A stretch of 64,000 bases of DNA from Wenyingzhuangia heitensis (lineage in GTDB: Bacteria > Bacteroidota > Bacteroidia > Flavobacteriales > Flavobacteriaceae). The translations under genes were made by a program, and so were the position numbers. This document shows positions 1 through 64,000 of this stretch, piece by piece (position 1 is the first letter of the stretch; the number at the start of each line of letters is the position of its first letter). The stretch covers positions 1,550,001-1,614,000 of the forward strand of contig NZ_JAASQL010000001.1 in NCBI RefSeq assembly GCF_011762155.1. The letters are read 5' to 3'. The notes under the pieces are model-generated. The model made no database searches and was not told the DNA's origin. It saw nothing but the letters and a program-made list of their open reading frames with translations.

Positions 1-1
1 T

Positions 2-2155
2 AATGGCAATGGAGTTACCAGTGGAACCAAAGCTCTAAAAATAAATTTTAAAGCTGATGAAAAAGTTAGTGGTATTGATATTCATCCTACAAGCACATGG
101 AAAACTAGTAAATTAGGCGATTTCTGTTTTGTTTTTGATGCGGCTAACCTCTCCAATGTTTCAGCTAATATTTGGGTAGAGGTTTTTTCTGCCAAAGGAG
201 GTTCTGCAAGAAGAATAGCGTTGTTACCTGCAAACAAAGAACAGACCTATTATTTTGAATTAAAAGGATCTGGAGTAAAAAAAGAAAATGGAATACGTAA
301 CAATCCAGCTCCTTGGAAATCAAATTCCATCATGATGATGAATAACAATGCTAGAAATCAAATTGATGTATCACAAATTTCAAGAATCAGAATTAGTGTC
401 AGAAATAATTACGATGATAAAATTATAGTTCTAGATAATATTCGTTTGGTTACATCTCCTAAAAAAGATCCTAATTATTTAATTGGTTTTGTAGATAAGT
501 TTGGTCAAAATGCCAAGGTTGATTTTCCTTTAAAAGTTACATCAGACAAACAGTTAAAAGAAATAGCAGATAAAGAATTAAAGACATTGGCGGTTTCTAA
601 ACCGATGTCTGATAGAAGTAAATTTGGAGGGTGGAAAAAAGGTCCTAAATTAAAAGCAACAGGTTATTTTAGAACAGAAAAATACAATGGGAAATGGGGA
701 TTGGTAGACCCAGAAGGGTTTTTATATTTTTCTAACGGAATTGCCAATGTTCGTATGGCAAACTCAACCACTTTTACGGGTATGGACTATAAAAATGAGG
801 CTATTCGTCACAGAGATCCAAAAGATATAATCCCAGAAGACTCTAAAGATATTGTAGCCATACCAAATAAAATAAGAAAAACAGCATTTAATGCTTATCC
901 TTGGAGACGAAAAATGTTCTTGGAACTACCGTCTTATGAGGATCCATTGGCAAATCATTATAGTTATCGTCGTGAATCGCATGTGGGAGATATAAAACAA
1001 GGAGAAACCTATAGCTTTTATAGAGCAAATTTAGAAAGAAAATACGGTGAACAATTTGCAGGTTCTTACCTAATGAAATGGCGAGATGTTACTATTGACC
1101 GTATGTTAGATTGGGGTTTTACTTCTTTTGGAAATTGGGCTGGAGAAGAATTTTATGGTAGTAAACGTATGCCTTATTTTGCAAATACTTGGGTTATTGG
1201 AGATTTTAAAACAATTGGAAAAGGAACTTGGCATAATATGGGCGATCCTTTTGATTCTGAATTTGCAAACAGAACAAAATTTGCAATTACTAAGGTTGCA
1301 AATCAGGTAAAAAATAGTCCATGGTGTGTAGGTGTATTTGTAGATAATGAAAAAAGTTGGGGAAACCCAGGGAGTTTTAAATCACGTTATATACTAGCTT
1401 TAGATGCTCTTGAAATGGCAGATGTTGAACTACCAATCAAGCAAGTTTATATGAGTTTTTTAAAAGAAAAATACAAAACCGCAAGTAAATTAAGTAGTGC
1501 TTGGAATGTGAAAATTGATTCGTGGACTACATTGTCAAAAGGAATGTCTTTTCACAAAATTAAGAATCCAAATAAAAAAATAGCTGAAGATTTAGGAGTG
1601 ATGGTAGAAATTTATGCTACTAAATATTTTCAAATTGTTCACGATGAATTACAAAAACAACTACCCAATCATTTGTATTTAGGGTGTCGTTTAACAGCAT
1701 GGGGAATGACTCCAGAGGTGCGTAAAGCTGCTGCTAAATATGTAGATGTATTTAGTTTTAACTATTACAGAGAAGCTTTTGGTAAAAAGTTTTGGAGTTT
1801 TATGGAAGGTATAGATAAGCCTGCTATGATTGGTGAATTTCATTATGGAGCTTCCTCAGATACGGGTTTCCTTTTTCCAGGAAATATCCAAACAACAGAC
1901 CAGACTGATAGAGCTCGTTTGTACAAGCAGTATGTAAATCAAGTAATAGACAATCCTTATTTTGTAGGGGTTCACTGGTTTCAATATTTCGATTGTAATA
2001 TTACTGGACGTGCTCACGATGGAGGTAATGGAAATATAGGTTTTGTAACCGTTACAGATAGACCTTATGTGGAAATGGTAAAAGCAGCCAAAGAAGTAAA
2101 CGAAAACTTGTATGAAAGAAAATTTGGAAAAATAAAAAAGCAAGACAATAAATAA
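2..2155 (+). CDS. GH50 beta-agarase-like glycoside hydrolase (5' end cut by window edge)
   Basis: This is a GH50-type retaining glycoside hydrolase, a family of exo- and endo-beta-agarases acting on agarose chains. The reading frame is open from base 2, and the first 70 or so codons align with residues of the full-length neighbour at 2195 (GVTSGTKAL, SGIDI, DFCFVFDA). The gene therefore starts left of the window, and a TTG at 221 is internal rather than a start. An N-terminal beta-sandwich is followed by a TIM barrel. The likely acid/base Glu lies in VDNEKSWG (codon at 1349) and the nucleophile Glu in IGEFHYG (codon at 1835). The family signature HWFQYFD...TGRAHDG is near the C-terminus. The next GH50 gene follows after 39 bases, so the two are probably co-transcribed. 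It is closely similar to that neighbour at both protein and DNA level, which suggests recent duplication. Family assignment is firm; the exact galactan linkage is not shown. Confidence 0.9.
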   Translation, partial: NGNGVTSGTKALKINFKADEKVSGIDIHPTSTWKTSKLGDFCFVFDAANLSNVSANIWVEVFSAKGGSARRIALLPANKEQTYYFELKGSGVKKENGIRNNPAPWKSNSIMMMNNNARNQIDVSQISRIRISVRNNYDDKIIVLDNIRLVTSPKKDPNYLIGFVDKFGQNAKVDFPLKVTSDKQLKEIADKELKTLAVSKPMSDRSKFGGWKKGPKLKATGYFRTEKYNGKWGLVDPEGFLYFSNGIANVRMANSTTFTGMDYKNEAIRHRDPKDIIPEDSKDIVAIPNKIRKTAFNAYPWRRKMFLELPSYEDPLANHYSYRRESHVGDIKQGETYSFYRANLERKYGEQFAGSYLMKWRDVTIDRMLDWGFTSFGNWAGEEFYGSKRMPYFANTWVIGDFKTIGKGTWHNMGDPFDSEFANRTKFAITKVANQVKNSPWCVGVFVDNEKSWGNPGSFKSRYILALDALEMADVELPIKQVYMSFLKEKYKTASKLSSAWNVKIDSWTTLSKGMSFHKIKNPNKKIAEDLGVMVEIYATKYFQIVHDELQKQLPNHLYLGCRLTAWGMTPEVRKAAAKYVDVFSFNYYREAFGKKFWSFMEGIDKPAMIGEFHYGASSDTGFLFPGNIQTTDQTDRARLYKQYVNQVIDNPYFVGVHWFQYFDCNITGRAHDGGNGNIGFVTVTDRPYVEMVKAAKEVNENLYERKFGKIKKQDNK

Positions 2156-2194
2156 AGGCTTACAAAGAATTAGTAATAGATAAGAAGAAATAAA

Positions 2195-4501
2195 ATGAAG
2201 TATACATTAGTACTAGTAGCTTTAGTTTTCAGTTTTAACTCTTTTTCCCAAGATAAAAAATCAGTATGGGACGGTCAAAAACAAATAGAGTTGTTTGATT
2301 TTGAAAATAAAAAAGATATTAAAAGTGTTAAAACTTTAACAAGTAAAATAGAAATTAGCAACAAAAAAGGAGTAACAAAAGGATCAAAAGCCTTAACGCT
2401 TTTTTTAAAAGGAGATGAAAAGTTAAGTGGAATTGACATCAAGCCTAAAAAAGTATTGAATTCAAAAGGATTAAAAGATTTTTGTTTTGTTTTTGATGCG
2501 ACCAATTTAACCAATGTATCTGCCAATGTTGATGTGGAGGTACATTCCTCAAAAGGAGGTGTGTTTAGACGTATGGCTTGTATGCCTGCAAACTCAAGTG
2601 AAACTTATTATTTTGAGTTAGAAGGAAAAGATGTAGAAGTAGAAAATGGGTTACGTAATAATCCACCAGCTTGGAAATCTAAATCTTTTATGATGGCAAA
2701 TAAAGGGGCTAGAAGTAAGGTAGATTTCTCTCAAATTTCAAAAATAAGAATGAGCATTCGTAGTGCTTATGAGGATAAGATAATCGTAATAGATAATATT
2801 CGTTTGGTAGAAAGTCCAGAAAGAGACCCTAATTATTTAATTGGTTTTGTAGATAAGTTTGGACAAAATGCAAAAGTAGATTTTCCTTTAAAAATATCGT
2901 CAGACAACGAGTTAAAAAAGTTAGCAGACATAGAACTAAAATATTTAGCGACTTCCAAGCCTATGGATAACAGAAGCAAATTTGGAGGTTGGAAAGAAGG
3001 GCCACAATTACAAGCAACAGGATATTTTAGAGCTCAAAAATACAAAGGAAAATGGGCTTTGGTAGATCCTGAAGGATACTTATTTTTTTCTAGTGGGATA
3101 GCCAATGTTCGTATGGCAAACTCAACTACATTTACAGGAATGGATTATAAAAATGAGGCTATTCGTCATAGAGATCCTGAAGATGTAACACCAGAAGATT
3201 CAAAAAATATAGTAGCAATACCTAATGAAATTAGAAAAACAGCCTACAAAGCTTATCCAGGAAGAAGAGATATGTTTGTAGAGTTACCTTCTTATGATGA
3301 TCCGTTAGCAAATCATTATAGTTATCGTCGTGAGTCTCATAAAGGAAATATACAACATGGAGAAACTTTTAGTTTTTATAGAGCAAACTTAGAAAGACGT
3401 TATGGAGAACAGTTTGAGGGTTCTTATTTAATGAAATGGCGAGATGTTACTCTAGACAGAATGTTAGATTGGGGTTTTACCTCTTTTGGAAATTGGGCAG
3501 GAGAAGAATTTTATGGTAGTAAACGTTTGCCTTATTTTGCAAACACTTGGGTAATAGGAGATTTTAAAACAATTGGTAAAGGAGAGTGGCATAATATGGG
3601 AGATCCATTTGATCCTGAGTTTGCACGCAGAGCTAAATACTCTATAGATATTGTGGCGGATCAGGTAAAAAATAATCCTTGGTGTGTAGGTGTGTTTGTA
3701 GATAATGAAAAAAGCTGGGGGAGTGAAGGAAGTTTTAGATCTAAATATATTCTTGCTTTAGATGCTCTTGAAATGGATGAAACATCGTTACCTATTAAAG
3801 GTGTTTATATGAGGTTTTTAAAAGATAAATACAAAACAGCAAAAGCGTTAAGCAAAGCATGGAAAGTAAACATTGATTCTTGGAACACATTGTCAAAAGG
3901 AATATCATTTCATAATGCAAAAAAACCAAATAAAACAATGGCTGCAGATATGGGAAAAATGGTTGAAATTTATGCCGATAAATATTTTCAAATTGTTCAT
4001 GATGCGTTAAAAGAGCAGTTGCCTAATCACTTGTATTTAGGTTGCCGTTTTACTTCTTGGGGAATGACAGCAGAAGTACGTAAAGCAGCAAAAAAATATG
4101 TAGATGTATTTAGTTTTAACTATTACAGAGAAGCGTTTGGTAAAAAGTTTTGGAGTTTTATGGAAGAGTTTGATATGCCTGCCATGATTGGAGAATTTCA
4201 TTATGGAGCTACCTCAGATTCGGGAATCCCTTACTCAGGTTTGCAACAAGCATCAGACCAATCTGATAGAGCTCGTTTGTACAAACAATATATGAACGAG
4301 GTAATAGACAATCCTTATTTTGTAGGAGCACACTGGTTCCAATATTTTGATTCTAGTATTACAGGTAGAGCCCACGATGGAGAAAATTGTAATATTGGTT
4401 TTGTAACCATAACAGATAGACCTTATCTAGAAATGGTAAAAGCGGCTAAAGAAGTACATAAAAATATGTACGAAAGAAAGTATGGAGAAACTAAAAAGTA
4501 A
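2195..4501 (+). CDS. GH50 beta-agarase-like glycoside hydrolase, exported
   Basis: This is a full-length 768-residue GH50 enzyme that probably releases short oligosaccharides from agar or a related red-algal galactan. A signal peptide (MKYTLVLVALVFSFNSFSQ) predicts export. Residues of about 25-210 form a beta-sandwich, carbohydrate-binding-like region and the rest a TIM barrel. E505 in VFVDNEKSWG is the likely acid/base and E667 in MIGEFHYG the nucleophile; the spacing of about 160 residues is as expected for GH50. The ATG at 2195 follows an A-rich leader. It is the second of three GH50 paralogues here and is closest to the upstream gene. The unit probably ends at the hairpin at 4637-4670. 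There is no lipobox or T9SS tail, so a periplasmic location is likely. Confidence 0.92.
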   Translation: MKYTLVLVALVFSFNSFSQDKKSVWDGQKQIELFDFENKKDIKSVKTLTSKIEISNKKGVTKGSKALTLFLKGDEKLSGIDIKPKKVLNSKGLKDFCFVFDATNLTNVSANVDVEVHSSKGGVFRRMACMPANSSETYYFELEGKDVEVENGLRNNPPAWKSKSFMMANKGARSKVDFSQISKIRMSIRSAYEDKIIVIDNIRLVESPERDPNYLIGFVDKFGQNAKVDFPLKISSDNELKKLADIELKYLATSKPMDNRSKFGGWKEGPQLQATGYFRAQKYKGKWALVDPEGYLFFSSGIANVRMANSTTFTGMDYKNEAIRHRDPEDVTPEDSKNIVAIPNEIRKTAYKAYPGRRDMFVELPSYDDPLANHYSYRRESHKGNIQHGETFSFYRANLERRYGEQFEGSYLMKWRDVTLDRMLDWGFTSFGNWAGEEFYGSKRLPYFANTWVIGDFKTIGKGEWHNMGDPFDPEFARRAKYSIDIVADQVKNNPWCVGVFVDNEKSWGSEGSFRSKYILALDALEMDETSLPIKGVYMRFLKDKYKTAKALSKAWKVNIDSWNTLSKGISFHNAKKPNKTMAADMGKMVEIYADKYFQIVHDALKEQLPNHLYLGCRFTSWGMTAEVRKAAKKYVDVFSFNYYREAFGKKFWSFMEEFDMPAMIGEFHYGATSDSGIPYSGLQQASDQSDRARLYKQYMNEVIDNPYFVGAHWFQYFDSSITGRAHDGENCNIGFVTITDRPYLEMVKAAKEVHKNMYERKYGETKK

Positions 4502-4958
4502 AATAAAGTTTTAAAGATGTTTCTGATAAGATCACAAATGGTTTTTAGACTGTTTGTTCGCTAAAACTACATAAATGTAGCCAAGCTTAATTGTTTTAAT
4601 AGATACTTTTAAAAACTAAATTTTAAGCATTCATAAAAAAGTTCTTGTAATTAATTATAAGAGCTTTTTTATATATAACTATCAATTTATGTTTTTTTAA
4701 GAGTTTGTTATAAAGCGGTTTTACTGCTTTTTACCTGGTCTTGTCTAGTTGTTTTCTAGTTCCTGTTTTTAAATGTCTATAGTAAAACTACATACGCAGC
4801 TATTTTAAATAGTTGTGTCTTGGCTATTTTTGAAAAACATAACAATGTGTTTATTATTGTTTTCTTTTAATATTAAAAGGGAGTTGTTGTTATCAATAAT
4901 TTAAATTTTAATGTTTTTAAGTGTGTAATAATAAATAGTAATATTTAATTAAGATATA
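4502..4958. other. 457-base intergenic region between GH50 genes
   Basis: No credible gene is present. It holds a strong terminator (4637-4670) for the upstream GH50 pair, a small inverted repeat CTACAT-AA-ATGTAG (4567-4580), a palindromic AT block around 4797-4812, and a perfect 16-base palindrome CTTTTAATATTAAAAG (4864-4879). A match to the Bacteroidota -7 box, TATTTTTG at 4825-4832, has no convincing -33 TTG partner. The promoter of the six-gene operon starting at 4959 should lie in the right half. Confidence 0.6.
4637..4670 (+). terminator. Rho-independent terminator after the GH50 pair
   Basis: The arm at 4637-4652 (AAAAGTTCTTGTAATT) pairs with 4653-4668 with only two G-U wobbles. The descending arm ends in a run of six T. 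It lies 136 bases downstream of the second GH50 stop. Confidence 0.75.
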
Positions 4959-7268
4959 ATGAATTACAAATTACAGTTCGTCTTTTTTTTTAGTTTATAC
5001 TTTTTAGGAAGCCCTTCCAATGCTCAAATAAAAAGTGTGTGGAATACACAAAAGCAAATCTCATTGTTTGGTTTTGAAAACAAAAAAGAATTAAAAAGTA
5101 TAAAAGGATTTGATATCGCTTTTGAGCTTACTCAAGACAAAGGAGTTACCAAAGGAACAAAAGCTCTAAAGTTGGTTTTTGCAGAAGATGAGAAAAGCAG
5201 TGGTATTGATTTAAAATCTAAAACAGGTTGGGATGCAACTAGTTTAGGAGATTATTGTTTGGTTTTTGATGCCACCAATTTAACGGACATTGCATTACAC
5301 TTAAATGTGAGTGTACATGGAAAAGGAGGTTGGGTTTCTCGTTTTGCTAACGTACCTGCTGGAGTTACAAAAACTTACTTTTTTGAAGTAAAAGGAGAAT
5401 ATTTAGGAAAAGATCATGGGCTTCGTGATGATCCCTCACCTTTTAAAACCAATGCAACAAGAATGATTGTAAAAGGTCGTAAAAGTGGTCGTGGTTTTAG
5501 CAAAATTTCTCAGATTAAATTTTATGTGACAGCAGCAGCCAAAGAAAAAACATTGGTTATAGATAATGTTAGATTGGTAAAAAGTCCTAAAAAAGATCCC
5601 AATTACTTAACAGCTATTGTAGATAAATATGGTCAGAATAATAAAGTTGATTTTAATTTGAAAATTAAATCAGACGAGCAGTTAAAGGCATTGGCAGAAA
5701 AAGAGTTAAGAGCATTGGCTATTTCTCAGCCTATGGCAGACAGAAGCAAGTTTGGAGGTTGGAAAAATGGTCCTCAATTAAAAGGTACAGGATACTTTAG
5801 AACAGAAAAAGTGAGTGGGAAATGGGCTTTGGTGGATCCAGAAGGGTATTTATTCTATTCTACCGGAATTGCAAATGCACGTATGGCAAATACGACTACG
5901 TTTACAGGAATGGATTTTAAAGACGACTCTGTTCGTTATAAAGATCCAGAAGATGTTACTCCAGAAGATTCTAAAGGAATGGTTGCATTGTCAAAAGAAG
6001 TGACCAAAACAGCATTTAAAGCTTATCCGTGGAGAAACAATATGTTTGTAGGATTACCTAAGTATGATGATCCTTTGGCAAATCATTACAGTTATAGGAG
6101 AGAATCTCATATGGGACCTATTGAACATGGAGAAACGTATAGTTTTTATCAAGCTAACTTAGAAAGACGTTACGGAGAGCAATATCCAGGTTCTTATTTG
6201 TTAAAATGGAGAGATGTTACTTTGGATAGAATGCTAGACTGGGGATTTACTTCTTTTGGAAATTGGGCTGCAGAAGATTTTTACGGTAGCAAGCGCATGC
6301 CTTATTACGCTAACGGATGGATTATTGGAGAATACAAAACGTTGAGTAAAGGATATTGGGGAGCAATGCCAGACCCTTACGATCCTGAGTTTGTAAGAAG
6401 AGCCAAACAGTCTATTGGTGTTGTGGCAGATCAGGTAAAAGGAAATCCATGGTGTGTAGGTGTTTTTATAGATAACGAAAAAAGTTGGGGTAGAGAAGGA
6501 TCACCAGATCAACGCTATATTATTGTTATTGATGCTTTAAAAAAAGATGCTAAAGAATCTCCTACAAAAGCAGAAATTATAAAGTATTTAAAGAAAAAAT
6601 ATACATCTGTAAAGCAAATAAGTAGAGCGTGGAAAAAGAAAATTGATTCTTGGGAAACTTTAGAAAAAGGAATTGCTGTTGATAAAAGCAAAAAATATAC
6701 AAGTAAGTTGCAAGAAGATTTAGCTCAGATGACCATTATTTATGCATCGGAATATTTTAGAGTGGTGCACAATGCGTTAGAAGAAAAAATGCCCAACCAT
6801 TTGTATATGGGAGTTCGTTTTACTACTTGGGGAATGACACCAGAGGTTAGAGAGGCTGCTAAAAAATACATAGATGTATTTAGTGTGAATTTTTACAGAG
6901 AAACTTTAGGGAAAAATAGCTGGAATTTTTTAGCAAAATTAGACAAACCTTCAATTATTGGTGAGTTTCATTTTGGAGCCACAGACACAGGTTTTTTTCA
7001 CCCAGGAATTGTATATGCAGCAGATCAAAAAGACAGAGGTAGAATGTGGAAAAAGTACAATGAAGATGTGTTAGAGAATCCTTATTTCGTGGGAGCTCAC
7101 TGGTTTCAATATATAGACTCCCCCATTACTGGTAGAGCTCACGACGGTGAAAATTACAATGTTGGTTTTGTAACCAATACAGATGTTCCTTATCCAGATA
7201 TGGTAAAGGCAGCCAAAGAATTTCATCGTACAATGTATCAAAAGAGATATGGATCTATTAAAAAGTAA
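4959..7268 (+). CDS. GH50 beta-agarase-like glycoside hydrolase, first gene of a six-gene operon
   Basis: This is the third GH50 paralogue (769 residues), clearly more diverged from the pair upstream than they are from each other. A signal peptide ends near SNAQ. Likely catalytic residues are E507 (VFIDNEKSWG) and E669 (IIGEFHFG); the conserved HWFQYID...TGRAHDGENYN motif is near residue 720. The C-terminus lacks sorting or lipid-anchor signals. The stop is 3 bases before the next ATG, and five further genes follow with gaps of 4-12 bases. Its product is therefore likely processed by the co-expressed isomerase, sulfatase and oxidoreductases. The difference from the other two GH50s suggests a different chain length or substitution preference, which is inference. 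Confidence 0.92.
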   Translation: MNYKLQFVFFFSLYFLGSPSNAQIKSVWNTQKQISLFGFENKKELKSIKGFDIAFELTQDKGVTKGTKALKLVFAEDEKSSGIDLKSKTGWDATSLGDYCLVFDATNLTDIALHLNVSVHGKGGWVSRFANVPAGVTKTYFFEVKGEYLGKDHGLRDDPSPFKTNATRMIVKGRKSGRGFSKISQIKFYVTAAAKEKTLVIDNVRLVKSPKKDPNYLTAIVDKYGQNNKVDFNLKIKSDEQLKALAEKELRALAISQPMADRSKFGGWKNGPQLKGTGYFRTEKVSGKWALVDPEGYLFYSTGIANARMANTTTFTGMDFKDDSVRYKDPEDVTPEDSKGMVALSKEVTKTAFKAYPWRNNMFVGLPKYDDPLANHYSYRRESHMGPIEHGETYSFYQANLERRYGEQYPGSYLLKWRDVTLDRMLDWGFTSFGNWAAEDFYGSKRMPYYANGWIIGEYKTLSKGYWGAMPDPYDPEFVRRAKQSIGVVADQVKGNPWCVGVFIDNEKSWGREGSPDQRYIIVIDALKKDAKESPTKAEIIKYLKKKYTSVKQISRAWKKKIDSWETLEKGIAVDKSKKYTSKLQEDLAQMTIIYASEYFRVVHNALEEKMPNHLYMGVRFTTWGMTPEVREAAKKYIDVFSVNFYRETLGKNSWNFLAKLDKPSIIGEFHFGATDTGFFHPGIVYAADQKDRGRMWKKYNEDVLENPYFVGAHWFQYIDSPITGRAHDGENYNVGFVTNTDVPYPDMVKAAKEFHRTMYQKRYGSIKK

Positions 7269-7271
7269 AAG

Positions 7272-8111
7272 ATGAGAGCTATTGTAGTTTTTGTAGGGTT
7301 TTTAGTTACTGTCTTTTGTGTAAATGGACAAAACAAAGCAGCAACAGAAAAATTAGGGTGGACGTTGTCTGTGCACACGGTAAGTTTTGCGGATAGAGCT
7401 ACCATTACTCAATCTTTAGATAGTATTAAGGCAATGGGATTTACGTTGGTAGACACTTATAGGGGAAAACAACATTTTGGAAATGAGATTGATACACTTC
7501 ATTATTGGTTGGAGAAAAGCAAACTAGAAAAAGTGAAGCAACAGATAGTGAACAAAGGGTTAGAAATCAATCATTTTGGGGTGATTAACGGAAAAGATGA
7601 AAAGGAATGGCGAGATATTTTTGAGTTTGCCAAATTTATGGGTGTAAAGCTGTTAATCTGTGAGCCAGAATATGATCATTTGGAATATGTAGATCAGTTA
7701 ACGCAAGAGTTTGGAATAAAAGTAGGAATTCACAATCATGCAGTACCTACCAAATATTGGCATCCAAAAACGGTGATGACACTTTTACATAAAAAGAAAA
7801 TTAGTAAGAATATTGGAATTTATCCAGACATCAATAATTGGGTTGTTTCTGGGCTAAATCCTGTAGAAATGTTACAACTAGCCAAAGGAAGAATTATTGG
7901 AATTCAGATAAAAGACCGTGCTCATAAAAAAGGAATGATGCCTTGGGGAACAGGAGATATCAATGTTTCAGGAATTTTTAGAGAGTTACAACGTCAAGAA
8001 TTTAAAGGGAATATATCTTTTGAGTATTTCGGGAAATTCAGCAAAACAGCTTATATCTCTAAATCGTTAGAGTATTATCATTTTTTAATCGATCAGTTAA
8101 TCAGCAAATAA
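7272..8111 (+). CDS. Exported sugar phosphate isomerase/epimerase-like TIM barrel
   Basis: This is a xylose-isomerase-like TIM-barrel protein of 279 residues. The N-terminus (MRAIVVFVGFLVTVFCVNGQ) looks like a cleavable signal peptide, which puts this sugar isomerase-fold enzyme in the periplasm rather than the cytosol. Candidate metal or substrate residues lie on the expected strands: ICEPEYDH, VGIHNHAVP, IYPDINNW, IQIKDRAH and ISFEYFG. Exported members of this superfamily in Bacteroidota are often found with DUF1080 proteins and sugar oxidoreductases in oxidative 3-keto-glycoside pathways; this operon has an FAD oxidoreductase and an SDR, and a DUF1080 lipoprotein lies just beyond it. The substrate is unknown. 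It sits 3 bases after a GH50 and 7 before a sulfatase. Confidence 0.8.
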   Translation: MRAIVVFVGFLVTVFCVNGQNKAATEKLGWTLSVHTVSFADRATITQSLDSIKAMGFTLVDTYRGKQHFGNEIDTLHYWLEKSKLEKVKQQIVNKGLEINHFGVINGKDEKEWRDIFEFAKFMGVKLLICEPEYDHLEYVDQLTQEFGIKVGIHNHAVPTKYWHPKTVMTLLHKKKISKNIGIYPDINNWVVSGLNPVEMLQLAKGRIIGIQIKDRAHKKGMMPWGTGDINVSGIFRELQRQEFKGNISFEYFGKFSKTAYISKSLEYYHFLIDQLISK

Positions 8112-8118
8112 TAAAATC

Positions 8119-9966
8119 ATGAAATTAAAATATATTTTATCCATTTTAATACTGTGTCAAGCATCCGTAATAGCACAAAAAAAACAACCTAATATTCTTT
8201 GGATTATTACAGATGATCAAAGAGCTGATGCTTTACAATGCTACAATAGAGCCACTACAGGAAAAAGTAAAAGTTCTTTAGGATATGTACTATCTCCCAA
8301 TGCAGACAAATTAGCAGATGAGGGAACTATGTTTGTAAACGCATATAATAATTCACCTATGTGTGCTATTTCTAGAGCTTCTATGCATTTAGGTAGATAT
8401 CCTTTTAGATCTGGGCATTATAAATTCAATTCTCATCAAGAAACAGATATAGGTAAGCCTTTGGTTTCTCAAATCATGATGAAATTAGGATATGGAACAG
8501 CTGCTTTTGGAAAAATTCATTGCAATGTCTCTAAAACACAAGCAAAAAAGTACGATACAGATAATCAATATGATTTAGCGATCAATTTTAAGGGAGATTT
8601 AGAGCGTAATGGATTGGGGGATATTTTTACAAGTGGAGCCAAACAATCTTTTCCTGATGGAGTTTTTCAATTAGATTATAAAGACGAAACGACCATTTAT
8701 CCAAATGGAAAAAAAGTAAAGTACATTACCAACGATTTGCACAACCCTATTCCTGAAAAAGATAAAAAGTTACAAGCACAAGTAGACAAAGACTTTGATA
8801 TTTTAAGAGTTTATACAAGACCACACAGCACGTTAATTATTGGAGGAGAAAATCCACACAAAGCAGGAGAGACTGTAGATGGAAAAATTGTACAAGAATT
8901 TAAAAATCATTTAAAAAATGCAGGAAAAAAATACAAAACCCTAGCAGGTAAAACGGTTAGCGGTTTAGATTCTTCTAAGCCAGCTTTAATTAATTTAGGC
9001 TTTACTTGGCCACATACTCCTGTATTACCTCCTAAAAAATACAAGGATATGTTTAAGAAAAAGAAGTACAATCTTCCTGAATTTGATACTGAAGAATTGT
9101 CAAAATTCCCTCCACAATTGGTATTGCATTACAACGAGTGTAAGGCAGATTTGTTAAAGGATACAGAAAAGTTACAAGCAATTAGAGATTATTATGCCTT
9201 TTGTGCATATGGAGATTCTTTAATTGGTGATGCCGTAGCTTCTTTTAAAAAATATTGTAAAGAACAAGACGAGGAATATTTAATTATTTATACGGTAGGT
9301 GACCACGGATGGCATTTGGGAGAGCAAGGAGTGATGTCAAAATTTGGCCCTTGGAAACAATCGGTTCAAGATGCTATTATTGTAGTATCATCAGACAAAA
9401 CAAAAGTACCTGCAGGGAAAGTGGTAACAGATATTGTAGAATATGTAGATTTTGCTCCTACTATTTTGGCAGCAGCAGGAGAAGATGTTCATGCTAAAAA
9501 ATATGAATATTTAGACGGGTACGATTTACAAGAAGTAATTGATCATAAAATGCCTAAAAGAGCCTATGCTTTAGGAGAAATTAATGTGGTAAATGGACAC
9601 AGAGGCTATATGAGAAATTTAGATTTTGCTTTTTCAATGAGAACTCGTGATCATTGGGATTATTTTACAGCACCAAATTTAAACAAAGACGTTACTTGGG
9701 CATTGACTTGTGATCGTCCTAAGGCAGACATGGCTTTGTATGATTTGCGTGTAGATCCGTTAGAAAGAAACAATGTGGCAGATGCTAAAGAATACAGAGC
9801 ATTGGCAGATTGGTTTAGACAAAAATTAGGGAATATTGTGTTGGGTGATGGTAGAGTAGAAGCAGATTGGTCTAAAGTTAATAGCTATAGTGTAAGTAAT
9901 TTTGCAGGAGGATCTGATGATAAAAAATTAGACATTCCAGCCAATTTAATACCAACTCTAAATTAA
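8119..9966 (+). CDS. Sulfatase (S1 type) with atypical C-A-I-S-R active-site motif
   Basis: This is an exported type I sulfatase of 615 residues, resembling iduronate-2-sulfatase-type enzymes. The signal peptide ends near VIAQ. The metal-binding start is NILWIITDDQRAD; the second metal region is VGDHGWHLGEQGVMSKFGPW. The formylglycine segment reads C82-A-I-S-R86. The usual consensus is C-x-P/A-x-R, so Ile replaces Pro/Ala at the third position, unlike the other ten sulfatases in this window. The rest of the segment ([14 protein letters not shown]) is normal. Its maturation, or its having lost sulfatase activity, is therefore an open question. It is the third gene of the GH50 operon, so the substrate is probably a sulfated galacto-oligosaccharide. 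Confidence 0.9.
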   Translation: MKLKYILSILILCQASVIAQKKQPNILWIITDDQRADALQCYNRATTGKSKSSLGYVLSPNADKLADEGTMFVNAYNNSPMCAISRASMHLGRYPFRSGHYKFNSHQETDIGKPLVSQIMMKLGYGTAAFGKIHCNVSKTQAKKYDTDNQYDLAINFKGDLERNGLGDIFTSGAKQSFPDGVFQLDYKDETTIYPNGKKVKYITNDLHNPIPEKDKKLQAQVDKDFDILRVYTRPHSTLIIGGENPHKAGETVDGKIVQEFKNHLKNAGKKYKTLAGKTVSGLDSSKPALINLGFTWPHTPVLPPKKYKDMFKKKKYNLPEFDTEELSKFPPQLVLHYNECKADLLKDTEKLQAIRDYYAFCAYGDSLIGDAVASFKKYCKEQDEEYLIIYTVGDHGWHLGEQGVMSKFGPWKQSVQDAIIVVSSDKTKVPAGKVVTDIVEYVDFAPTILAAAGEDVHAKKYEYLDGYDLQEVIDHKMPKRAYALGEINVVNGHRGYMRNLDFAFSMRTRDHWDYFTAPNLNKDVTWALTCDRPKADMALYDLRVDPLERNNVADAKEYRALADWFRQKLGNIVLGDGRVEADWSKVNSYSVSNFAGGSDDKKLDIPANLIPTLN

Positions 9967-9974
9967 TTGAAAAG

Positions 9975-11933
9975 ATGAAAAGAAGAGAGTTTTTTAAAAA
10001 AGGAGTCAAGGGAGCGGTAGCAGCTTCTATATTACCTATAGTTGGACATGCCAGTACAATTAACGAAGAGGGTGTGTTTTTTGGAGGTGATGATGGAGAA
10101 AAAAGAACGGCAGACAATTGGTATCAAGTAGGCTCTGGTAAAAAAGAAAAACCTATAAGAAAAAAGAAACTATATGTAGATGTTTTGGTAGCTGGTGGTG
10201 GAGTGGCAGGTTGCTGTGCTGCAGTGAGTGCTGCCAGAACTGGAGCTAAAACCATTATGGTACAAGACAGAGCGGTGTTAAGCGGAAATGCTTCTAGCGA
10301 GGTAAGAGTGCATTTAAATGGAGTTACCAATTTAAGAGATGGATATCCTGAAAGAGAAACAGGAATTGTAGAAGAAATCTTATTGCACAATCGTTTTAAC
10401 AATCCACAAAATTCTTGGAATGTTTGGGATCATATGGTGTATGATTATGTGACTCAAGAACCCAATTTAACGGTGATGATGAACACACAGGCAATTGAAG
10501 CCAAAACAAAAGGAGATAAAATAAAATCGGTAAAATGTTGGCAAATTACCTCTGAAACGGAATACACAATTTATGCAAAGCAGTTTATAGATTGTTCAGG
10601 AGATGGATTGATGGCAGCAACAGCGGGAGCTTTGTATCGTTCGGGTAGAGAAGGAAAAGCAGAATTTAATGAAAAGTATGCTCCAGACGAACCAGATAAT
10701 TGGAAAATGGGAGCTTCTCTTATTTTTAGATCCAAAGATATGGGAAAACCAATGCCGTTTAAAGCACCCGCATTTGCCATACCGTATACAGAAGGACATA
10801 GACCAGATAAGCATCGTAGTTTAAGGAATATAAACCATGGTTTTTGGTGGGTAGAAGTAGGTAGTGAAAATGATATTGTTGGAGAAACAGAAGAAATTAG
10901 ACATCGATTAATGGGGCACTTGTACGGTGTTTGGGATTATGTAAAAAATTCTGGAAACCATCCCGAAGCTGAAAACTATGCTTTGGATTGGGTAGCTTCT
11001 ATTCCAGGGAAAAGAGAATCTAGAAGGTTTATGGGAGATCATATTCTTACCGAAGGAGATTTATTGAATCATACACATTTTAAAGATGCAGTAGGTTATG
11101 GAGGTTGGTCTTTGGATGAGCACAATCCTGGGGGAATTGAAAATTTAAAAGAACCAGCAAGTTATTTCCACTATAAGTTTAAAAAAGTATATGAAATTCC
11201 GTTGTCTTGTTTGTACTCTAACAACGTGTCAAATTTATTGTTTGCAGGTCGTAATGTTAGTGTGTCTCATATAGCCTTATCCTCAACAAGATTACAGGGG
11301 ACATGTGCTACTATGGGGCAAGCGGTAGGAACTGCAGCAGCTATGTGTGTGGATAAAAATATAACTCCAAGAGAATTGAGAAATCATCATATAAACGAAT
11401 TGCAAGAACAGTTGTTAAGAGACGATGCTTACATTCCTAACAGACCTGCTAAGGATGAAAAAGATTTGGCTAAAAAAGTAGTTGCTATTTATGCATCTTC
11501 TACCAGTTCTGGAGATGCTAAATTATTGGTTAACGGATATTCTAGAGATGTACAAGAAAGGGATGAAATCAATCATTGGCAATCGGAATCTTTGCCTGCT
11601 AATGTAAGTTTTGAATGGGGAGAATCTGTAGAAATTTCTAAAGTAGAGGTAAAGTGTGATACCAATACCAGAAAAAACATCATGTTAATGCATGATGATG
11701 CTTATAGAAATAAATTTTATACGGAAGGAGTACCTTCAGAATTGTTAAAAACCATCAAACTAGAAGCAAGAATAAATGGTGCTTGGGGGGTAATAGCAAC
11801 ACAAGAAGAGAATACTAAAAGATTGATAAAATTTGATTTCAACAAAATAAAAACCACAGCCGTTAGGGTGACCTTACTAGATACCTATGGAGCTACTGTA
11901 GGTAGGTTGTATGAGGTAAGATGTTATCAATAG
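9975..11933 (+). CDS. FAD-dependent oxidoreductase with twin-arginine-like signal
   Basis: This is a 652-residue FAD-dependent oxidoreductase of the PF12831-like type. It starts with MKRREFFKKG followed by a hydrophobic stretch ending in GHAS, which resembles a Tat signal and would export a folded flavoprotein. The dinucleotide-binding motif is DVLVAGGGVAGCCAA (glycines 74-79), and NLLFAGRNVSVSH, near residue 420, is the usual second FAD contact. The last 140 residues (from about AKLLVNGYS) form a separate beta-rich, carbohydrate-binding-like module. It lies 8 bases after the sulfatase and 12 before the MFS porter. Its substrate is unknown; sugar oxidation in the periplasm is suggested by context only. 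Confidence 0.82.
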   Translation: MKRREFFKKGVKGAVAASILPIVGHASTINEEGVFFGGDDGEKRTADNWYQVGSGKKEKPIRKKKLYVDVLVAGGGVAGCCAAVSAARTGAKTIMVQDRAVLSGNASSEVRVHLNGVTNLRDGYPERETGIVEEILLHNRFNNPQNSWNVWDHMVYDYVTQEPNLTVMMNTQAIEAKTKGDKIKSVKCWQITSETEYTIYAKQFIDCSGDGLMAATAGALYRSGREGKAEFNEKYAPDEPDNWKMGASLIFRSKDMGKPMPFKAPAFAIPYTEGHRPDKHRSLRNINHGFWWVEVGSENDIVGETEEIRHRLMGHLYGVWDYVKNSGNHPEAENYALDWVASIPGKRESRRFMGDHILTEGDLLNHTHFKDAVGYGGWSLDEHNPGGIENLKEPASYFHYKFKKVYEIPLSCLYSNNVSNLLFAGRNVSVSHIALSSTRLQGTCATMGQAVGTAAAMCVDKNITPRELRNHHINELQEQLLRDDAYIPNRPAKDEKDLAKKVVAIYASSTSSGDAKLLVNGYSRDVQERDEINHWQSESLPANVSFEWGESVEISKVEVKCDTNTRKNIMLMHDDAYRNKFYTEGVPSELLKTIKLEARINGAWGVIATQEENTKRLIKFDFNKIKTTAVRVTLLDTYGATVGRLYEVRCYQ

Positions 11934-11945
11934 AAAAACAATAAT

Positions 11946-13514
11946 ATGGGAAGTCATAAATTAAATGCATTTGTATATGCGGGAATTGTTGCCATAGGTG
12001 GTTTTATTTTTGGGTTAGATGCTGCAGTCATATCGGGTACTGTTAAATACTTAACACAAGAATTTGCTTTGAGCGAGATGCAAATTGGTTTTGTGGTGAG
12101 TGCACCTGGTTTTGGTGTATTGCCAGCATTGCCTTTAGCGGGGTATTTAAGCAATAAGTTGGGTAGAAAAAAGGCCTTGCAATTGGTGGCTTTACTGTAT
12201 TTGGTATCTGCCGTTTGCTCTACGTTTGCACCCACGTACCTTACTTTGGTATTGGCTCGTTTTTTAGGAGGAATGGCTTTTTGTTCTCTTTCTTTAGCAA
12301 CTATGTATATTGGAGAAATTGCACCGCCTAAATGGAGAGGAAAATTGGTTTCAATCAATCAGATAAATATTGTAATAGGTTTGTCTGCTGCGTATTTTGT
12401 GAATTATTTAATTATAGATGCGGTTGGTGTAAACTCCGATTGGATTACCTCTTTAGGAATTAAAGAAAATACCTGGAGGTGGATGTTAGGTTCTGAAATT
12501 ATACCTGCTTTTTTATGGCTAATTTTGTTGTTTTTTATTCCAGAAAGTCCGTCTTGGTTAGTGTTTAACAATCAGATAAAAGCTGCTAAAAAGACATTGA
12601 GAAAAATAATGCCGAATACAGAGGTTGATGAGCATGTAGCAGGAATGGTAGTTAGTTTGGCTACGAGTGAAAAAAATCAATCTGTTTTAGATCAGTTTAA
12701 AGAGATTGTAAGCAAACCTATGCGATTGACTTTGATTATTGGGGTTACCGTAGCGTTGGTACAACAAATTACCGGAATCAATGCTATTTTATTTTATGCT
12801 CCCACAGTGTTTGAACAGTTAGGAATAGGAACAGATGCTGCCTTTATTCAAGCAATTTGGGTTGGAGTAACAGGATTGTTTTTTACGATTTTGGCAATTG
12901 TGTTTATAGATAGAATTGGAAGAAGACCCATGATAGTGTGGGGAACTTTGTGGTTGGTGTTAAGTTTAGGGATTTGTTCATACGGATTTAAAACAGCTAG
13001 GTATAAATTGGTGGAAGAAGATGTGGTCACATTAACTGAATTTAAAAACAAAGATTTGCTAATGCTTATTGTGGGTAAAGAATTTAAAAGCGATGCCGTT
13101 TTTAAAAAAGAACTTAAACTTTTATTGGGAGAAAAAAAGGCTAGAATTCATGCAAGCAATCTTATTCAAAAAGCAGTAAAATTAAATACTACGCTAATTT
13201 TATTTGGAATATTAAGTTTTATTGCTGCCTTTCATTTTTCTATAGGGCCTGTATTATGGGTTTTGTTTTCTGAAATTTTTCCAATTTCATTAAGAGGAAT
13301 TGCAATTCCATCTTTTGCGTTTATTACCAGTATTACAAGTTATTTTGTACAGCTCTTTTTTCCTTGGCAGTTGGCTAATATGGGGGCGAGTTCTGTTTTT
13401 CTTTTTTATGCTGTTTTAGGACTTATAGGTTTTGTAATTCTATTCAGGTTTTTACCAGAGACTAAAAACTTAAGCATTGAAGAGATTCAGAAAAAATTGA
13501 TTAAAAAGACATAA
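11946..13514 (+). CDS. MFS sugar porter (sugar/H+ symporter family)
   Basis: This is an inner-membrane sugar transporter of the MFS sugar-porter family, 522 residues with about 12 predicted membrane helices. Family motifs are visible: GFIFGLDAAVISG in helix 1, GRKKAL in loop 2-3, PESPSWL after helix 6, QQITGINAILFYAP in helix 7, GRRPMIVWG in loop 8-9 and PETKNLSIEEI after helix 12. A hydrophilic insertion of roughly 60 residues (around VEEDVVTLTEF to HASNLIQ) separates helices 9 and 10, as in other Bacteroidota sugar porters. It is the only transporter recognised in the window. Being in the GH50 operon, it probably imports a monosaccharide or an oxidised derivative released in the periplasm. 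Confidence 0.9.
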   Translation: MGSHKLNAFVYAGIVAIGGFIFGLDAAVISGTVKYLTQEFALSEMQIGFVVSAPGFGVLPALPLAGYLSNKLGRKKALQLVALLYLVSAVCSTFAPTYLTLVLARFLGGMAFCSLSLATMYIGEIAPPKWRGKLVSINQINIVIGLSAAYFVNYLIIDAVGVNSDWITSLGIKENTWRWMLGSEIIPAFLWLILLFFIPESPSWLVFNNQIKAAKKTLRKIMPNTEVDEHVAGMVVSLATSEKNQSVLDQFKEIVSKPMRLTLIIGVTVALVQQITGINAILFYAPTVFEQLGIGTDAAFIQAIWVGVTGLFFTILAIVFIDRIGRRPMIVWGTLWLVLSLGICSYGFKTARYKLVEEDVVTLTEFKNKDLLMLIVGKEFKSDAVFKKELKLLLGEKKARIHASNLIQKAVKLNTTLILFGILSFIAAFHFSIGPVLWVLFSEIFPISLRGIAIPSFAFITSITSYFVQLFFPWQLANMGASSVFLFYAVLGLIGFVILFRFLPETKNLSIEEIQKKLIKKT

Positions 13515-13518
13515 GAAT

Positions 13519-14346
13519 ATGAAAAAAATAATTGTAATTACAGGGGCAGCAGGTGGTGTAGGTAGTTTGTTAGCTAAAGGTCTGGCTAAAAAAGGACATC
13601 ATATTGTTTGTGTGGGAAGATCAGAAGCAGGTGTGAAAAAACTAGCAGATACTATTAATGCTAATATAAAGGAAGGAAGTGCGAGTATTGCTTTGGCAGA
13701 CATGTCAGAGCCAAAACAAGTTGATGAATGTGCTAAAACAATAAGCAAAGAGTTTGATGGTTTTGATGTTTGGATCAACAATGTGGGAGTCAACAATCAC
13801 AATGCAATTGGTCCTAGTTGGGAATTAGAACCTCAAAATTGGTGGACAGAGGTAAACTTAAATTTATACACGGCTTATTTGGGAACCAGAGCGGCTATTA
13901 GTTGTATGAAAGACAAGAATAAAGGATATATTATCAATCTTGGTGGAGGTGGGGTGCAAGAACCCAAACCTTTTGGTTCTGCCTATGGAGCAGCAAAATC
14001 TGCTATTGTAAAGTTTACAGAAACGGTTAGTATTGAGTTGGCACAAGAAAAAATAAATATAAAAGCGTTTAGTTTTAATCCAGGTTTTATAAAAAATGAC
14101 CGAACAGAAATATTGGTAGAATCTAAAGTCTGTAAAAAATACATGCCTAAATTAGAGGCTGTTTTAAAATACGGAGTAATGTCTAATGCTCAAGATTCGG
14201 TAGATTTAATTAATACCATAATTAGTGGTAGTGCAGATGCTTTGGCAGGAAAATACTTTTTTGCAGATGATAAAAATATAGAAGAAGCGATAGCAAACAG
14301 CAAAGCGTTTGTAAGGGAGGAAAAGAATTTACTAAGAGTTAAATAA
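13519..14346 (+). CDS. Short-chain dehydrogenase/reductase (SDR) with Gly at the usual catalytic Ser position
   Basis: This is a cytosolic NAD(P)-dependent SDR of 275 residues without a signal peptide. The cofactor loop TGAAGGVG (residues 7-14) and NNVG are present, with Y156 and K160 in the YGAAK active site. The strand that normally carries the catalytic serine 13 residues before the tyrosine reads INLGGGGVQEP, so that position is Gly; related SDRs with a GGG motif usually keep a Ser at the first position. Activity may therefore be altered, or Ser may be supplied from elsewhere. It is the last gene of the operon, 4 bases after the sugar porter, and presumably oxidises or reduces the imported sugar. 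The unit ends at the hairpin that follows. Confidence 0.85.
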   Translation: MKKIIVITGAAGGVGSLLAKGLAKKGHHIVCVGRSEAGVKKLADTINANIKEGSASIALADMSEPKQVDECAKTISKEFDGFDVWINNVGVNNHNAIGPSWELEPQNWWTEVNLNLYTAYLGTRAAISCMKDKNKGYIINLGGGGVQEPKPFGSAYGAAKSAIVKFTETVSIELAQEKINIKAFSFNPGFIKNDRTEILVESKVCKKYMPKLEAVLKYGVMSNAQDSVDLINTIISGSADALAGKYFFADDKNIEEAIANSKAFVREEKNLLRVK

Positions 14347-14361
14347 GTTTTTAATTCAATA

Positions 14362-14391
14362 AAAAAAGGAGAGTAAGTACTCTCCTTTTTG
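14362..14391. terminator. Bidirectional terminator between convergent genes
   Basis: A perfect stem AAAAAGGAGAG / CTCTCCTTTTT (14363-14373 with 14380-14390) has a T-A extension and loop AAGT. A-rich and T-rich flanks make it functional on both strands, for the SDR operon and the minus-strand DUF1080 gene. Confidence 0.85.
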
Positions 14392-14395
14392 ATTT

Positions 14396-15289
14396 TTAAT
14401 ATTCACATTTATTGGGATCGTTTTTTACAAAATAGGACTTGTAGTTTTTAGCTTTTTTATCCATACAACCACATAAATCTAAAAGTTGAATGTTTTTAAA
14501 GTCTACGGGATGACTTTCTGCTTGCAAAGCAATGTAACCTTTGTTAACAATTTCTCCAGCTCTGTTTTTCCAGTCAGTTTCATCCATTCCCCATTTTTTC
14601 CAATTTTCACCTCTGTATTGACTGTTGCGTTCAGTGGCACCAATTTGTGGGCTTTTAAATTTAAGCACAGTATCATTTTCTACAATAAAAGTCATAGATT
14701 TTCCACCCATCACAATAGCTTCGGCATGTACCCATTGGTCACCAAAATAGGTTTTAGAACTTGATGAAATACAATGCGTATAATTAATTGTATCTCCTAA
14801 AACGACGGCAGTACCTGGAGTGCAAACATTTGCGGTTGTTCTTTCTTTTTGATCATCTAATCCACCTAATAGTTGCAATTCAATGGAAACAGGAAAGTTT
14901 TGAAGATTTTTGTTACTACCTACGGATTCAGAGTGTAGCATAATTCCACTATTCCTATTATTCCAAACATTTCCGCCAGGAATTTGCTCACCTACAAATC
15001 TATAATCAAAAGCCAGTTTGTAATAAGAAAAAGGTTGCTTGTAGTATATGTGTCCAAACTTATTGTCAAACTGATCGTATTCGTCATATTTAATTCTAAG
15101 CATACTGTCTTCTACAACAAAAGTGTTTTTGTAATTATCATTAATGTCTAATCCAGCAATTTTAAGATCCCATCCGGTAAGATCTTTACCATTAAATAAA
15201 GAGATCCAATTTTCTTTGTTTTTGGATTCCTGATTAGGAGTACAGCTTACAATGATTGATAATAGAATAAGGTATAATAAATGTTTCAT
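14396..15289 (-). CDS. DUF1080 (3-keto-disaccharide hydrolase family) lipoprotein
   Basis: This is a 297-residue member of the DUF1080/PF06439 family, a concanavalin-like beta-sandwich whose studied members cleave 3-keto-glycosides. The signal peptide ends in LLSIIVSC, a lipobox, so the mature protein is a lipoprotein. Family landmarks are WISLFNGKDLTGWDLKI near the start, NSGIMLHSES, SIELQLLGG and a closing ALQAESHPVDFKNIQLLDL. After the domain, about 25 residues (CGCMDKKAKNYKSYF...NKCEY) resemble the small Cys-rich CxDxxAxNYxxxA..C motif that recurs in marine Bacteroidota surface proteins. It is convergent with the operon encoding an exported isomerase and an FAD oxidoreductase, which fits a shared 3-keto route. 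Confidence 0.85.
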   Translation of the reverse strand: MKHLLYLILLSIIVSCTPNQESKNKENWISLFNGKDLTGWDLKIAGLDINDNYKNTFVVEDSMLRIKYDEYDQFDNKFGHIYYKQPFSYYKLAFDYRFVGEQIPGGNVWNNRNSGIMLHSESVGSNKNLQNFPVSIELQLLGGLDDQKERTTANVCTPGTAVVLGDTINYTHCISSSSKTYFGDQWVHAEAIVMGGKSMTFIVENDTVLKFKSPQIGATERNSQYRGENWKKWGMDETDWKNRAGEIVNKGYIALQAESHPVDFKNIQLLDLCGCMDKKAKNYKSYFVKNDPNKCEY

Positions 15290-15427
15290 GAGTTTTTAGT
15301 TGTTGGATTGGAAAAGGATAAATATAAAGGTTTTTAATTTCTAATTATAAAACGATATGTGTTTCTATGTTTTACTTACAGGCACAAAAAATACATACTA
15401 TAGGACATTAACTGAGTAATGTGCTAT

Positions 15428-15435
15428 TAATTTTG
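15428..15435 (+). promoter_or_regulatory. Candidate -7 promoter box for the sulfatase at 15464
   Basis: TAATTTTG matches the Bacteroidota -7 consensus TAnnTTTG, 28 bases before the ATG. No clear TTG is found at the -33 position, so this is a weak call. Confidence 0.3.
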
Positions 15436-15463
15436 GGTGTGGTTATTATTAAAAACAAATTTT

Positions 15464-17023
15464 ATGAATAAAATGTATTGGTGTTTATTATTGGTGTTGT
15501 TTAATCTGCATGGTTTTGCTCAACAAACCCAAAAAACAAATGTTATTTGGATTATTACAGATGAACACAATTTTAGAACGTTAAGCTGTTATAGAGATCA
15601 GTTAAGTCCAGAACAAGCATTACAGTGGGGAAAAGAAGCTGCTGTAAAAACTCCTAACATAGATTCTTTGGCAGAAAATGGAACTATTTTTAACCGTATG
15701 TATTGTAGTGCTGCAGTGTGTACAGCTTCAAGAGCTTCTATGTTTACAGGAATGTATCCTATGACTTTGGGAATTCCTAATAACTCTAATAAAATTGGAG
15801 ATGGAAAATATTTAAAACCAGAAGTAACTACCATTGCAGATGTTTTGTCTGATGCAGGTTATTATACTGGTTATGCAGGAAAATGGCATTTGGCAGAAAG
15901 TAGAGATGAGTCTGGAAATAAAGATCACGATGAATGGTGGAATCCACATCCAACAGGAGTTCCTACAGACACTTATGGTTTTCAAGATAAAAAATACATG
16001 TTTAATGGAGGACACGATAAGTTTAAGGGAATTGATGCTGATGGAAATCCGTACAGAGCTGCTAAAAAGCCTAAGTTGATAGGGAAAGACAAATATGGAC
16101 AACCTGTGTATCAAGATAAAAGATCTAAAAACGTAAAATTTACAACCGATTGGTTGGGAGATAGAGCGGTTGAATTTATTGCAGAAAACAAATCAAAACC
16201 ATTTTTTTATGTGGTAAGTATTCCAGACCCACATACTCCAGATCAAGCAAGACCACCTTATGATACTTTGTATAATAATATGAAGGTTGAATTGCCTAAA
16301 ACGTATGATTACGCTTTTAATAACAAAGGGAAATTACCCAAATGGCAAAGCCCTGATAATAAAACCAACAATCAAGAAAAGTTGAAAAAAAGTATTCAGC
16401 AATACTTAGGAATGGTTAAAATTGTGGATGAAAATGTAGGTAGAATTATTCAGCAATTAAAAAAAGAAGGAATTTTAGAAAACACCATCGTCATGTTTTC
16501 ATCAGATCATGGAGATTTGTTGGGAGAACATGGACGAGTAAATAAAGGGACCATTCACGAAGCATCGGCAAAAATTCCTTTTGTAATAGCCCATGGTCAA
16601 ACCAATAAAAAACCTTTAATTCCTAGAAAAAAAGTGGTGAATTTAGCAGCTAATAATACAGATTGGATGCCTACTTTTTTGAAATTACTAAATATAGACT
16701 GTCCTAAAGTTGCGGGTAGAGATATGACTCCGTTATTACAAGATAAATTACCTACTAACTGGGACGATGTTACTTTTTCTAGACTAGGATATTATGCAGC
16801 TATTACAAGCAGATATAAATTAAGTGTAATGTCTAAAGGAAAACCTTGGTTGTTTGATATAGAAGCGGATCCTGATGAATTGGTTAACTTTATTGATGAC
16901 TCTAAATACAATGATGTTGTTGTAAAGCTAGCAAATGATTTAAAAAAATACATGAAGTTGTCAAAAGATAACAATCAAAAAATTAAAAATCAGGTAGATC
17001 AGTTAATTGCTAAAAAATCATAA
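15464..17023 (+). CDS. Sulfatase (S1 type, C-T-A-S-R motif)
   Basis: This is an exported type I sulfatase of 519 residues. An in-frame ATG lies 9 codons upstream (15437), but the product from 15464 begins MNKMYWCLLLVLFNLHGFAQ, a normal signal peptide, so this start is preferred. The formylglycine motif is C86-T-A-S-R with the normal RASMFTGMYPM continuation. The first metal site reads NVIWIITDEHNF (Asp-Glu in place of Asp-Asp) and the second MFSSDHGDLLGEHGRVNKG. It is a single-gene unit flanked by hairpins and divergent from the DUF1080 lipoprotein. It differs in sequence from all other sulfatases in the window, so it probably removes sulfate from a different position or sugar. Confidence 0.92.
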   Translation: MNKMYWCLLLVLFNLHGFAQQTQKTNVIWIITDEHNFRTLSCYRDQLSPEQALQWGKEAAVKTPNIDSLAENGTIFNRMYCSAAVCTASRASMFTGMYPMTLGIPNNSNKIGDGKYLKPEVTTIADVLSDAGYYTGYAGKWHLAESRDESGNKDHDEWWNPHPTGVPTDTYGFQDKKYMFNGGHDKFKGIDADGNPYRAAKKPKLIGKDKYGQPVYQDKRSKNVKFTTDWLGDRAVEFIAENKSKPFFYVVSIPDPHTPDQARPPYDTLYNNMKVELPKTYDYAFNNKGKLPKWQSPDNKTNNQEKLKKSIQQYLGMVKIVDENVGRIIQQLKKEGILENTIVMFSSDHGDLLGEHGRVNKGTIHEASAKIPFVIAHGQTNKKPLIPRKKVVNLAANNTDWMPTFLKLLNIDCPKVAGRDMTPLLQDKLPTNWDDVTFSRLGYYAAITSRYKLSVMSKGKPWLFDIEADPDELVNFIDDSKYNDVVVKLANDLKKYMKLSKDNNQKIKNQVDQLIAKKS

Positions 17024-17045
17024 AAATATAGATTGTATTTATAAT

Positions 17046-17086
17046 CAAACCTTCCTAATAAATGATTAGGAAGGTTTGTTGTTTTT
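17046..17086. terminator. Bidirectional terminator
   Basis: A perfect 14-bp stem (17046-17059 with 17065-17078), loop AAATG, is followed by a T-rich tail. It sits between the convergent sulfatase and the minus-strand regulator gene. Confidence 0.88.
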
Positions 17087-17091
17087 AAACA

Positions 17092-18690
17092 CTAAATAGA
17101 ACCTATATAGGTTTGCAAACCATTGTTAGAATCTAATCCCATTTTTTTACGAATTCTATATCTAGAGGTATGTACACTTTGTAAAGAGATATTAAGAATT
17201 TTAGCCATTTCATGACTATTGAAGTTTAGTTTTATCAAAGCACAATGTTTTAATTCTGTAGGAGATAAATCAGGATGTTTTTTACAAAGTGTTTCATGAA
17301 AATGAATGTTTACTTCGGTAAAACGTTTGTTAAATTCTTCCCAATATCTATCACTACCCTTTGCATGTTTGTTTTGTAGTTTATTGTATTCGCTAAGATT
17401 TGTTTTTTTAATTGTATTTAATAAAGATTGAATGGTTTCTTCTTTTTCAATCATTTTTAAAGCATGGGTAGTAAGCTCTTTACTTTTAACTTTTAGTACC
17501 GCTTTGTTTTTTTCTTTATCTAAACTGTTAATTAGCGATATTTTTTTGATTTTATTTCTTTGATATATTATTATATATACCACTACAGAGCTTAAAAATA
17601 ATCCACCAAGCAAAATAAAAATAAGTAGTAATTTTTTGTTTTTCTTTTCAATAATAGAATACTGAGTGTCTATTATTTTTTTGTTTTCGGTTAATTCTGC
17701 TAAATATTTGTTTTTTATTTCAAATAATCTATGATTGTTCTTGTTGGTTGTGCTAAATAAATTTTCAAAACTTTTTTGAGATTCTTTTAAGTAAGAAATA
17801 GCATCTACATACTTTTTTTGAATTATATATATATCAGCAATTTTCTTTAATAATTCGGGTTTTAGCTCTAAATGAACCTTTTGGTTTTGCTGAATGATAT
17901 TTGCTTGCTTGTAAAAATTAAGAGCCTCTTTGTAATTAGATTGTTCTTTTTTTAAATCTCCTAAAAAAGAAAGATTGGCAACTAAATAGGGTGATTTTAT
18001 TTCTTCTAATAACTTTTTACCTTTGTGCAATAAAGAGTCTGCTTTGGGTAAATTTCCTAATTTTAAATTGCAATAACCAACATCTGTAATCACATATGGT
18101 AGTTCTTTTTGATGGTTGTTTATGGAAGCACAAGAGTCTAAATAGATCAATGCTTTGGAATAATTTTTTTTATCTCTCCAAAACATAGAAATGGTAAAGT
18201 AAGATGAGATTAATATAGACTTCTTTATTTTTTTTTCTTTTAATAAGTTTTTAGAAATAGTTAAAGCCTTGTTTAAATGATGTAATGAAAGAGAATCTTT
18301 ATGATATATATTGTATAAAATACCTAAACCTCTATGGATTTCTTGTAATTCTACATCGTGTTTTTTTTGTTTGGTTAATAACAAAGCATCCCATAAATTG
18401 TCAAAAGACAAATCATAATCTCCTCTATATCGATGTCTATTACTTAATTTTAATAAAGAATCTATAATTAAAAGTGTGTCTTTTGCTTTTTTAGCTTTCC
18501 ATAAAATTTGTTCAGTTTTTTGTTCATATTCTAGTGTGTTGGTAGTGTTTTTACTGTTAGAATGGTCAGATTCTAAGGCATTAGTTTTTTTAATTTCTTG
18601 ATTTTCTAGGTTTTGTGTCGTACTTGTATTTAGAGACAAAAAAAGAAAACATAAAAAAAGAATTAGATTGATTGTTTTTTGGGTAGTCAT
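17092..18690 (-). CDS. TPR-repeat membrane regulator with C-terminal LuxR-type helix-turn-helix
   Basis: This is a 532-residue regulator of a type common in Bacteroidota. A signal peptide (about residues 1-26) is followed by TPR-like helical repeats to about residue 330 (for example DVGYCNLKLGNLPKADSLLHKG). One membrane helix follows (LIFILLGGLFLSSVVVYIII), then a charged coiled linker and a LuxR/GerE-like DNA-binding domain (SPTELKHCALIKLNFNSHEMAKILNIS...RIRKKMG). The layout implies that a periplasmic TPR sensor controls a cytoplasmic DNA-binding domain. It is divergent from the DUF5060-sulfatase-GH3 operon, so it is a candidate regulator of that operon and of the repeats at 18882-18931. The effector is unknown. 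Confidence 0.85.
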   Translation of the reverse strand: MTTQKTINLILFLCFLFLSLNTSTTQNLENQEIKKTNALESDHSNSKNTTNTLEYEQKTEQILWKAKKAKDTLLIIDSLLKLSNRHRYRGDYDLSFDNLWDALLLTKQKKHDVELQEIHRGLGILYNIYHKDSLSLHHLNKALTISKNLLKEKKIKKSILISSYFTISMFWRDKKNYSKALIYLDSCASINNHQKELPYVITDVGYCNLKLGNLPKADSLLHKGKKLLEEIKSPYLVANLSFLGDLKKEQSNYKEALNFYKQANIIQQNQKVHLELKPELLKKIADIYIIQKKYVDAISYLKESQKSFENLFSTTNKNNHRLFEIKNKYLAELTENKKIIDTQYSIIEKKNKKLLLIFILLGGLFLSSVVVYIIIYQRNKIKKISLINSLDKEKNKAVLKVKSKELTTHALKMIEKEETIQSLLNTIKKTNLSEYNKLQNKHAKGSDRYWEEFNKRFTEVNIHFHETLCKKHPDLSPTELKHCALIKLNFNSHEMAKILNISLQSVHTSRYRIRKKMGLDSNNGLQTYIGSI

Positions 18691-18823
18691 AACTCAAAAG
18701 TAATGAATAGAAATCTTGAGAAATAAAACATATGACTAATTAAGAAAAACATACGTGTTGTTAGTTTAGTTTTTAAACTTATATTTTTACGTAGGTAAAT
18801 ACTAGTTTTTGATTGAGGTATAC

Positions 18824-18831
18824 TACTTTTG
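18824..18831 (+). promoter_or_regulatory. Candidate -7 promoter box for the 18932 operon
   Basis: TACTTTTG matches TAnnTTTG. It would start transcription near 18836 and give a leader of about 95 bases that includes the 20-base-spaced repeats. No good -33 TTG is seen at the right distance. Confidence 0.3.
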
Positions 18832-18881
18832 AATAGTATTTGAATAAGTGCTGTTTTAGATAGTGTCAAAAAAATAAAGAC

Positions 18882-18931
18882 TTTTACGTGTTGATCTTAT
18901 TCGTAAAACAATTAAAAAATTCGTAAAACAA
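18882..18931 (+). repeat. Three CGTAAAA half-sites at exact 20-bp spacing before a start codon
   Basis: TTTTACG at 18882-18888 (inverted) is followed by CGTAAAA at 18902-18908 and 18922-18928, each starting exactly 20 bases after the last. The last two lie within a 13-base direct repeat ATTCGTAAAACAA (18899-18911 and 18919-18931); the second copy touches the ATG at 18932. Two-helical-turn spacing suggests a protein-binding array. Confidence 0.6.
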
Positions 18932-20590
18932 ATGAAAAGTAAGTTAACTCTTTTATCAATAACCATTTTTTGCTGTCAACTTTTAACAGCACAAATACAA
19001 AAATGGCAAAATCCCAAATCATACAGTACCGTTAAAATAGAACAATGGCAAGTAGCCGATTTAGTTTTTAAAACTAAAAAAGAGGTAAAAGATCCCTTTT
19101 CTAAAAATAGTTTTGCCATTGTTACAGATAAAAAAATCACTCAAAAAATTCCAATGTTTTACAACGGAGACAAACAGTGGGTTTTTAGATATTCTAGTGC
19201 TGTTATTGGAAAAAAAACATTTGTGATAGAATCCGATATTAAAGAATTGAATCATAAAAAAGGAAAAATTTTAGTTTCAAAAAATCAAAAAGAAAATCGT
19301 CACGGTGGAGTGGTTTTAAATAAAGAAAATCCTCAACACTTGTTTTATCAAGACGGATCTCATTATTTTAATTTGGCATTTGAATGTGATTGGTTGTTTG
19401 CATTAGATTACAATCAAAAAGAAATTACCAAAACTAAGCACTTGTTGTCTTTGGTAGAAAAACACAAGTTTAATCAAATTGTAATGAATGTATATTCTTA
19501 CGATGTAAAATGGCCAAAAGACAAAAGATTATTAGACTATCCTGAGCATGAATATGGAAGTAGAGAAGATATATTTCCGTTTTTAGGATCCAATTCCAAT
19601 CCAGATTTTAGTGCATTAAATATTGATTTTTTCAATCATTTTGATAAAGTAATTTCAGAAATGCACAACAAAGAAATTGTAAGTCATTTAATGATTTATG
19701 TATGGAATAAGTTGGTAAACTGGCCAGACATGCAATCTAAGGCAGACAATATGTATTACGATTATGTAATAAAAAGATACCAAGCTTTTCCAAACATCAT
19801 TTGGGATGTGTCTAAAGAAGCATTGCATTATGAGAGAGCAACCAAAGATTATATATCAGAAAGAATAGAACGTACCAGAAAGTTAGATGCTTTTAACAGG
19901 TTGGTTTCTGTTCACGATTACGGTTTTTGTAGAAATCACAAAGACGAAGTTGATTTTATTTCTATGCAAAACTGGCAACATACCTTATACCAAAACATGT
20001 TAAAAGCTAGAAAAGATTTTCCTAATAAACCTATTTTTAATATAGAACATGGTGGTTATGAGGAGTCTCCATATGTAACTTTTCCAGGAGCTTATGACAA
20101 TGCAGAAGCTTGTTTAAGAAGAAATTATATGTGTTTGTTTGCGGGTGGTTATACTACTTATTATTGGCAAGGAACTTCTTGGAATGCGGTAATTCACAAT
20201 CCGTTTGAGCAACCTGATAATTTTATCAAACCAAAATTTGATTATTTTACTCATATGAGAACTTTGTTTGATACTGTAAATTTTGAAAACTGTGAACCTA
20301 TAGAAAAGTACAACGGAGCCGGATACAATTTAACTAATAAAAAAGATGGAATTGTGTTAGTGTATGCTCCTAAAGAAAACAATTGGGTAGGTGCTGCAAA
20401 AGCTGTAAAAGATAATTTCAATTATCAAAACGCTACACAACAATGGTTTAATACCATTACAGGAGAGTTTAGCAAAGAAGAAAAATATATTATAAGAGGA
20501 GTTGCATTAGAGTTTTGGGCATCAAGACCTTGGAAAAACGAAGCAGATGCAATTTTAATCGTTAGAAATTTAACACCAAAAGAAAAATAA
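18932..20590 (+). CDS. Glycoside hydrolase-like protein with DUF5060 and DUF4038-type TIM barrel
   Basis: This is an exported protein of 552 residues with an N-terminal beta-sandwich (DUF5060-like, about residues 25-115: ...WQVADLVFKTK...) and a clan-A-like TIM barrel related to the DUF4038/GH140 group, whose known member is an apiosidase. The signal peptide ends near LLTAQ. Candidate catalytic residues are E296 (IIWDVSKEALHYE) and E372 (PIFNIEHGGYE), the latter at the end of a barrel strand as expected for a nucleophile. The ATG directly follows the 13-base repeat, leaving no Shine-Dalgarno site. It leads a three-gene operon with a sulfatase (17-base gap) and a GH3. The substrate is unknown; a sulfated galactan fragment is likely from context. 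Confidence 0.75.
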   Translation: MKSKLTLLSITIFCCQLLTAQIQKWQNPKSYSTVKIEQWQVADLVFKTKKEVKDPFSKNSFAIVTDKKITQKIPMFYNGDKQWVFRYSSAVIGKKTFVIESDIKELNHKKGKILVSKNQKENRHGGVVLNKENPQHLFYQDGSHYFNLAFECDWLFALDYNQKEITKTKHLLSLVEKHKFNQIVMNVYSYDVKWPKDKRLLDYPEHEYGSREDIFPFLGSNSNPDFSALNIDFFNHFDKVISEMHNKEIVSHLMIYVWNKLVNWPDMQSKADNMYYDYVIKRYQAFPNIIWDVSKEALHYERATKDYISERIERTRKLDAFNRLVSVHDYGFCRNHKDEVDFISMQNWQHTLYQNMLKARKDFPNKPIFNIEHGGYEESPYVTFPGAYDNAEACLRRNYMCLFAGGYTTYYWQGTSWNAVIHNPFEQPDNFIKPKFDYFTHMRTLFDTVNFENCEPIEKYNGAGYNLTNKKDGIVLVYAPKENNWVGAAKAVKDNFNYQNATQQWFNTITGEFSKEEKYIIRGVALEFWASRPWKNEADAILIVRNLTPKEK

Positions 20591-20607
20591 TTATACAATC
20601 ATACAAA

Positions 20608-22137
20608 ATGAAAATAAACAATATGTTTAAAACAAAGTTTTTGTTGGGATTATTCGCAATTTCAACACTAAGCCTAATGGCCAAAGATCCAGTAAAACCC
20701 AACGTAGTTGTCATCTATTTAGACGATTTAGGGTATGGAGATTTAAGTTCTTACGGAGCCACAGAAATTAGTACACCCAATATAGATGTATTGGCCAATG
20801 AGGGAGTTAAATTTACCAACGGTTATGCAACATCTGCAACGTGTACACCAAGTAGATATGGGTTGTTAACGGGAGTGTATCCTTGGAGAAATCCTAAGGC
20901 AAAAATTTTGCCAGGTTCTGCACCTTTAATTATAACAACAGAACAAGAAACCTTGCCAAAAGTGTTTAAAAAAGCAGGGTATCAAACAGCTATTGTTGGT
21001 AAATGGCATTTAGGTTTAGGGGCTGGAAATGTAAACTGGAACCAACATATTACTCCAGGTCCTAATGAAGTTGGTTTTGAAGAAGCTTATATTTTAGCAG
21101 CAACGCAAGATCGTGTTCCAACAGTTTATATAGACAATGGTTATGTAGATGGATTAGATCCTAAAGACCCTATTTCAGTAAGTTATAAAAAGAATTTTGA
21201 AGGAGAACCTACAGGAAAAGACAATCCTGAATTAACTACTTTAAAATGGCATCATGGTCATAACAATAGTATTGTAAACGGAATTCCTAGAATTGGATAT
21301 ATGAAAGGTGGTGAAGCTGCAAAATGGACGGATACAGACATGGCAGATCACTTTTTAAAGAAAGCACAAACCTATGTAAGAGAACATAAAAATAAACCTT
21401 TCTTTTTGTATTATGCGCTACAGCAGCCACACGTACCAAGAACTCCACATCCTCGTTTTGTTGGAAAGTCTGGAATGGGACCAAGAGGTGATGTAATTTT
21501 AGAAGCTGATTATGTAATTGGTGAATTTATGAAAACCTTAGAAAAAGAAGGGGTTTTAGAAAACACATTGATTGTTTTTTCTAGTGACAATGGACCTGTT
21601 TTACAAGATGGTTATTATGATGATGCTATGGAGAAAATAGGAGATCATACACCTGCAGGAAAATTACGTGGAGGAAAGTACAGTTTGTTTGATGGAGGTA
21701 CACGTGTACCATTTATGGTGTATTGGAAAGGGATTATCAAGCCAAAAGTATCTGAAGCATTGGTTTGTCAAGTAGATTTAGTAGCATCTATGGCTGATTT
21801 AATTGGTGTAGAAGCAGACAAAACAGACAGTGAAAACATCTTATCAGCGTTTTTAGGAAAAAGTAAAAAAGGACGTAAGGAATTAGTGTTAGAAGCAGGT
21901 TCTAAAACATCTTACAGAGCAGGAGATTGGGTAATGATTCCACCATACAAAGGAGCTAAAATGAGTTGGCATTCTTTTGTAGAGTCAGGAATTAATCAAG
22001 AGTTTCAGTTATACAACTTAGAAAAAGATCCAGGAGAGTTAAACAACTTGGCTAAGTCAGAACCTAAGAAACTACAAAAAATGTTAACTAAATTCGAAAG
22101 TATTAGAGGTAAAGATTACTCTAACATTAAGAAATAA
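20608..22137 (+). CDS. Sulfatase (S1 arylsulfatase-like, C-T-P-S-R motif)
   Basis: This is an exported type I sulfatase of 509 residues with the classic arylsulfatase layout. The N-terminal metal motif is NVVVIYLDDLGYGDLSSYG, the formylglycine motif C79-T-P-S-R with YGLLTGVYPWR after it, and the catalytic region is TAIVGKWHLG. The second metal site is VFSSDNGPV, and DHTPAGKLRGGKYSLFDGGTRVPFMV is the usual substrate-side motif. The signal peptide ends near LMAK; an ATG at 20623 is an alternative start. It is the middle gene of the operon, 5 bases before GH3, so desulfation probably precedes removal of a terminal sugar by the GH3 enzyme. Confidence 0.93.
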   Translation: MKINNMFKTKFLLGLFAISTLSLMAKDPVKPNVVVIYLDDLGYGDLSSYGATEISTPNIDVLANEGVKFTNGYATSATCTPSRYGLLTGVYPWRNPKAKILPGSAPLIITTEQETLPKVFKKAGYQTAIVGKWHLGLGAGNVNWNQHITPGPNEVGFEEAYILAATQDRVPTVYIDNGYVDGLDPKDPISVSYKKNFEGEPTGKDNPELTTLKWHHGHNNSIVNGIPRIGYMKGGEAAKWTDTDMADHFLKKAQTYVREHKNKPFFLYYALQQPHVPRTPHPRFVGKSGMGPRGDVILEADYVIGEFMKTLEKEGVLENTLIVFSSDNGPVLQDGYYDDAMEKIGDHTPAGKLRGGKYSLFDGGTRVPFMVYWKGIIKPKVSEALVCQVDLVASMADLIGVEADKTDSENILSAFLGKSKKGRKELVLEAGSKTSYRAGDWVMIPPYKGAKMSWHSFVESGINQEFQLYNLEKDPGELNNLAKSEPKKLQKMLTKFESIRGKDYSNIKK

Positions 22138-22142
22138 TAAAA

Positions 22143-24500
22143 ATGAAAAAAATCATCATTTTAGGAGCACTGTTACTTAACAGTGCTTTTTTTGCACAAA
22201 AAAAGCTAGCAAAGCCTTTTAGTACCCCAGAAATGGATGCACAAGTAGAGGCTTTAATGGCAGATATGACATTAGATGAAAAGATAGCTCAAATTACAGG
22301 AACTCGAATTAGAGAATTGTTGGTAGATGGCAAGTTGTCTTTAGAAAAATGTAGAGAACATATTCCTAACGGGATAGGACATTTCTGTCAGTTTTCTACA
22401 GGTCAAGCCTTGTCTCCAGAAGATTTAAGAGATTTGGTTAGAGAAATTCAACATTACTTAACCACAGAAACAAGGTTGAAAATTCCTGCTATTTTTCACG
22501 AAGAAGCAATTACAGGATTTGCTACACAAGGAGCCACTACGTTTCCGCAACAAATTGGTGTAGGTTGTTCTTGGAATCCAGAGTTGATTGAAAAAAACAC
22601 GACATCTACAAGACAGAATATGAGAGCTGTTGGAGCAACCTTTGCTTTGTCTCCTATGTTAGATTTAAGTAGAACAGCACATTGGAACCGTCATCAAGAA
22701 AGTTACGGAGAAGATGCGTATTTAACCTCTCGTTTGGGAGTTGCATTTGTCAATGGTTTACAGGGAGATAATTTTACCACAGGAGTAGCCGCTACCGTAA
22801 AACATTTTGCGGGTTACGGAACTAAAAATAATGATGTAAAAACATTGTACGAAGAGTATTTAATGCCACATGAAGCGGCTATTAAAATTGCAGGAGCAAA
22901 AAGTGTTATGCCTTCTTATGGTGTTTATAAATCATTGCCAATATCTGTAAATCCTACTATGTTGGATAGAATGTTGCGAAGAGAAATTGGTTTTGATGGT
23001 ATGGTAGTAAGTGATTATGGTGCCATTCCTATGGTGTATAAAAAATACAAACAAGCTCCAGATTTAATGACTGCGGGAGCTATGGCAGTAAATGCAGGTG
23101 TAGATATTGAATTGTCATCACCTACCACATATCCATTGTTGCCAAAAGCAATAGAAAAAGGATTAATTACTGAAAATGAGGTTGATATTGCTGTAAAAAG
23201 ATCATTAATTATGAAAGTTAAATTGGGATTATTAGCTAAAAACCCAATTATAGGAAAAGATGGTAATTTAGATTTTGATCCTCCAGCCTTTAGAAAATTA
23301 GCTTACGAAACAGCTTGCCAATCCATTGTTTTATTAAAAAACAACGGAGTTTTACCTTTAAGTAAAGAGGTTAAAAAAATTGCTTTGGTAGGGCCTAATG
23401 CTGCTACAACTCAAGGTTTGTTAGGAGATTACACGTATCAGGCAATGAGAGCTTTTTGGAAAAGTGAACAATACAATCCTAACAATCCAAAACTAGTTAC
23501 TTTAAAAGAAGGATTAGAAAATAGAATAGGAAATTTTGTAAATATACAACACGAACGTGGTTGTGATTGGAGTGCAGGTTTAGAGGCCAAAATAGATAAA
23601 AGTGGTTTTGGAGACAGTCGTTTAGGAAAATTAAAATTGCTTACAGTAACTGGTTTGCCACAACCCAATTTGCAAAATGCTATTACAATAGCCAAAGAAA
23701 GTGATGTAATTATTGCGGCTATGGGAGAAAATATTTCTTTAAACGGAGAGGGAAGAAGCAGAAAAGGAATAGGGTTGCCTGGAGAACAAGAGGCTTTTGT
23801 AGAACAACTATTAGCTACAGGAAAACCAGTAGTTTTAGTTTTATTTGGAGGTAGACAGCAAGTTATTGATAAATTAGAAGGAAGATGTGCTGCTATTGTA
23901 AATGCATGGTTTCCTGGAGAGGAAGGTGGAAATGCTATTGCAGATATCTTGGTAGGAAATGTAAATCCATCAGCTAAATTATCGGTAACTTACCCTAATT
24001 CTCAAAAAAAGGAAGAGGTAAATTATCAGAACGGATATGATGCAAACAATCAGCCTTTGTATCCTTTTGGGTACGGATTGTCTTATACAACTTATGAGTA
24101 CAGTAATTTTAAAATAAAATCATCTGCAAAAATAACCAAAGAACGTTTTTCGGTTTCTGTAAATGTTAAAAATACCGGAAAAAGAGACGGAACTGAAATT
24201 GTTCAACTGTATGTGTCTCCAACAGATAAAAATGCTACCATGAAACCCATTCAGTTAAAAGGTTTTGATAGAATTTCTTTAAAAGCAGGAGAAACCAAAA
24301 GTGTAGAATTTCTAATTTCTCCAGAGCAATTGGTGCAATACAAAAATGAGCAATGGATTGTAGAAGCAGGAAGTTATGAGTTTAAAATAGGAGCTTCATC
24401 AACAGACATAAAAGCGAAAGGAACTATAAAACTAAAAGGAAAAGATTTAACTCTAGAAAACGGAAGACAAATTTTCTTTGCCAAAAGCAGGATCAAATAA
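22143..24500 (+). CDS. GH3 beta-glycosidase (BglX-like), exported
   Basis: This is a 785-residue family 3 exo-glycosidase in the order TIM barrel, alpha/beta sandwich, fibronectin III-like C-terminal domain. The signal peptide ends near FFAQ. The nucleophile is D291 in GMVVSDYGAI, and the substrate-binding KHFAGYG motif is present. The second domain carries GENISLNGEGRSR, which contributes the acid/base. The Fn3-like end includes FGYGLSYTTYEYSNF. Family members release terminal beta-linked glucose, xylose or galactose; here a terminal beta-linked residue from galactan side chains or oligosaccharides is likely but not shown. It is the last gene of its operon and is followed by a strong terminator. 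Confidence 0.92.
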   Translation: MKKIIILGALLLNSAFFAQKKLAKPFSTPEMDAQVEALMADMTLDEKIAQITGTRIRELLVDGKLSLEKCREHIPNGIGHFCQFSTGQALSPEDLRDLVREIQHYLTTETRLKIPAIFHEEAITGFATQGATTFPQQIGVGCSWNPELIEKNTTSTRQNMRAVGATFALSPMLDLSRTAHWNRHQESYGEDAYLTSRLGVAFVNGLQGDNFTTGVAATVKHFAGYGTKNNDVKTLYEEYLMPHEAAIKIAGAKSVMPSYGVYKSLPISVNPTMLDRMLRREIGFDGMVVSDYGAIPMVYKKYKQAPDLMTAGAMAVNAGVDIELSSPTTYPLLPKAIEKGLITENEVDIAVKRSLIMKVKLGLLAKNPIIGKDGNLDFDPPAFRKLAYETACQSIVLLKNNGVLPLSKEVKKIALVGPNAATTQGLLGDYTYQAMRAFWKSEQYNPNNPKLVTLKEGLENRIGNFVNIQHERGCDWSAGLEAKIDKSGFGDSRLGKLKLLTVTGLPQPNLQNAITIAKESDVIIAAMGENISLNGEGRSRKGIGLPGEQEAFVEQLLATGKPVVLVLFGGRQQVIDKLEGRCAAIVNAWFPGEEGGNAIADILVGNVNPSAKLSVTYPNSQKKEEVNYQNGYDANNQPLYPFGYGLSYTTYEYSNFKIKSSAKITKERFSVSVNVKNTGKRDGTEIVQLYVSPTDKNATMKPIQLKGFDRISLKAGETKSVEFLISPEQLVQYKNEQWIVEAGSYEFKIGASSTDIKAKGTIKLKGKDLTLENGRQIFFAKSRIK

Positions 24501-24800
24501 CTTTAAGTTTTTAAATTTTAAAAAGGCTCTAATCATTTAGTATGATTAGAGCCTTTTTTGTTGTCTATACAATATCTAGTTGGTCATTTTTAAGTAGACA
24601 CTATGGTCTACAAAATGAATCAATCAAAAAAATCATATCTGCTCTTCTAAAAATCAATATTTCTTATAAATATTAGGTTTAAGCTTGAATTTAGCATGCA
24701 CGTAAACATCTTGTGTAGAATAGGTTTTTAAACCTTATCTATAACTCTCTGTCAAATTAAAGGTCAATAGCATACTACAAAATAAGAAAATATCAAAGTC
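24501..24800. other. 300-base intergenic region
   Basis: It contains the GH3 terminator (24520-24558), an inverted repeat GTAGAC-6-GTCTAC (24594-24611) and a short palindrome AGGTTT-TT-AAACCT (24722-24735). No gene and no clear TAnnTTTG box was found. The promoter for the sulfatase at 24801 should be here. Confidence 0.55.
24520..24559 (+). terminator. Rho-independent terminator after GH3
   Basis: A perfect 17-bp stem (24520-24536 with 24542-24558), loop TTAGT, ends in six T. Confidence 0.9.
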
Positions 24801-26663
24801 ATGAAAATAAAATCAGTTTTAGTTTTTGCAGCAATTGCAATGTTAGGTTCTAGCAAAATTATGCTTGCTCAACAACAACCTAACATTTTGTGGGTGTTAA
24901 CAGATGACCAACGTTGGGATTCTATAGAAACCTTTAACGAAATGTTGACAGGTAAAAAAGAAAGTAAATTAGGATATGTAGAATCTCCTAACGTTGATGC
25001 TTTGGCTGCTCTGGGAACAACATTTATCAATACCTATTGTCAGGCACAAGGTTGTGCTCCTTCTAGAGCTTCTATGCATTCGGGGCGTTATCCGTTCCGT
25101 TCAGGTATTTATCAGTTTGAATATTTTAATAATAACACAAACAATTCCTACCCGTTTTTGCCCGAAGAAATGGTAAAGTTAGGGTATCAAACTTTTCATG
25201 TGGGAAAATTGGGAGTACGTATTAAAACCATCAAAAATGGAAAAGCAGTTAGTTATCCATTATATCAGAATGATGTGTCTTTTAAAACCTTGGCAGACGA
25301 TATGTTACCAGAATGGGGGAAAGTGTCTAAGTTATCTGAGATTGATGGCGTAAAACTTAAAAAGCCATTAAGAAATGTAACTTATTTAAAAGACGAAAAT
25401 GGAAAAGTATATTATAAATCAAAAGAATTAGAAGAACAAAATCCTCAATTTGTTGGAATGGCCAAAGAGGCTTATGATAAGTACCATATTATGTATAAGC
25501 ACAACAATTCTAAAAAAGATTTTGAAACTCCCTTTAGTAAAGGAATTTTGGCAGGTGTAAGTCCACAATCCGCTGGAAAAACTAGAGATGGAAATTATAC
25601 AACTGTTTTTATTGATTTCTTAAAAAATGAAAACAAAAAGTTTAAAGCAGGTAGAGGTTCTTATGATGGAATTGATACTTCAAAACCTTTATTTGCTCAT
25701 ATTGGGTATGATTTTCCTCACACACCGGTATTGCCTCCAAAGAGTTTTAGAGATCGTTTTCATAAAAAAGATTACAAAATGCCTGTGCTAACAGATTCGG
25801 AATTTAAAAAAATGGCAAAGGCTTTTCAGAAAAGAGTAAAGAAAAGTTTTTCTGATGATTTTACGGATGAAGAAAAACAAAAAATGGTAAGAGATTACTA
25901 TGCGTTTTGTGCTTATGGAGATGATTTAATTGGTCAGGCAACCAAAGAATTTATAGAGTATAGCGAACAAAAAAATAAAGAATGGTTAATTGTGTATGTA
26001 TGTGGAGATCACGGATGGAAGTTGAACGATCATGGATCTATAGCAAAAAACACTCCTTGGGAAATAGATAGTCACAATCCAATTGTGGTAGTTTCTTCAG
26101 ATAAAAAGAAATTTCCTGCAGGAAAGGTCGTAACAGATTTTACGGAGTTTGTAGACATTGCTCCAACCATTTTAAATGCTGGTGGAGCCAACTTAAAAAA
26201 AGAATCATTTAACCATTTAGATGGGTTTGATTTGCAAAAAGTAGCTACCGAGAAAATAGCGGCTAGAGATTATGTACTAGGGGAAAGTCACCATTCTATT
26301 GGACCACGTGCTTATATTAGAACTAAAGAATATGCCTTGTCTTTAAAAACACGACCAAGTTCTAAAAGAGGTGTAAATATGAACTGGGCAATGACTGCTA
26401 GTGACAAAGAGTTAGACATGTCTTTATACGATGCAATTAATGATCCAGATGAAATTAACAACCTAGCAAACAATCCTAAATACAAAAAAGTAGTAGCGCA
26501 ATTAAAAGAAAAATTATTGGCTATTGTTATAGGGGATGGTAGAGCAGAAATTAATTGGGGAGGAGATAATTATGGAAAAAACACAAAAGCTATTGGAACC
26601 GACGTTTATTACAACAAGCCTTTTGCTAAAGGAGCTCATGATTACAAGCTAAAATTAAAATAA
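24801..26663 (+). CDS. Sulfatase (S1 type, C-A-P-S-R), member of a four-paralogue group
   Basis: This is an exported type I sulfatase of 620 residues. The signal peptide ends near IMLAQ. The first metal site is NILWVLTDDQRWD, the formylglycine motif C85-A-P-S-R with [14 protein letters not shown] after it, and the second metal site is [15 protein letters not shown]. The C-terminal tail ends [13 protein letters not shown]. This tail and the overall layout are shared with the sulfatases at 55547, 57513 and 61297, so they are paralogues with related substrates. The GH16 gene follows after 201 bases without a terminator, so read-through is possible. Confidence 0.92.
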   Translation: MKIKSVLVFAAIAMLGSSKIMLAQQQPNILWVLTDDQRWDSIETFNEMLTGKKESKLGYVESPNVDALAALGTTFINTYCQAQGCAPSRASMHSGRYPFRSGIYQFEYFNNNTNNSYPFLPEEMVKLGYQTFHVGKLGVRIKTIKNGKAVSYPLYQNDVSFKTLADDMLPEWGKVSKLSEIDGVKLKKPLRNVTYLKDENGKVYYKSKELEEQNPQFVGMAKEAYDKYHIMYKHNNSKKDFETPFSKGILAGVSPQSAGKTRDGNYTTVFIDFLKNENKKFKAGRGSYDGIDTSKPLFAHIGYDFPHTPVLPPKSFRDRFHKKDYKMPVLTDSEFKKMAKAFQKRVKKSFSDDFTDEEKQKMVRDYYAFCAYGDDLIGQATKEFIEYSEQKNKEWLIVYVCGDHGWKLNDHGSIAKNTPWEIDSHNPIVVVSSDKKKFPAGKVVTDFTEFVDIAPTILNAGGANLKKESFNHLDGFDLQKVATEKIAARDYVLGESHHSIGPRAYIRTKEYALSLKTRPSSKRGVNMNWAMTASDKELDMSLYDAINDPDEINNLANNPKYKKVVAQLKEKLLAIVIGDGRAEINWGGDNYGKNTKAIGTDVYYNKPFAKGAHDYKLKLK

Positions 26664-26864
26664 TTATAGGCTACTAACTATTTTATTGTTGAGTTGATGT
26701 TGTTTGTAATTAAGAAGAAATAAGAGGATTGTACTGTTTGTGAAAGAAAGCAATTATGCTGTTTTAAAAGTGATTCATCATATAAGGTATTAAAAAGGCT
26801 AATATTCTTTAAAAAGCATGTCAAAAAACAAGAAATTTAGGCTGTTGAATTAAAAATAAAATCA

Positions 26865-27752
26865 ATGTTAAAAATGTTAAAAAATAAAAAGAACCTTGTG
26901 TTGGTATTGTGTATAGGTGTTTTTGGACACGTTTTTTCACAGAAAGCACCATACATAATTAAAGATGATGGGTTGGGATTGTTAGACAAAGAATGGAAGC
27001 TAATCAAAAATATGTCTGATGAGTTTGATGGAAAAGAATTAGACGATAAAAAATGGTACAACTCTACAGGAGGATGGATTGGTAGAGCTCCAGGTTTGTT
27101 TGTACCAAATACAGTTAAGGTTGAGGATGGAGAATTAAGAATTACCAATTATAGATTGCCTAAACCTGTTACTAAAAAAGGAAGTGAATTTACGCATGCT
27201 TGTGGATTGGTAGGTTCTAGAGACGGAATGACATACGGTTATTATGAATGTAAAATGAAAGCAAGTAAAACCTTTATGTCTTCTACTTTTTGGTTAATTA
27301 GTGATAGAAGAGAATTGTCAGGTTGTGATAAAAGAACTACAGAATTAGATATTCAAGAATGTGTTGGTAGAATTACAACAGATAAAAAGTTTGCTCTAGA
27401 TGCTGATGTTAGAATGGGTTCTAACACACATAGTAGAGGAATTCCAGAAGGTTGTAATATTCCAAAAGGAACCAAAGGAGCAAAAGCAATTTTAAAGGAA
27501 GGAAAAGTATACGAAGCTTTTCATACATACGGAGTGTGGTGGAAAAATGAAAAAGAAGTCTTGTTTTTCTTAGATGGGGTATTGGTAAATAAAGTAACTC
27601 CAGCAGCAGACTTTAACATACCTATGCATTTAAAAATGGTCACAGAAACCTATAACTGGAACCCTGTTCCTACAGATGGTGGTTTAACAGGAACTAAAGA
27701 GGAAAGAACTACATCTTATGATTGGGTAAGGTCTTGGGAGTTAGTTAACTAG
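26865..27752 (+). CDS. GH16 endo-galactanase/glucanase-family enzyme
   Basis: This is an exported 295-residue GH16 beta-jelly-roll enzyme. The family motif ExDxxE is seen as E160-L-D162-I-Q-E165 in TTELDIQECVG; E160 is the nucleophile and E165 the acid/base. The signal peptide ends near VFSQ. Other GH16 features are NMSDEFDGKELDDKKWY near the start, GYYECKMKA and FHTYGVWW. GH16 includes agarases, porphyranases, kappa-carrageenases, furcellaranases and laminarinases. The surrounding GH50 and sulfatase genes favour a red-algal galactan, but the exact specificity cannot be read from the sequence. It is a single-domain form without CBM or sorting tail, closed by a terminator at 27781-27816. Confidence 0.9.
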   Translation: MLKMLKNKKNLVLVLCIGVFGHVFSQKAPYIIKDDGLGLLDKEWKLIKNMSDEFDGKELDDKKWYNSTGGWIGRAPGLFVPNTVKVEDGELRITNYRLPKPVTKKGSEFTHACGLVGSRDGMTYGYYECKMKASKTFMSSTFWLISDRRELSGCDKRTTELDIQECVGRITTDKKFALDADVRMGSNTHSRGIPEGCNIPKGTKGAKAILKEGKVYEAFHTYGVWWKNEKEVLFFLDGVLVNKVTPAADFNIPMHLKMVTETYNWNPVPTDGGLTGTKEERTTSYDWVRSWELVN

Positions 27753-27780
27753 GTTTTGTTGTTGAGTAATAGTATAGCAT

Positions 27781-27816
27781 AACAATCATCATTATAAATA
27801 AATAATGGTGGTTGTT
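27781..27816 (+). terminator. Terminator-like hairpin after GH16
   Basis: A 15-bp stem (27781-27795 with 27802-27816) with two G-U wobbles and loop AAATAA is followed by a T-rich stretch (ATTTGTGTTTT). Confidence 0.7.
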
Positions 27817-27823
27817 ATTTGTG

Positions 27824-27892
27824 TTTTAACCATAGTTTACATATTAAAAGACATATAAACCTTTTAAAAACTAGGTTTTAGTCTATCATAGC
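27824..27892 (+). promoter_or_regulatory. Conserved upstream element, copy 1
   Basis: This 69-base segment aligns without gaps to 38514-38582. The best blocks are TTTTAACCAT..G.TTA.ATAT.AAAA..CATATA at its start and TAT.ATAGC at its end, with poor identity between. It ends 24 bases before the ATG of the propeller gene. Confidence 0.4.
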
Positions 27893-27916
27893 AACTTGTA
27901 AGTAATACAATCGAGT

Positions 27917-30900
27917 ATGTTAAGAATAGATATAATTAATAGAGGGAAGAAAGCTTTTTCAATATATAGTTTTCTGATATTTTTAACAATGTCTCTACAC
28001 GCTCAATATGGAGGAGGAGATGGTAGTCAAAGCAATCCTTATTTAATAAATTCAAGTACAGATTTAATTCAGCTAACCCAAAATTCTAATCATTGGGACA
28101 CTTCTTACTTTAAGTTAACCGCTAATATAAATATGGAAGGGTTGAGTTTTACTTCTATAGGAAATTCAATTAAAAAATTTAGCGGATCCTTTAATGGAAA
28201 CAATAAAACTATTTCGAACCTAACGGTTACCCCTAATGAAGTTAACGAAGGAACTGGCTTTTTTGGAAGCTTTAACGGAACTGTGTTTAATTTAGGTATA
28301 GAAAATATAACTATAACTGCTTTAAACATAAATAGAGTAGGTGGTCTTGTAGGTTATATGTCTGGTGGCTCTATTAAGCAGTGTTTTACCAACGGAGGAA
28401 TTATAAATGTGGGGTCTGCTGGTTGGACTGGTGGTATTGTAGGAGTTATGTGGGACGGAGAAACATGTGTAGTTCAAAACTGTTACAGTTCTACAACTAT
28501 AACAGCCAATTGGGGATCTGGTGGTGTTGTAGGAGCAACAAGAGGACAACATACAATTGATAAAGTTGCTTTTTATGGAAACATCTCAAATGAGATAGCA
28601 ATTACAACAGTACAAGATGATGAGCCCACTGGAGGTAAAAATGGAAAAGTACCAACTAACGCTTTTTATGCAAATACAACAGGTGCTTCGGATACTAATG
28701 CAACAGCCTTAAGTGATGCAGAACTTTTAGAAGAAAATAATTACATAACTTTTGACTTTTCTAGCATTTGGGAGATTGATGCTATTTATGGTTATGCAAT
28801 TTTAAAAAGTTTTATAAGTGATGATGAACTTCCGTTTTTTGAAAAAATAAAAACACAAAAAATAACATCAGACAGCAGTGTAGAGTGGAAAAACTTTGGT
28901 CCAGGAACTTCCGGATATTGCGAAGAATTTTGGTGCCATCCTACAGATGTAAATGTAATGTTTAGTGGTCCAGACATGCACGCAGCTTTTGGTACTTGGG
29001 ACAATGGTAAAACTTGGCAGACTTTAAAAGATTATGATGGTACAGGTGTTTCTTTAAGAAGAATTCATGATATCGTTTTTTCAACCCAAAATCCAGATTT
29101 TGGACTCTTGCTAGAACGTGAAGGAGAAATTTTTAAAACTTTGGATAGAGGAAGAACATGGTCTCTTATTCAGGATTTAGGGAAAGCACATACCAAAATT
29201 GCTATTCACCCAACCAATGATGATATATGGTTTGTGGGGGCAGGAGATTTTTGGAATGTAAAAGAAAATCATAGAAATATTGCAAATCCACATGGATTAT
29301 TGCAGAGTAGAGCTGATTATGGATACGTTTGGAAAACATCAGATCATGGAGTGACATGGGAGAAAGTAGGGGCTAGTATTTCTTCAAATTTAGATGTTGG
29401 TAGAATAATTTTCAATCCAAACGATCCAATAATTATGATAATGGCAACTAGCCATGGAATGTTTAGAAGTACAGATACTGGAGAAACTTGGACAGCAAGT
29501 GCAACAGGATTACCTCATAATTTACCTAGAGATTTAACTTCATACTATGATAAAACGACAGGAGAATTTATTTTATACACGGTAGAACAAACAAAATACA
29601 TTCCAAACGGAACCGAAATTACGACAGAAGGAGGTGTGTATAAAAGTATAGATTCAGGAATAACATGGCAAAGTATTACAGGTAATTTAGGGATTGATTT
29701 GCAAACAATTACAGATTATTACGCTAGAGATAGATATCATAAATCGGTTGCTTATTGGTTAGACATATCCAAGTCAGATGCTAAAAATAGCTATACAATC
29801 TACCCAACTTCAACCATGCCTGTTTACAATAGGTTGATTGTGAATCCTATAAATAAAAACGAATTGTATCTAGTTCATAATAAAAAACACGATAAAGGTT
29901 TTGGTCCAGGTGATGTTTGGAAATCTGAAGATGGAGGCACAAATTGGTTTGCATGTGTACGTAGTGGAGCTTACTGGATTGGTGATGGAAATAAATCTTA
30001 CTGGGAGTCAAAAAACAACCCAACAGGAGCTAATATAGATTTTGCACATCTACAAGTTTCACAAGATGAAGGTTCTGAAGGATCAGGAGCCAGAATGTTA
30101 GCAATTAACTCAGTAGGTGAAGTTTTTACAGGAATAGATCAACAGTTATTACGATCTAACAATAAAGGAGTTTCTTGGTTTCAAATAGATGATGATGAAA
30201 CTTTTAGCGGAAGTAATAAGTGGATAGGAAGAGGAAATACCAATCTACCAGGTAGGTTTTTGTTATTAGAAACTGGAGTTGAAGGAAGAAAATTATTATG
30301 TAGTGGAGAGCATGGGTTGTGGCAAACTACAGATGTAGGAGATTGGCCTGATACAGATGCTGTAGCAGTTGAACAAATAGAAGGTCAAGTACATGACCAT
30401 AGTGGAAACCAAGGGGCACATTCTATATCTACAGTAGCGGTACACCCTAACAATCCAGATATTATATTTTTCTTGTCATGGAGGCAAGAGCATAGAGGAA
30501 AACTAAGAAAATCTATTGATGGTGGACAAACGTGGGAAAACATTGCTACTATTTTTGATGCCGATAATGGATCATGGGAGTCTGTTGCCATGCAGTATTC
30601 ATTGTTAATAGACCCTATAAACCCTAATAACATGTATTTTACCTCTATATATAAACCGATATCTGAAGTAGGAGGAGGTACTGGTGTAGATTTAACTTTA
30701 GGAGAGTATGGAGTGTATCGTTCTAACGATGGAGGTTATACTTGGAATGTTAGTAATGAAGATTTTCCTAGCGGATCTAGTGTAAACAGAATTGCAATGC
30801 ACCCAGATAATCCGCAGGTTATTTATGCAGCTTTAAATCAATGGAGCAATTCAGATGTTGGTGGTTTGTATAAATCTGTAGATGGTGCTATTAGTTGGAC

Positions 30901-31597
30901 ACAACAAAATATACCTACTACCATAACATCCGTAAATAATATTTTTATAGATAGGCATACTAAAGATATGTACATGTCTACAGGAGCAAGATCTGGAGAT
31001 GCAGAAGCAGGAGGTGTTTGGAAAAGTATAGATGATGGACTAAGTTGGCAAAGAATTTTTGAAGCTCCTTATGTATGGCAAACAGAGGTTTCACCAGCCA
31101 ATTCAAATATCATAACCATTTCAGTCGCTTCGCAAATTCCTACAAAGGCGAATGAATTTTTAAATCCAGGAGCGTATCTATCTCAAGATGCTGGTATTAC
31201 TTGGACCAAAATAAATAAAGGATTAGCTCACTCTGATAGAATTGTAGACTTAAAACCAGATCCTGTAGACACAAGTTTGTTATGGTGTGCTGGCTGGGGA
31301 AGTGCTTGGTACAAAGCAAAAATTAAGACAACCAATCTAAGTACATCAGAAAAAGTAAAAAGAAATAATAGACTAATGCTGTATCCTAATCCGGTTACAA
31401 ATAATAATATGTTTATAAGTGGATTAGAATCCAAATCAAATACTTCTTATGTGGTGGTAAATATAATGGGACAAAAGGTACAATCCGGATATATAAATCA
31501 AGAAAACATAGAGGTATCCTCACTTAAATCAGGAATGTATATTATTACATTTTGGGTTGATAATACTCCAATTACACGAAAATTTTATAAAAAATAG
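27917..31597 (+). CDS. Large secreted GLUG + Asp-box beta-propeller protein with T9SS sorting domain
   Basis: This is a 1226-residue secreted protein. After a signal peptide (ending near LHAQ), residues of about 30-290 form a GLUG-type beta-helical region (for example GGLVGYMSGGSIKQCFTNG). From about 310 to 1140 there are around a dozen Asp-box/BNR motifs (SxDxGxTW, such as STDTGETW, SIDGGQTW, SNDGGYTW), as in VPS10/sortilin-like or GH74-like tandem seven-bladed propellers. The signature GPGTSGYCEEFWCHPTDVNVMF is shared with the two paralogues downstream. The final 75 residues (LYPNPVTNN...GMYIITFWVD...RKFYKK) are a type A T9SS sorting domain, so it is surface-attached or released. No sialidase RIP motif is visible. 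An enzymatic role on a sulfated galactan is plausible but unproven. Confidence 0.82.
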   Translation: MLRIDIINRGKKAFSIYSFLIFLTMSLHAQYGGGDGSQSNPYLINSSTDLIQLTQNSNHWDTSYFKLTANINMEGLSFTSIGNSIKKFSGSFNGNNKTISNLTVTPNEVNEGTGFFGSFNGTVFNLGIENITITALNINRVGGLVGYMSGGSIKQCFTNGGIINVGSAGWTGGIVGVMWDGETCVVQNCYSSTTITANWGSGGVVGATRGQHTIDKVAFYGNISNEIAITTVQDDEPTGGKNGKVPTNAFYANTTGASDTNATALSDAELLEENNYITFDFSSIWEIDAIYGYAILKSFISDDELPFFEKIKTQKITSDSSVEWKNFGPGTSGYCEEFWCHPTDVNVMFSGPDMHAAFGTWDNGKTWQTLKDYDGTGVSLRRIHDIVFSTQNPDFGLLLEREGEIFKTLDRGRTWSLIQDLGKAHTKIAIHPTNDDIWFVGAGDFWNVKENHRNIANPHGLLQSRADYGYVWKTSDHGVTWEKVGASISSNLDVGRIIFNPNDPIIMIMATSHGMFRSTDTGETWTASATGLPHNLPRDLTSYYDKTTGEFILYTVEQTKYIPNGTEITTEGGVYKSIDSGITWQSITGNLGIDLQTITDYYARDRYHKSVAYWLDISKSDAKNSYTIYPTSTMPVYNRLIVNPINKNELYLVHNKKHDKGFGPGDVWKSEDGGTNWFACVRSGAYWIGDGNKSYWESKNNPTGANIDFAHLQVSQDEGSEGSGARMLAINSVGEVFTGIDQQLLRSNNKGVSWFQIDDDETFSGSNKWIGRGNTNLPGRFLLLETGVEGRKLLCSGEHGLWQTTDVGDWPDTDAVAVEQIEGQVHDHSGNQGAHSISTVAVHPNNPDIIFFLSWRQEHRGKLRKSIDGGQTWENIATIFDADNGSWESVAMQYSLLIDPINPNNMYFTSIYKPISEVGGGTGVDLTLGEYGVYRSNDGGYTWNVSNEDFPSGSSVNRIAMHPDNPQVIYAALNQWSNSDVGGLYKSVDGAISWTQQNIPTTITSVNNIFIDRHTKDMYMSTGARSGDAEAGGVWKSIDDGLSWQRIFEAPYVWQTEVSPANSNIITISVASQIPTKANEFLNPGAYLSQDAGITWTKINKGLAHSDRIVDLKPDPVDTSLLWCAGWGSAWYKAKIKTTNLSTSEKVKRNNRLMLYPNPVTNNNMFISGLESKSNTSYVVVNIMGQKVQSGYINQENIEVSSLKSGMYIITFWVDNTPITRKFYKK

Positions 31598-31614
31598 ATA
31601 AGAATATAATTAAT

Positions 31615-34230
31615 ATGATGAATAAATATTTAAGCGTTTTGTTGATTGCTTTGGTAACCGTTAAAGCCAATGCACAATTTTCTAAAAGTCAGAAAAAGTT
31701 TTTTAAAGAAATTAAAAACGAAAGAGTTGTTTCAGATCCTTCTGTAGCATGGGAACAATTTGGGCCAGGAATGTCTGGTTATAACGAAGAGTTTTGGTGT
31801 CATCCTACAGATCCAAATGTAATGTTTATGGGGCCAGATATGCATGTAAGTTACGGAACATGGGACAATGGTAAATCTTGGCAGACTATTAAAGATAGTG
31901 ATGGTGACGGAACAGATATGGAGCGTGTGTTAGATATTACTTTTTCTACGCAGAACCCAAACTTTGGAGTAGCTATAGAACGTGCGGGCGATGTATATAC
32001 ATCTAATGACAAAGGTAAAACATGGCAAGTGATATATTCTATTCCTAGAGTTAAAGGAAAACACATGAGCAATGCACATACTAAAATAGCCATCAATCCT
32101 AAAAATGATAAAGAATTTATGATTGGAGCTGGAGATTTTTGGAATGTAAAAAATAATCACAGAAGCTTAAAAAATAGTCATGGTAAATTACATCCAAGAG
32201 CAAGCTACGGATATGTTTTAAAAACGACTAATGGAGGAAAAACATTTTCAAAAATAGCAACAAATATTTCTGAAGATTTAGATGTAGGTAGAATTATTTA
32301 TCATCCTAAAAATCCATCAACAATTTTTATAGCAACAAACTATGGTGTTTTTGTTAGTAACAATGGTGGTGATAAATGGGAAGAAGCTAATAAAGGATTG
32401 CCTAATAATTTGCCAAGAGATTTAACATCATATTACAATTCTAAAACAGGAGATTTTGTTTTGTATTTGGTAGAGCAAACTATTTACGAAAAAGCAGGTA
32501 CTACAACAACAGCTAAAGGAGGTGTGTACAAAAGTAACAATAATGGAAAATCTTGGACAAACATTACGGGTAATTTAGCCATTGATTTAACTAAAATTAG
32601 TTTTTCTGCAGAAGCAGATAGATATTACAATGCAATTGGAAATTGGTTTGGAGTGCCTAAAAAACAAATAAAATCACAATTAAAAGATTTACCTACAAAA
32701 ACATTACCTGTATTTAATCATTTAGTTGTGAATCCAATGAATGAGAATGAGTTGTATGTAAATTTTAACAAAAAACATGATAAAAGTTTTGGAGCAGGAG
32801 ATTTATGGAAAACAGAAGATGGAGGTAAAACCTGGATTGCTTGTGCTCGTCAGGGAATGTACTGGAAAAGCGGAAAAGACAAAGCGTATTGGGCAAGCAG
32901 AAACAATCCTATAGGGACAAATGTAGAGTTTGCACATTTACAAACTTATATGGATAATCAGCCAGAACGTTCAGGGAACCGTATGTTGTCTATTAATAGT
33001 AAAGGAGAAGTTTTTATAGGTATAGATCAACAAACATTAAAATCATCAGATCATGGTAAGTCTTGGCAACAAATAGATGATTTTGAAACCTCACCAGGAA
33101 GTAAAAAGTGGATTTCTAGAGGAACGAGTGATTTACCAGGAAGGTTTATGTTGCATGAAACTGGAATTAAAGGAAGACGATTATTAGCTAGTGGAGAGCA
33201 TGGTTTGTGGCAAACTACAGGTTTAGAGGATTGGCCAGATAAACAAGCAGTTGCTGTAGAGCAAATTGATGGTCAGGTTCACGATCATCATGGTGGTCAC
33301 GGGCAACATTCAACGTCTACTATGGCAGTACATCCTAATGATCCTAATACTATTTTTTCTTTAGCTTGGAGACAAGAGCATAGAGGTAAATTACGAAAAA
33401 CTACAGATGGCGGTAAAACATGGACAGATATTTCAACTATTTTAGAAGGAAACAATCCAGTATACAGAGGTTTGGTTACTCAGTATTCTTTAACAATAGA
33501 TCCTAAAGAACCTAACAATATGTATTTTTGTACCATTCGTAAGCCAATTTCTGAAGTTGGAGATGGATCAGCAAAATTAACCAAAGGCGGTTTTGGTTTT
33601 TATCGTTCTTTTGATGGTGGATATACTTGGGCATTAAGTAATAACGGATTTCATAAAGGAGCAAGTGTACGTAGAATAAAATTAGATCCTAAAAATTCAA
33701 CGACAATTTATGCAGCGGTAAATGATAACAATGGAGGTTTGTATAAAACAATCAATAAAGGAACTTCTTGGGAAAAAATGAAAATTCCATCAGAAATACA
33801 AGCCGTTAATAATGTATTTGTAGATAGAAATAGCAATAATATATACATAGCTACAGGTCGTAGAACAGGAACCTACGAAGAAGGAGGAGTTTGGAAAAGT
33901 AAAAACAATGGAGAGTCTTGGGAACAAATTTTTAAAGCACCCTTTGTTTGGCAAGTAGAAACGTCTCCTTTAGATGAGAATATTATTGTTATAAGTGTTG
34001 CTGGGCAAGCAGGAAATGCTAGAGATCAGTTTAAGAATCCGGGGATTTATATTTCTCAAAATGGAGCAAAAAGTTGGACAAAAATAAACAAAGGACTGGG
34101 ACAACCTAATAAAATGGTGGATGTGAAACCAGATCCATATAATAAAAATGTAGTATGGAGTGCTGCCTGGGGATCAGGTTGGTACGTGGCTTATTTAAAC
34201 GGATCTAAAAAAGGTTGGTTAAAGGAATAA
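31615..34230 (+). CDS. Asp-box beta-propeller protein (VPS10/GH74-like), exported
   Basis: This is an 871-residue exported paralogue of the preceding protein, 17 bases downstream and probably co-transcribed. The signal peptide ends near KANAQ. It consists almost only of the propeller part, with Asp-boxes such as SNDKGKTW, TEDGGKTW, STDxGxTW-like TTDGGKTW and SFDGGYTW. It keeps the signature GPGMSGYNEEFWCHPTDPNVMFMGPDMH and the block GEHGLWQTTGLEDWPDKQAVAVEQIDGQVHDHH, rich in His and acidic residues and a possible active or metal site. It lacks the GLUG region and the T9SS tail and ends in GWYVAYLNGSKKGW. Likely periplasmic. The function is unknown; tandem propellers with this many Asp-boxes include GH74 endo-glycanases. 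Confidence 0.8.
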   Translation: MMNKYLSVLLIALVTVKANAQFSKSQKKFFKEIKNERVVSDPSVAWEQFGPGMSGYNEEFWCHPTDPNVMFMGPDMHVSYGTWDNGKSWQTIKDSDGDGTDMERVLDITFSTQNPNFGVAIERAGDVYTSNDKGKTWQVIYSIPRVKGKHMSNAHTKIAINPKNDKEFMIGAGDFWNVKNNHRSLKNSHGKLHPRASYGYVLKTTNGGKTFSKIATNISEDLDVGRIIYHPKNPSTIFIATNYGVFVSNNGGDKWEEANKGLPNNLPRDLTSYYNSKTGDFVLYLVEQTIYEKAGTTTTAKGGVYKSNNNGKSWTNITGNLAIDLTKISFSAEADRYYNAIGNWFGVPKKQIKSQLKDLPTKTLPVFNHLVVNPMNENELYVNFNKKHDKSFGAGDLWKTEDGGKTWIACARQGMYWKSGKDKAYWASRNNPIGTNVEFAHLQTYMDNQPERSGNRMLSINSKGEVFIGIDQQTLKSSDHGKSWQQIDDFETSPGSKKWISRGTSDLPGRFMLHETGIKGRRLLASGEHGLWQTTGLEDWPDKQAVAVEQIDGQVHDHHGGHGQHSTSTMAVHPNDPNTIFSLAWRQEHRGKLRKTTDGGKTWTDISTILEGNNPVYRGLVTQYSLTIDPKEPNNMYFCTIRKPISEVGDGSAKLTKGGFGFYRSFDGGYTWALSNNGFHKGASVRRIKLDPKNSTTIYAAVNDNNGGLYKTINKGTSWEKMKIPSEIQAVNNVFVDRNSNNIYIATGRRTGTYEEGGVWKSKNNGESWEQIFKAPFVWQVETSPLDENIIVISVAGQAGNARDQFKNPGIYISQNGAKSWTKINKGLGQPNKMVDVKPDPYNKNVVWSAAWGSGWYVAYLNGSKKGWLKE

Positions 34231-34244
34231 TAATTAAGAAAATT

Positions 34245-34291
34245 AAAAAGTAAAAAGTTTCTGTGTATAAAGCAGAAACTTTTTGCTTTTT
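34245..34291 (+). terminator. Rho-independent terminator after the propeller pair
   Basis: A 19-bp stem (34245-34263 with 34273-34291) with one G-U pair ends in CTTTTT. Confidence 0.88.
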
Positions 34292-34370
34292 ATAGTAATG
34301 TCTAGTTTATGTAGTGTTGTTACTTATAGGAATAAGTATTAGTTTGGTAAGTAAACTAAGGAGTGTTGTA

Positions 34371-34403
34371 AAGATTACAAATAGGATGATTATTTGTAAT
34401 CTT
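34371..34403 (+). repeat. Perfect 13-bp inverted repeat upstream of the 34534 operon
   Basis: AAGATTACAAATA and its exact reverse complement are separated by GGATGAT. There is no following T-run and it lies 130 bases before a start codon, so it is more likely an operator or leader structure than a terminator. Confidence 0.5.
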
Positions 34404-34533
34404 AACAGCAGCTGTATCAATTTTATTTATGTTTTTCTTACAAAATATAATTATAAGAGTTACTGTTTTGAGGATGATTTTTGATGTTGAGAAAACTATT
34501 AAAATTAAAATCTAACAATAAAAATAAACAATA

Positions 34534-36786
34534 ATGAAAAACAAATTCACGTTACTATTTTGGATTCTTTCCTTAACAGTAATGGCACAAAAACCAGTTG
34601 TTTGGTTAATTAGTGATGGAGGAAAAAATATTAACGATCCTGATGATATTTCTGCAATTGCAAGTTACTTGTTAATGGCTAATAGGTTTGATACTCGTGC
34701 TATTGTGTTGGGAAGTACCACACATCCTTGGAACAAAAATACGTCAGATCAAAAAGAGTGGGCAATTGAAACTTATGGTAAAGCTTACAAAGCAGATTTG
34801 CCTAATTTGAACAAATACATTGGTGGTTATCAAAAGGAAATTTCGTTTATGGAGTCTTCTATCAAGGGAATGGGAAAAAGTTTTTCACCCGCTATAGATT
34901 ATTCTTTAAAAAAGTATCCAAGTATTAAAGCCTTGTTTAAGGAGGTAGATAAAAGTGACCAGATAATTAATGTACTGTGCTATGGTCCTTTAACGGAACA
35001 AGCAATCTTGGTAAGTTATTGTATCCAACATAAAAGAAGAGATGTCTTAAATAAAATTAGATTTATCAGTCATTGGACGAGTTCTAATTTTTATGTAGGA
35101 ACCAAAGAAAATCCAGAACATACACACAATTGTTTTGCTGATGGAACTGCATGCCACTATATGAAACAAAGAGCTTTAGACGGAACCATTAAGTTTTACG
35201 AATGTGGCGGAATTGGACAATACGGTATTGTAGAACCTGCTCAAAAAGGAAAAGCCTATTACGATTTATTTAAATCCAGCGAATTAGGAAAAATTTTTGC
35301 AGAAGGGAAGTTCAAAAAAAATAGAGTAGACGATTCTGATAGTGCTACCTACTGGGCTTTATTAGGAAATTATGGAGTTTCTTTAAACGACATAGCAAGT
35401 AATGGAACCAATTATCCTGAAGTTGAAAAAAAGAATGAATTGGCTTTTGCTAAAAGAGCTAAAGACATACGAAACGAATTGTTAAGACGTTCTAAAGCAG
35501 CTTCTGGAATAAACCCCGATGCAATTAGTGTAGATGTTATTGTTCCAGAACACGGAATGGCAGATCCACATGTATGGGTTCAAAATGATACCGTTTTTGC
35601 TGTTTGTGGTCACGATGAATCTTGGGAAGGTAAAGGTTCTTTTAGAATGGATCGTTGGGAAGTTTGGTCTACTGTAGATTTAAAAATATGGACTCATCAC
35701 AGAAATATGAATCCTGCTGATACTTATATAGGAAATCAACCCAATTGTTGGGCAGGTGACATTACAGAAAGAGACGGAAAATACTATTGGTTTTTTTCCA
35801 ACAGAAATATAGATACGGGCGTTATGGTGGCCGATAAAATTACAGGAGAATACAAAGATTTATTAGGAAAACCTTTGTTGCCTAAAGGAATTGTACCTGT
35901 GCATCCTTACGATCCAGAAATTTATATAGAAAATAATGAATATACCATATGCTTTGGTTCGGGTACGTATTATATGGCAACATTGGCTAAGGATATGAAG
36001 TCTTTAGAAACAAAACCTAAAGCAATTAAAATTTTTAAAGACGGAAAAAAGTTTTTATCAGAAGACAAGCCTACTTTATTTAAGAGAAACGATTGGTATT
36101 ATTTAGTGTTTGGAAGTCGCTATGCAATGTCCAAAAAATTATATGGGCCTTATGAGTATAAAGGTGCTTTTTTAAGCGGTGGACACACTAGTTTTTTTGA
36201 CTGGCATGGACAAAAATATGTGTTGCAAGAAAATCATGATATAAGTGCTTTTTACAGAGGAGCAAGTTTAAAGCCCGTATTCTTTAATGCAGATGATACT
36301 ATTTTAATTCCAAAGGATGATACCATGTATCCTGCACCAGGAAGACCGTTTAAGTTTATAAACAGTACCATGGGGTGGCAAGCTAATAAGGGAACTAATT
36401 TGGTTTTTATAGCCGGAAAAATTAAAGGTGACATAAACAATCCATCAGCGATGATTACAAGTGCACCTTGGTTGTATACTGCATCTAAATTATGTTCTAA
36501 AATAACCATCAATATTAAAAATAATACTGCTTCTAAAGAACTTAAAATAGCCTTGTATTCTAGAGATAAAGGTGGCAATTTTTGGTCAAATACAGAGCCA
36601 GTAAACTGGGAGAAAGAGCAGTGGATTTCTGTACCTATTACCGCTAATGATGTAGATTTTAAAAGCTATACTGTAGACTTATCTAAATTCAAACACATTA
36701 AAGATAAAATTATGCAAGTAGGTATTCAGCCAGCAGTAGGTGTTAATTCTGGAAACTGGACAATAGAAGAAATAATAATTAAGTAA
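34534..36786 (+). CDS. Fusion of nucleoside-hydrolase-like and GH43-like propeller domains
   Basis: This is an exported 750-residue protein with an unusual domain order. After the signal peptide (ending TVMAQ), residues of about 20-320 resemble the nucleoside hydrolase/DUF1593 fold: WLISDGGKNINDPDDISAIASYL carries the Asp cluster that binds calcium in that family. From about 335 to 620 there is a five-bladed GH43/GH117-like propeller with likely catalytic carboxylates D344 (MADPHVWV), D460 (YDPEIYIENNEY) and E510 (LSEDKPTLFKRNDWYYLVFGS). The last 130 residues form a beta-sandwich that may bind carbohydrate. It precedes a sulfatase by 16 bases. GH43/GH117-like enzymes include 3,6-anhydro-galactosidases, an attractive but unproven role here. 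Domain assignment is good; substrate is unknown. Confidence 0.75.
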   Translation: MKNKFTLLFWILSLTVMAQKPVVWLISDGGKNINDPDDISAIASYLLMANRFDTRAIVLGSTTHPWNKNTSDQKEWAIETYGKAYKADLPNLNKYIGGYQKEISFMESSIKGMGKSFSPAIDYSLKKYPSIKALFKEVDKSDQIINVLCYGPLTEQAILVSYCIQHKRRDVLNKIRFISHWTSSNFYVGTKENPEHTHNCFADGTACHYMKQRALDGTIKFYECGGIGQYGIVEPAQKGKAYYDLFKSSELGKIFAEGKFKKNRVDDSDSATYWALLGNYGVSLNDIASNGTNYPEVEKKNELAFAKRAKDIRNELLRRSKAASGINPDAISVDVIVPEHGMADPHVWVQNDTVFAVCGHDESWEGKGSFRMDRWEVWSTVDLKIWTHHRNMNPADTYIGNQPNCWAGDITERDGKYYWFFSNRNIDTGVMVADKITGEYKDLLGKPLLPKGIVPVHPYDPEIYIENNEYTICFGSGTYYMATLAKDMKSLETKPKAIKIFKDGKKFLSEDKPTLFKRNDWYYLVFGSRYAMSKKLYGPYEYKGAFLSGGHTSFFDWHGQKYVLQENHDISAFYRGASLKPVFFNADDTILIPKDDTMYPAPGRPFKFINSTMGWQANKGTNLVFIAGKIKGDINNPSAMITSAPWLYTASKLCSKITINIKNNTASKELKIALYSRDKGGNFWSNTEPVNWEKEQWISVPITANDVDFKSYTVDLSKFKHIKDKIMQVGIQPAVGVNSGNWTIEEIIIK

Positions 36787-36802
36787 AATAAGAATAAATA
36801 AA

Positions 36803-38416
36803 ATGAATAAGTTAATCAAACTTGTACTTGTGCTATTAATAGCTATAAGTGTTAATGCACAAAAAAAGCCCAATATAGTGGTGCTTTTTGCAGATGATAT
36901 TAGTGCCCGAGAACTGCCTGTTTACGGTTCTACAGTATGGTCTAGACCTATAAAAAGTGGAGGAAAGGGAATTAATACTTCTAATGAAAAACACCGAGCC
37001 TTTACGCCAGTATTAAGCAAAATAGCAGAAGAAGGATGTTTTATAGGAACTACGTTTGCTGCAACTATTTGTGGCCCCAGTCGTGCTATGATGATGACAG
37101 GTCGCTATGCGCATTTGCACAAATGGTGGCATAATAAAGACAAAGGAAAAGCTCCTAATGGAAAAGGAAGTTGGGATTTGTTTGAGAGTTCTCCATATAC
37201 CATTGCACACATAGCAAAAAAGGGAGGGTATGCATCATATTGGGCAGGAAAAACACAAATGAATATTGAAGGATTTCCGTTTGATGAAGGATGTTTTACA
37301 CCAGGAGAAGGATCTTATAACAAAGCCATTCATACCACAGATTTTAGATTAGAAACTAGAAAAGTAGATGGAAAGAAAAAAATATTTAATGCAGACACTA
37401 ACAAACCCTTAGAGTTTAAATCATATGTGCAGTCTGGTTGGTATTGGAAACCTCATGTACAGTTAATGAATCACCCAGATAACAAAGAGCAGTTTGAATG
37501 GTGGCCAAACGATAAAAAATCGAAAAAAGAGTTTGGGTTAAATACCTATGGACCTGATGTGGAATTGGATTATGTTTTTGAATTTATGGAAAGAAAATCA
37601 AAAAAAGATGAACCTTTCTTTATTTACCACACCAGTCACTTAGGACACGATGCTTTTGATTTTTTTCACCCAGAATCTAACAATAAATGGCCAGGAACTC
37701 CAAAAATTAATTGGGATGGAAAAAAATATACCAGACAAGAACCTAATATTACGGGAGATAATGGAGTGTATGATACACACAACTCTATTACAGAACAAGG
37801 AATTCATCACCACGTAAATTATTTAGATTACCAAGTTTGGCAATACATGAATAAGTTTAAAGAATTGGGGATTGAAGACAATACCATTTTTATTTTTTGT
37901 GCAGACAATGCGACTAGTGGATACGGAAAATCTATTCCTGTTTCTCAAAGAGGAACTCATGTTCCTTTAATTATTTACGCTCCTGTATTAAAGATGACCA
38001 AACAAGGAAAACAAGATGTATTGGCTAATATTTCTGACATTTTACCTACTATTGCAGATATAGGTGGAGTTAAAATTCCAGATTCTTATGAAATTAACGG
38101 AAAAAGTTTACTTCCTTTTTTAACAACCAATCAAAAACAACATAGAGAATGGATTTACGGGTATCATATGGATAAAACCATTATTCGTGGAAATCTAGTC
38201 TTAAAAGGAGGAAACGGAAAGTGGTATGATGTTAGTAAAACACCAGACGATTTAATTAGTTTTCCTGTAATTACAGACTGGAGCAAGGTTTCTCAAGCAC
38301 ATAGAAATGAAAGAGATCAGTTAAATAAAATTTTACCAAACTACGATTTACACGCAACACAGCACGATGCACCTAAAGGCGGTTATGGAAAAGTAGCTCC
38401 TTTGAAATTAAAATAA
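36803..38416 (+). CDS. Sulfatase (S1 type, C-G-P-S-R), 'FADDISARE' group
   Basis: This is an exported type I sulfatase of 537 residues. The signal peptide ends near SVNAQ. The first metal site is NIVVLFADDISARELP, the formylglycine motif C90-G-P-S-R with AMMMTGRYAHLHKWWHNKDKG after it, and the second metal site is FIFCADNATSGYGK. It shares this architecture with the sulfatases at 38629 and 59360; the copy at 59360 is especially close, with long matching stretches. It is the second gene after the nucleoside-hydrolase/GH43-like fusion, with the terminator at 38440-38474 closing the unit. The specific sulfate ester is unknown. Confidence 0.92.
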   Translation: MNKLIKLVLVLLIAISVNAQKKPNIVVLFADDISARELPVYGSTVWSRPIKSGGKGINTSNEKHRAFTPVLSKIAEEGCFIGTTFAATICGPSRAMMMTGRYAHLHKWWHNKDKGKAPNGKGSWDLFESSPYTIAHIAKKGGYASYWAGKTQMNIEGFPFDEGCFTPGEGSYNKAIHTTDFRLETRKVDGKKKIFNADTNKPLEFKSYVQSGWYWKPHVQLMNHPDNKEQFEWWPNDKKSKKEFGLNTYGPDVELDYVFEFMERKSKKDEPFFIYHTSHLGHDAFDFFHPESNNKWPGTPKINWDGKKYTRQEPNITGDNGVYDTHNSITEQGIHHHVNYLDYQVWQYMNKFKELGIEDNTIFIFCADNATSGYGKSIPVSQRGTHVPLIIYAPVLKMTKQGKQDVLANISDILPTIADIGGVKIPDSYEINGKSLLPFLTTNQKQHREWIYGYHMDKTIIRGNLVLKGGNGKWYDVSKTPDDLISFPVITDWSKVSQAHRNERDQLNKILPNYDLHATQHDAPKGGYGKVAPLKLK

Positions 38417-38439
38417 AAAGTAAAATAGATTTGTGTTAC

Positions 38440-38474
38440 AAAAAGCTCTCTTTAAATTTTAAAGAGAGCTTTTT
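38440..38474 (+). terminator. Rho-independent terminator
   Basis: A 17-bp near-continuous inverted repeat AAAAAGCTCTCTTTAAA / TTTAAAGAGAGCTTTTT with a one-base centre; the tip will open into a small loop. It ends in five T. Confidence 0.88.
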
Positions 38475-38513
38475 ACATATATAAATAACTATATAACGTG
38501 TTAGAGTCTTTGT

Positions 38514-38582
38514 TTTTAACCATTGCTTATATATAAAAAATCATATAGTATATCTGTAGGCAAATTTATGGAGTATTATAGC
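38514..38582 (+). promoter_or_regulatory. Conserved upstream element, copy 2
   Basis: Gap-free counterpart of 27824-27892, ending 46 bases before the ATG at 38629. The two units it precedes both contain Asp-box propeller genes, which supports a shared control site. The background is very AT-rich, so the match could be partly fortuitous. Confidence 0.4.
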
Positions 38583-38628
38583 TTATTCAAATTAAATAAG
38601 TTAAACCATTACTTTAAATAAATAACAG

Positions 38629-40260
38629 ATGAATAAGATGATAAAATTGTTGTTAGCAAGTTTTTTAATAATGTTAACAACTATACAAGCACAAAAAAAA
38701 CCGAATATTATCCTTTTGTTTGCAGATGATATTAGTGCTAGAGAACTTCCGTTTTATGGATCATCCACTTGGAGTAAAGCACCACAAGGAGGAGATACTA
38801 AGGATGTGCAATACCGAGCAAAGACACCTGTTCTAGATCAGTTAGCAAATGACGGTGTTTATATAAAAACAGTTTGGGCATCTACTATATGTGGACCAAG
38901 TCGTGCCATGATGATGACAGGACGTTATGCTCACAAGCACAAATGGTGGCACAATAGCGATAAAGGTAAGTGGATAGATGAAAATGGAAAGAAACAAAAA
39001 AATGTTCCCTTGTACGTAACTTCTCCATATACTATTGGACGTGTTGCTAAAGCAGGTGGTTATGCAACCTATTGGGCTGGTAAAACTCAAATGCCAGGAG
39101 TAGAAAACTTTGGATTTGATGAAGCTTGTTTTACACCTGGAGAAGGTTTAAAGTCTGGAATAAAAAACCCGTTTACAGATTTTAAAATTGTGCAGAAAAA
39201 AATAAATGGAAAAAGAGTATTAGTTAACGAAGACACCGGTGTTGAAGTAGATTATTACCAACAATTTGGATGGTATTGGAAACCTCATGTACAATTAATG
39301 AATCATCCAAATTCTAAAAAACAATTTCAATATTGGCCTAATACAAAAGAATCAAAAAAGTCTTATGGATTAAATACGTACGGTCCAGATGTAGAGTTAG
39401 ATTTTATTTTTGATTTTATGACCAGAAAGAAAAGAGAAGATAAACCATTTTTTATATATCACACCTCTCATTTAGGACATGATGGATGGGATTTTTTTAG
39501 TAGTGATATTAATAAAAAAACCAGAAATAAATGGCCTGGTACTCCAATTGTTACTTGGAAAAACGGAAAATATATAAGAACGCAACCTAATGTTACAGGA
39601 GATGCGGGTAATTATAACACGCATGGAACGGTAACCAAAGGAGGAATTCACAATCATATTAATTATTTAGATTATCAGGTTTGGCTGTATCTAAATAAAA
39701 TGAAGGAATTAGGGATAGAAGACAATACTATTTTTATTTTTTGTGCAGATAACGGAACAAGTGGATACGGTAAAGGAAGTATTGATGCTCAAAAAGGAAC
39801 TCATGTGCCTTTTATGATTTATGCTCCTTATTTAAACATGACTAAAAAAGGAGAGCAAGATGTATTGGTAAATTTAGCGGATGTATTGCCTACAATTGCA
39901 GATATAGCAGGTGTAGAAATCCCAACAGATTACGAGATAAATGGAGAAAGTATGATTCCGTTTTTAACCACAAATCAAAAAGAACATAGACCTTGGATTT
40001 ATTCTTATAGCAAAGATAAACAGTTGATTAGAGGTAATAATGTGTTGATTGATGGAAGAAACAAAATATATGATGTTACTAAGAATCCAAAAGATCTAAT
40101 TAGTTTTCCAGAAGTTAAAGATTGGAGTATGGCCAACAATAAATTAAAACAAGAAAAAAAGGAATTAGAAAAAATACTACCTAGATTTAATTTACATGCA
40201 ACAGCACATGATGCTCCTGTAAAACCAGAAAAAGTAGCTCCTTTAACATTAAAAAAATAA
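38629..40260 (+). CDS. Sulfatase (S1 type, C-G-P-S-R), 'FADDISARE' group
   Basis: This is an exported type I sulfatase of 543 residues, a more diverged paralogue of the one at 36803. The signal peptide ends near TIQAQ. Motifs are NIILLFADDISARELPFYGS, C88-G-P-S-R with AMMMTGRYAHKHKWWHN after it, and FIFCADNGTSGYGKG. An insertion around VTWKNGKYIRTQPNVTG and different loop residues separate it from its paralogues. It leads a four-gene unit, 11 bases before the third propeller protein, followed by two acetylesterases. The combination suggests removal of sulfate and acetyl groups from the same polymer. Confidence 0.92.
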   Translation: MNKMIKLLLASFLIMLTTIQAQKKPNIILLFADDISARELPFYGSSTWSKAPQGGDTKDVQYRAKTPVLDQLANDGVYIKTVWASTICGPSRAMMMTGRYAHKHKWWHNSDKGKWIDENGKKQKNVPLYVTSPYTIGRVAKAGGYATYWAGKTQMPGVENFGFDEACFTPGEGLKSGIKNPFTDFKIVQKKINGKRVLVNEDTGVEVDYYQQFGWYWKPHVQLMNHPNSKKQFQYWPNTKESKKSYGLNTYGPDVELDFIFDFMTRKKREDKPFFIYHTSHLGHDGWDFFSSDINKKTRNKWPGTPIVTWKNGKYIRTQPNVTGDAGNYNTHGTVTKGGIHNHINYLDYQVWLYLNKMKELGIEDNTIFIFCADNGTSGYGKGSIDAQKGTHVPFMIYAPYLNMTKKGEQDVLVNLADVLPTIADIAGVEIPTDYEINGESMIPFLTTNQKEHRPWIYSYSKDKQLIRGNNVLIDGRNKIYDVTKNPKDLISFPEVKDWSMANNKLKQEKKELEKILPRFNLHATAHDAPVKPEKVAPLTLKK

Positions 40261-40271
40261 ATCGATATAAA

Positions 40272-42833
40272 ATGAATAGAATCGTAGTTTTAGTTATTGC
40301 TGCCTTGTGTAGTATTAACACAAATGCTCAACTAAATAAAAAATATTTTAAATCTCTTAATAACAAACAAGTTACTTCTACAGATTTAGTACAATGGCAA
40401 CAAGTGGGGCCGGGAATGTCTGGGTACTGTGAAGAGTTTTGGTGTCATCCTACCCAAAAAAATGTAATGATGATGTCTCCAGATATGTACAATACTTATG
40501 GTACTTGGGATGGTGGGAAAAGTTGGCATACCGTTAAAGATGTAGATGGTACAGGTAAAGATATGGGGAGAATTAGAAAGTTTGAATTCTCTCATCAAAA
40601 TCCAGATTTTGGATTTGCTATTTCTGGCAGTGGACAATTGTATAAAACAACTGATACTGGAAAATCATGGAAAGCAATTACTTCTTTTAAAGGTCGTTAT
40701 TCAGAAATTACAGTAGATCCGTCTAATGATAGAAACTGGTATATAGGTATAGGTGATTTTTGGAATGTAAAAAAGAATTGGAGACATCAAAATGGACAAG
40801 TAGGTAAATTGTACAACAATGTAATTTACAGAAGTACTGATAAAGGAACTACTTGGGAAAAGTTTAAAATAGGAGATTTTGAAAAAATTGATATTGGTAG
40901 AATTATCGTACATCCAACCAATTCTAAAATTTTAATAGCTGCTACCAATCAAGGAGTATTTAGAAGTACCAATCAAGGAAAAACTTGGGAGGCTAGCGGT
41001 AAAGGATTGCCTGTAAATAGACCTAGAGACATAGATGCTTTTTTTGATGAAAAATCTAAGGAATTTGTTCTGTATTTGGTAGATCAAACAGCTTTTGTAG
41101 CAAACGGAAAAACAGTAACTACTAAAGGAGGAATTTACAAGAGTACAGATAGTGGTAAAAGTTGGCAAAATATTACAGGAAACTTAGCGGTTGATATGAC
41201 TAAAATAACCAGCAAAGGATTGCAAAATAAATATTGGAATTCAATAGCTTTTTGGTTTCAAACCAGTGCAAAAAAAATCAAACAAATACATCCTGAACTA
41301 CCAAATGAAGTATTGGATGTTTGGCACAGAATTCAAGTAAATCCAACCAATAAAAATGAAATTTATATTTCGCATAACAACAAACACGACAAGTCTTTTT
41401 TACCAGGTGGTGCATGGAAATCTAACGACGGAGGTAAAACATGGAAAGCGGTAGCAAGAGCAGGTAAATATTGGATTGATGGAAAAGACAATACGTACTG
41501 GGAATCAAGAAATAATTCTTTAAACACCAATACAAAATTTGCACACATGCAACCCGAAATGGATAGAAGAGAAGAATCTTGGGGAAATCGTTTCTTAGAA
41601 TTAAGTGTAGATGGAACAGCGTACATCTGTTTAGATCAACAAGTTTTACAATCAAAAGATGGAGGGAACAGTTGGCAACAAATAGACGATGATGAAACGG
41701 CTCCTGGTAGTAAAAATTGGGTAGGACGTGGAGATAGTAATTTACCAGGTAGAAATATGTTATTAGAAACAGGAATAAAAGACAGATATCTTTTAGGAAG
41801 TGGAGAACATGGTTTATGGCAAACAGCACCTTTAGGAAATCATCCAGATAAAATGGCGGTAGCTGTCACGCAAATTGATGGACAAATTCGTCACGGAGGG
41901 TCTCATTCTCCTGGAGCGATGGCAGTGCATCCAAACAACCCAAACATTATTTATTTTATGTCGTACAGACAAGAGAATAGAGGAATGTTGCGTAAATCTG
42001 TAGATGCAGGAAAAACATGGGAAAACATTGCGACTATTTTTGATGCTGATGTGCCACAACACATGCGATTGATTTTTCAGAACTCTTTGATAATAGATCC
42101 TGTACACCCCGAAAACATGTATTTCTGTGCAACTCGTAAACCAATATCGCAAGTTGCAGGACCTTATGCTAAAAAACTAACCAAAGGAGATTTTGGTTTT
42201 TACCGTTCTTTTGATGGAGGTTATACGTGGGAATTAAGTAACACAGGTTTACATGAAAAAGCAAGTGTGCGTAGAATTATTTTTGACGTAAATAATTCAA
42301 CAAATTTATATGCTGCAGTAAATGATAATAGTGGAGGTTTGTACAAAACAACCAATCAAGGAAAAAATTGGGAAAAGATGAAAATTCCATCAGAAATACA
42401 AAATGTAAACAATGTGTTTATGGATAGGAATACAAAATCTTTATTTATTTCTTGTGGAAACGAAGAAGCTACAGATAAAGGAGGAGGGGTTTGGAAAAGT
42501 GAAAATAACGGTGAATCTTGGACAAGAATATTTGAGATGCCTTATGTGTGGCAATGTGAAACGTCTCCAATAAATTCAAAAATAATTACGGTTTCTGTAC
42601 CCTTACCACCTAAAACAAAAAATAAAAAAGCGCAATTAAATCCAGGAGCCTATGTTTCTTTTGATGCAGGTAAAACGTGGAATAAAATCAATAAAGGTTT
42701 GGGGCAACAAGATAGAATTGTTGATTTAAAACCAGATCCATACAGAGAAGATGTTTTTTGGGCATCACAAAAAGGAAGTGGTTGGTTTATTGGTTATTTA
42801 AAAGGAACTAAAAAAGGGTGGTCAAAAAAATAA
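40272..42833 (+). CDS. Asp-box beta-propeller protein (VPS10/GH74-like), exported
   Basis: This is the third propeller paralogue (853 residues). The signal peptide ends near NTNAQ. The signature is GPGMSGYCEEFWCHPTQKNVMMMSPDM, and Asp-boxes include TTDTGKSW, STDKGTTW, STNQGKTW, SNDGGKTW, SVDAGKTW and SFDGGYTW. The block GEHGLWQTAPLGNHPDKMAVAVTQIDGQIRHGG matches the likely functional site of the other two, although the His-Asp-His part is altered to RHGGSH. It ends SGWFIGYLKGTKKGW without a sorting tail. Being between a sulfatase (11-base gap) and two SGNH esterases (61-base gap), it probably acts on the same modified galactan. Activity is unknown. Confidence 0.8.
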   Translation: MNRIVVLVIAALCSINTNAQLNKKYFKSLNNKQVTSTDLVQWQQVGPGMSGYCEEFWCHPTQKNVMMMSPDMYNTYGTWDGGKSWHTVKDVDGTGKDMGRIRKFEFSHQNPDFGFAISGSGQLYKTTDTGKSWKAITSFKGRYSEITVDPSNDRNWYIGIGDFWNVKKNWRHQNGQVGKLYNNVIYRSTDKGTTWEKFKIGDFEKIDIGRIIVHPTNSKILIAATNQGVFRSTNQGKTWEASGKGLPVNRPRDIDAFFDEKSKEFVLYLVDQTAFVANGKTVTTKGGIYKSTDSGKSWQNITGNLAVDMTKITSKGLQNKYWNSIAFWFQTSAKKIKQIHPELPNEVLDVWHRIQVNPTNKNEIYISHNNKHDKSFLPGGAWKSNDGGKTWKAVARAGKYWIDGKDNTYWESRNNSLNTNTKFAHMQPEMDRREESWGNRFLELSVDGTAYICLDQQVLQSKDGGNSWQQIDDDETAPGSKNWVGRGDSNLPGRNMLLETGIKDRYLLGSGEHGLWQTAPLGNHPDKMAVAVTQIDGQIRHGGSHSPGAMAVHPNNPNIIYFMSYRQENRGMLRKSVDAGKTWENIATIFDADVPQHMRLIFQNSLIIDPVHPENMYFCATRKPISQVAGPYAKKLTKGDFGFYRSFDGGYTWELSNTGLHEKASVRRIIFDVNNSTNLYAAVNDNSGGLYKTTNQGKNWEKMKIPSEIQNVNNVFMDRNTKSLFISCGNEEATDKGGGVWKSENNGESWTRIFEMPYVWQCETSPINSKIITVSVPLPPKTKNKKAQLNPGAYVSFDAGKTWNKINKGLGQQDRIVDLKPDPYREDVFWASQKGSGWFIGYLKGTKKGWSKK

Positions 42834-42894
42834 GAGCATCAATGTTTAAGTATTAGTTACGATATATGTTAAAAAATAAATTAAATCTATCAAA

Positions 42895-44307
42895 ATGAAG
42901 AAGTTATTAATGTCATTAATTTTGTTTTCCTCAATATTTGTATCAAAGGCACAAACAAAATTTGCAAGTATTTTTAACCATCATATGGTTTTGCAAAGAA
43001 ATACAGAAATTAATATTTGGGGAACCGACAAGCCAAACTCAACTGTTGAGGTTACAGGAAGTTGGGGGGCAGAAGCCAAAGTGAAAACGGATAAAAAAGG
43101 AATTTGGAAAACAAAACTAAAGACAGACAATGCAGGGGGGCCTTATACGCTAGCAGCAAAAGGTTCTGAGCAAATAATTTTAGAAGATATCTTACTAGGC
43201 GAAGTTTGGATTTGTACTGGACAATCTAACATGGCTATGTCTTTAAAAGGAGGACCAGGACAACATATAGAAGATAGTAACGATTTAATTTTAAATAGTA
43301 CAAATAAAAATATTAGGTTTTTTACAGTAGAAAAAGCTGTAAGTAGAGAACCTTTAGATAGTTGCAAAGGAAGTTGGGAAGTGTCTTCTCCTAAAACAGT
43401 GGCTAATTTTAGTGCTGTAGGATATTCTTTTGGATTAAGATTGCAAAAATATTTAAATGTACCTGTGGGGTTAATTTCTAGCAACGTTGGTGGAACTCCA
43501 GCACAAGCTTGGACTCCTATAGAAACGATTGAGGCTGAGTTTCCTGAGTTAAAAAAAGATTTTATAAAAAAGGAAAATACCAAAACAGCAACCGTTTTAT
43601 ATAATGGAATGATTCACCCCTTAATTCCTTATACTATAAAAGGTGCTATTTGGTATCAGGGAGAAGGAAATAGATGGAATCCGGAGCAATATTCAAGATT
43701 ATTTCCTGCGATGATTAAAAGTTGGAGAAGTAATTGGAAACAAGGAGCATTTCCATTTTATTTTGTACAGTTAGCTCCTTATGGAAATAAATTAGAAGGT
43801 TGGGTTGGTGTACAACAAGCTCAGTTAAAAACAATGTTAACAGTTCCTAATTCTGGAATGGCTGTTATTAATGATATAGGTTATAAAACAAGAATCCATC
43901 CTCCTAAAAAGAAAGAAGTTGGTCAGCGTTTGGCTTTGTGGGCTTTGGCTAAAGATTATGGAGTAGAAGGAATTGCTTATTCTGGACCTATTTACAAGTC
44001 TATGAAAGTTAAAGGAGCTAAACTCTTAGTAGAATTTAGTCAAGCTTCTTTAGGAATTACAAGTATGGGAAAAGAATTGATAGATTTTGAGATTTCGGGT
44101 GCAGATGGTGTTTATCATTCTGCAAAAGCTAAAATTACTACTAGAGGAAGTGTTTTGGAAGTTTGGAGTGATAAAATTCAAAACCCTAAAAACGTTCGTT
44201 ACGGATGGAAAAGTTATATAGAAGGAAGTTTGTTTAATACCGCAGGTCTGCCAGCATCAAGCTTTACTACAGAAGATTGGGATACTGTTTTTAAAAATAA
44301 AAATTAA
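42895..44307 (+). CDS. Sialate O-acetylesterase-like SGNH hydrolase
   Basis: This is an exported carbohydrate acetylesterase-like protein of 470 residues, family SGNH/sialate O-acetylesterase. The signal peptide ends near VSKAQ. The catalytic serine is S111 in WICTGQSNMAM. Other family blocks are GTDKPNSTVEV in the N-terminal beta domain, GAIWYQGEGNRW (oxyanion region) and AVINDIGYKTRIHPPKKKEVGQRLA, which supplies the catalytic His. Relatives deacetylate sialic acid or plant glycans; here acetylated algal or associated glycan is possible. The stop codon overlaps the next ATG by one base, so the two esterases are translationally coupled. Confidence 0.88.
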   Translation: MKKLLMSLILFSSIFVSKAQTKFASIFNHHMVLQRNTEINIWGTDKPNSTVEVTGSWGAEAKVKTDKKGIWKTKLKTDNAGGPYTLAAKGSEQIILEDILLGEVWICTGQSNMAMSLKGGPGQHIEDSNDLILNSTNKNIRFFTVEKAVSREPLDSCKGSWEVSSPKTVANFSAVGYSFGLRLQKYLNVPVGLISSNVGGTPAQAWTPIETIEAEFPELKKDFIKKENTKTATVLYNGMIHPLIPYTIKGAIWYQGEGNRWNPEQYSRLFPAMIKSWRSNWKQGAFPFYFVQLAPYGNKLEGWVGVQQAQLKTMLTVPNSGMAVINDIGYKTRIHPPKKKEVGQRLALWALAKDYGVEGIAYSGPIYKSMKVKGAKLLVEFSQASLGITSMGKELIDFEISGADGVYHSAKAKITTRGSVLEVWSDKIQNPKNVRYGWKSYIEGSLFNTAGLPASSFTTEDWDTVFKNKN

Positions 44308-45842
44308 TGAATTACATTAAAATAGTACAAGTTCTAGTTGTTGTTTTAGGAATTACAACTGTTAAAGCAGAAGTTGTTTTGCCTAAATTCTTTAGTGATC
44401 ATATGGTATTGCAAAGAAATAACAACAATCCTATTTGGGGAACAGCTCAAAAAGGGGAGAAAATTATGGTTTCTATAGCAGGACAATCCCATCAAACTAA
44501 AGCAGATAAAAATGGCTATTGGAAAATAAGATTGGATAAAATGAAAGCGGGTGGTCCTTACAAATTAATTGTACAAGGGGATAATAAAATAGAATTAAAT
44601 GATGTTTTAATAGGTGAAGTTTGGTTGTGTTCAGGACAATCTAATATGGGGTGGAAAGTAGGAGGTACCACCTATGCTGATTTAGAAATAGCATCGGCAA
44701 ATTATCCCAATATAAGATTGTTAAAAGCTCCTTTACAAGGCAGTCTTACCAAACAATATGATTTAGATGCACAATGGGAAAAATGCTCACCAGAAAATGT
44801 GGGAAGTTTTTCTGCAAATGGTTACTTTTTTGGACGAAGATTACATCAAGTTTTAGGAGTGCCTATTGGTTTGATTAATGTGGCTTGGGGAGCATCAGCT
44901 TTAGAAACATGGATTCCTAGAGAAGCTATGGATGCAGCAGGAACATATACCGAAATGTTATCGCAATGGGATGAGCGTATGTCTAATTTTACGGATAAAA
45001 CTTTAAAAAAAGAAACCAAAGCTTATGAGGTATGGGTTAAATCAGGTAAAAAAGGGAAGAATATGAGTCCTGTAAGAGATCATAGAATTGGCCAAAATAC
45101 ACCTGCCAATGGTTTTAATTATATGGTACATCCTATTTTGGGTTACGGAATTAAAGGGGCTATTTGGTGTCAGGGAGAAACTAATTTAGGTCGTTCATAT
45201 CAATATCGTAGAATGTTTCCATTGCTAATTAATACGTGGAGAGAATTATGGGGACAAGGAGATTTTTCTTTTTATTGGATTCAAGTTGCAGGAATGAAAA
45301 CAAAACCAACAGCTCCAGAACAAAGTTATTGGGCAGAAATGAGAGAAGCACAAACCATGACGTTAAAACTTCCTAATACAGCAGAAGCAGTTGTGTATGA
45401 TTTAGGAGAAGGAAATAATATTCATTTTAAAGACAAACAAAGTTCAGCAAATAGATTGGTGTTACATGCTTTGTCTAAAGATTATAATTATAAAATAAAA
45501 GCAAATAGTCCTAGTTATGAGTCTATGAAAGTTAAGGGGAATAAAATAACGATTACCTTTAAAGATGTATCTTCTAAATTATATGCTTTTGATGTTTCTA
45601 CAGTAAAAGGATTTACAATTGCTGGAAAAGATCAAAAATTTGTATTTGCAAAGGCCAAAATTATCGGAAAAAATAAAGTAGAAGTTTTTGCGAATGAAAT
45701 AGAGAATCCTGTAGCGGTACGTTTTGCGTGGGCTAACAATCCAGATGCAAATTTATATGATAAAACGAATCTACCTGTAACAGCATTTCGTACAGATAAT
45801 TGGCATGGAATTTCTTATCAAAAGGAAAAGGCTAACAGATAA
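44307..45842 (+). CDS. Sialate O-acetylesterase-like SGNH hydrolase
   Basis: This is a second, diverged SGNH acetylesterase-like protein (511 residues). The signal peptide ends near TVKAE. The catalytic serine is S112 in WLCSGQSNMGW, and GAIWCQGETNLGRSYQYR is the oxyanion region. The late block YDLGEGNNIHFKDKQSSANRL carries the likely catalytic His. An extra segment of about 60 residues (around WIPREAMDAAG to PVRDHRIG) distinguishes it from its neighbour. The ATG overlaps the preceding stop (TAATG). It is the last gene of its unit, closed by the hairpin at 45861-45899. Two different esterases side by side suggest acetyl groups at two positions or on two sugars. Confidence 0.88.
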   Translation: MNYIKIVQVLVVVLGITTVKAEVVLPKFFSDHMVLQRNNNNPIWGTAQKGEKIMVSIAGQSHQTKADKNGYWKIRLDKMKAGGPYKLIVQGDNKIELNDVLIGEVWLCSGQSNMGWKVGGTTYADLEIASANYPNIRLLKAPLQGSLTKQYDLDAQWEKCSPENVGSFSANGYFFGRRLHQVLGVPIGLINVAWGASALETWIPREAMDAAGTYTEMLSQWDERMSNFTDKTLKKETKAYEVWVKSGKKGKNMSPVRDHRIGQNTPANGFNYMVHPILGYGIKGAIWCQGETNLGRSYQYRRMFPLLINTWRELWGQGDFSFYWIQVAGMKTKPTAPEQSYWAEMREAQTMTLKLPNTAEAVVYDLGEGNNIHFKDKQSSANRLVLHALSKDYNYKIKANSPSYESMKVKGNKITITFKDVSSKLYAFDVSTVKGFTIAGKDQKFVFAKAKIIGKNKVEVFANEIENPVAVRFAWANNPDANLYDKTNLPVTAFRTDNWHGISYQKEKANR

Positions 45843-45860
45843 AATAGACTTAACATAAAG

Positions 45861-45899
45861 AAGAAAAAGGTTTCTAGTTTTATTAGAAACCTTTTTCTT
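45861..45899. terminator. Bidirectional terminator between convergent operons
   Basis: A perfect 16-bp stem AAGAAAAAGGTTTCTA / TAGAAACCTTTTTCTT (45861-45876 with 45884-45899), loop GTTTTAT, has A- and T-rich sides that serve both strands. Confidence 0.88.
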
Positions 45900-45915
45900 T
45901 TTTATGTTTTATACC

Positions 45916-46770
45916 TTAAGTATACTTAGCTTCTAATAGCTTAAGATATGCAGCACTTTTTTTAACAGCATCCTCTCCTGCAATTTCAAGAGTAGAATAG
46001 CCGTTAAATCCAATTTTCACTAGCTCTTTATAAATTTCATCAATATTAATAACTCCAGACCCTAAGGGGATTAAAGACATTCCACAACCAAAAACCTTAC
46101 CTCTTTGTGCATTATATTCTTCTGGTAAATCTTTCCAGTGAACATGTTCAATTTTGTCTCCTAGTTTCTGAATCATTTCAATAGCATCACCACCTCCTAG
46201 CCATAAGTTTCCTGTATCTAAATTAATTCCTAAAGCATCAGAATCACAAGCATCTATAATACGTTCCATATAATTTACGGAATCTGTATATTTTCCATGA
46301 GGTTCTAACAGTATTTTTACACCGTAATCTTTTGCTACTTGTAAAGGTTCGTGTAATTTTTCCTTGATAGAAAAGATAGCTTCCGCATCTGAAAGATTGT
46401 GTCCAAAATTTGTATGAGCATCTCCCTCGGTAGTAATTACGTGTTTTATACCAATTGCAGCAGCCATTTTAACAGCTTTTATAATTTGAGAAGTTCCATA
46501 ACGCCAAGGTGCAGTGGCATCAAGTAATGTTGCGTGTGCACAAACACTTGTAATTTTAACACCTCTAGATTCAAACAAACGTTTGATGTCAAAGGCATTT
46601 GCATCCAAACTAGCAACTGCGTTAAACCCAAAATGAGAACCCAAACAAGCTCCGTCTGCATTGTCTGTAACATCTGCAAATTCAAATCCCCAGTCTTTAA
46701 TTTGATCTACTTGTTGCTCTAATGTTTGAAAAGGATTGATTAGTGCAAAGCAGCCTACTTTAATTGCCAT
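45916..46770 (-). CDS. Cytosolic sugar phosphate isomerase/epimerase (xylose-isomerase-like TIM barrel)
   Basis: This is a 284-residue TIM-barrel isomerase/epimerase without a signal peptide (starts MAIKVGCFALINPF), so it is cytosolic, in contrast to the exported relative at 7272. Metal-site strands are visible: VITTEGDAH, ILLEPHGKYTDS, INLDTGNLWLGGG, IEHVHWKDLPEEY and YSTLEIAGED. These match enzymes that isomerise or epimerise free or keto-sugars with a divalent metal. It is the last gene of the minus-strand operon, 25 bases after the sulfatase. Likely role: convert the (possibly oxidised) sugar released by the operon into a central-metabolism intermediate. The substrate is not known. Confidence 0.85.
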   Translation of the reverse strand: MAIKVGCFALINPFQTLEQQVDQIKDWGFEFADVTDNADGACLGSHFGFNAVASLDANAFDIKRLFESRGVKITSVCAHATLLDATAPWRYGTSQIIKAVKMAAAIGIKHVITTEGDAHTNFGHNLSDAEAIFSIKEKLHEPLQVAKDYGVKILLEPHGKYTDSVNYMERIIDACDSDALGINLDTGNLWLGGGDAIEMIQKLGDKIEHVHWKDLPEEYNAQRGKVFGCGMSLIPLGSGVINIDEIYKELVKIGFNGYSTLEIAGEDAVKKSAAYLKLLEAKYT

Positions 46771-46795
46771 AATTTTAAAATTTATAGGTTATTAA

Positions 46796-48388
46796 TTATC
46801 GTCTTTTTACTTTAACTCTTACTGCCCATTTTTCCCAACTTAGAATCATTTTTTGAAGTTTTTTAGGATATTCCTTAGCTAAATTATCTAGTTCTGTAGG
46901 GTCGTTTTTTAAGTTGTATAATTCCCAATTCTTATCTTCTAAATCTCTAGAGTATACAATTTTCCAATCTCCTTTTCTATAGGCTTTGTTAGTACCATGT
47001 TCCATAAACCAAGTATCACGATCTAATTTTTTACCCTTAAAAACGGGAACTAAACTCGTTCCTTCTATAGGTTGTATTTTATTTTGATTGTACGTTTTAG
47101 GGTATTGGCTTTTAGAAACTTCTATAAGAGTGGGCATAATATCTATAATACTAGCAATATCATTTTTAATGGTGTTTTTACCCTTAATTCCTTTTGGCCA
47201 ATGTGCAATAAATGGAGTAGCAGATCCTCCTTGATGTCCATATTTTTTGAATTTTCTATACGGAGCATTACTCAGGTTTGCCCAAGATTGGCCATAAGTT
47301 ATTTCTGTATTGATAAGGGCTTCGGCACCTTTTAATTGCTGCTCTTTTATATATTTTTTTCTTTTGGCAATAGATTCTTGCATTAAAGAAGCTCCCCAAC
47401 TAGAGGTAATATCGTAGGTTTCTTTAGAACCTCCATTGTCTGATAAGAATAGAATTAATGTGTTTTCTAACTCTCCTTCTTTTTTTAATTTTGTTATAAT
47501 TTTACCAATCCCTTGATCCATTAAATCAATTTGCGCTGCAAAAATTTGCATTCGTAACGCTTGCATTTTTTTATTTTCTACGTGATCCCAAACCAGAGCT
47601 TCTTTGTCTCGTTCACTTAGTTTTGCGTTGGGTGAAATAAGCCCCATTGTTTTCATTCTTTCTAATCGTTCAGCTCTTAGAACATTCCAACCTTTGTCAT
47701 ATACTCCTTCATAATCCTTTACTGTTTCTTCTAAAGCATGTAGTGGCCAATGTGGTGCGGTATAAGCAACATAGAAAAAGAATGGCTTTTCCTTTTTTGT
47801 CTTAAAATGTTCATTTAAAAAAGAAACTGTAGAGTCTGAAATTGCATTTGTGTAATAAAAATCATCCTCTGGTTTTATATCAACTTTTTTATTGTTGTAG
47901 AATAAAAATTCTGGATTAAAATAATTTGTACCTGCTACATTCCCATAAAATTTATCAAAACCTCTTTGCTTAGGCCAAGCATCTATTTTATCAGTTGTTC
48001 TGGAGCTAGATAAGTGCCATTTACCCGTCATATAAGTAGCGTAACCATTCGTTTTTAATGCTTCAGCAATTGTTACAGCATTGGTGCTTAAGTTAGCACC
48101 TCTACCTACCATGCCACCTATTCCTGCTTGATGTGGGTAAAGGCCAGTAACTAGAGCAGCTCGCGTAGGACAACACCTTGCATTGTTGTAAAATTGATTG
48201 AGCCTAATTCCGTTTTTAGCCAATCTATCTAGGTTGGGAGTTTTAGCTTCTCCTCCGTAACAACCTAGGTCAGAATACCCCAGATCATCAGCTAAAATTA
48301 AAATGATGTTAGTTTTTTTTTGAGCGGATAATTGAAAACACATTATTAGTAATAGTAGATGTATAATTGTATTTGCAGTTTTTGACAT
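46796..48388 (-). CDS. Sulfatase (S1 arylsulfatase-like, C-C-P-T-R motif)
   Basis: This is an exported type I sulfatase of 530 residues. A longer reading with ATG at 48457 would overlap the preceding gene and lack a signal peptide; starting at 48388 gives MSKTANTIIHLLLLIMCFQLSAQ, a good signal peptide 5 bases after the upstream stop. The formylglycine motif is C72-C-P-T-R with AALVTGLYPHQAGIGGM after it; the first metal site is NIILILADDLGYSDLGCYGGE and the second LFLSDNGGS. GHQGGSATPFIAHWPKG is the usual substrate-side motif. It is the only sulfatase of this arylsulfatase type here apart from 20608. It is the third gene of the operon containing the cupredoxin fusion. Confidence 0.92.
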   Translation of the reverse strand: MSKTANTIIHLLLLIMCFQLSAQKKTNIILILADDLGYSDLGCYGGEAKTPNLDRLAKNGIRLNQFYNNARCCPTRAALVTGLYPHQAGIGGMVGRGANLSTNAVTIAEALKTNGYATYMTGKWHLSSSRTTDKIDAWPKQRGFDKFYGNVAGTNYFNPEFLFYNNKKVDIKPEDDFYYTNAISDSTVSFLNEHFKTKKEKPFFFYVAYTAPHWPLHALEETVKDYEGVYDKGWNVLRAERLERMKTMGLISPNAKLSERDKEALVWDHVENKKMQALRMQIFAAQIDLMDQGIGKIITKLKKEGELENTLILFLSDNGGSKETYDITSSWGASLMQESIAKRKKYIKEQQLKGAEALINTEITYGQSWANLSNAPYRKFKKYGHQGGSATPFIAHWPKGIKGKNTIKNDIASIIDIMPTLIEVSKSQYPKTYNQNKIQPIEGTSLVPVFKGKKLDRDTWFMEHGTNKAYRKGDWKIVYSRDLEDKNWELYNLKNDPTELDNLAKEYPKKLQKMILSWEKWAVRVKVKRR

Positions 48389-48393
48389 AGCTT

Positions 48394-50361
48394 TTACTTT
48401 ACAATTAGCTTCGTTCTCATGGTAAATGAGTGTCCCGGGAATGTACAAACAATCCAATATTGACCAGGTGTACTAGGTGCAGTAAAGTAGATAGATTCTT
48501 TACTCTCAGGGCCTACAATTCCTGAATGAAAAAGTACCAAGTCACTATCTGGAACATAGTTCATTTCGGGTCCGTCTAAGCCTAATTGCAAAGCCATCGT
48601 CCCTACCGTATCGGGAGTATCTACACCAGGTTTCATAATAACAACATTGTGCAGCATATCGTCATTATTGGTTAATGTTAATTGTATTTTTTGATTTCGT
48701 TTAATTTCTATTTTTTCTAAATTAAATTTTAAACCAGGTACGGTTCCTAACGTTATTTTTTGATCTATTTTTTTCCAGCTAGTAGGTTTTTTAGTAATAC
48801 GCTTGGGTTGTTCTAATTTTTTAGTACCCTCCATTAGCATGGTCATTTGATGTGATTTTAACTCTCCACCTGGAACTTGATTTAACGTATAATAACCCGT
48901 ATTATGTAGTAATAGCTCTCCGTTTGTTGAGGTTAAATTAGGAATTGCCAATTGATGAATGTATCCTAAGCGCATACCGTGTACTGTTAGTTTTACCGTT
49001 AAGCCATCTTTAGAAACTTCAGCCTTGTGTACCATTGCATTTTTTTTATCTACAATAGGACTTCCATATTCTTCATGGTATTTATAGGTAAATGTTGCCA
49101 TTTTGTAATTTACAATGTCTTTGGCCATTTTTTTGTTTACAGGTTTTGTAAATTCCAGTTCAAAACCATCATCTAAAGCTTTCATGGTTTTAATTTCAAA
49201 AGGAGTTTTACCTGTCCATACCAAACGTTGTAATCCATACGATTTTCTACCTGTTGCACCCCAGCCTCTACTTGTCATTCCAACAAACATACTATTGTCT
49301 TTTGCCCAAACCATTCTTAGTATTCCAGATGAAAAACCTTCTACAAAACCAAAAGCTGCACCTTGATATACACCGTTTACTTTTTCTGAAAACACACGTA
49401 CAATTTTGCTTTGTCCTTGGTCTCCAACAAGCTGTTGTCCTTCAAAAGGTCCAAATTTTCCTCCTGTGGTATCGTATAAAATATCAGAAGTAGATATTCC
49501 TAAAATAGTATGAGGTAGCCAAACTGCTGGTGTTTTTAATTCTTTAACTTCCTTAGCATATTCGTACATAGAAAGGTGGTCGGATTTTATAGTTTCAGGT
49601 TTTAGTTTTAAAGGAGAATTTGGTTCGTCTGTCCAAATTAGTCCTGCAGGGTTTCCTACAAAATCTCCTTTTTCAACATGTGTAATCCAACCAGATCCAA
49701 TCCAATCTCCTTGATTTTCTGAATAGAAAAAATCACCATTAGGAGCAATGGTAAATCCAACAGGACCTCTAAAACCAGTAGCGATAGGAGTCATTTTTCC
49801 TTCGGGTGTAATTTTTAATAACCAAGCTCTCCATTTGGCTTTACTATAAGCTTTTCCTGCATAGGTACAATTCATGTGAACGTACATATTTCCATCTTTA
49901 TCTATTTTAGGTCCGTAAGAATATTCGTGGTAATTACCAGATAAAGGCCAAGAGTAAATTGTTTTTAAAACATCAGCTTCTCCATCATTATCTTTGTCTA
50001 TATATTGTGTAAGTTCTCCTCTTTGACTAGCAAAAAAACTATTGTCTTTGTATGCCAATCCAAGAGTTTCGTGCATTCCTTGAGCAAATAATTTGTATGT
50101 CGGTTTGGGAGATGTTGGTTTGTCAATTAGCCAAATTTCTCCTCTTCTTGTAGCAACACCTAATTTATTATCATCCGTTAAAGCAAGTCCTCCTACTTCT
50201 AAAACAATATCATCAGGAATAGGAACGTTTACTATTTTGTAAAATTCAGATTCTTTTTCTGCTTGCTCTTTGTTAAGTGTCTTTTTTTTGTTTTGAGCTA
50301 CTATTATTTGGCTTATAGAAAGTACAAATAATAAGAATATATGTTTGTATGTGTTTTTCAT
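48394..50361 (-). CDS. Sorbosone-dehydrogenase-like propeller fused to a C-terminal type I copper (azurin-like) domain
   Basis: This is an exported 655-residue protein of two parts. The first 450 residues or so form a glucose/sorbosone-dehydrogenase-like beta-propeller (LALTDDNKLGVATRRGEIWLI, GFRGPVGFTIAPNGDFFYSENQGDW), a type often annotated as a PVC-type membrane-bound dehydrogenase. The last 110 residues are an azurin/plastocyanin-like cupredoxin: H571 in MLHNVVI, then C639, H644 and M648 in CTFPGHSFTM, with the C-x4-H-x3-M spacing of azurin. The signal peptide ends near IIVAQ. A dehydrogenase passing electrons to its own copper centre is a reasonable model. It follows the DUF1080 gene by 11 bases. 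Cofactor (for example PQQ) and substrate are not evident. Confidence 0.82.
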   Translation of the reverse strand: MKNTYKHIFLLFVLSISQIIVAQNKKKTLNKEQAEKESEFYKIVNVPIPDDIVLEVGGLALTDDNKLGVATRRGEIWLIDKPTSPKPTYKLFAQGMHETLGLAYKDNSFFASQRGELTQYIDKDNDGEADVLKTIYSWPLSGNYHEYSYGPKIDKDGNMYVHMNCTYAGKAYSKAKWRAWLLKITPEGKMTPIATGFRGPVGFTIAPNGDFFYSENQGDWIGSGWITHVEKGDFVGNPAGLIWTDEPNSPLKLKPETIKSDHLSMYEYAKEVKELKTPAVWLPHTILGISTSDILYDTTGGKFGPFEGQQLVGDQGQSKIVRVFSEKVNGVYQGAAFGFVEGFSSGILRMVWAKDNSMFVGMTSRGWGATGRKSYGLQRLVWTGKTPFEIKTMKALDDGFELEFTKPVNKKMAKDIVNYKMATFTYKYHEEYGSPIVDKKNAMVHKAEVSKDGLTVKLTVHGMRLGYIHQLAIPNLTSTNGELLLHNTGYYTLNQVPGGELKSHQMTMLMEGTKKLEQPKRITKKPTSWKKIDQKITLGTVPGLKFNLEKIEIKRNQKIQLTLTNNDDMLHNVVIMKPGVDTPDTVGTMALQLGLDGPEMNYVPDSDLVLFHSGIVGPESKESIYFTAPSTPGQYWIVCTFPGHSFTMRTKLIVK

Positions 50362-50372
50362 CTTTTTATTTT

Positions 50373-52235
50373 TTACCAGATAATATCGTAGTTAACTTTT
50401 TGTTTTCCAGAAGGGATTTTTATAATTAATTCTTTTCCTTTTCCTTTAGAGCGAATAATAGGTTGGATGTTTTTGTTACCAGAAAAATCAATAAAAATAT
50501 TTTGATTTAAAATAAGATAAGTTCCGTCAGGTAAGATTTCTATAGCATCTGCTTCTGTTATTTTATGCCAAACTCCATTTTTAGAATCGGTCGTAATTTC
50601 TCTAGTTAATTTTCTTTCAGAGGTTGAAGGCGTAAATTTGTTGGCTATTTTATCCCCGTTAATTTCACGTAGAAAAGTTGGGTTTTTAAATTCATCAAAC
50701 TCATATCCTTTTTGTTCCAGCTCAATACCTTCGGGAATTGTAGTTGGCCAAATGCTATTTTCATTTTTTAAGAAAGCAAAATCCACATCGCCATGAAAAG
50801 GAATGATAGCTCCTTCGGGAAAAGCCAATTGCCCAGCACCTCTACCGTACCACATATGAGTAGCATTTACAAAACCACCATTCCAAATTTGTAATAAAGA
50901 TCCTACAGCTAAATCGTAAGAATAGTTAGTGTTTTGTGGATGTCCTACAGAAATACAATGTGTTCTTTTGTAGTCTTTGTGCATTAAAAAACTACGTTGA
51001 ACAACGGTTCTATCAGGCTTGTGTTTTAAAACAATAAAATGCATATCATTAATTTCTTTCTCTTTTTTAGACGTTTTATAAGTTGCCAAAGAATATCGCT
51101 GTAAGTGTTCACCTTCTGCATACAATTCAAACGCTCTATTTCTTGTAGAGTTTTTATTGTAGGCTATTACAAATGGAGTTTTTCCTTGTTTTAGGTGTAT
51201 AGTCGTTTTTTGAGGAGAAGGAATTGTGTTTTCATGTCCTGAGCTAGACATGTTAAAATTAAAAATTTCTTGATTACCAATACTCATAAAACCACCTCCA
51301 CTAACAAACATGGTAAATAAATATTCTGCATTTTCAGGTATGTTAAAAGTTCCGCTATATACAATTAAGTTTTTAGCATTCTTTTTTAAATCTGTTAAAG
51401 GAGATATTGTTTTTACGTTTTTTTTACGAATTGTTTTTAGCTCTAAAAGACTCGCTGTGTTTTCTATTTCTTTAGGAGATTTTTTAACTTCTGATAGGAT
51501 GTTTTCTGGCTGTAAGCTTGAAAAAGTATTTAATTTATAGCGAATATTTTTAAATGCAATGGCTTTATTTGTAGCCTGAATAACCAAAGGCCCCATAGCT
51601 ACTTCTTTAGTAAAAATAGCACCTAACGAAGGTTTTAAAATAGCTATGTTTTGAAGGACCAAGTTGTTGTTTACAACGATTTCTTCAAAATGTGCATTTC
51701 TAATTTTATTTCCATCAGTATCAAATTTTGGAGCTTGAAATACAATTTTTACATGTTGCCACAAACCAGGAGCTTTTGCCATGTTTTGTGTAGTAATCAT
51801 TTTTTGTTGTTCTATATTTCCAATATTTTGAATTGAGTTTTTAGTGTTGCTCCAACTATCGTTTAGTAAAACTTTATACCTTCCTTGTAAATAAATACCG
51901 GATTGTACTCCTTTACTTAACATTACATCAAACTCAAGCTCAATATTTCCATGTTCTTGTTTGCTAATAAGATTTTGATTTTTTTTAGACCTTTTAAGGT
52001 TGGTTAAAACACCTTTTCCTTTTTTAGATAGGATTAATTTATTTTCTTTTCTGTTTATGGATACATTTTTAGTAATCATCCAATTTTTACTGCTCTTTTT
52101 AAAAGCTTTTAAATTGGTTAATTCTATAGTAGAATGTTTTAGTTCTTCTTTTTTTAGTTTTTCTTCTTGTGCAAAACAATGTGTAGTTGCAAATATGGTA
52201 GATAGAAATAAATAGATTAATAATTTATTTTTCAT
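50373..52235 (-). CDS. DUF1080 domain protein with PA14-like middle domain and unknown C-terminal region
   Basis: This is an exported 620-residue protein, first gene of the minus-strand operon. The signal peptide ends near HCFAQ. Residues of about 60-240 are DUF1080-like (GNIELEFDVMLSKGVQSGIYLQGRYKV, KAPGLWQHVKIVFQAPKFD, AIAFKNIRYK), the fold of 3-keto-disaccharide hydrolases. A PA14-like sandwich follows (about 295-390: YSGTFNIPENAEYLFTMFVSGGGFMSIGNQEI). The C-terminal third (from about HFIVLKHKPDRTVVQRSFL, including GSLLQIWNGGFVNATHMWYGRGAGQLAFPEG) is a region I do not recognise with certainty. It is next to the cupredoxin fusion, a common partnership in Bacteroidota and Planctomycetes. Role in oxidative glycan cleavage is inference. 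Confidence 0.75.
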   Translation of the reverse strand: MKNKLLIYLFLSTIFATTHCFAQEEKLKKEELKHSTIELTNLKAFKKSSKNWMITKNVSINRKENKLILSKKGKGVLTNLKRSKKNQNLISKQEHGNIELEFDVMLSKGVQSGIYLQGRYKVLLNDSWSNTKNSIQNIGNIEQQKMITTQNMAKAPGLWQHVKIVFQAPKFDTDGNKIRNAHFEEIVVNNNLVLQNIAILKPSLGAIFTKEVAMGPLVIQATNKAIAFKNIRYKLNTFSSLQPENILSEVKKSPKEIENTASLLELKTIRKKNVKTISPLTDLKKNAKNLIVYSGTFNIPENAEYLFTMFVSGGGFMSIGNQEIFNFNMSSSGHENTIPSPQKTTIHLKQGKTPFVIAYNKNSTRNRAFELYAEGEHLQRYSLATYKTSKKEKEINDMHFIVLKHKPDRTVVQRSFLMHKDYKRTHCISVGHPQNTNYSYDLAVGSLLQIWNGGFVNATHMWYGRGAGQLAFPEGAIIPFHGDVDFAFLKNENSIWPTTIPEGIELEQKGYEFDEFKNPTFLREINGDKIANKFTPSTSERKLTREITTDSKNGVWHKITEADAIEILPDGTYLILNQNIFIDFSGNKNIQPIIRSKGKGKELIIKIPSGKQKVNYDIIW

Positions 52236-52326
52236 TTTGAGTTTTTTTAGTCAGGTAATTTTTTAGATGACTGTTTTAAGAAATTTTATTATTTGTTTTC
52301 TACTAAAAAAACAAATAGGGCACTTA

Positions 52327-52334
52327 CAAATGTA
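52327..52334 (-). promoter_or_regulatory. Candidate -7 promoter box for the 52235-45916 operon
   Basis: On the minus strand this reads TACATTTG, a match to TAnnTTTG, giving a leader of about 85 bases. No good -33 TTG is present, but the inverted repeat starts about 18 bases upstream, as expected for an activator-dependent promoter. Confidence 0.45.
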
Positions 52335-52351
52335 GCAAAGGTTTTTATTTA

Positions 52352-52390
52352 AATTGTTTGTTTCAGTTCGGTGAAACAAATCAGACAATT
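52352..52390. promoter_or_regulatory. Inverted repeat, probable AraC-family regulator site
   Basis: The core is a perfect 9-bp repeat TTTGTTTCA / TGAAACAAA (52357-52365 with 52372-52380) around GTTCGG, framed by AATTGT (52352-52357) and ACAATT (52385-52390). It is positioned upstream of the operon's -7 box and between divergent genes. Confidence 0.5.
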
Positions 52391-52543
52391 TAGAAATACC
52401 AGCGTTTGTTAGGGTTTTTCTGGTTTTTATTCTTTTTTAAAAACCATAAGCTTCTTTTTTTTAGACATTTGATCTTATTGTTTAGTTTAATAAACAACTA
52501 AATTGCTACTTATTATTTTGTTTGATTTATTTCAGTTTGTTTT

Positions 52544-53545
52544 ATGTTAGAAAAAATACAGCCTTATAAAGAAGAAGCTATTGTTTACCATGCAGATACC
52601 TGTTTGTCGTTAACAGATGCGGTACGCAGAAACAAAGTAGAGCTTAAAGCTTTAGGCAGATTTACATATCCGGGAGATAGACTGGATGAAGACACTATAG
52701 GTTTAAATAGTATTGGTTATTGGAATGCGAGTATTCCACAAGATTGGGGATTAGATTGGCATCGGAACGAAGGAATAGAGTTTCAATTTTTAGAATCTGG
52801 ATCAATGCCCTATGGACAGGAAGGCAAAGAAATGGTGTTAATGCCAAATTATTTAACAGTAATTCGTCCTTGGGAAGTACACAGAGTTGGCAATCCTACT
52901 ATAGGAATGGGAAAGTTTTTTTGGTTTATTATTGATTTGGGAGTAAGAAGACCTCATGAAGAATGGGTTTGGCCAGATTGGATTACACTTACTTCAAAAG
53001 ACTTATGTAGACTCACAACTATTTTAAGACAAAATGAAAAAACAACTTGGAAAACAGATGATAAGATTTTGGATTGTTTTAAAAATATAGAGCAAGCCAT
53101 TAAAACGTATAAAAAAGGAAATAGTGCTTCTAAGTTAAGAGTGTTGATTAATTATTTGTTGGTGTTAATGTTGGAATTGTTAGATACAGGTGATGTTATT
53201 TTAAATGAATCATTAACCGATAGTTCTAGGAGTGTTGCTTATTTTTTAAAAGAATTAGATAGTGATTTGTCTAAAGATTGGACAATAAAAAGTATGGCAA
53301 ATTCCGCAGGAGTAGGGGTAACTCGTTTAACACATCACTGCAAAAAGTTAACAAATTTAACTCCTATGAAATACTTGTTTCTTAGACGATTGGAGGTTGC
53401 AAAGACAATATTGAAAGAGAATAAAGAGTTTACGGTTAGTGAAATAGCTTATAAATGTGGTTTTTCTAGCAGTCAGTATTTTTCTACCATATTTAAAAAA
53501 TACGAAAAGTGTACTCCTAAAGAATATCAACAAAAAATAAAATAA
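52544..53545 (+). CDS. AraC-family transcriptional regulator
   Basis: This is a 333-residue AraC/XylS regulator. The N-terminal half is a cupin-like ligand-binding domain (GIEFQFLESGSMPYGQEGKEMVLMPNYLTVIRPWEVHRVG), and the C-terminal 100 residues hold the two helix-turn-helix motifs (DWTIKSMANSAGVGVTRLTHHCKK and FTVSEIAYKCGFSSSQYFSTIFKK, ending CTPKEYQQ). No signal peptide, so cytosolic. It is divergent from the DUF1080-cupredoxin-sulfatase-isomerase operon, with the inverted repeat at 52352-52390 between them; it most likely senses a sugar from that route and activates the operon. The effector is unknown. Confidence 0.92.
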   Translation: MLEKIQPYKEEAIVYHADTCLSLTDAVRRNKVELKALGRFTYPGDRLDEDTIGLNSIGYWNASIPQDWGLDWHRNEGIEFQFLESGSMPYGQEGKEMVLMPNYLTVIRPWEVHRVGNPTIGMGKFFWFIIDLGVRRPHEEWVWPDWITLTSKDLCRLTTILRQNEKTTWKTDDKILDCFKNIEQAIKTYKKGNSASKLRVLINYLLVLMLELLDTGDVILNESLTDSSRSVAYFLKELDSDLSKDWTIKSMANSAGVGVTRLTHHCKKLTNLTPMKYLFLRRLEVAKTILKENKEFTVSEIAYKCGFSSSQYFSTIFKKYEKCTPKEYQQKIK

Positions 53546-53715
53546 GTATGTGTGATATATTTCACTGAATAGTAACATACAAAAAACATGCTTTAATTGT
53601 TTAATTTCACGGGATGTTTTGTCCAATATTCTCTCTTTAAATTTATAAAAAGAGCTTTGTATGGAAAGATAATCAATAGTGAAGTTTTTAAAAATAGATA
53701 CTAAAATCAAAAAAA

Positions 53716-54573
53716 ATGAAACAATTTGTAACAATTATAATAGCAGTCTTTGGTTTTTATAGTGGTCAAGCACAACAGAAAAATAACGAAAAAGAACATC
53801 ATACTTTTGATAATAGTTATACGGTTGATGAAAAAATAAAAACAGCTTTGGAAACAAATAGTTTTTACGGAATGCCATCTCCTAAAGATCATAGAGCAAC
53901 AGAGTTTTATACTCCTGTTCCGGCAAAAGTAGATCCTTACGGACAAAATGGGGTGCCTAGTGATGCTATTGTATTGTTTGATGGAACTAATATGGATGAG
54001 TGGATCAATCAGAAAGAACAAATTCCTTGTACTTGGAAACTAGACAAAGAAGAAAAAACGATGACAATAGCTAAAGGAGGAAAAAAAATAAACGCAACCA
54101 TTGTTACCAAACGCAAATTTGGAGCCATACAATTGCATGTAGAATGGAAATCTCCTCCTGCAATAAAATCAAGAACAGGGCAAGCAAGAGGAAATAGTGG
54201 TGTTGCTACAGATATTAGGTATGAGGTTCAGATATTGGATAATAATGACAATGAAACTTATGTAAACGGTATGGTGGGTTCTATTTACAAGCAATCTGCA
54301 CCTTTGGTAAATCCTTCTGTACCTACGGGAGCGTGGAATAGTTATGATATTATTTACCATCCGCCTGTTTTTAAAGGAACTAAAAGAATGAAAGCAGCTA
54401 CTATGACTGTGCTTCATAACGGAGTTTTAATACAAGACCATTTTTCTATACAAGGAGCAGTAGCTTATATAGGTTGGCCAAGGCAAGAAGTACATGGTAA
54501 AGAAGCAATTAGACTACAAGACCATGGAAGTGCAGTTAGTTACAGAAATATTTGGGTAAGAGAGCTGGAATAG
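53716..54573 (+). CDS. DUF1080 (3-keto-disaccharide hydrolase family) protein, exported
   Basis: This is a 285-residue exported single-domain DUF1080 protein. The signal peptide ends near SGQAQ. After a polar region of about 75 residues (through PYGQNGVPSDA), the domain starts with IVLFDGTNMDEW and includes GAIQLHVEWKSP, GNSGV, YEVQILDNNDNETY, WNSYDIIYHPP and the closing YRNIWVRELE. These match the DUF1080/PF06439 beta-sandwich, studied members of which cleave 3-keto-glycosides. It lies 170 bases after the AraC gene and ends in a hairpin shared with the convergent gene. It is the third DUF1080-type protein in the window. Confidence 0.88.
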   Translation: MKQFVTIIIAVFGFYSGQAQQKNNEKEHHTFDNSYTVDEKIKTALETNSFYGMPSPKDHRATEFYTPVPAKVDPYGQNGVPSDAIVLFDGTNMDEWINQKEQIPCTWKLDKEEKTMTIAKGGKKINATIVTKRKFGAIQLHVEWKSPPAIKSRTGQARGNSGVATDIRYEVQILDNNDNETYVNGMVGSIYKQSAPLVNPSVPTGAWNSYDIIYHPPVFKGTKRMKAATMTVLHNGVLIQDHFSIQGAVAYIGWPRQEVHGKEAIRLQDHGSAVSYRNIWVRELE

Positions 54574-54596
54574 AGTTGTAACTTTAAAGATAAAAT

Positions 54597-54629
54597 AAAG
54601 GTGGTAATTGTATAGTACTGCCTTTTTTT
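54597..54629. terminator. Bidirectional terminator-like hairpin
   Basis: The arm AAAGGTGGTA (54597-54606) pairs with TACTGCCTTT (54616-54625) with two G-U wobbles, followed by more T. It lies between convergent gene ends. Confidence 0.65.
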
Positions 54630-55308
54630 ATTCCATTTTTCTACCCTCTAAATATCGTACTCTTTTGTAGTTATTTTCTTTAAGTATTCCTTGCTGGTTA
54701 ATATTGATAACAGACCAAGTAGTGTCTACTCTAGAATTGTTATTATCTTCAACAAAATCATCATCGTAATAAGATACAGTAACCATATCTAGTACATTTT
54801 CACCAATCCATTTTCCATATTTATCTCCAAGCCATCCGTTTTCACTCCCCGAAAATGCAAGTACTCCGATATTGATAATTTCTAAAGATTTTTTTTGAAC
54901 AGTAGCAACATAAAGTGTTCTACAGCAAGTACCATTATCATAAGTAAAAGTAAATAAGTTATAGTTTTTAAATTCTTTGTGTTGCTTAAGGCAAAAACCA
55001 TCATAATTTGTTGGATTTAGATATTCATAATCTCCAATCACTGTTTTTTGAGAGCTTAAATATGTAGCAATAAATTCTTTGGTGATTTTAGTGTTTTCAT
55101 TGCAAGGTTTTTCATTTACAGATACCTGTTTTCTTAATTTTTTTGTTTTTAATTTTATGTAATTAAAATCGAATTTAGATAGTGGTACAATTGAGTCTAA
55201 AGATGTTTTTTTGAAAATATCTCTAGAATTAAAATCTTTTTTAATTTCGGAGAAACACCATAAAATTGGTGTTAAAAATAAAAATAGAAGTAGATTTTTT
55301 TGTGTCAA
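54628..55308 (-). CDS. Hypothetical exported protein of unknown function
   Basis: I do not recognise this family. The frame has no ATG start: it is open from a TTG at 55329 and has a second TTG at 55308. The earlier one lies inside a -7-like box (TACCTTTG on the minus strand), so 55308 is preferred, giving MTQKNLLLFLFLTPILWCFSE, a good membrane/signal segment. The mature part (about 200 residues) is mixed: DSIVPLSKFDFNYIKLKTKKL, then GFCLKQHKEFKNYNLFTFTYDNGTCCRTLYVATVQ and GENGWLGDKYGKWIGENVLDMVTVSYYDDDF. This looks like a compact periplasmic or surface domain. It is a single gene unlike its polysaccharide-degrading neighbours. No function is proposed. Confidence 0.6.
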   Translation of the reverse strand: MTQKNLLLFLFLTPILWCFSEIKKDFNSRDIFKKTSLDSIVPLSKFDFNYIKLKTKKLRKQVSVNEKPCNENTKITKEFIATYLSSQKTVIGDYEYLNPTNYDGFCLKQHKEFKNYNLFTFTYDNGTCCRTLYVATVQKKSLEIINIGVLAFSGSENGWLGDKYGKWIGENVLDMVTVSYYDDDFVEDNNNSRVDTTWSVININQQGILKENNYKRVRYLEGRKME

Positions 55309-55326
55309 AATAGATTTATTTTTTAG

Positions 55327-55334
55327 CAAAGGTA
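55327..55334 (-). promoter_or_regulatory. Candidate -7 promoter box for the hypothetical gene
   Basis: On the minus strand it reads TACCTTTG, a full match to TAnnTTTG, with TGTTTT rather than TTG at the -33 distance. It overlaps a TTG codon at 55329 and so argues for the start at 55308. Confidence 0.4.
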
Positions 55335-55546
55335 GGTTTAAATTTTCTTTTGAAAACAGAGTGTGTTTTAGCTTTTTTACATGCTTTTTTTAGATATGTC
55401 TATGTAAAGTTGATATTTTTTAACTAAAAATAAAGTTGTTGTAGACTATATGTATTGTTTTTTAGAGAATGAATTTCTGTTTTAATTAAATTAAAAGACT
55501 AAAATTAGTGATTAATTAAAATACTAATAAGTAAACATAAATAACA

Positions 55547-57382
55547 ATGAAAATAAACAATATTAAATCCATTTCATTCTTTGCTTTTCTATTCGCTTTT
55601 AAAGCAGTGATAGCGCAACAGCAACCCAATATTTTATGGATTGTAACAGATGATCAACGTTACGATTCTGTAAAAACTTTTAACCAAGCCCTTCACGGAA
55701 GAGACAATAGTGAGTTAGGATATATAGAGTCTCCTAATGTAGATGCATTGGCAGCACAAGGGACTACTTTTGTAAATACTTATTGTCAAGCAACAGGTTG
55801 TGCTCCTTCTCGTGCTGCTATGCACCAAGGACGTTACCCATTTAGATCTGGTGTTTATGAGTTTGAATACCACAATAACAAGGCAGAGCACATGCAACCA
55901 TCTTTTCCAGAGCAATTGACAAGTTTAGGATATCAAACTTTTCACGTTGGTAAATTAGGGTATAGATTAAAAGGATTAAAAGACGATGGAACAACTAAGT
56001 CACACAAAGTTTATCAAACAGATATTGATTTTAGAGCTTTAGGTAAACAAGGATTAACAGACTATTCTGGTGGAGGATGGTGGAAAGAAATTGATGGTGT
56101 TACATATCAGAAACCGATTAAAGACATGAGCTTTTTTGTAACACCAGAAGGTAAGTTTGAGTATGTTTCTGAGGATCTAAACGAGCAAACAGACAAATAC
56201 AAACATGTAGCTAAAGAGGTTACGGAGAAATACGACTTGATAAGACATTACAAAAAAGGAAAACAAGAGTCTCTTTACAAAGGGATGATTATTTCTGGTG
56301 TAAGTCCACAACCAGCCGGTAAAACTAGAGATGGATATTATGCTCACTTTTTAAATGAGTATTTAGTGAACGAAAACAAACCTTTTAATGCAGGAAAGTT
56401 AAAGTTTAAAGGAGTAAACCCTAACAAACCTGTATTTGCTCATATTGGTTTTGATTTTCCTCACACTCCTGTGTTGCCACCCGCTGATTTTAGAAAGCGT
56501 TTTCAAAAACATACTTATAAAGTTCCAGAATTTAGTCAAGAAGAGTTTAGATCTATGGCTGCACAAATGAAGAGACAGGTAAATAGCAAGCCTTCGTATC
56601 ATTTTACAAAAGAAGAACAACAAAAAATGATTCAGGATTATTATGCTTTTTGTGCGTATGGAGATCAATTAGTGGGGCAATCTGTTAAAAACTTTGTGGA
56701 TTACAGTAAAAAACACAACCAACCTTGGATGATTATTTATGTATGTGGAGATCATGGTTGGAAGTTGAATGAACACGGAGCAATTTCTAAATTTACGCCT
56801 TGGGAATGGGATAGTCACAACCCAATCATTGTTGTATCATCAGATAAAAATAAATTCCCTGCAGGTAAAGTTGTAAAAGAATTTACAGAGTTTGTAGATA
56901 TTGCCCCAACAGCATTAAATGCAGCAGGAGCTAATTTAGAAAATAAAGAATACAAGCACTTAGATGGTATAGATTTAGCAAAAACAGTTGCTAAAAAAGC
57001 TCCTGTAAGAGATTATATCATAGGAGAAAGCCATGCTGTAACAGGACCTCGAGCTTATATTAGAACCAAAGAATATGTATTGTCTTTGCAAACAAGACCT
57101 ACTAAAAAAGAAGGAGAAAATATGTTGTGGGCACTAAATGCATCTTGGGAAGATTTAGATCCAGCAATGTACCATACCACCAAAGACCCAGAGGAATTAA
57201 AAAATATAGCTTTTGACAAAAAGTATAAAAAGATTGCAGAAAAAATGAAGAACAAGTTGTTGACTATTGTTTTAGGAGACAATCGTGTAGAGATAAACTG
57301 GGAGAAATGGGGGACAGGAACAAAAGTCTTTAGAAGTAATTTTGCTCCAGGTGCTCATGATTATAAGTTGAATTTAAATTAA
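55547..57382 (+). CDS. Sulfatase (S1 type, C-A-P-S-R), tandem paralogue 1
   Basis: This is an exported type I sulfatase of 611 residues. The signal peptide ends near VIAQ. Motifs are NILWIVTDDQRYDSVKTF, C85-A-P-S-R with [13 protein letters not shown] after it, and [30 protein letters not shown]. It is very similar along its whole length to the next gene (57513) and more distantly to those at 24801 and 61297; all end with the PGAHDYKL-type tail. It forms its own unit: a long AT palindrome (TTTTAATT-A-AATTAAAA, 55480-55496) lies upstream and a strong hairpin after it. It likely differs from its twin in the region 120-200, where sequences diverge most. Confidence 0.92.
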   Translation: MKINNIKSISFFAFLFAFKAVIAQQQPNILWIVTDDQRYDSVKTFNQALHGRDNSELGYIESPNVDALAAQGTTFVNTYCQATGCAPSRAAMHQGRYPFRSGVYEFEYHNNKAEHMQPSFPEQLTSLGYQTFHVGKLGYRLKGLKDDGTTKSHKVYQTDIDFRALGKQGLTDYSGGGWWKEIDGVTYQKPIKDMSFFVTPEGKFEYVSEDLNEQTDKYKHVAKEVTEKYDLIRHYKKGKQESLYKGMIISGVSPQPAGKTRDGYYAHFLNEYLVNENKPFNAGKLKFKGVNPNKPVFAHIGFDFPHTPVLPPADFRKRFQKHTYKVPEFSQEEFRSMAAQMKRQVNSKPSYHFTKEEQQKMIQDYYAFCAYGDQLVGQSVKNFVDYSKKHNQPWMIIYVCGDHGWKLNEHGAISKFTPWEWDSHNPIIVVSSDKNKFPAGKVVKEFTEFVDIAPTALNAAGANLENKEYKHLDGIDLAKTVAKKAPVRDYIIGESHAVTGPRAYIRTKEYVLSLQTRPTKKEGENMLWALNASWEDLDPAMYHTTKDPEELKNIAFDKKYKKIAEKMKNKLLTIVLGDNRVEINWEKWGTGTKVFRSNFAPGAHDYKLNLN

Positions 57383-57390
57383 GAAGCTAT

Positions 57391-57429
57391 AAATACAAAG
57401 CCAGTTCTTATTGAATTGGCTTTGTATTT
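57391..57429 (+). terminator. Strong hairpin after sulfatase, terminator-like
   Basis: A 17-bp stem (57391-57407 with 57413-57429) with one G-U pair, loop TTATT, lies 9 bases after the stop. The T-tract is short (ATTTATA), so termination may be partial. Confidence 0.7.
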
Positions 57430-57476
57430 ATACACGGATTATTTGAATGTAGGAACGATATAGGAAAGGGAAGTAA

Positions 57477-57500
57477 ATTCTTATAAGAATAAGATATCTT
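57477..57500 (+). repeat. Two adjoining perfect palindromes before a sulfatase gene
   Basis: ATTCTTATAAGAAT (57477-57490) is directly followed by AAGATATCTT (57491-57500), ending 12 bases before the ATG at 57513. They may form an operator or a leader structure. Confidence 0.45.
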
Positions 57501-57512
57501 TAACTATTAAAT

Positions 57513-59330
57513 ATGAAATTAATGAATATGAGAGTAAATATAACAGGATTTTTGTTTTTGTCTGTATTTGGATTTTCTAAGCAGTTAGTAGCACAAGAAC
57601 AGCAACCAAACATTTTATGGGTGTTAACAGATGATCAACGTTACGATTCTGTAAAAACATTCAATCAAGCTATTGATGGAAGAGAAATGAGTGAATTAGG
57701 ATATATTGAGTCTCCTAACGTAGATGCTTTAGCAGCTCAAGGAACTACTTTTATCAATACTTATTGTCAAGCAACAGGATGTGCTCCTTCTAGAGCTTCT
57801 ATGCATACAGGACGTTACCCGTTTAGATCTGGAATTTATGAGTTTGAGTGGCATAATGATAAAGCGGAACATGTAAAACCATCTTTACCAGAGCAAATGG
57901 CCAATTTAGGATACCAAACCTTTCATGTTGGTAAATTAGGCTTTAGGTTAAGAGGACTTTCTGATGAAGGAAAATTGATAAAACATAAGGTATATGAAAC
58001 GGATATTGATTTTAGAACTCTTGGATTTGAAGGATTAACGGATTATAGTTATGGGTCGCTTCCAGGAGGTGAAAAAATAGCTTTTTTTGTAACACCAGAA
58101 GGTGAATTTGAAAAGGTATCAGAAGTGTTAGAAAATGATGAAGAAAATAGAAAAACGGCTATAAAAGTTACCAAGAAGTACGATTTAAAAAGACATCATA
58201 AAAAGAACCAAAAAGAATCATTGTACAAAGGGATGATTATATCTGGAGTTAGCCCACGAAAAGCAGGGAAAACTAGAGATGGTTATTATGCACATTTTTT
58301 AAATGAGTATTTAGTAAATGAAAATAAAGAGTTTAATGTGGGGAAATTGAAGTTTAAAGGGGTCGATCCTTCAAAACCTGTTTTTGCTCATGTTGGTTTT
58401 GATTTTCCTCATACACCAGTAATTCCTCCTGCAGATTATCGTGAGCGTTTTCAAAAACACACTTATAAAATTCCTACAGTAACAGAGAAAGAGTTAAAAA
58501 ACATGTCTAAACAAGTAAAAAGGTCTGTAAACTACAAATATACAGATCATTTTACCGATAAAGAAAAGCAAAAAATGATTCAGGACTATTATGCTTTTTG
58601 TGCTTATGGAGATAGATTGGTAGGACAGACAGTAAAAGATTTTAAAGCTTATAGTGAAAAACAGAATCAACCTTGGATGGTAATTTATGTATGTGGAGAT
58701 CATGGTTGGAAGTTGAATGAACATGGTGCTACAGGAAAATTTACACCATGGGAATGGGATAGTCACAATCCTATAATTGTTGTTTCTTCTGATAAAAAGA
58801 AATTTCCTGCAGGAAAAATAGTAACAGATTTTACAGAATTTGTAGACATTGCACCAACGGCATTAAATGCAGCAGGAGCTAATTTAAAAGATTCAAAATA
58901 TAATTATTTAGATGGTTTAGATATGGCTAAGGTTGTTTCTAAAAAAGCACCTGTAAGAGATTATATTGTTGGAGAAACACATGCTGTAATTGGACCAAGA
59001 GCATACATAAGAACAAAAGATTACACTTTGTCTTTACAAACAAGACCTACTAAAAAAGAAGGAGAAGATATGAAATGGGCATTAACGGCTTCTTGGAAAG
59101 ATTTAGATCCTGAACTGTATGACTTTAAAAAAGATCCTAAAGAAATAAATAATGTAGCTTTTGATAAGAAGTATAAAAAAGTAGCAAAAAAGATGAGAGA
59201 AAAATTGCTAAATATTGTTTTAGGAGATAATCGTGTAGAGGTAGATTGGGAGAAAAGAGGTACAGGAACCAAAATTTACAGAAGTAATTTTGCCCCTGAA
59301 GCTCATGATTATAAACTAAAATTAAAGTAA
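57513..59330 (+). CDS. Sulfatase (S1 type, C-A-P-S-R), tandem paralogue 2
   Basis: This is an exported type I sulfatase of 605 residues, the close twin of the preceding gene. The signal peptide ends near LVAQ. Motifs are NILWVLTDDQRYDSVKTF, C90-A-P-S-R with [13 protein letters not shown] after it, and [30 protein letters not shown]. The C-terminal tail is [13 protein letters not shown]. It is followed after 29 bases by a C-G-P-S-R sulfatase, so two different sulfatase types are co-expressed from this unit. This pairing suggests two sulfate positions on one substrate. Start chosen at the first ATG (MKLMNMRVNITGFLFLS); ATGs 3 and 5 codons later are alternatives. Confidence 0.92.
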   Translation: MKLMNMRVNITGFLFLSVFGFSKQLVAQEQQPNILWVLTDDQRYDSVKTFNQAIDGREMSELGYIESPNVDALAAQGTTFINTYCQATGCAPSRASMHTGRYPFRSGIYEFEWHNDKAEHVKPSLPEQMANLGYQTFHVGKLGFRLRGLSDEGKLIKHKVYETDIDFRTLGFEGLTDYSYGSLPGGEKIAFFVTPEGEFEKVSEVLENDEENRKTAIKVTKKYDLKRHHKKNQKESLYKGMIISGVSPRKAGKTRDGYYAHFLNEYLVNENKEFNVGKLKFKGVDPSKPVFAHVGFDFPHTPVIPPADYRERFQKHTYKIPTVTEKELKNMSKQVKRSVNYKYTDHFTDKEKQKMIQDYYAFCAYGDRLVGQTVKDFKAYSEKQNQPWMVIYVCGDHGWKLNEHGATGKFTPWEWDSHNPIIVVSSDKKKFPAGKIVTDFTEFVDIAPTALNAAGANLKDSKYNYLDGLDMAKVVSKKAPVRDYIVGETHAVIGPRAYIRTKDYTLSLQTRPTKKEGEDMKWALTASWKDLDPELYDFKKDPKEINNVAFDKKYKKVAKKMREKLLNIVLGDNRVEVDWEKRGTGTKIYRSNFAPEAHDYKLKLK

Positions 59331-59359
59331 GTTAAAAGTGTAATACGAGAGAATGAATT

Positions 59360-61009
59360 ATGAGAGATAGAAGGAAAATTCAAGTATTTCTAGCATTTTT
59401 ATTGCTAGTAAGCTTTGCTCAAAGTAAAGCTCAACAGAAGCCGAATATTGTTGTGTTATTTGCAGATGATATCAGCGCACGTGAAATACCAATTTATGGT
59501 TCTAAAGTATGGAGTAGACCTATAAAAGGGGGGGATGAAGGTCGCAAACAAAATATCAATACTTCGAACCCTAAATTTAGAGCTCAAACACCTAATATGG
59601 ATAAGTTAGCCCAAGAAGGATGTTTTATAGAAACTACGTTTGCTGCTACAATTTGTGGTCCTAGTCGCGCAATGATGATGACGGGTAGATATGCTCACCT
59701 TCATAAATGGTGGCATAATAAAGACAAAGGTAAAAATCCTAAAGGAAAAAGGGAGTGGAATTTATTTGATAGCTCACCTCATACAATTTCACATGTAGCC
59801 AAAAAAGGAGGTTATGATACTTATTGGGCTGGTAAAACTCAAATGGAAACAAAAGGTTTTCAATTTGATGAAGGTTGTTTTACAGCTCCTAAAGCTGCCT
59901 ATAACAAAAGAATTCATACCACAGACTTTATGGTGTACTCTAAAAAAGTAGATGGTAAAAAGAAGCTTTTTAACGGAGATACAGACAAAGAATTAGGATT
60001 TAGGTCTTATGTACAAGCTAGTTGGTTTTGGAAACCTCACATACAGTTACTAAATCATCCTAATAATACAGAAGAGTTACAATGGTGGCCTTACAGTAAA
60101 GAGGATAAAAAAGCATTTGGATTGAATACGTATTCACCTGACGTAGTGTTAGATCATATTTTTGATTTTATGGAGAGAAAAACAAAGAAAAAGAAACCTT
60201 TCTTTATTTACCATACCAGTAATTTAGGTCATGATGCATTTGATTATTTCCATCCAGAGTCAAACAACAAGTGGCCTGGAACCCCTAAAATTAAATGGGA
60301 TGGTAAAAAATACACACGTACAAAAACTAATATCACTGGAGATAATGGAGTTTACGATACACACAATACGATTACAGGGCAAGGAATTCATAATCATATA
60401 AACTACCTAGACTATCAAGTATGGCAGTATATGAACAAGTTTAAAGAATTGGGTATAGAAAACAATACCATCTTTATTTTTTGTGCAGACAATGCAACCA
60501 GTGGCTACGGAAAATCTAGCTCTGTGTCTCAAAAAGGAGTTCATGTGCCTTTAATTATTTATGCACCAGTATTAAATATGACTAAAAAAGGAAAGCAAAA
60601 AGTAATTGCTAATATTTCAGATATTTTACCCACTATCGCAGATGTGGCAGGTGTTGAAATTCCTAAAGATTATGAGATTAACGGAGAGAGTTTAATTCCT
60701 TTTTTAACGACTAAAAAAACTACTCACAGAAATTGGATTTACGGATATCATAAGGATAAAACTATTATTAGAGGAGATTTAGTGTTAAAAGGAGGAAATG
60801 GTAAATGGTACGATGTGAGTAAAACTCCCGACGACTTAATTAGTTATCCTATAATCACCGATTGGAAATCAGTTTCTGATGCTCATCGTAAACAAAGAGA
60901 TGAGCTTAAAAAGGTGCTTCCAAAATATGATTTGCATGCTACAGAACATGATGCTCCAAAAGGTGGATATGGAGAAGTGAAAAAATTGGAAATTAAAGGA
61001 AATAGATAA
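59360..61009 (+). CDS. Sulfatase (S1 type, C-G-P-S-R), 'FADDISARE' group
   Basis: This is an exported type I sulfatase of 549 residues and the close paralogue of the one at 36803 (identical stretches such as NNKWPGTPKI, LDYQVWQYMNKFKELGIE and IFIFCADNATSGYGKS). The signal peptide ends near SKAQ. The formylglycine motif is C99-G-P-S-R with AMMMTGRYAHLHKWWHNKDKG after it; the first metal site is NIVVLFADDISAREIP. An insertion GGDEGRKQNINTSN near residue 60 is its main difference. It is the second gene of the unit started by the sulfatase at 57513. The separate location of this near-copy suggests duplication and transfer within the locus. Confidence 0.92.
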   Translation: MRDRRKIQVFLAFLLLVSFAQSKAQQKPNIVVLFADDISAREIPIYGSKVWSRPIKGGDEGRKQNINTSNPKFRAQTPNMDKLAQEGCFIETTFAATICGPSRAMMMTGRYAHLHKWWHNKDKGKNPKGKREWNLFDSSPHTISHVAKKGGYDTYWAGKTQMETKGFQFDEGCFTAPKAAYNKRIHTTDFMVYSKKVDGKKKLFNGDTDKELGFRSYVQASWFWKPHIQLLNHPNNTEELQWWPYSKEDKKAFGLNTYSPDVVLDHIFDFMERKTKKKKPFFIYHTSNLGHDAFDYFHPESNNKWPGTPKIKWDGKKYTRTKTNITGDNGVYDTHNTITGQGIHNHINYLDYQVWQYMNKFKELGIENNTIFIFCADNATSGYGKSSSVSQKGVHVPLIIYAPVLNMTKKGKQKVIANISDILPTIADVAGVEIPKDYEINGESLIPFLTTKKTTHRNWIYGYHKDKTIIRGDLVLKGGNGKWYDVSKTPDDLISYPIITDWKSVSDAHRKQRDELKKVLPKYDLHATEHDAPKGGYGEVKKLEIKGNR

Positions 61010-61113
61010 AATGAGTTTTACCTACTCTAGGAAATTTTTTTTCTACTGAGTTCATAGTTATAAACTTAGCTTAAAGCTCAATTACATGGCTTAATCTAAT
61101 TTACTAGTATCTT

Positions 61114-61210
61114 ACAAATGGTCAATTTGTCTATTTATTGTTGAGTATATATTCATCAATTTGATATAGATAAATTGACCATTTGTGTTTTGTTTTCCTT
61201 TTTATTTTTC
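61114..61210 (+). terminator. Long hairpin with T-rich tail (probable terminator)
   Basis: The arm at 61114-61133 (ACAAATGGTCAATTTGTCTA) pairs with 61167-61186 with one G-U pair. The 33-base interior can also fold (TTGTTGAGTA with TATTCATCAA). A T-rich stretch follows to 61210. It lies about 105 bases after the stop, which is unusually far. Confidence 0.6.
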
Positions 61211-61296
61211 TAGGATAAACCTTATATACGTTTATTCTTGTAGTGTCGAATGTAAATATCGATATCTAAAAGATAGAATAATTAATATACAAGTTT

Positions 61297-63141
61297 ATGA
61301 AAACACCTAACAGAATACTAAAGCTAATGTTATTTGGTTTTGTAATGTTATCAAAAGGAATGGTAGCGCAACAAAAACCAAATGTGTTATGGATTTTAAC
61401 AGACGATCAGCGTTTTGATGCTATTAGAGCTTTTAACAAAATGTTAACGGGAAAAGAAATGAGCGAGTTAGGGTATGTAGAGTCTCCTAACGTAGATCGT
61501 TTAACAAAAATAGGAACAACGTTTATCAATACCTATTGTCAAGCCACTGGTTGTGCTCCTTCTAGAGCCTCTATGCATTACGGACGTTACCCTTTTAGAT
61601 CTGGAGTGTATGAGTTTGAATATCATAACAACAATGCACCTCATTTTAAACCAACCTTGCCAGAACAAATGGAAGCTTTAGGCTATGAGACTTTACATAT
61701 TGGAAAACTAGGAGTTCGTTTAAAAACAAAAGTCAATACCAAAAGAGGTGTTAAAGATGCAGAAATGTATCAAAAAGACATTAGTTTTAAACAGTTAAGA
61801 AGAGATGGATTGACAGATTGGGGTAAAGATTGGTTTTTTAAATTTGATGGTGATAAATTAAAGAAACCACTAAAAAATGTTGAATTTTTTGTAGAGGAAG
61901 ATGGAGAATTCTCATATAGGTCTAAAGAAGTTGAAGAAAGGTTTCCTAATCACAAGGGAGAGGCTAAAACAGCCATGGAAAAGTACGATTTATTAATGCA
62001 TTACAAGAAAGATCAAAAAAAACAAACACCGTTTACATCTGGTATTTTGGCGGGAGTAAGCTCTAGAAAAGCAGGAAAAACAAGAGATGGTTATTACACA
62101 GCTATTTTTAATGATTATTTAAAAAATGAAAACAAGGACTTTAAAGCAGGTAGCAGAACTTTTAAAGGAGTAAATCCAGACAAGCCTTTGTTTTGTCAAA
62201 TTGGGTTTGATTTTCCTCATACTCCAGTATTGCCACCAGCAAGTTATAGAGATCGTTTTAAAAAATACAGCTATAAAGTTCCTGCTTTTAATGAAAAGGA
62301 ATTAAAAACAATGCCTGCTCAATTAAGAAAACAAGTTAAACTTGGGTATTCTGATCATTTTACAGATGAAGAAAAACAAAAAATGATTCAAGATTACTAT
62401 GCATTCTGTGCTTATGGTGATGAATTGGTAGGACAAGCAACAGATGATTTTATTGCTTATAGTAAAAAGAAAAATCAACCTTGGATGATTGTATATGTTT
62501 GTGGTGATCACGGATGGAAATTAAACGATCATGGTTCTGTTTCTAAGTTTTCTTCTTGGAAAATAGACAGTCACAACCCAATTGTGGTAGTGTCATCAGA
62601 CAAAAAAGCATATCCTGCAGGAAAAGTTGTGAGAGACTACACAGAGTTTGTAGATATTGCTCCAACCATTATGGCTGCGGGTGGTGCCGACTTAAAAAAA
62701 TCTGAATACGAATATTTAGATGGTTTTGATATGAAAGAAGTAGTGTCTAAAAAAGCCCCAAAAAGAGATTATATTGTAGGAGAAAGTCATGCTGTATCTG
62801 GACCAAGAGCTTATATTAGAACCAAAGATTATGTGTTTTCTATGCAAACTCGTCCTAATAAAAAAAGAGGAGAAAATATGGACTGGGCTTTAAAAGCTAG
62901 CTACGCAGAATTAGATCCTGCTTTGTATGATATGAAAAAAGATCCTAAAGAAATTAACAATGTAGCTTTTGATAAAAAGTATGCTAAAATTGCAGAGCAA
63001 ATGAAACAAAAGCTAATCAATATTGTGTTAGGGGATAACAGAGTAGAGGTGTTGTGGGGTAAAAAAGCAGATGGAACAGAAGTTGTAAGAAGTAATTTTG
63101 CACCAGGGGCTCATGATTATAAGTTAAAGTTGAAAAAATAA
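61297..63141 (+). CDS. Sulfatase (S1 type, C-A-P-S-R), four-paralogue group
   Basis: This is an exported type I sulfatase of 614 residues. The signal peptide ends near MVAQ. Motifs are [19 protein letters not shown]86-A-P-S-R with [13 protein letters not shown] after it, and [23 protein letters not shown]. In its central region ([23 protein letters not shown]) and the [13 protein letters not shown] block it is closer to the sulfatase at 24801 than to the 55547/57513 pair, although it also shares the NVAFDKKY and [13 protein letters not shown] end with the latter. The upstream region has a palindrome ATATCGATAT (61256-61265). The gene is alone in its unit and is closed by a clear terminator. 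Confidence 0.92.
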
Positions 63142-63160
63142 ATACAATCATTAATTAGTT

Positions 63161-63192
63161 AAAAAAGCATAAAATTTATTTTATGCTTTTTT
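63161..63192 (+). terminator. Rho-independent terminator
   Basis: A perfect 14-bp stem AAAAAAGCATAAAA / TTTTATGCTTTTTT (63161-63174 with 63179-63192), loop TTTA, ends in six T, 20 bases after the sulfatase stop. Confidence 0.88.
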
Positions 63193-63360
63193 AGTTTATC
63201 CAGTGTTTACATCGCAAATAAAAGAACTGTCGTTATTTTGTCTAGTCTAGCTACTACTAATTTTTAAAGTTACTTTAGTATACTTGTTTGCTTATATTGT
63301 TTATAAATCAGCTCTTTTGATTCAAAATTGCCAAGTAAATAAATACTTAAATTAAACAGA

Positions 63361-64000
63361 ATGAAAAAAGTAGGTGTTTTTATAGTGTTATTTTTCACGG
63401 TGTGCTTTGCTTGGTCACAAGATTTAGTTATTCAAAGTATTAACGAAATTACTAACCCTAATCATAGAGACAATATAGGGAATTGGCAACAAGGAGATGT
63501 TTTTACGATAAAAGGAACGTACAGTGCAGCAACCGTAACATCTGTAAAAATAAGGTTAATCACTTTTGCCAAAGGAACTTGGGTAGATCCATTAGAGTTG
63601 TATAACATAGATATTGAACCGCCTTTTACAGGAGAGTTAAATCACACCTTACAAATACCAGAAAATTATAGGTTGGCCGTAAATGAAGGTGAGGATGCTA
63701 ATACGCAAATATTACAAGTTAGCGCTACTTATAACGGACACGATAGCCAATTGTACAACTATTATTTAAACGTAATAGAGCCTAGAAAAGCTGCATTAAT
63801 AGATTTTGATGAATTGTACACCACAGCATCAGGAACTAGTTTGGTGAATAACATCAATTCAGCACTAGAAAATGCCATAGCAGGAGATACTCTTTTGTTT
63901 AAGAGTGAAATGTATGATTTTGAAGGAAAATCTTTACATATAGATAAAGAAATTTGCATCACAGGTAAACAACCTGTTGTTACACAAACCAGTGTGGGGA
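63361..64000 (+). CDS. Exported protein, possible beta-helix enzyme (3' end cut by window edge)
   Basis: An open frame runs from the ATG at 63361 to the end of the window (213 codons, no stop). It begins with a clear signal peptide (MKKVGVFIVLFFTVCFAWSQ). The next 130 residues look like a beta-sandwich (GNWQQGDVFTIKGTYSAATVTSVKIRL, GELNHTLQIPENYRL, YLNVIEP). From about residue 155 the text FDELYTTASGTSLVNNINSALENAIAGDTLLF, then YDFEGKSLHIDKEICITGKQP, resembles the start of a right-handed beta-helix of the kind found in polysaccharide lyases and some hydrolases (GDTLLF...G.Y followed by I.K...I.G). The assignment as a carbohydrate-active enzyme is tentative, as the catalytic part lies outside the window. 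Confidence 0.6.
   Translation, partial: MKKVGVFIVLFFTVCFAWSQDLVIQSINEITNPNHRDNIGNWQQGDVFTIKGTYSAATVTSVKIRLITFAKGTWVDPLELYNIDIEPPFTGELNHTLQIPENYRLAVNEGEDANTQILQVSATYNGHDSQLYNYYLNVIEPRKAALIDFDELYTTASGTSLVNNINSALENAIAGDTLLFKSEMYDFEGKSLHIDKEICITGKQPVVTQTSVG

What the first reader, a model, noticed from the sequence alone, without database searches (positions are those of the whole stretch)
45916..52235. Operon joining a dehydrogenase-cupredoxin fusion, a DUF1080-PA14 protein, a sulfatase and a sugar isomerase
The four minus-strand genes form a coherent oxidative route. A sorbosone-dehydrogenase-like propeller carries its own azurin-type copper site (H571, C639, H644, M648). A DUF1080 protein is of the fold that cleaves 3-keto-glycosides. 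A sulfatase and a cytosolic isomerase complete the set. Together they could desulfate, oxidise and then cleave a sulfated galactan without a classical hydrolase. I am not aware of such a route being shown for red-algal galactans. The visible facts are the domains and order; the pathway is inference.
Basis: partly seen in the sequence, partly recalled or inferred. Interest (0 to 1): 0.68.

Follow-up and report, generated by a model that had tools for sequence, protein, structure and literature searches.

The report
Copper-linked sugar dehydrogenase with DUF1080 partner
Many Bacteroidota carry side by side an uncharacterised sugar-dehydrogenase-like protein with its own copper electron-transfer domain and a protein of the family that breaks oxidised sugar linkages, which suggests an untested, respiration-linked way of breaking down glycans; the sulfatase and sugar isomerase next to this copy are not a conserved part of it.

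Summary
The four minus-strand genes, their domains and the azurin-type copper site are real; a PA14 fold in the DUF1080 protein is supported by a structure model. The four-gene set is not a conserved operon. Only DUF1080-PA14 plus propeller-cupredoxin is: a DUF1080b homologue lies directly upstream in 73 of 80 named loci and 26 of 28 loci of a separate phylum sample. A sulfatase follows directly in 3 of 80, an isomerase relative lies within 6 kb in 1 of 80; this isomerase has no match at E 1e-20 in 394 other Bacteroidota genomes. In 3 of the 12 first loci (window included) and 3 of 28 in the phylum sample the same propeller ends in a cytochrome c instead, so the tail is most likely an electron acceptor. 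Gfo/Idh/MocA dehydrogenases, beside 20 of 30 other DUF1080 loci, were found within about 1.5 kb of none of the 80 pairs. Best reading: a periplasmic, respiratory-chain-linked glycoside dehydrogenase, probably C3-specific, feeding DUF1080 chemistry. The window's own fused DUF1080 domain has lost near-invariant residues; a stand-alone DUF1080 next door keeps them. The locus is rich in classical hydrolases. Substrate, cofactor and regiochemistry are untested.

The parts
50373..52235 (-). DUF1080b: DUF1080 (Pfam res. 48-233) + PA14 (res. 244-385) + conserved C-terminal domain (res. ~402-620, fold not tested), with a hydrophobic N-terminal leader
51525..52148 (-). DUF1080 domain (model res. 30-237); window copy has lost N111, E121, Q123, H223, G224 and has a short deletion
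51081..51506 (-). PA14 domain (model res. 244-385)
50376..51032 (-). C-terminal domain found, within the loci searched, only in the propeller's DUF1080 partner
48394..50361 (-). Propeller-cupredoxin fusion (six blades by its matches) with a hydrophobic N-terminal leader, putative periplasmic sugar dehydrogenase
49192..50256 (-). Propeller domain (res. 36-390); invariant H145, R198, R349 and others
48394..48762 (-). Azurin/auracyanin-like cupredoxin domain; ligands H571, C639, H644, M648
46796..48391 (-). Arylsulfatase with N-terminal leader (PF00884, CCPTR motif), nearest solved 7ALL and 1HDH; accessory, not a conserved partner of the pair
45916..46770 (-). AP_endonuc_2 TIM barrel without leader (IolE-like at best, far below cut-off); accessory, no match at E 1e-20 in 394 other Bacteroidota genomes
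52544..53545 (+). Divergent AraC-type regulator
53716..54573 (+). DUF1080c: stand-alone DUF1080 with leader and with the motif residues kept; likely the active DUF1080 of this copy

Best explanation
The functional unit is the pair DUF1080b + propeller-cupredoxin. The propeller is a periplasmic sugar/glycoside dehydrogenase of quinoprotein-like fold that oxidises a hydroxyl of a glycan residue, most likely C3, and passes the electrons to its own C-terminal blue-copper domain (in some relatives a cytochrome c), hence to the respiratory chain. The 3-keto-glycoside is then cleaved by elimination/hydration in the DUF1080 partner; in this copy probably by the stand-alone DUF1080c, because the fused DUF1080 domain has lost key residues. 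Sulfatase and TIM-barrel protein are local additions: the first would unmask the residue, the second would process a keto-sugar in the cytosol. Shown by sequence or model: genes, pairing, copper ligands, domain swap, folds. Inferred: location, oxidation, C3 position, cofactor, substrate, electron route.
For: Pairing: DUF1080b directly upstream on the same strand in 12 of 12 first loci with the ~650-aa protein, window included, 73 of 80 named loci, 26 of 28 loci of a phylum sample. Electron-transfer domain exchange: cupredoxin or CxxCH cytochrome c on the same propeller (Pfam cytochrome c in L039 and, just at its cut-off, L041); one cytochrome-type locus has a separate cupredoxin gene just upstream of the pair (L041). 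Fold: best structural matches are sugar dehydrogenases of the PQQ type, Z 27.7 to 26.1 over 282-298 residues, against 24.1 and below for other propellers. Dehydrogenase replacement: Gfo/Idh/MocA near 0 of 80 pairs (55 of 80 hold the full 1.5 kb on both sides) but 20 of 30 other DUF1080 loci; 0 of 28 in the phylum sample. DUF1080 fold matches 3-keto-2-hydroxy-glucal hydratases and a 3-keto-glycoside eliminase/hydratase. Precedent: in Caulobacter a membrane-bound lactose 3-dehydrogenase is proposed to work with a periplasmic DUF1080 3'-ketolactose hydrolase (PMC9007349, passages).
Against: No biochemistry. The PQQ site is only partly matched (weak alignment, E 0.002, probability 14%): K377 and R406 of sGDH have no counterpart, the calcium-site acid is not matched, and the catalytic His aligns only with a one-residue shift. 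sGDH and AA12 themselves score no better (Z 22-23) than unrelated propellers. No PQQ gene over cut-off was found in the genome, and GSDH proper is absent. The window's DUF1080b lost 5 of 8 motif residues. The Gfo/Idh/MocA comparison uses non-independent loci; the 30 are the best-scoring of 126 profile matches, mostly one set of genomes (18 of 28 distinct genes, counted by hand).
Confidence: 0.55

Rival explanations
1. The propeller is a C1 (aldose/aldehyde) dehydrogenase like Asd/sGDH, oxidising reducing ends or released sugars such as anhydrogalactose; DUF1080b is a carbohydrate-binding or anchoring partner.
For: Closest folds are titled aldose, sugar or glucose dehydrogenases; the window's DUF1080 domain has lost motif residues and is joined to PA14, a common glycan-binding fold.
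Against: 72 of 85 partner rows keep all eight motif residues, which a mere anchor need not; the pair is spread far beyond red-algal degraders.
Confidence: 0.22
2. The four genes are one dedicated desulfation-oxidation-cleavage-isomerisation route for a sulfated red-algal galactan.
For: Tight spacing, many sulfatases, a lambda-carrageenase-type gene about 54 kb away in the same carbohydrate-gene region. lambda-carrageenan lacks the anhydro bridge (PMC12549532, opening text), so C3-OH of its 4-linked residue is free (inference).
Against: Sulfatase and isomerase are not conserved with the pair; the isomerase has no match at E 1e-20 in 394 other Bacteroidota; hydrolases abound; the described lambda-carrageenan cascade is hydrolytic (PMC12549532, abstract and passages).
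Confidence: 0.15
3. The propeller is not an enzyme but a binding or signalling domain, and the copper domain serves copper handling or peroxide defence.
For: Cofactor site only partly conserved; six-bladed propellers of many other uses match it too.
Against: Exchange of cupredoxin for cytochrome c, invariant polar residues (H97, E98, Q113, R114, H145, R198, R322, R365, each 92 of 92 rows) and steady pairing with DUF1080.
Confidence: 0.08

Closest known systems
Caulobacter LacABC + DUF1080 (CCNA_01705) lactose route
   Same: Periplasmic, membrane-linked 3-oxidation of a glycoside followed by a DUF1080 protein (PMC9007349, passages).
   Different: Here the partner is a propeller with its own copper or heme domain; a LacABC homologue near the pair was not looked for.
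Bacteroides-type 3-keto-glycoside pathway (Gfo/Idh/MocA dehydrogenases, TIM-barrel enzyme, DUF1080 hydratase BT2157)
   Same: DUF1080 fold (8tda, 8v31, 9fbe); a TIM barrel is nearby.
   Different: No Gfo/Idh/MocA found near the pair. The pathway details are recalled; the 2024 paper was not held.
Six-bladed PQQ sugar dehydrogenases (sGDH, Asd, fungal AA12 pyranose dehydrogenase)
   Same: Fold; R198 aligns with sGDH R228 and R349 with R408 (motif numbering mine); invariant H145 near the catalytic His. AA12 pyranose dehydrogenase also carries a fused electron-transfer domain (AA8) (PMC6881789, passages).
   Different: K377/R406 equivalents missing; the window protein has no GSDH match; copper or cytochrome c domain in place of cytochrome b.
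TIGR02604 / DUF7133 propellers (PVC-type heme-binding)
   Same: Sub-threshold profile matches (L039 passes the DUF7133 cut-off); a larger relative fuses ThuA, DUF7133, HEAT and azurin-like domains (L046).
   Different: Shorter, TIGR02604 score far below cut-off, separate DUF1080 partner.
AtOGE / CGE Mn-dependent 3-keto-glycoside beta-eliminases and IolE
   Same: Isomerase has a TIM barrel with E156-x-H158, D185, H211, E262, reminiscent of the CGE/OGE metal site (PMC10628242, passages; residues placed by eye).
   Different: IolE score 55 against a cut-off of 290; substrate unknown.

Membership tests
Type I cupredoxin (azurin/auracyanin) | His-Cys-His-Met ligand set and cupredoxin fold | tested here: met
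   (copper binding itself not tested)
PQQ six-bladed sugar dehydrogenase (GSDH/Asd/AA12) | Propeller fold closest to this family | tested here: met
   the six best rows are sugar dehydrogenases, Z 27.7-26.1; next 24.1 (a Diels-Alderase), many others about 22; sGDH and AA12 at 23.4-22
PQQ six-bladed sugar dehydrogenase (GSDH/Asd/AA12) | Catalytic His (sGDH H144) and Arg (R228) | tested here: inconclusive
   R198 aligned; H145 off by one residue in a weak alignment; both 92 of 92 rows
PQQ six-bladed sugar dehydrogenase (GSDH/Asd/AA12) | PQQ-carboxylate contacts K377 and R406 (bacterial enzymes) | tested here: not met
   G316 and I/V347, in a weak alignment; AA12 also lacks K377
PQQ six-bladed sugar dehydrogenase (GSDH/Asd/AA12) | GSDH profile over cut-off | tested here: not met
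   window protein no match; relative L119 23.0 bits against 25
PQQ six-bladed sugar dehydrogenase (GSDH/Asd/AA12) | PQQ made by the host | tested here: inconclusive
   nothing over cut-off in this genome, and no PqqC over cut-off in 395 Bacteroidota (27 weak PqqC matches, not in this one), but no control genome rang over the cut-off
3keto-disac_hyd (PF06439) | Profile match over cut-off | tested here: met
   62.3 against 26.8 bits
3keto-disac_hyd (PF06439) | Residues near-invariant in this subfamily (N, S, E-x-Q, D, Q, H, G) kept | tested here: not met
   3 of 8 in the window copy; 8 of 8 in 72 of 85 rows; their catalytic role is inferred
Gfo/Idh/MocA-type 3-keto-glycoside pathway | Gfo/Idh/MocA dehydrogenase next to DUF1080 | tested here: not met
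   0 of 80 within about 1.5 kb, 3 of 80 within 5.5 kb; 55 of 80 hold 1.5 kb on both sides
LacABC + DUF1080 system | LacABC homologues | not tested
   no LacA search was run
IolE / OGE-type TIM-barrel eliminases | Over curated cut-off of an equivalog family | tested here: not met
   nine NCBIfam matches, all far below cut-off
PA14 domain | PA14 fold | tested here: met
   (6qe7 Z 12.9, 127 residues, rmsd 2.7); no Pfam match for the window protein

The most novel reading that the evidence does not exclude
A widespread, uncharacterised class of respiratory glycoside 3-dehydrogenases: propellers with an exchangeable blue-copper or cytochrome c tail and a divergent cofactor pocket (PQQ bound in a new way, or another cofactor) that replace the Gfo/Idh/MocA enzymes and, with their DUF1080 partner, make an extracytoplasmic oxidative glycan-cleaving couple wired to the respiratory chain.
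Probability: 0.38. Interest if true: 0.8.

Novelty: new variant of a known kind. Interest (0 to 1): 0.56.

Why it matters
DUF1080 chemistry is a recently recognised, non-hydrolytic way to break glycosides, and its usual neighbours in the relatives examined here are Gfo/Idh/MocA-type dehydrogenases (20 of 30 loci). If the propeller is the dehydrogenase, many Bacteroidota would couple glycan cleavage directly to respiration outside the cytoplasm, with copper or heme as the wire. The pairing makes this testable with two proteins and a dye assay, and would give a function to two groups of proteins that now carry no useful name.

Tried and rejected
Four-gene operon as the unit: rejected by neighbourhood counts. 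These counts rest on BLAST or profile matches to the window's own proteins and their relatives, so unrelated TIM barrels or sulfatases would be missed, and only 42 of 80 loci hold 6 kb on both sides. Relatives of the isomerase: 4 of 59 other close genomes gave only partial matches of 24-34% identity, none of 394 others matched at E 1e-20; the plasmid hits listed have 25.9-34.5% identity. Known structure for the unannotated 592-aa neighbour in L180: no match; the 778-aa neighbour in L179 matches GH5 mannanases weakly. GH110 was not sought by a profile, so whether a full hydrolytic lambda-carrageenan set is present stays open. PQQ biosynthesis: no match over cut-off, no control rang over the cut-off, so not decisive. 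The first hhalign attempt with wrongly chosen GSDH frames failed and was redone. Idea that loss of the fused DUF1080 active site goes with a stand-alone DUF1080 nearby: seen in the window and three Dyadobacter loci, but not in L104, L115, L120, while five loci with an intact or nearly intact fused domain (L047, L049, L072, L096, L118) also have one within 6 kb, as do L031-L033; suggestive only. Lipobox-like leaders: 47 of 85 DUF1080b rows by a loose pattern; location left open. Residues 385-620 of DUF1080b were barely covered by the structural matches, so no fold is claimed. The sulfatase's substrate was not settled; the S1_4/3-O-sulfogalactose link is recalled and the two papers tried were not held.

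Papers: PMC9007349, PMC6881789, PMC10628242, PMC5698469 and PMC5673643 seen as passages; PMC12549532 as abstract, opening text and passages; all others as search listings. Nothing in print on this pair was seen in the listings of searches; these cover open-licence papers only and several listings were capped (e.g. 25 of 225, 15 of 330).
Full report
OBSERVATION. Pfam and NCBIfam confirm a TIM barrel, a sulfatase with the formylglycine-type motif CCPTR, a C-terminal cupredoxin, and a DUF1080 domain. The copper ligands are numbered correctly. PA14 is missed by Pfam but shown by the structure model and a family profile.

WHAT IS CONSERVED. In relatives, each of the 12 loci with the ~650-residue propeller protein (the window and L031-L041) has a DUF1080b homologue directly upstream on the same strand; the more distant, larger proteins in L042, L043 and L046 were set aside. 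In 73 of these 80 a DUF1080b homologue lies directly upstream (gap -52 to 398 bp, mostly under 25); one more (L089) overlaps by 163 bp; six have no recognised one. A sulfatase follows directly in 3 of 80 and lies within 6 kb in 22 of 80; an isomerase relative is within 6 kb in 1 of 80, all by BLAST to the window's proteins; 42 of 80 loci hold 6 kb on both sides. In a phylum sample, 33 of 395 genomes, this one included, had a match at E 1e-40. Without this genome and G007, 31 remain; loci were held for 28. Of these 28, 26 have the partner upstream, 25 have a cupredoxin, 3 a cytochrome c motif, none a Gfo/Idh/MocA gene in the flanks held. None of the 28 propellers is more than 88% identical to those of the 92-row alignment, so the samples do not overlap; that alignment holds three duplicates (L060/L034, L079/L038, L063/L035), and so does the 85-row one of their partners.

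THE ELECTRON TAIL. In L039, L040 and L041 the alignment shows the same propeller followed by a CxxCH segment; Pfam names it cytochrome c in L039 and, just at its cut-off, in L041. L041 also has a separate cupredoxin gene upstream of the pair. An exchangeable copper or heme tail is hard to explain unless the propeller delivers electrons.

THE PROPELLER. The model (pLDDT 87) matches best 2ism, 3a9g, 7cgz, 7cdy, 2g8s and 3das, all titled sugar or glucose dehydrogenases (Z 27.7-26.1). An unrelated Diels-Alderase follows at 24.1; AA12 enzymes at 23.4-22.5 and sGDH at 22.8 are level with many unrelated propellers. A profile alignment with 15 GSDH proteins of relatives (weak: E 0.002, probability 14%) puts R198 on the Arg of the RNP motif, R349 on the second Arg of GRxRD, and H145 one residue off the catalytic His; the Lys and first Arg positions are Gly and Ile/Val, and the calcium acid is not matched (sGDH/AA12 roles from PMC6881789 passages; assignment of motifs to sGDH numbers is mine). 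H97, E98, Q113, R114, H145, R198, R322, R349 and R365 are invariant in 92 of 92 rows. The genome has no GSDH and no PQQ gene over cut-off, with controls that did not ring over the cut-off. I therefore do not call it a PQQ enzyme, only say it is built and probably works like one.

THE DUF1080 PARTNER. The model (pLDDT 86) shows DUF1080, PA14 and a further domain. The DUF1080 part matches 4qhz best (Z 21.1), then a 3-keto-glycoside eliminase/hydratase (9fbe, 18.9) and, among others, 3-keto-2-hydroxy-glucal hydratases (8v31, 8tda, about 17.5). Of eight motif residues, 72 of 85 rows keep all and 4 keep seven; the window keeps three, as does L104; L101, L111, L113, L115 and L120 keep one or two; L075 and L121 are cut by contig ends. 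The window's neighbour DUF1080c keeps NSG, E-x-Q, D and DHG. Window and own-genome paralogue L031 are sisters in the propeller tree (100/99); the paralogue's DUF1080b keeps the residues, so the loss most likely happened in this copy. The C-terminal domain turned up only in DUF1080b proteins in the loci searched.

WHICH DEHYDROGENASE. With four Gfo/Idh/MocA seeds (checked), such a gene was found within about 1.5 kb of 0 of 80 pairs and within 5.5 kb of 3 of 80; among the 30 best-placed of 126 DUF1080 matches in relatives for which loci were given 20 have one and none has the propeller. 55 of the 80 pairs hold the full 1.5 kb on both sides. Two pairs of those 30 are halves of one gene (L186/L197, L190/L205), giving 18 of 28, and two (L203, L204) are the stand-alone DUF1080 beside a pair. 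The Fisher value (7e-15) ignores relatedness and selection and is not used as a probability. DUF1080 genes thus tend to sit beside either a Gfo/Idh/MocA-type dehydrogenase or this propeller.

THE ACCESSORY GENES. The isomerase has no match at E 1e-20 in 394 other Bacteroidota. Its best family is IolE, a keto-cyclitol dehydratase, far below cut-off, and its E-x-H/D/H/E pattern resembles OGE/CGE eliminases, so 'isomerase' may be the wrong name; it could act on keto-sugars. The sulfatase is a full-length arylsulfatase, nearest solved 7ALL and 1HDH.

SUBSTRATE. About 54 kb from the finding, upstream of the window, lies a lambda-carrageenase-type protein with GH2 and sulfatase genes; the window itself has agarase-CBM, GH16, GH3 and GH43 proteins and many sulfatases. 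lambda-carrageenan is thus a possible guess for the region, and one of few red-algal galactans whose 4-linked residue has a free C3-OH. The published cascade for it is hydrolytic (PMC12549532), and Zobellia's kappa/iota route oxidises anhydrogalactose to the aldonate with NAD (PMC5698469 passages). The pair's spread through many Bacteroidota genera says its chemistry is more general than any one alga.

VERDICT. Ordinary parts in an unusual and conserved couple.

Noticed in passing
window 7272-15289: A second oxidative-looking group: TIM barrel with a leader, sulfatase, FAD-dependent oxidoreductase (PF12831) whose N-terminus starts MKRREFF, MFS sugar transporter, SDR, and a stand-alone DUF1080 on the other strand.
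   Followed up: no
window 8119-9966: Sulfatase whose motif reads CAISR where SULF55 and SULF61 of the window have CAPSR.
   Followed up: partly
L179:8995-11700: lambda-carrageenase-type protein (CGLA domains) about 8 kb before the window's start and 54 kb from the finding, with GH2 and sulfatase genes.
   Followed up: partly
L046:4626-8129: A 1167-aa protein fusing ThuA, DUF7133 propeller, HEAT repeats and an azurin domain, followed by a TIM barrel (psicose-epimerase-like, below cut-off) and a Gfo/Idh/MocA gene.
   Followed up: partly
L101, L111, L113 (Dyadobacter): Fused DUF1080 domain degenerate and a stand-alone DUF1080 gene 38-56 bp downstream of the propeller gene, like the situation in the window.
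   Followed up: partly
window 27917-34230 and 40272-42833: Three large BNR/sortilin-type proteins within the sulfatase-rich region, function unknown.
   Followed up: no
L031: Own-genome paralogue of the pair sits with a GH28-type protein, a hybrid two-component regulator, sulfatases and a stand-alone DUF1080, i.e. probably a different glycan locus.
   Followed up: partly
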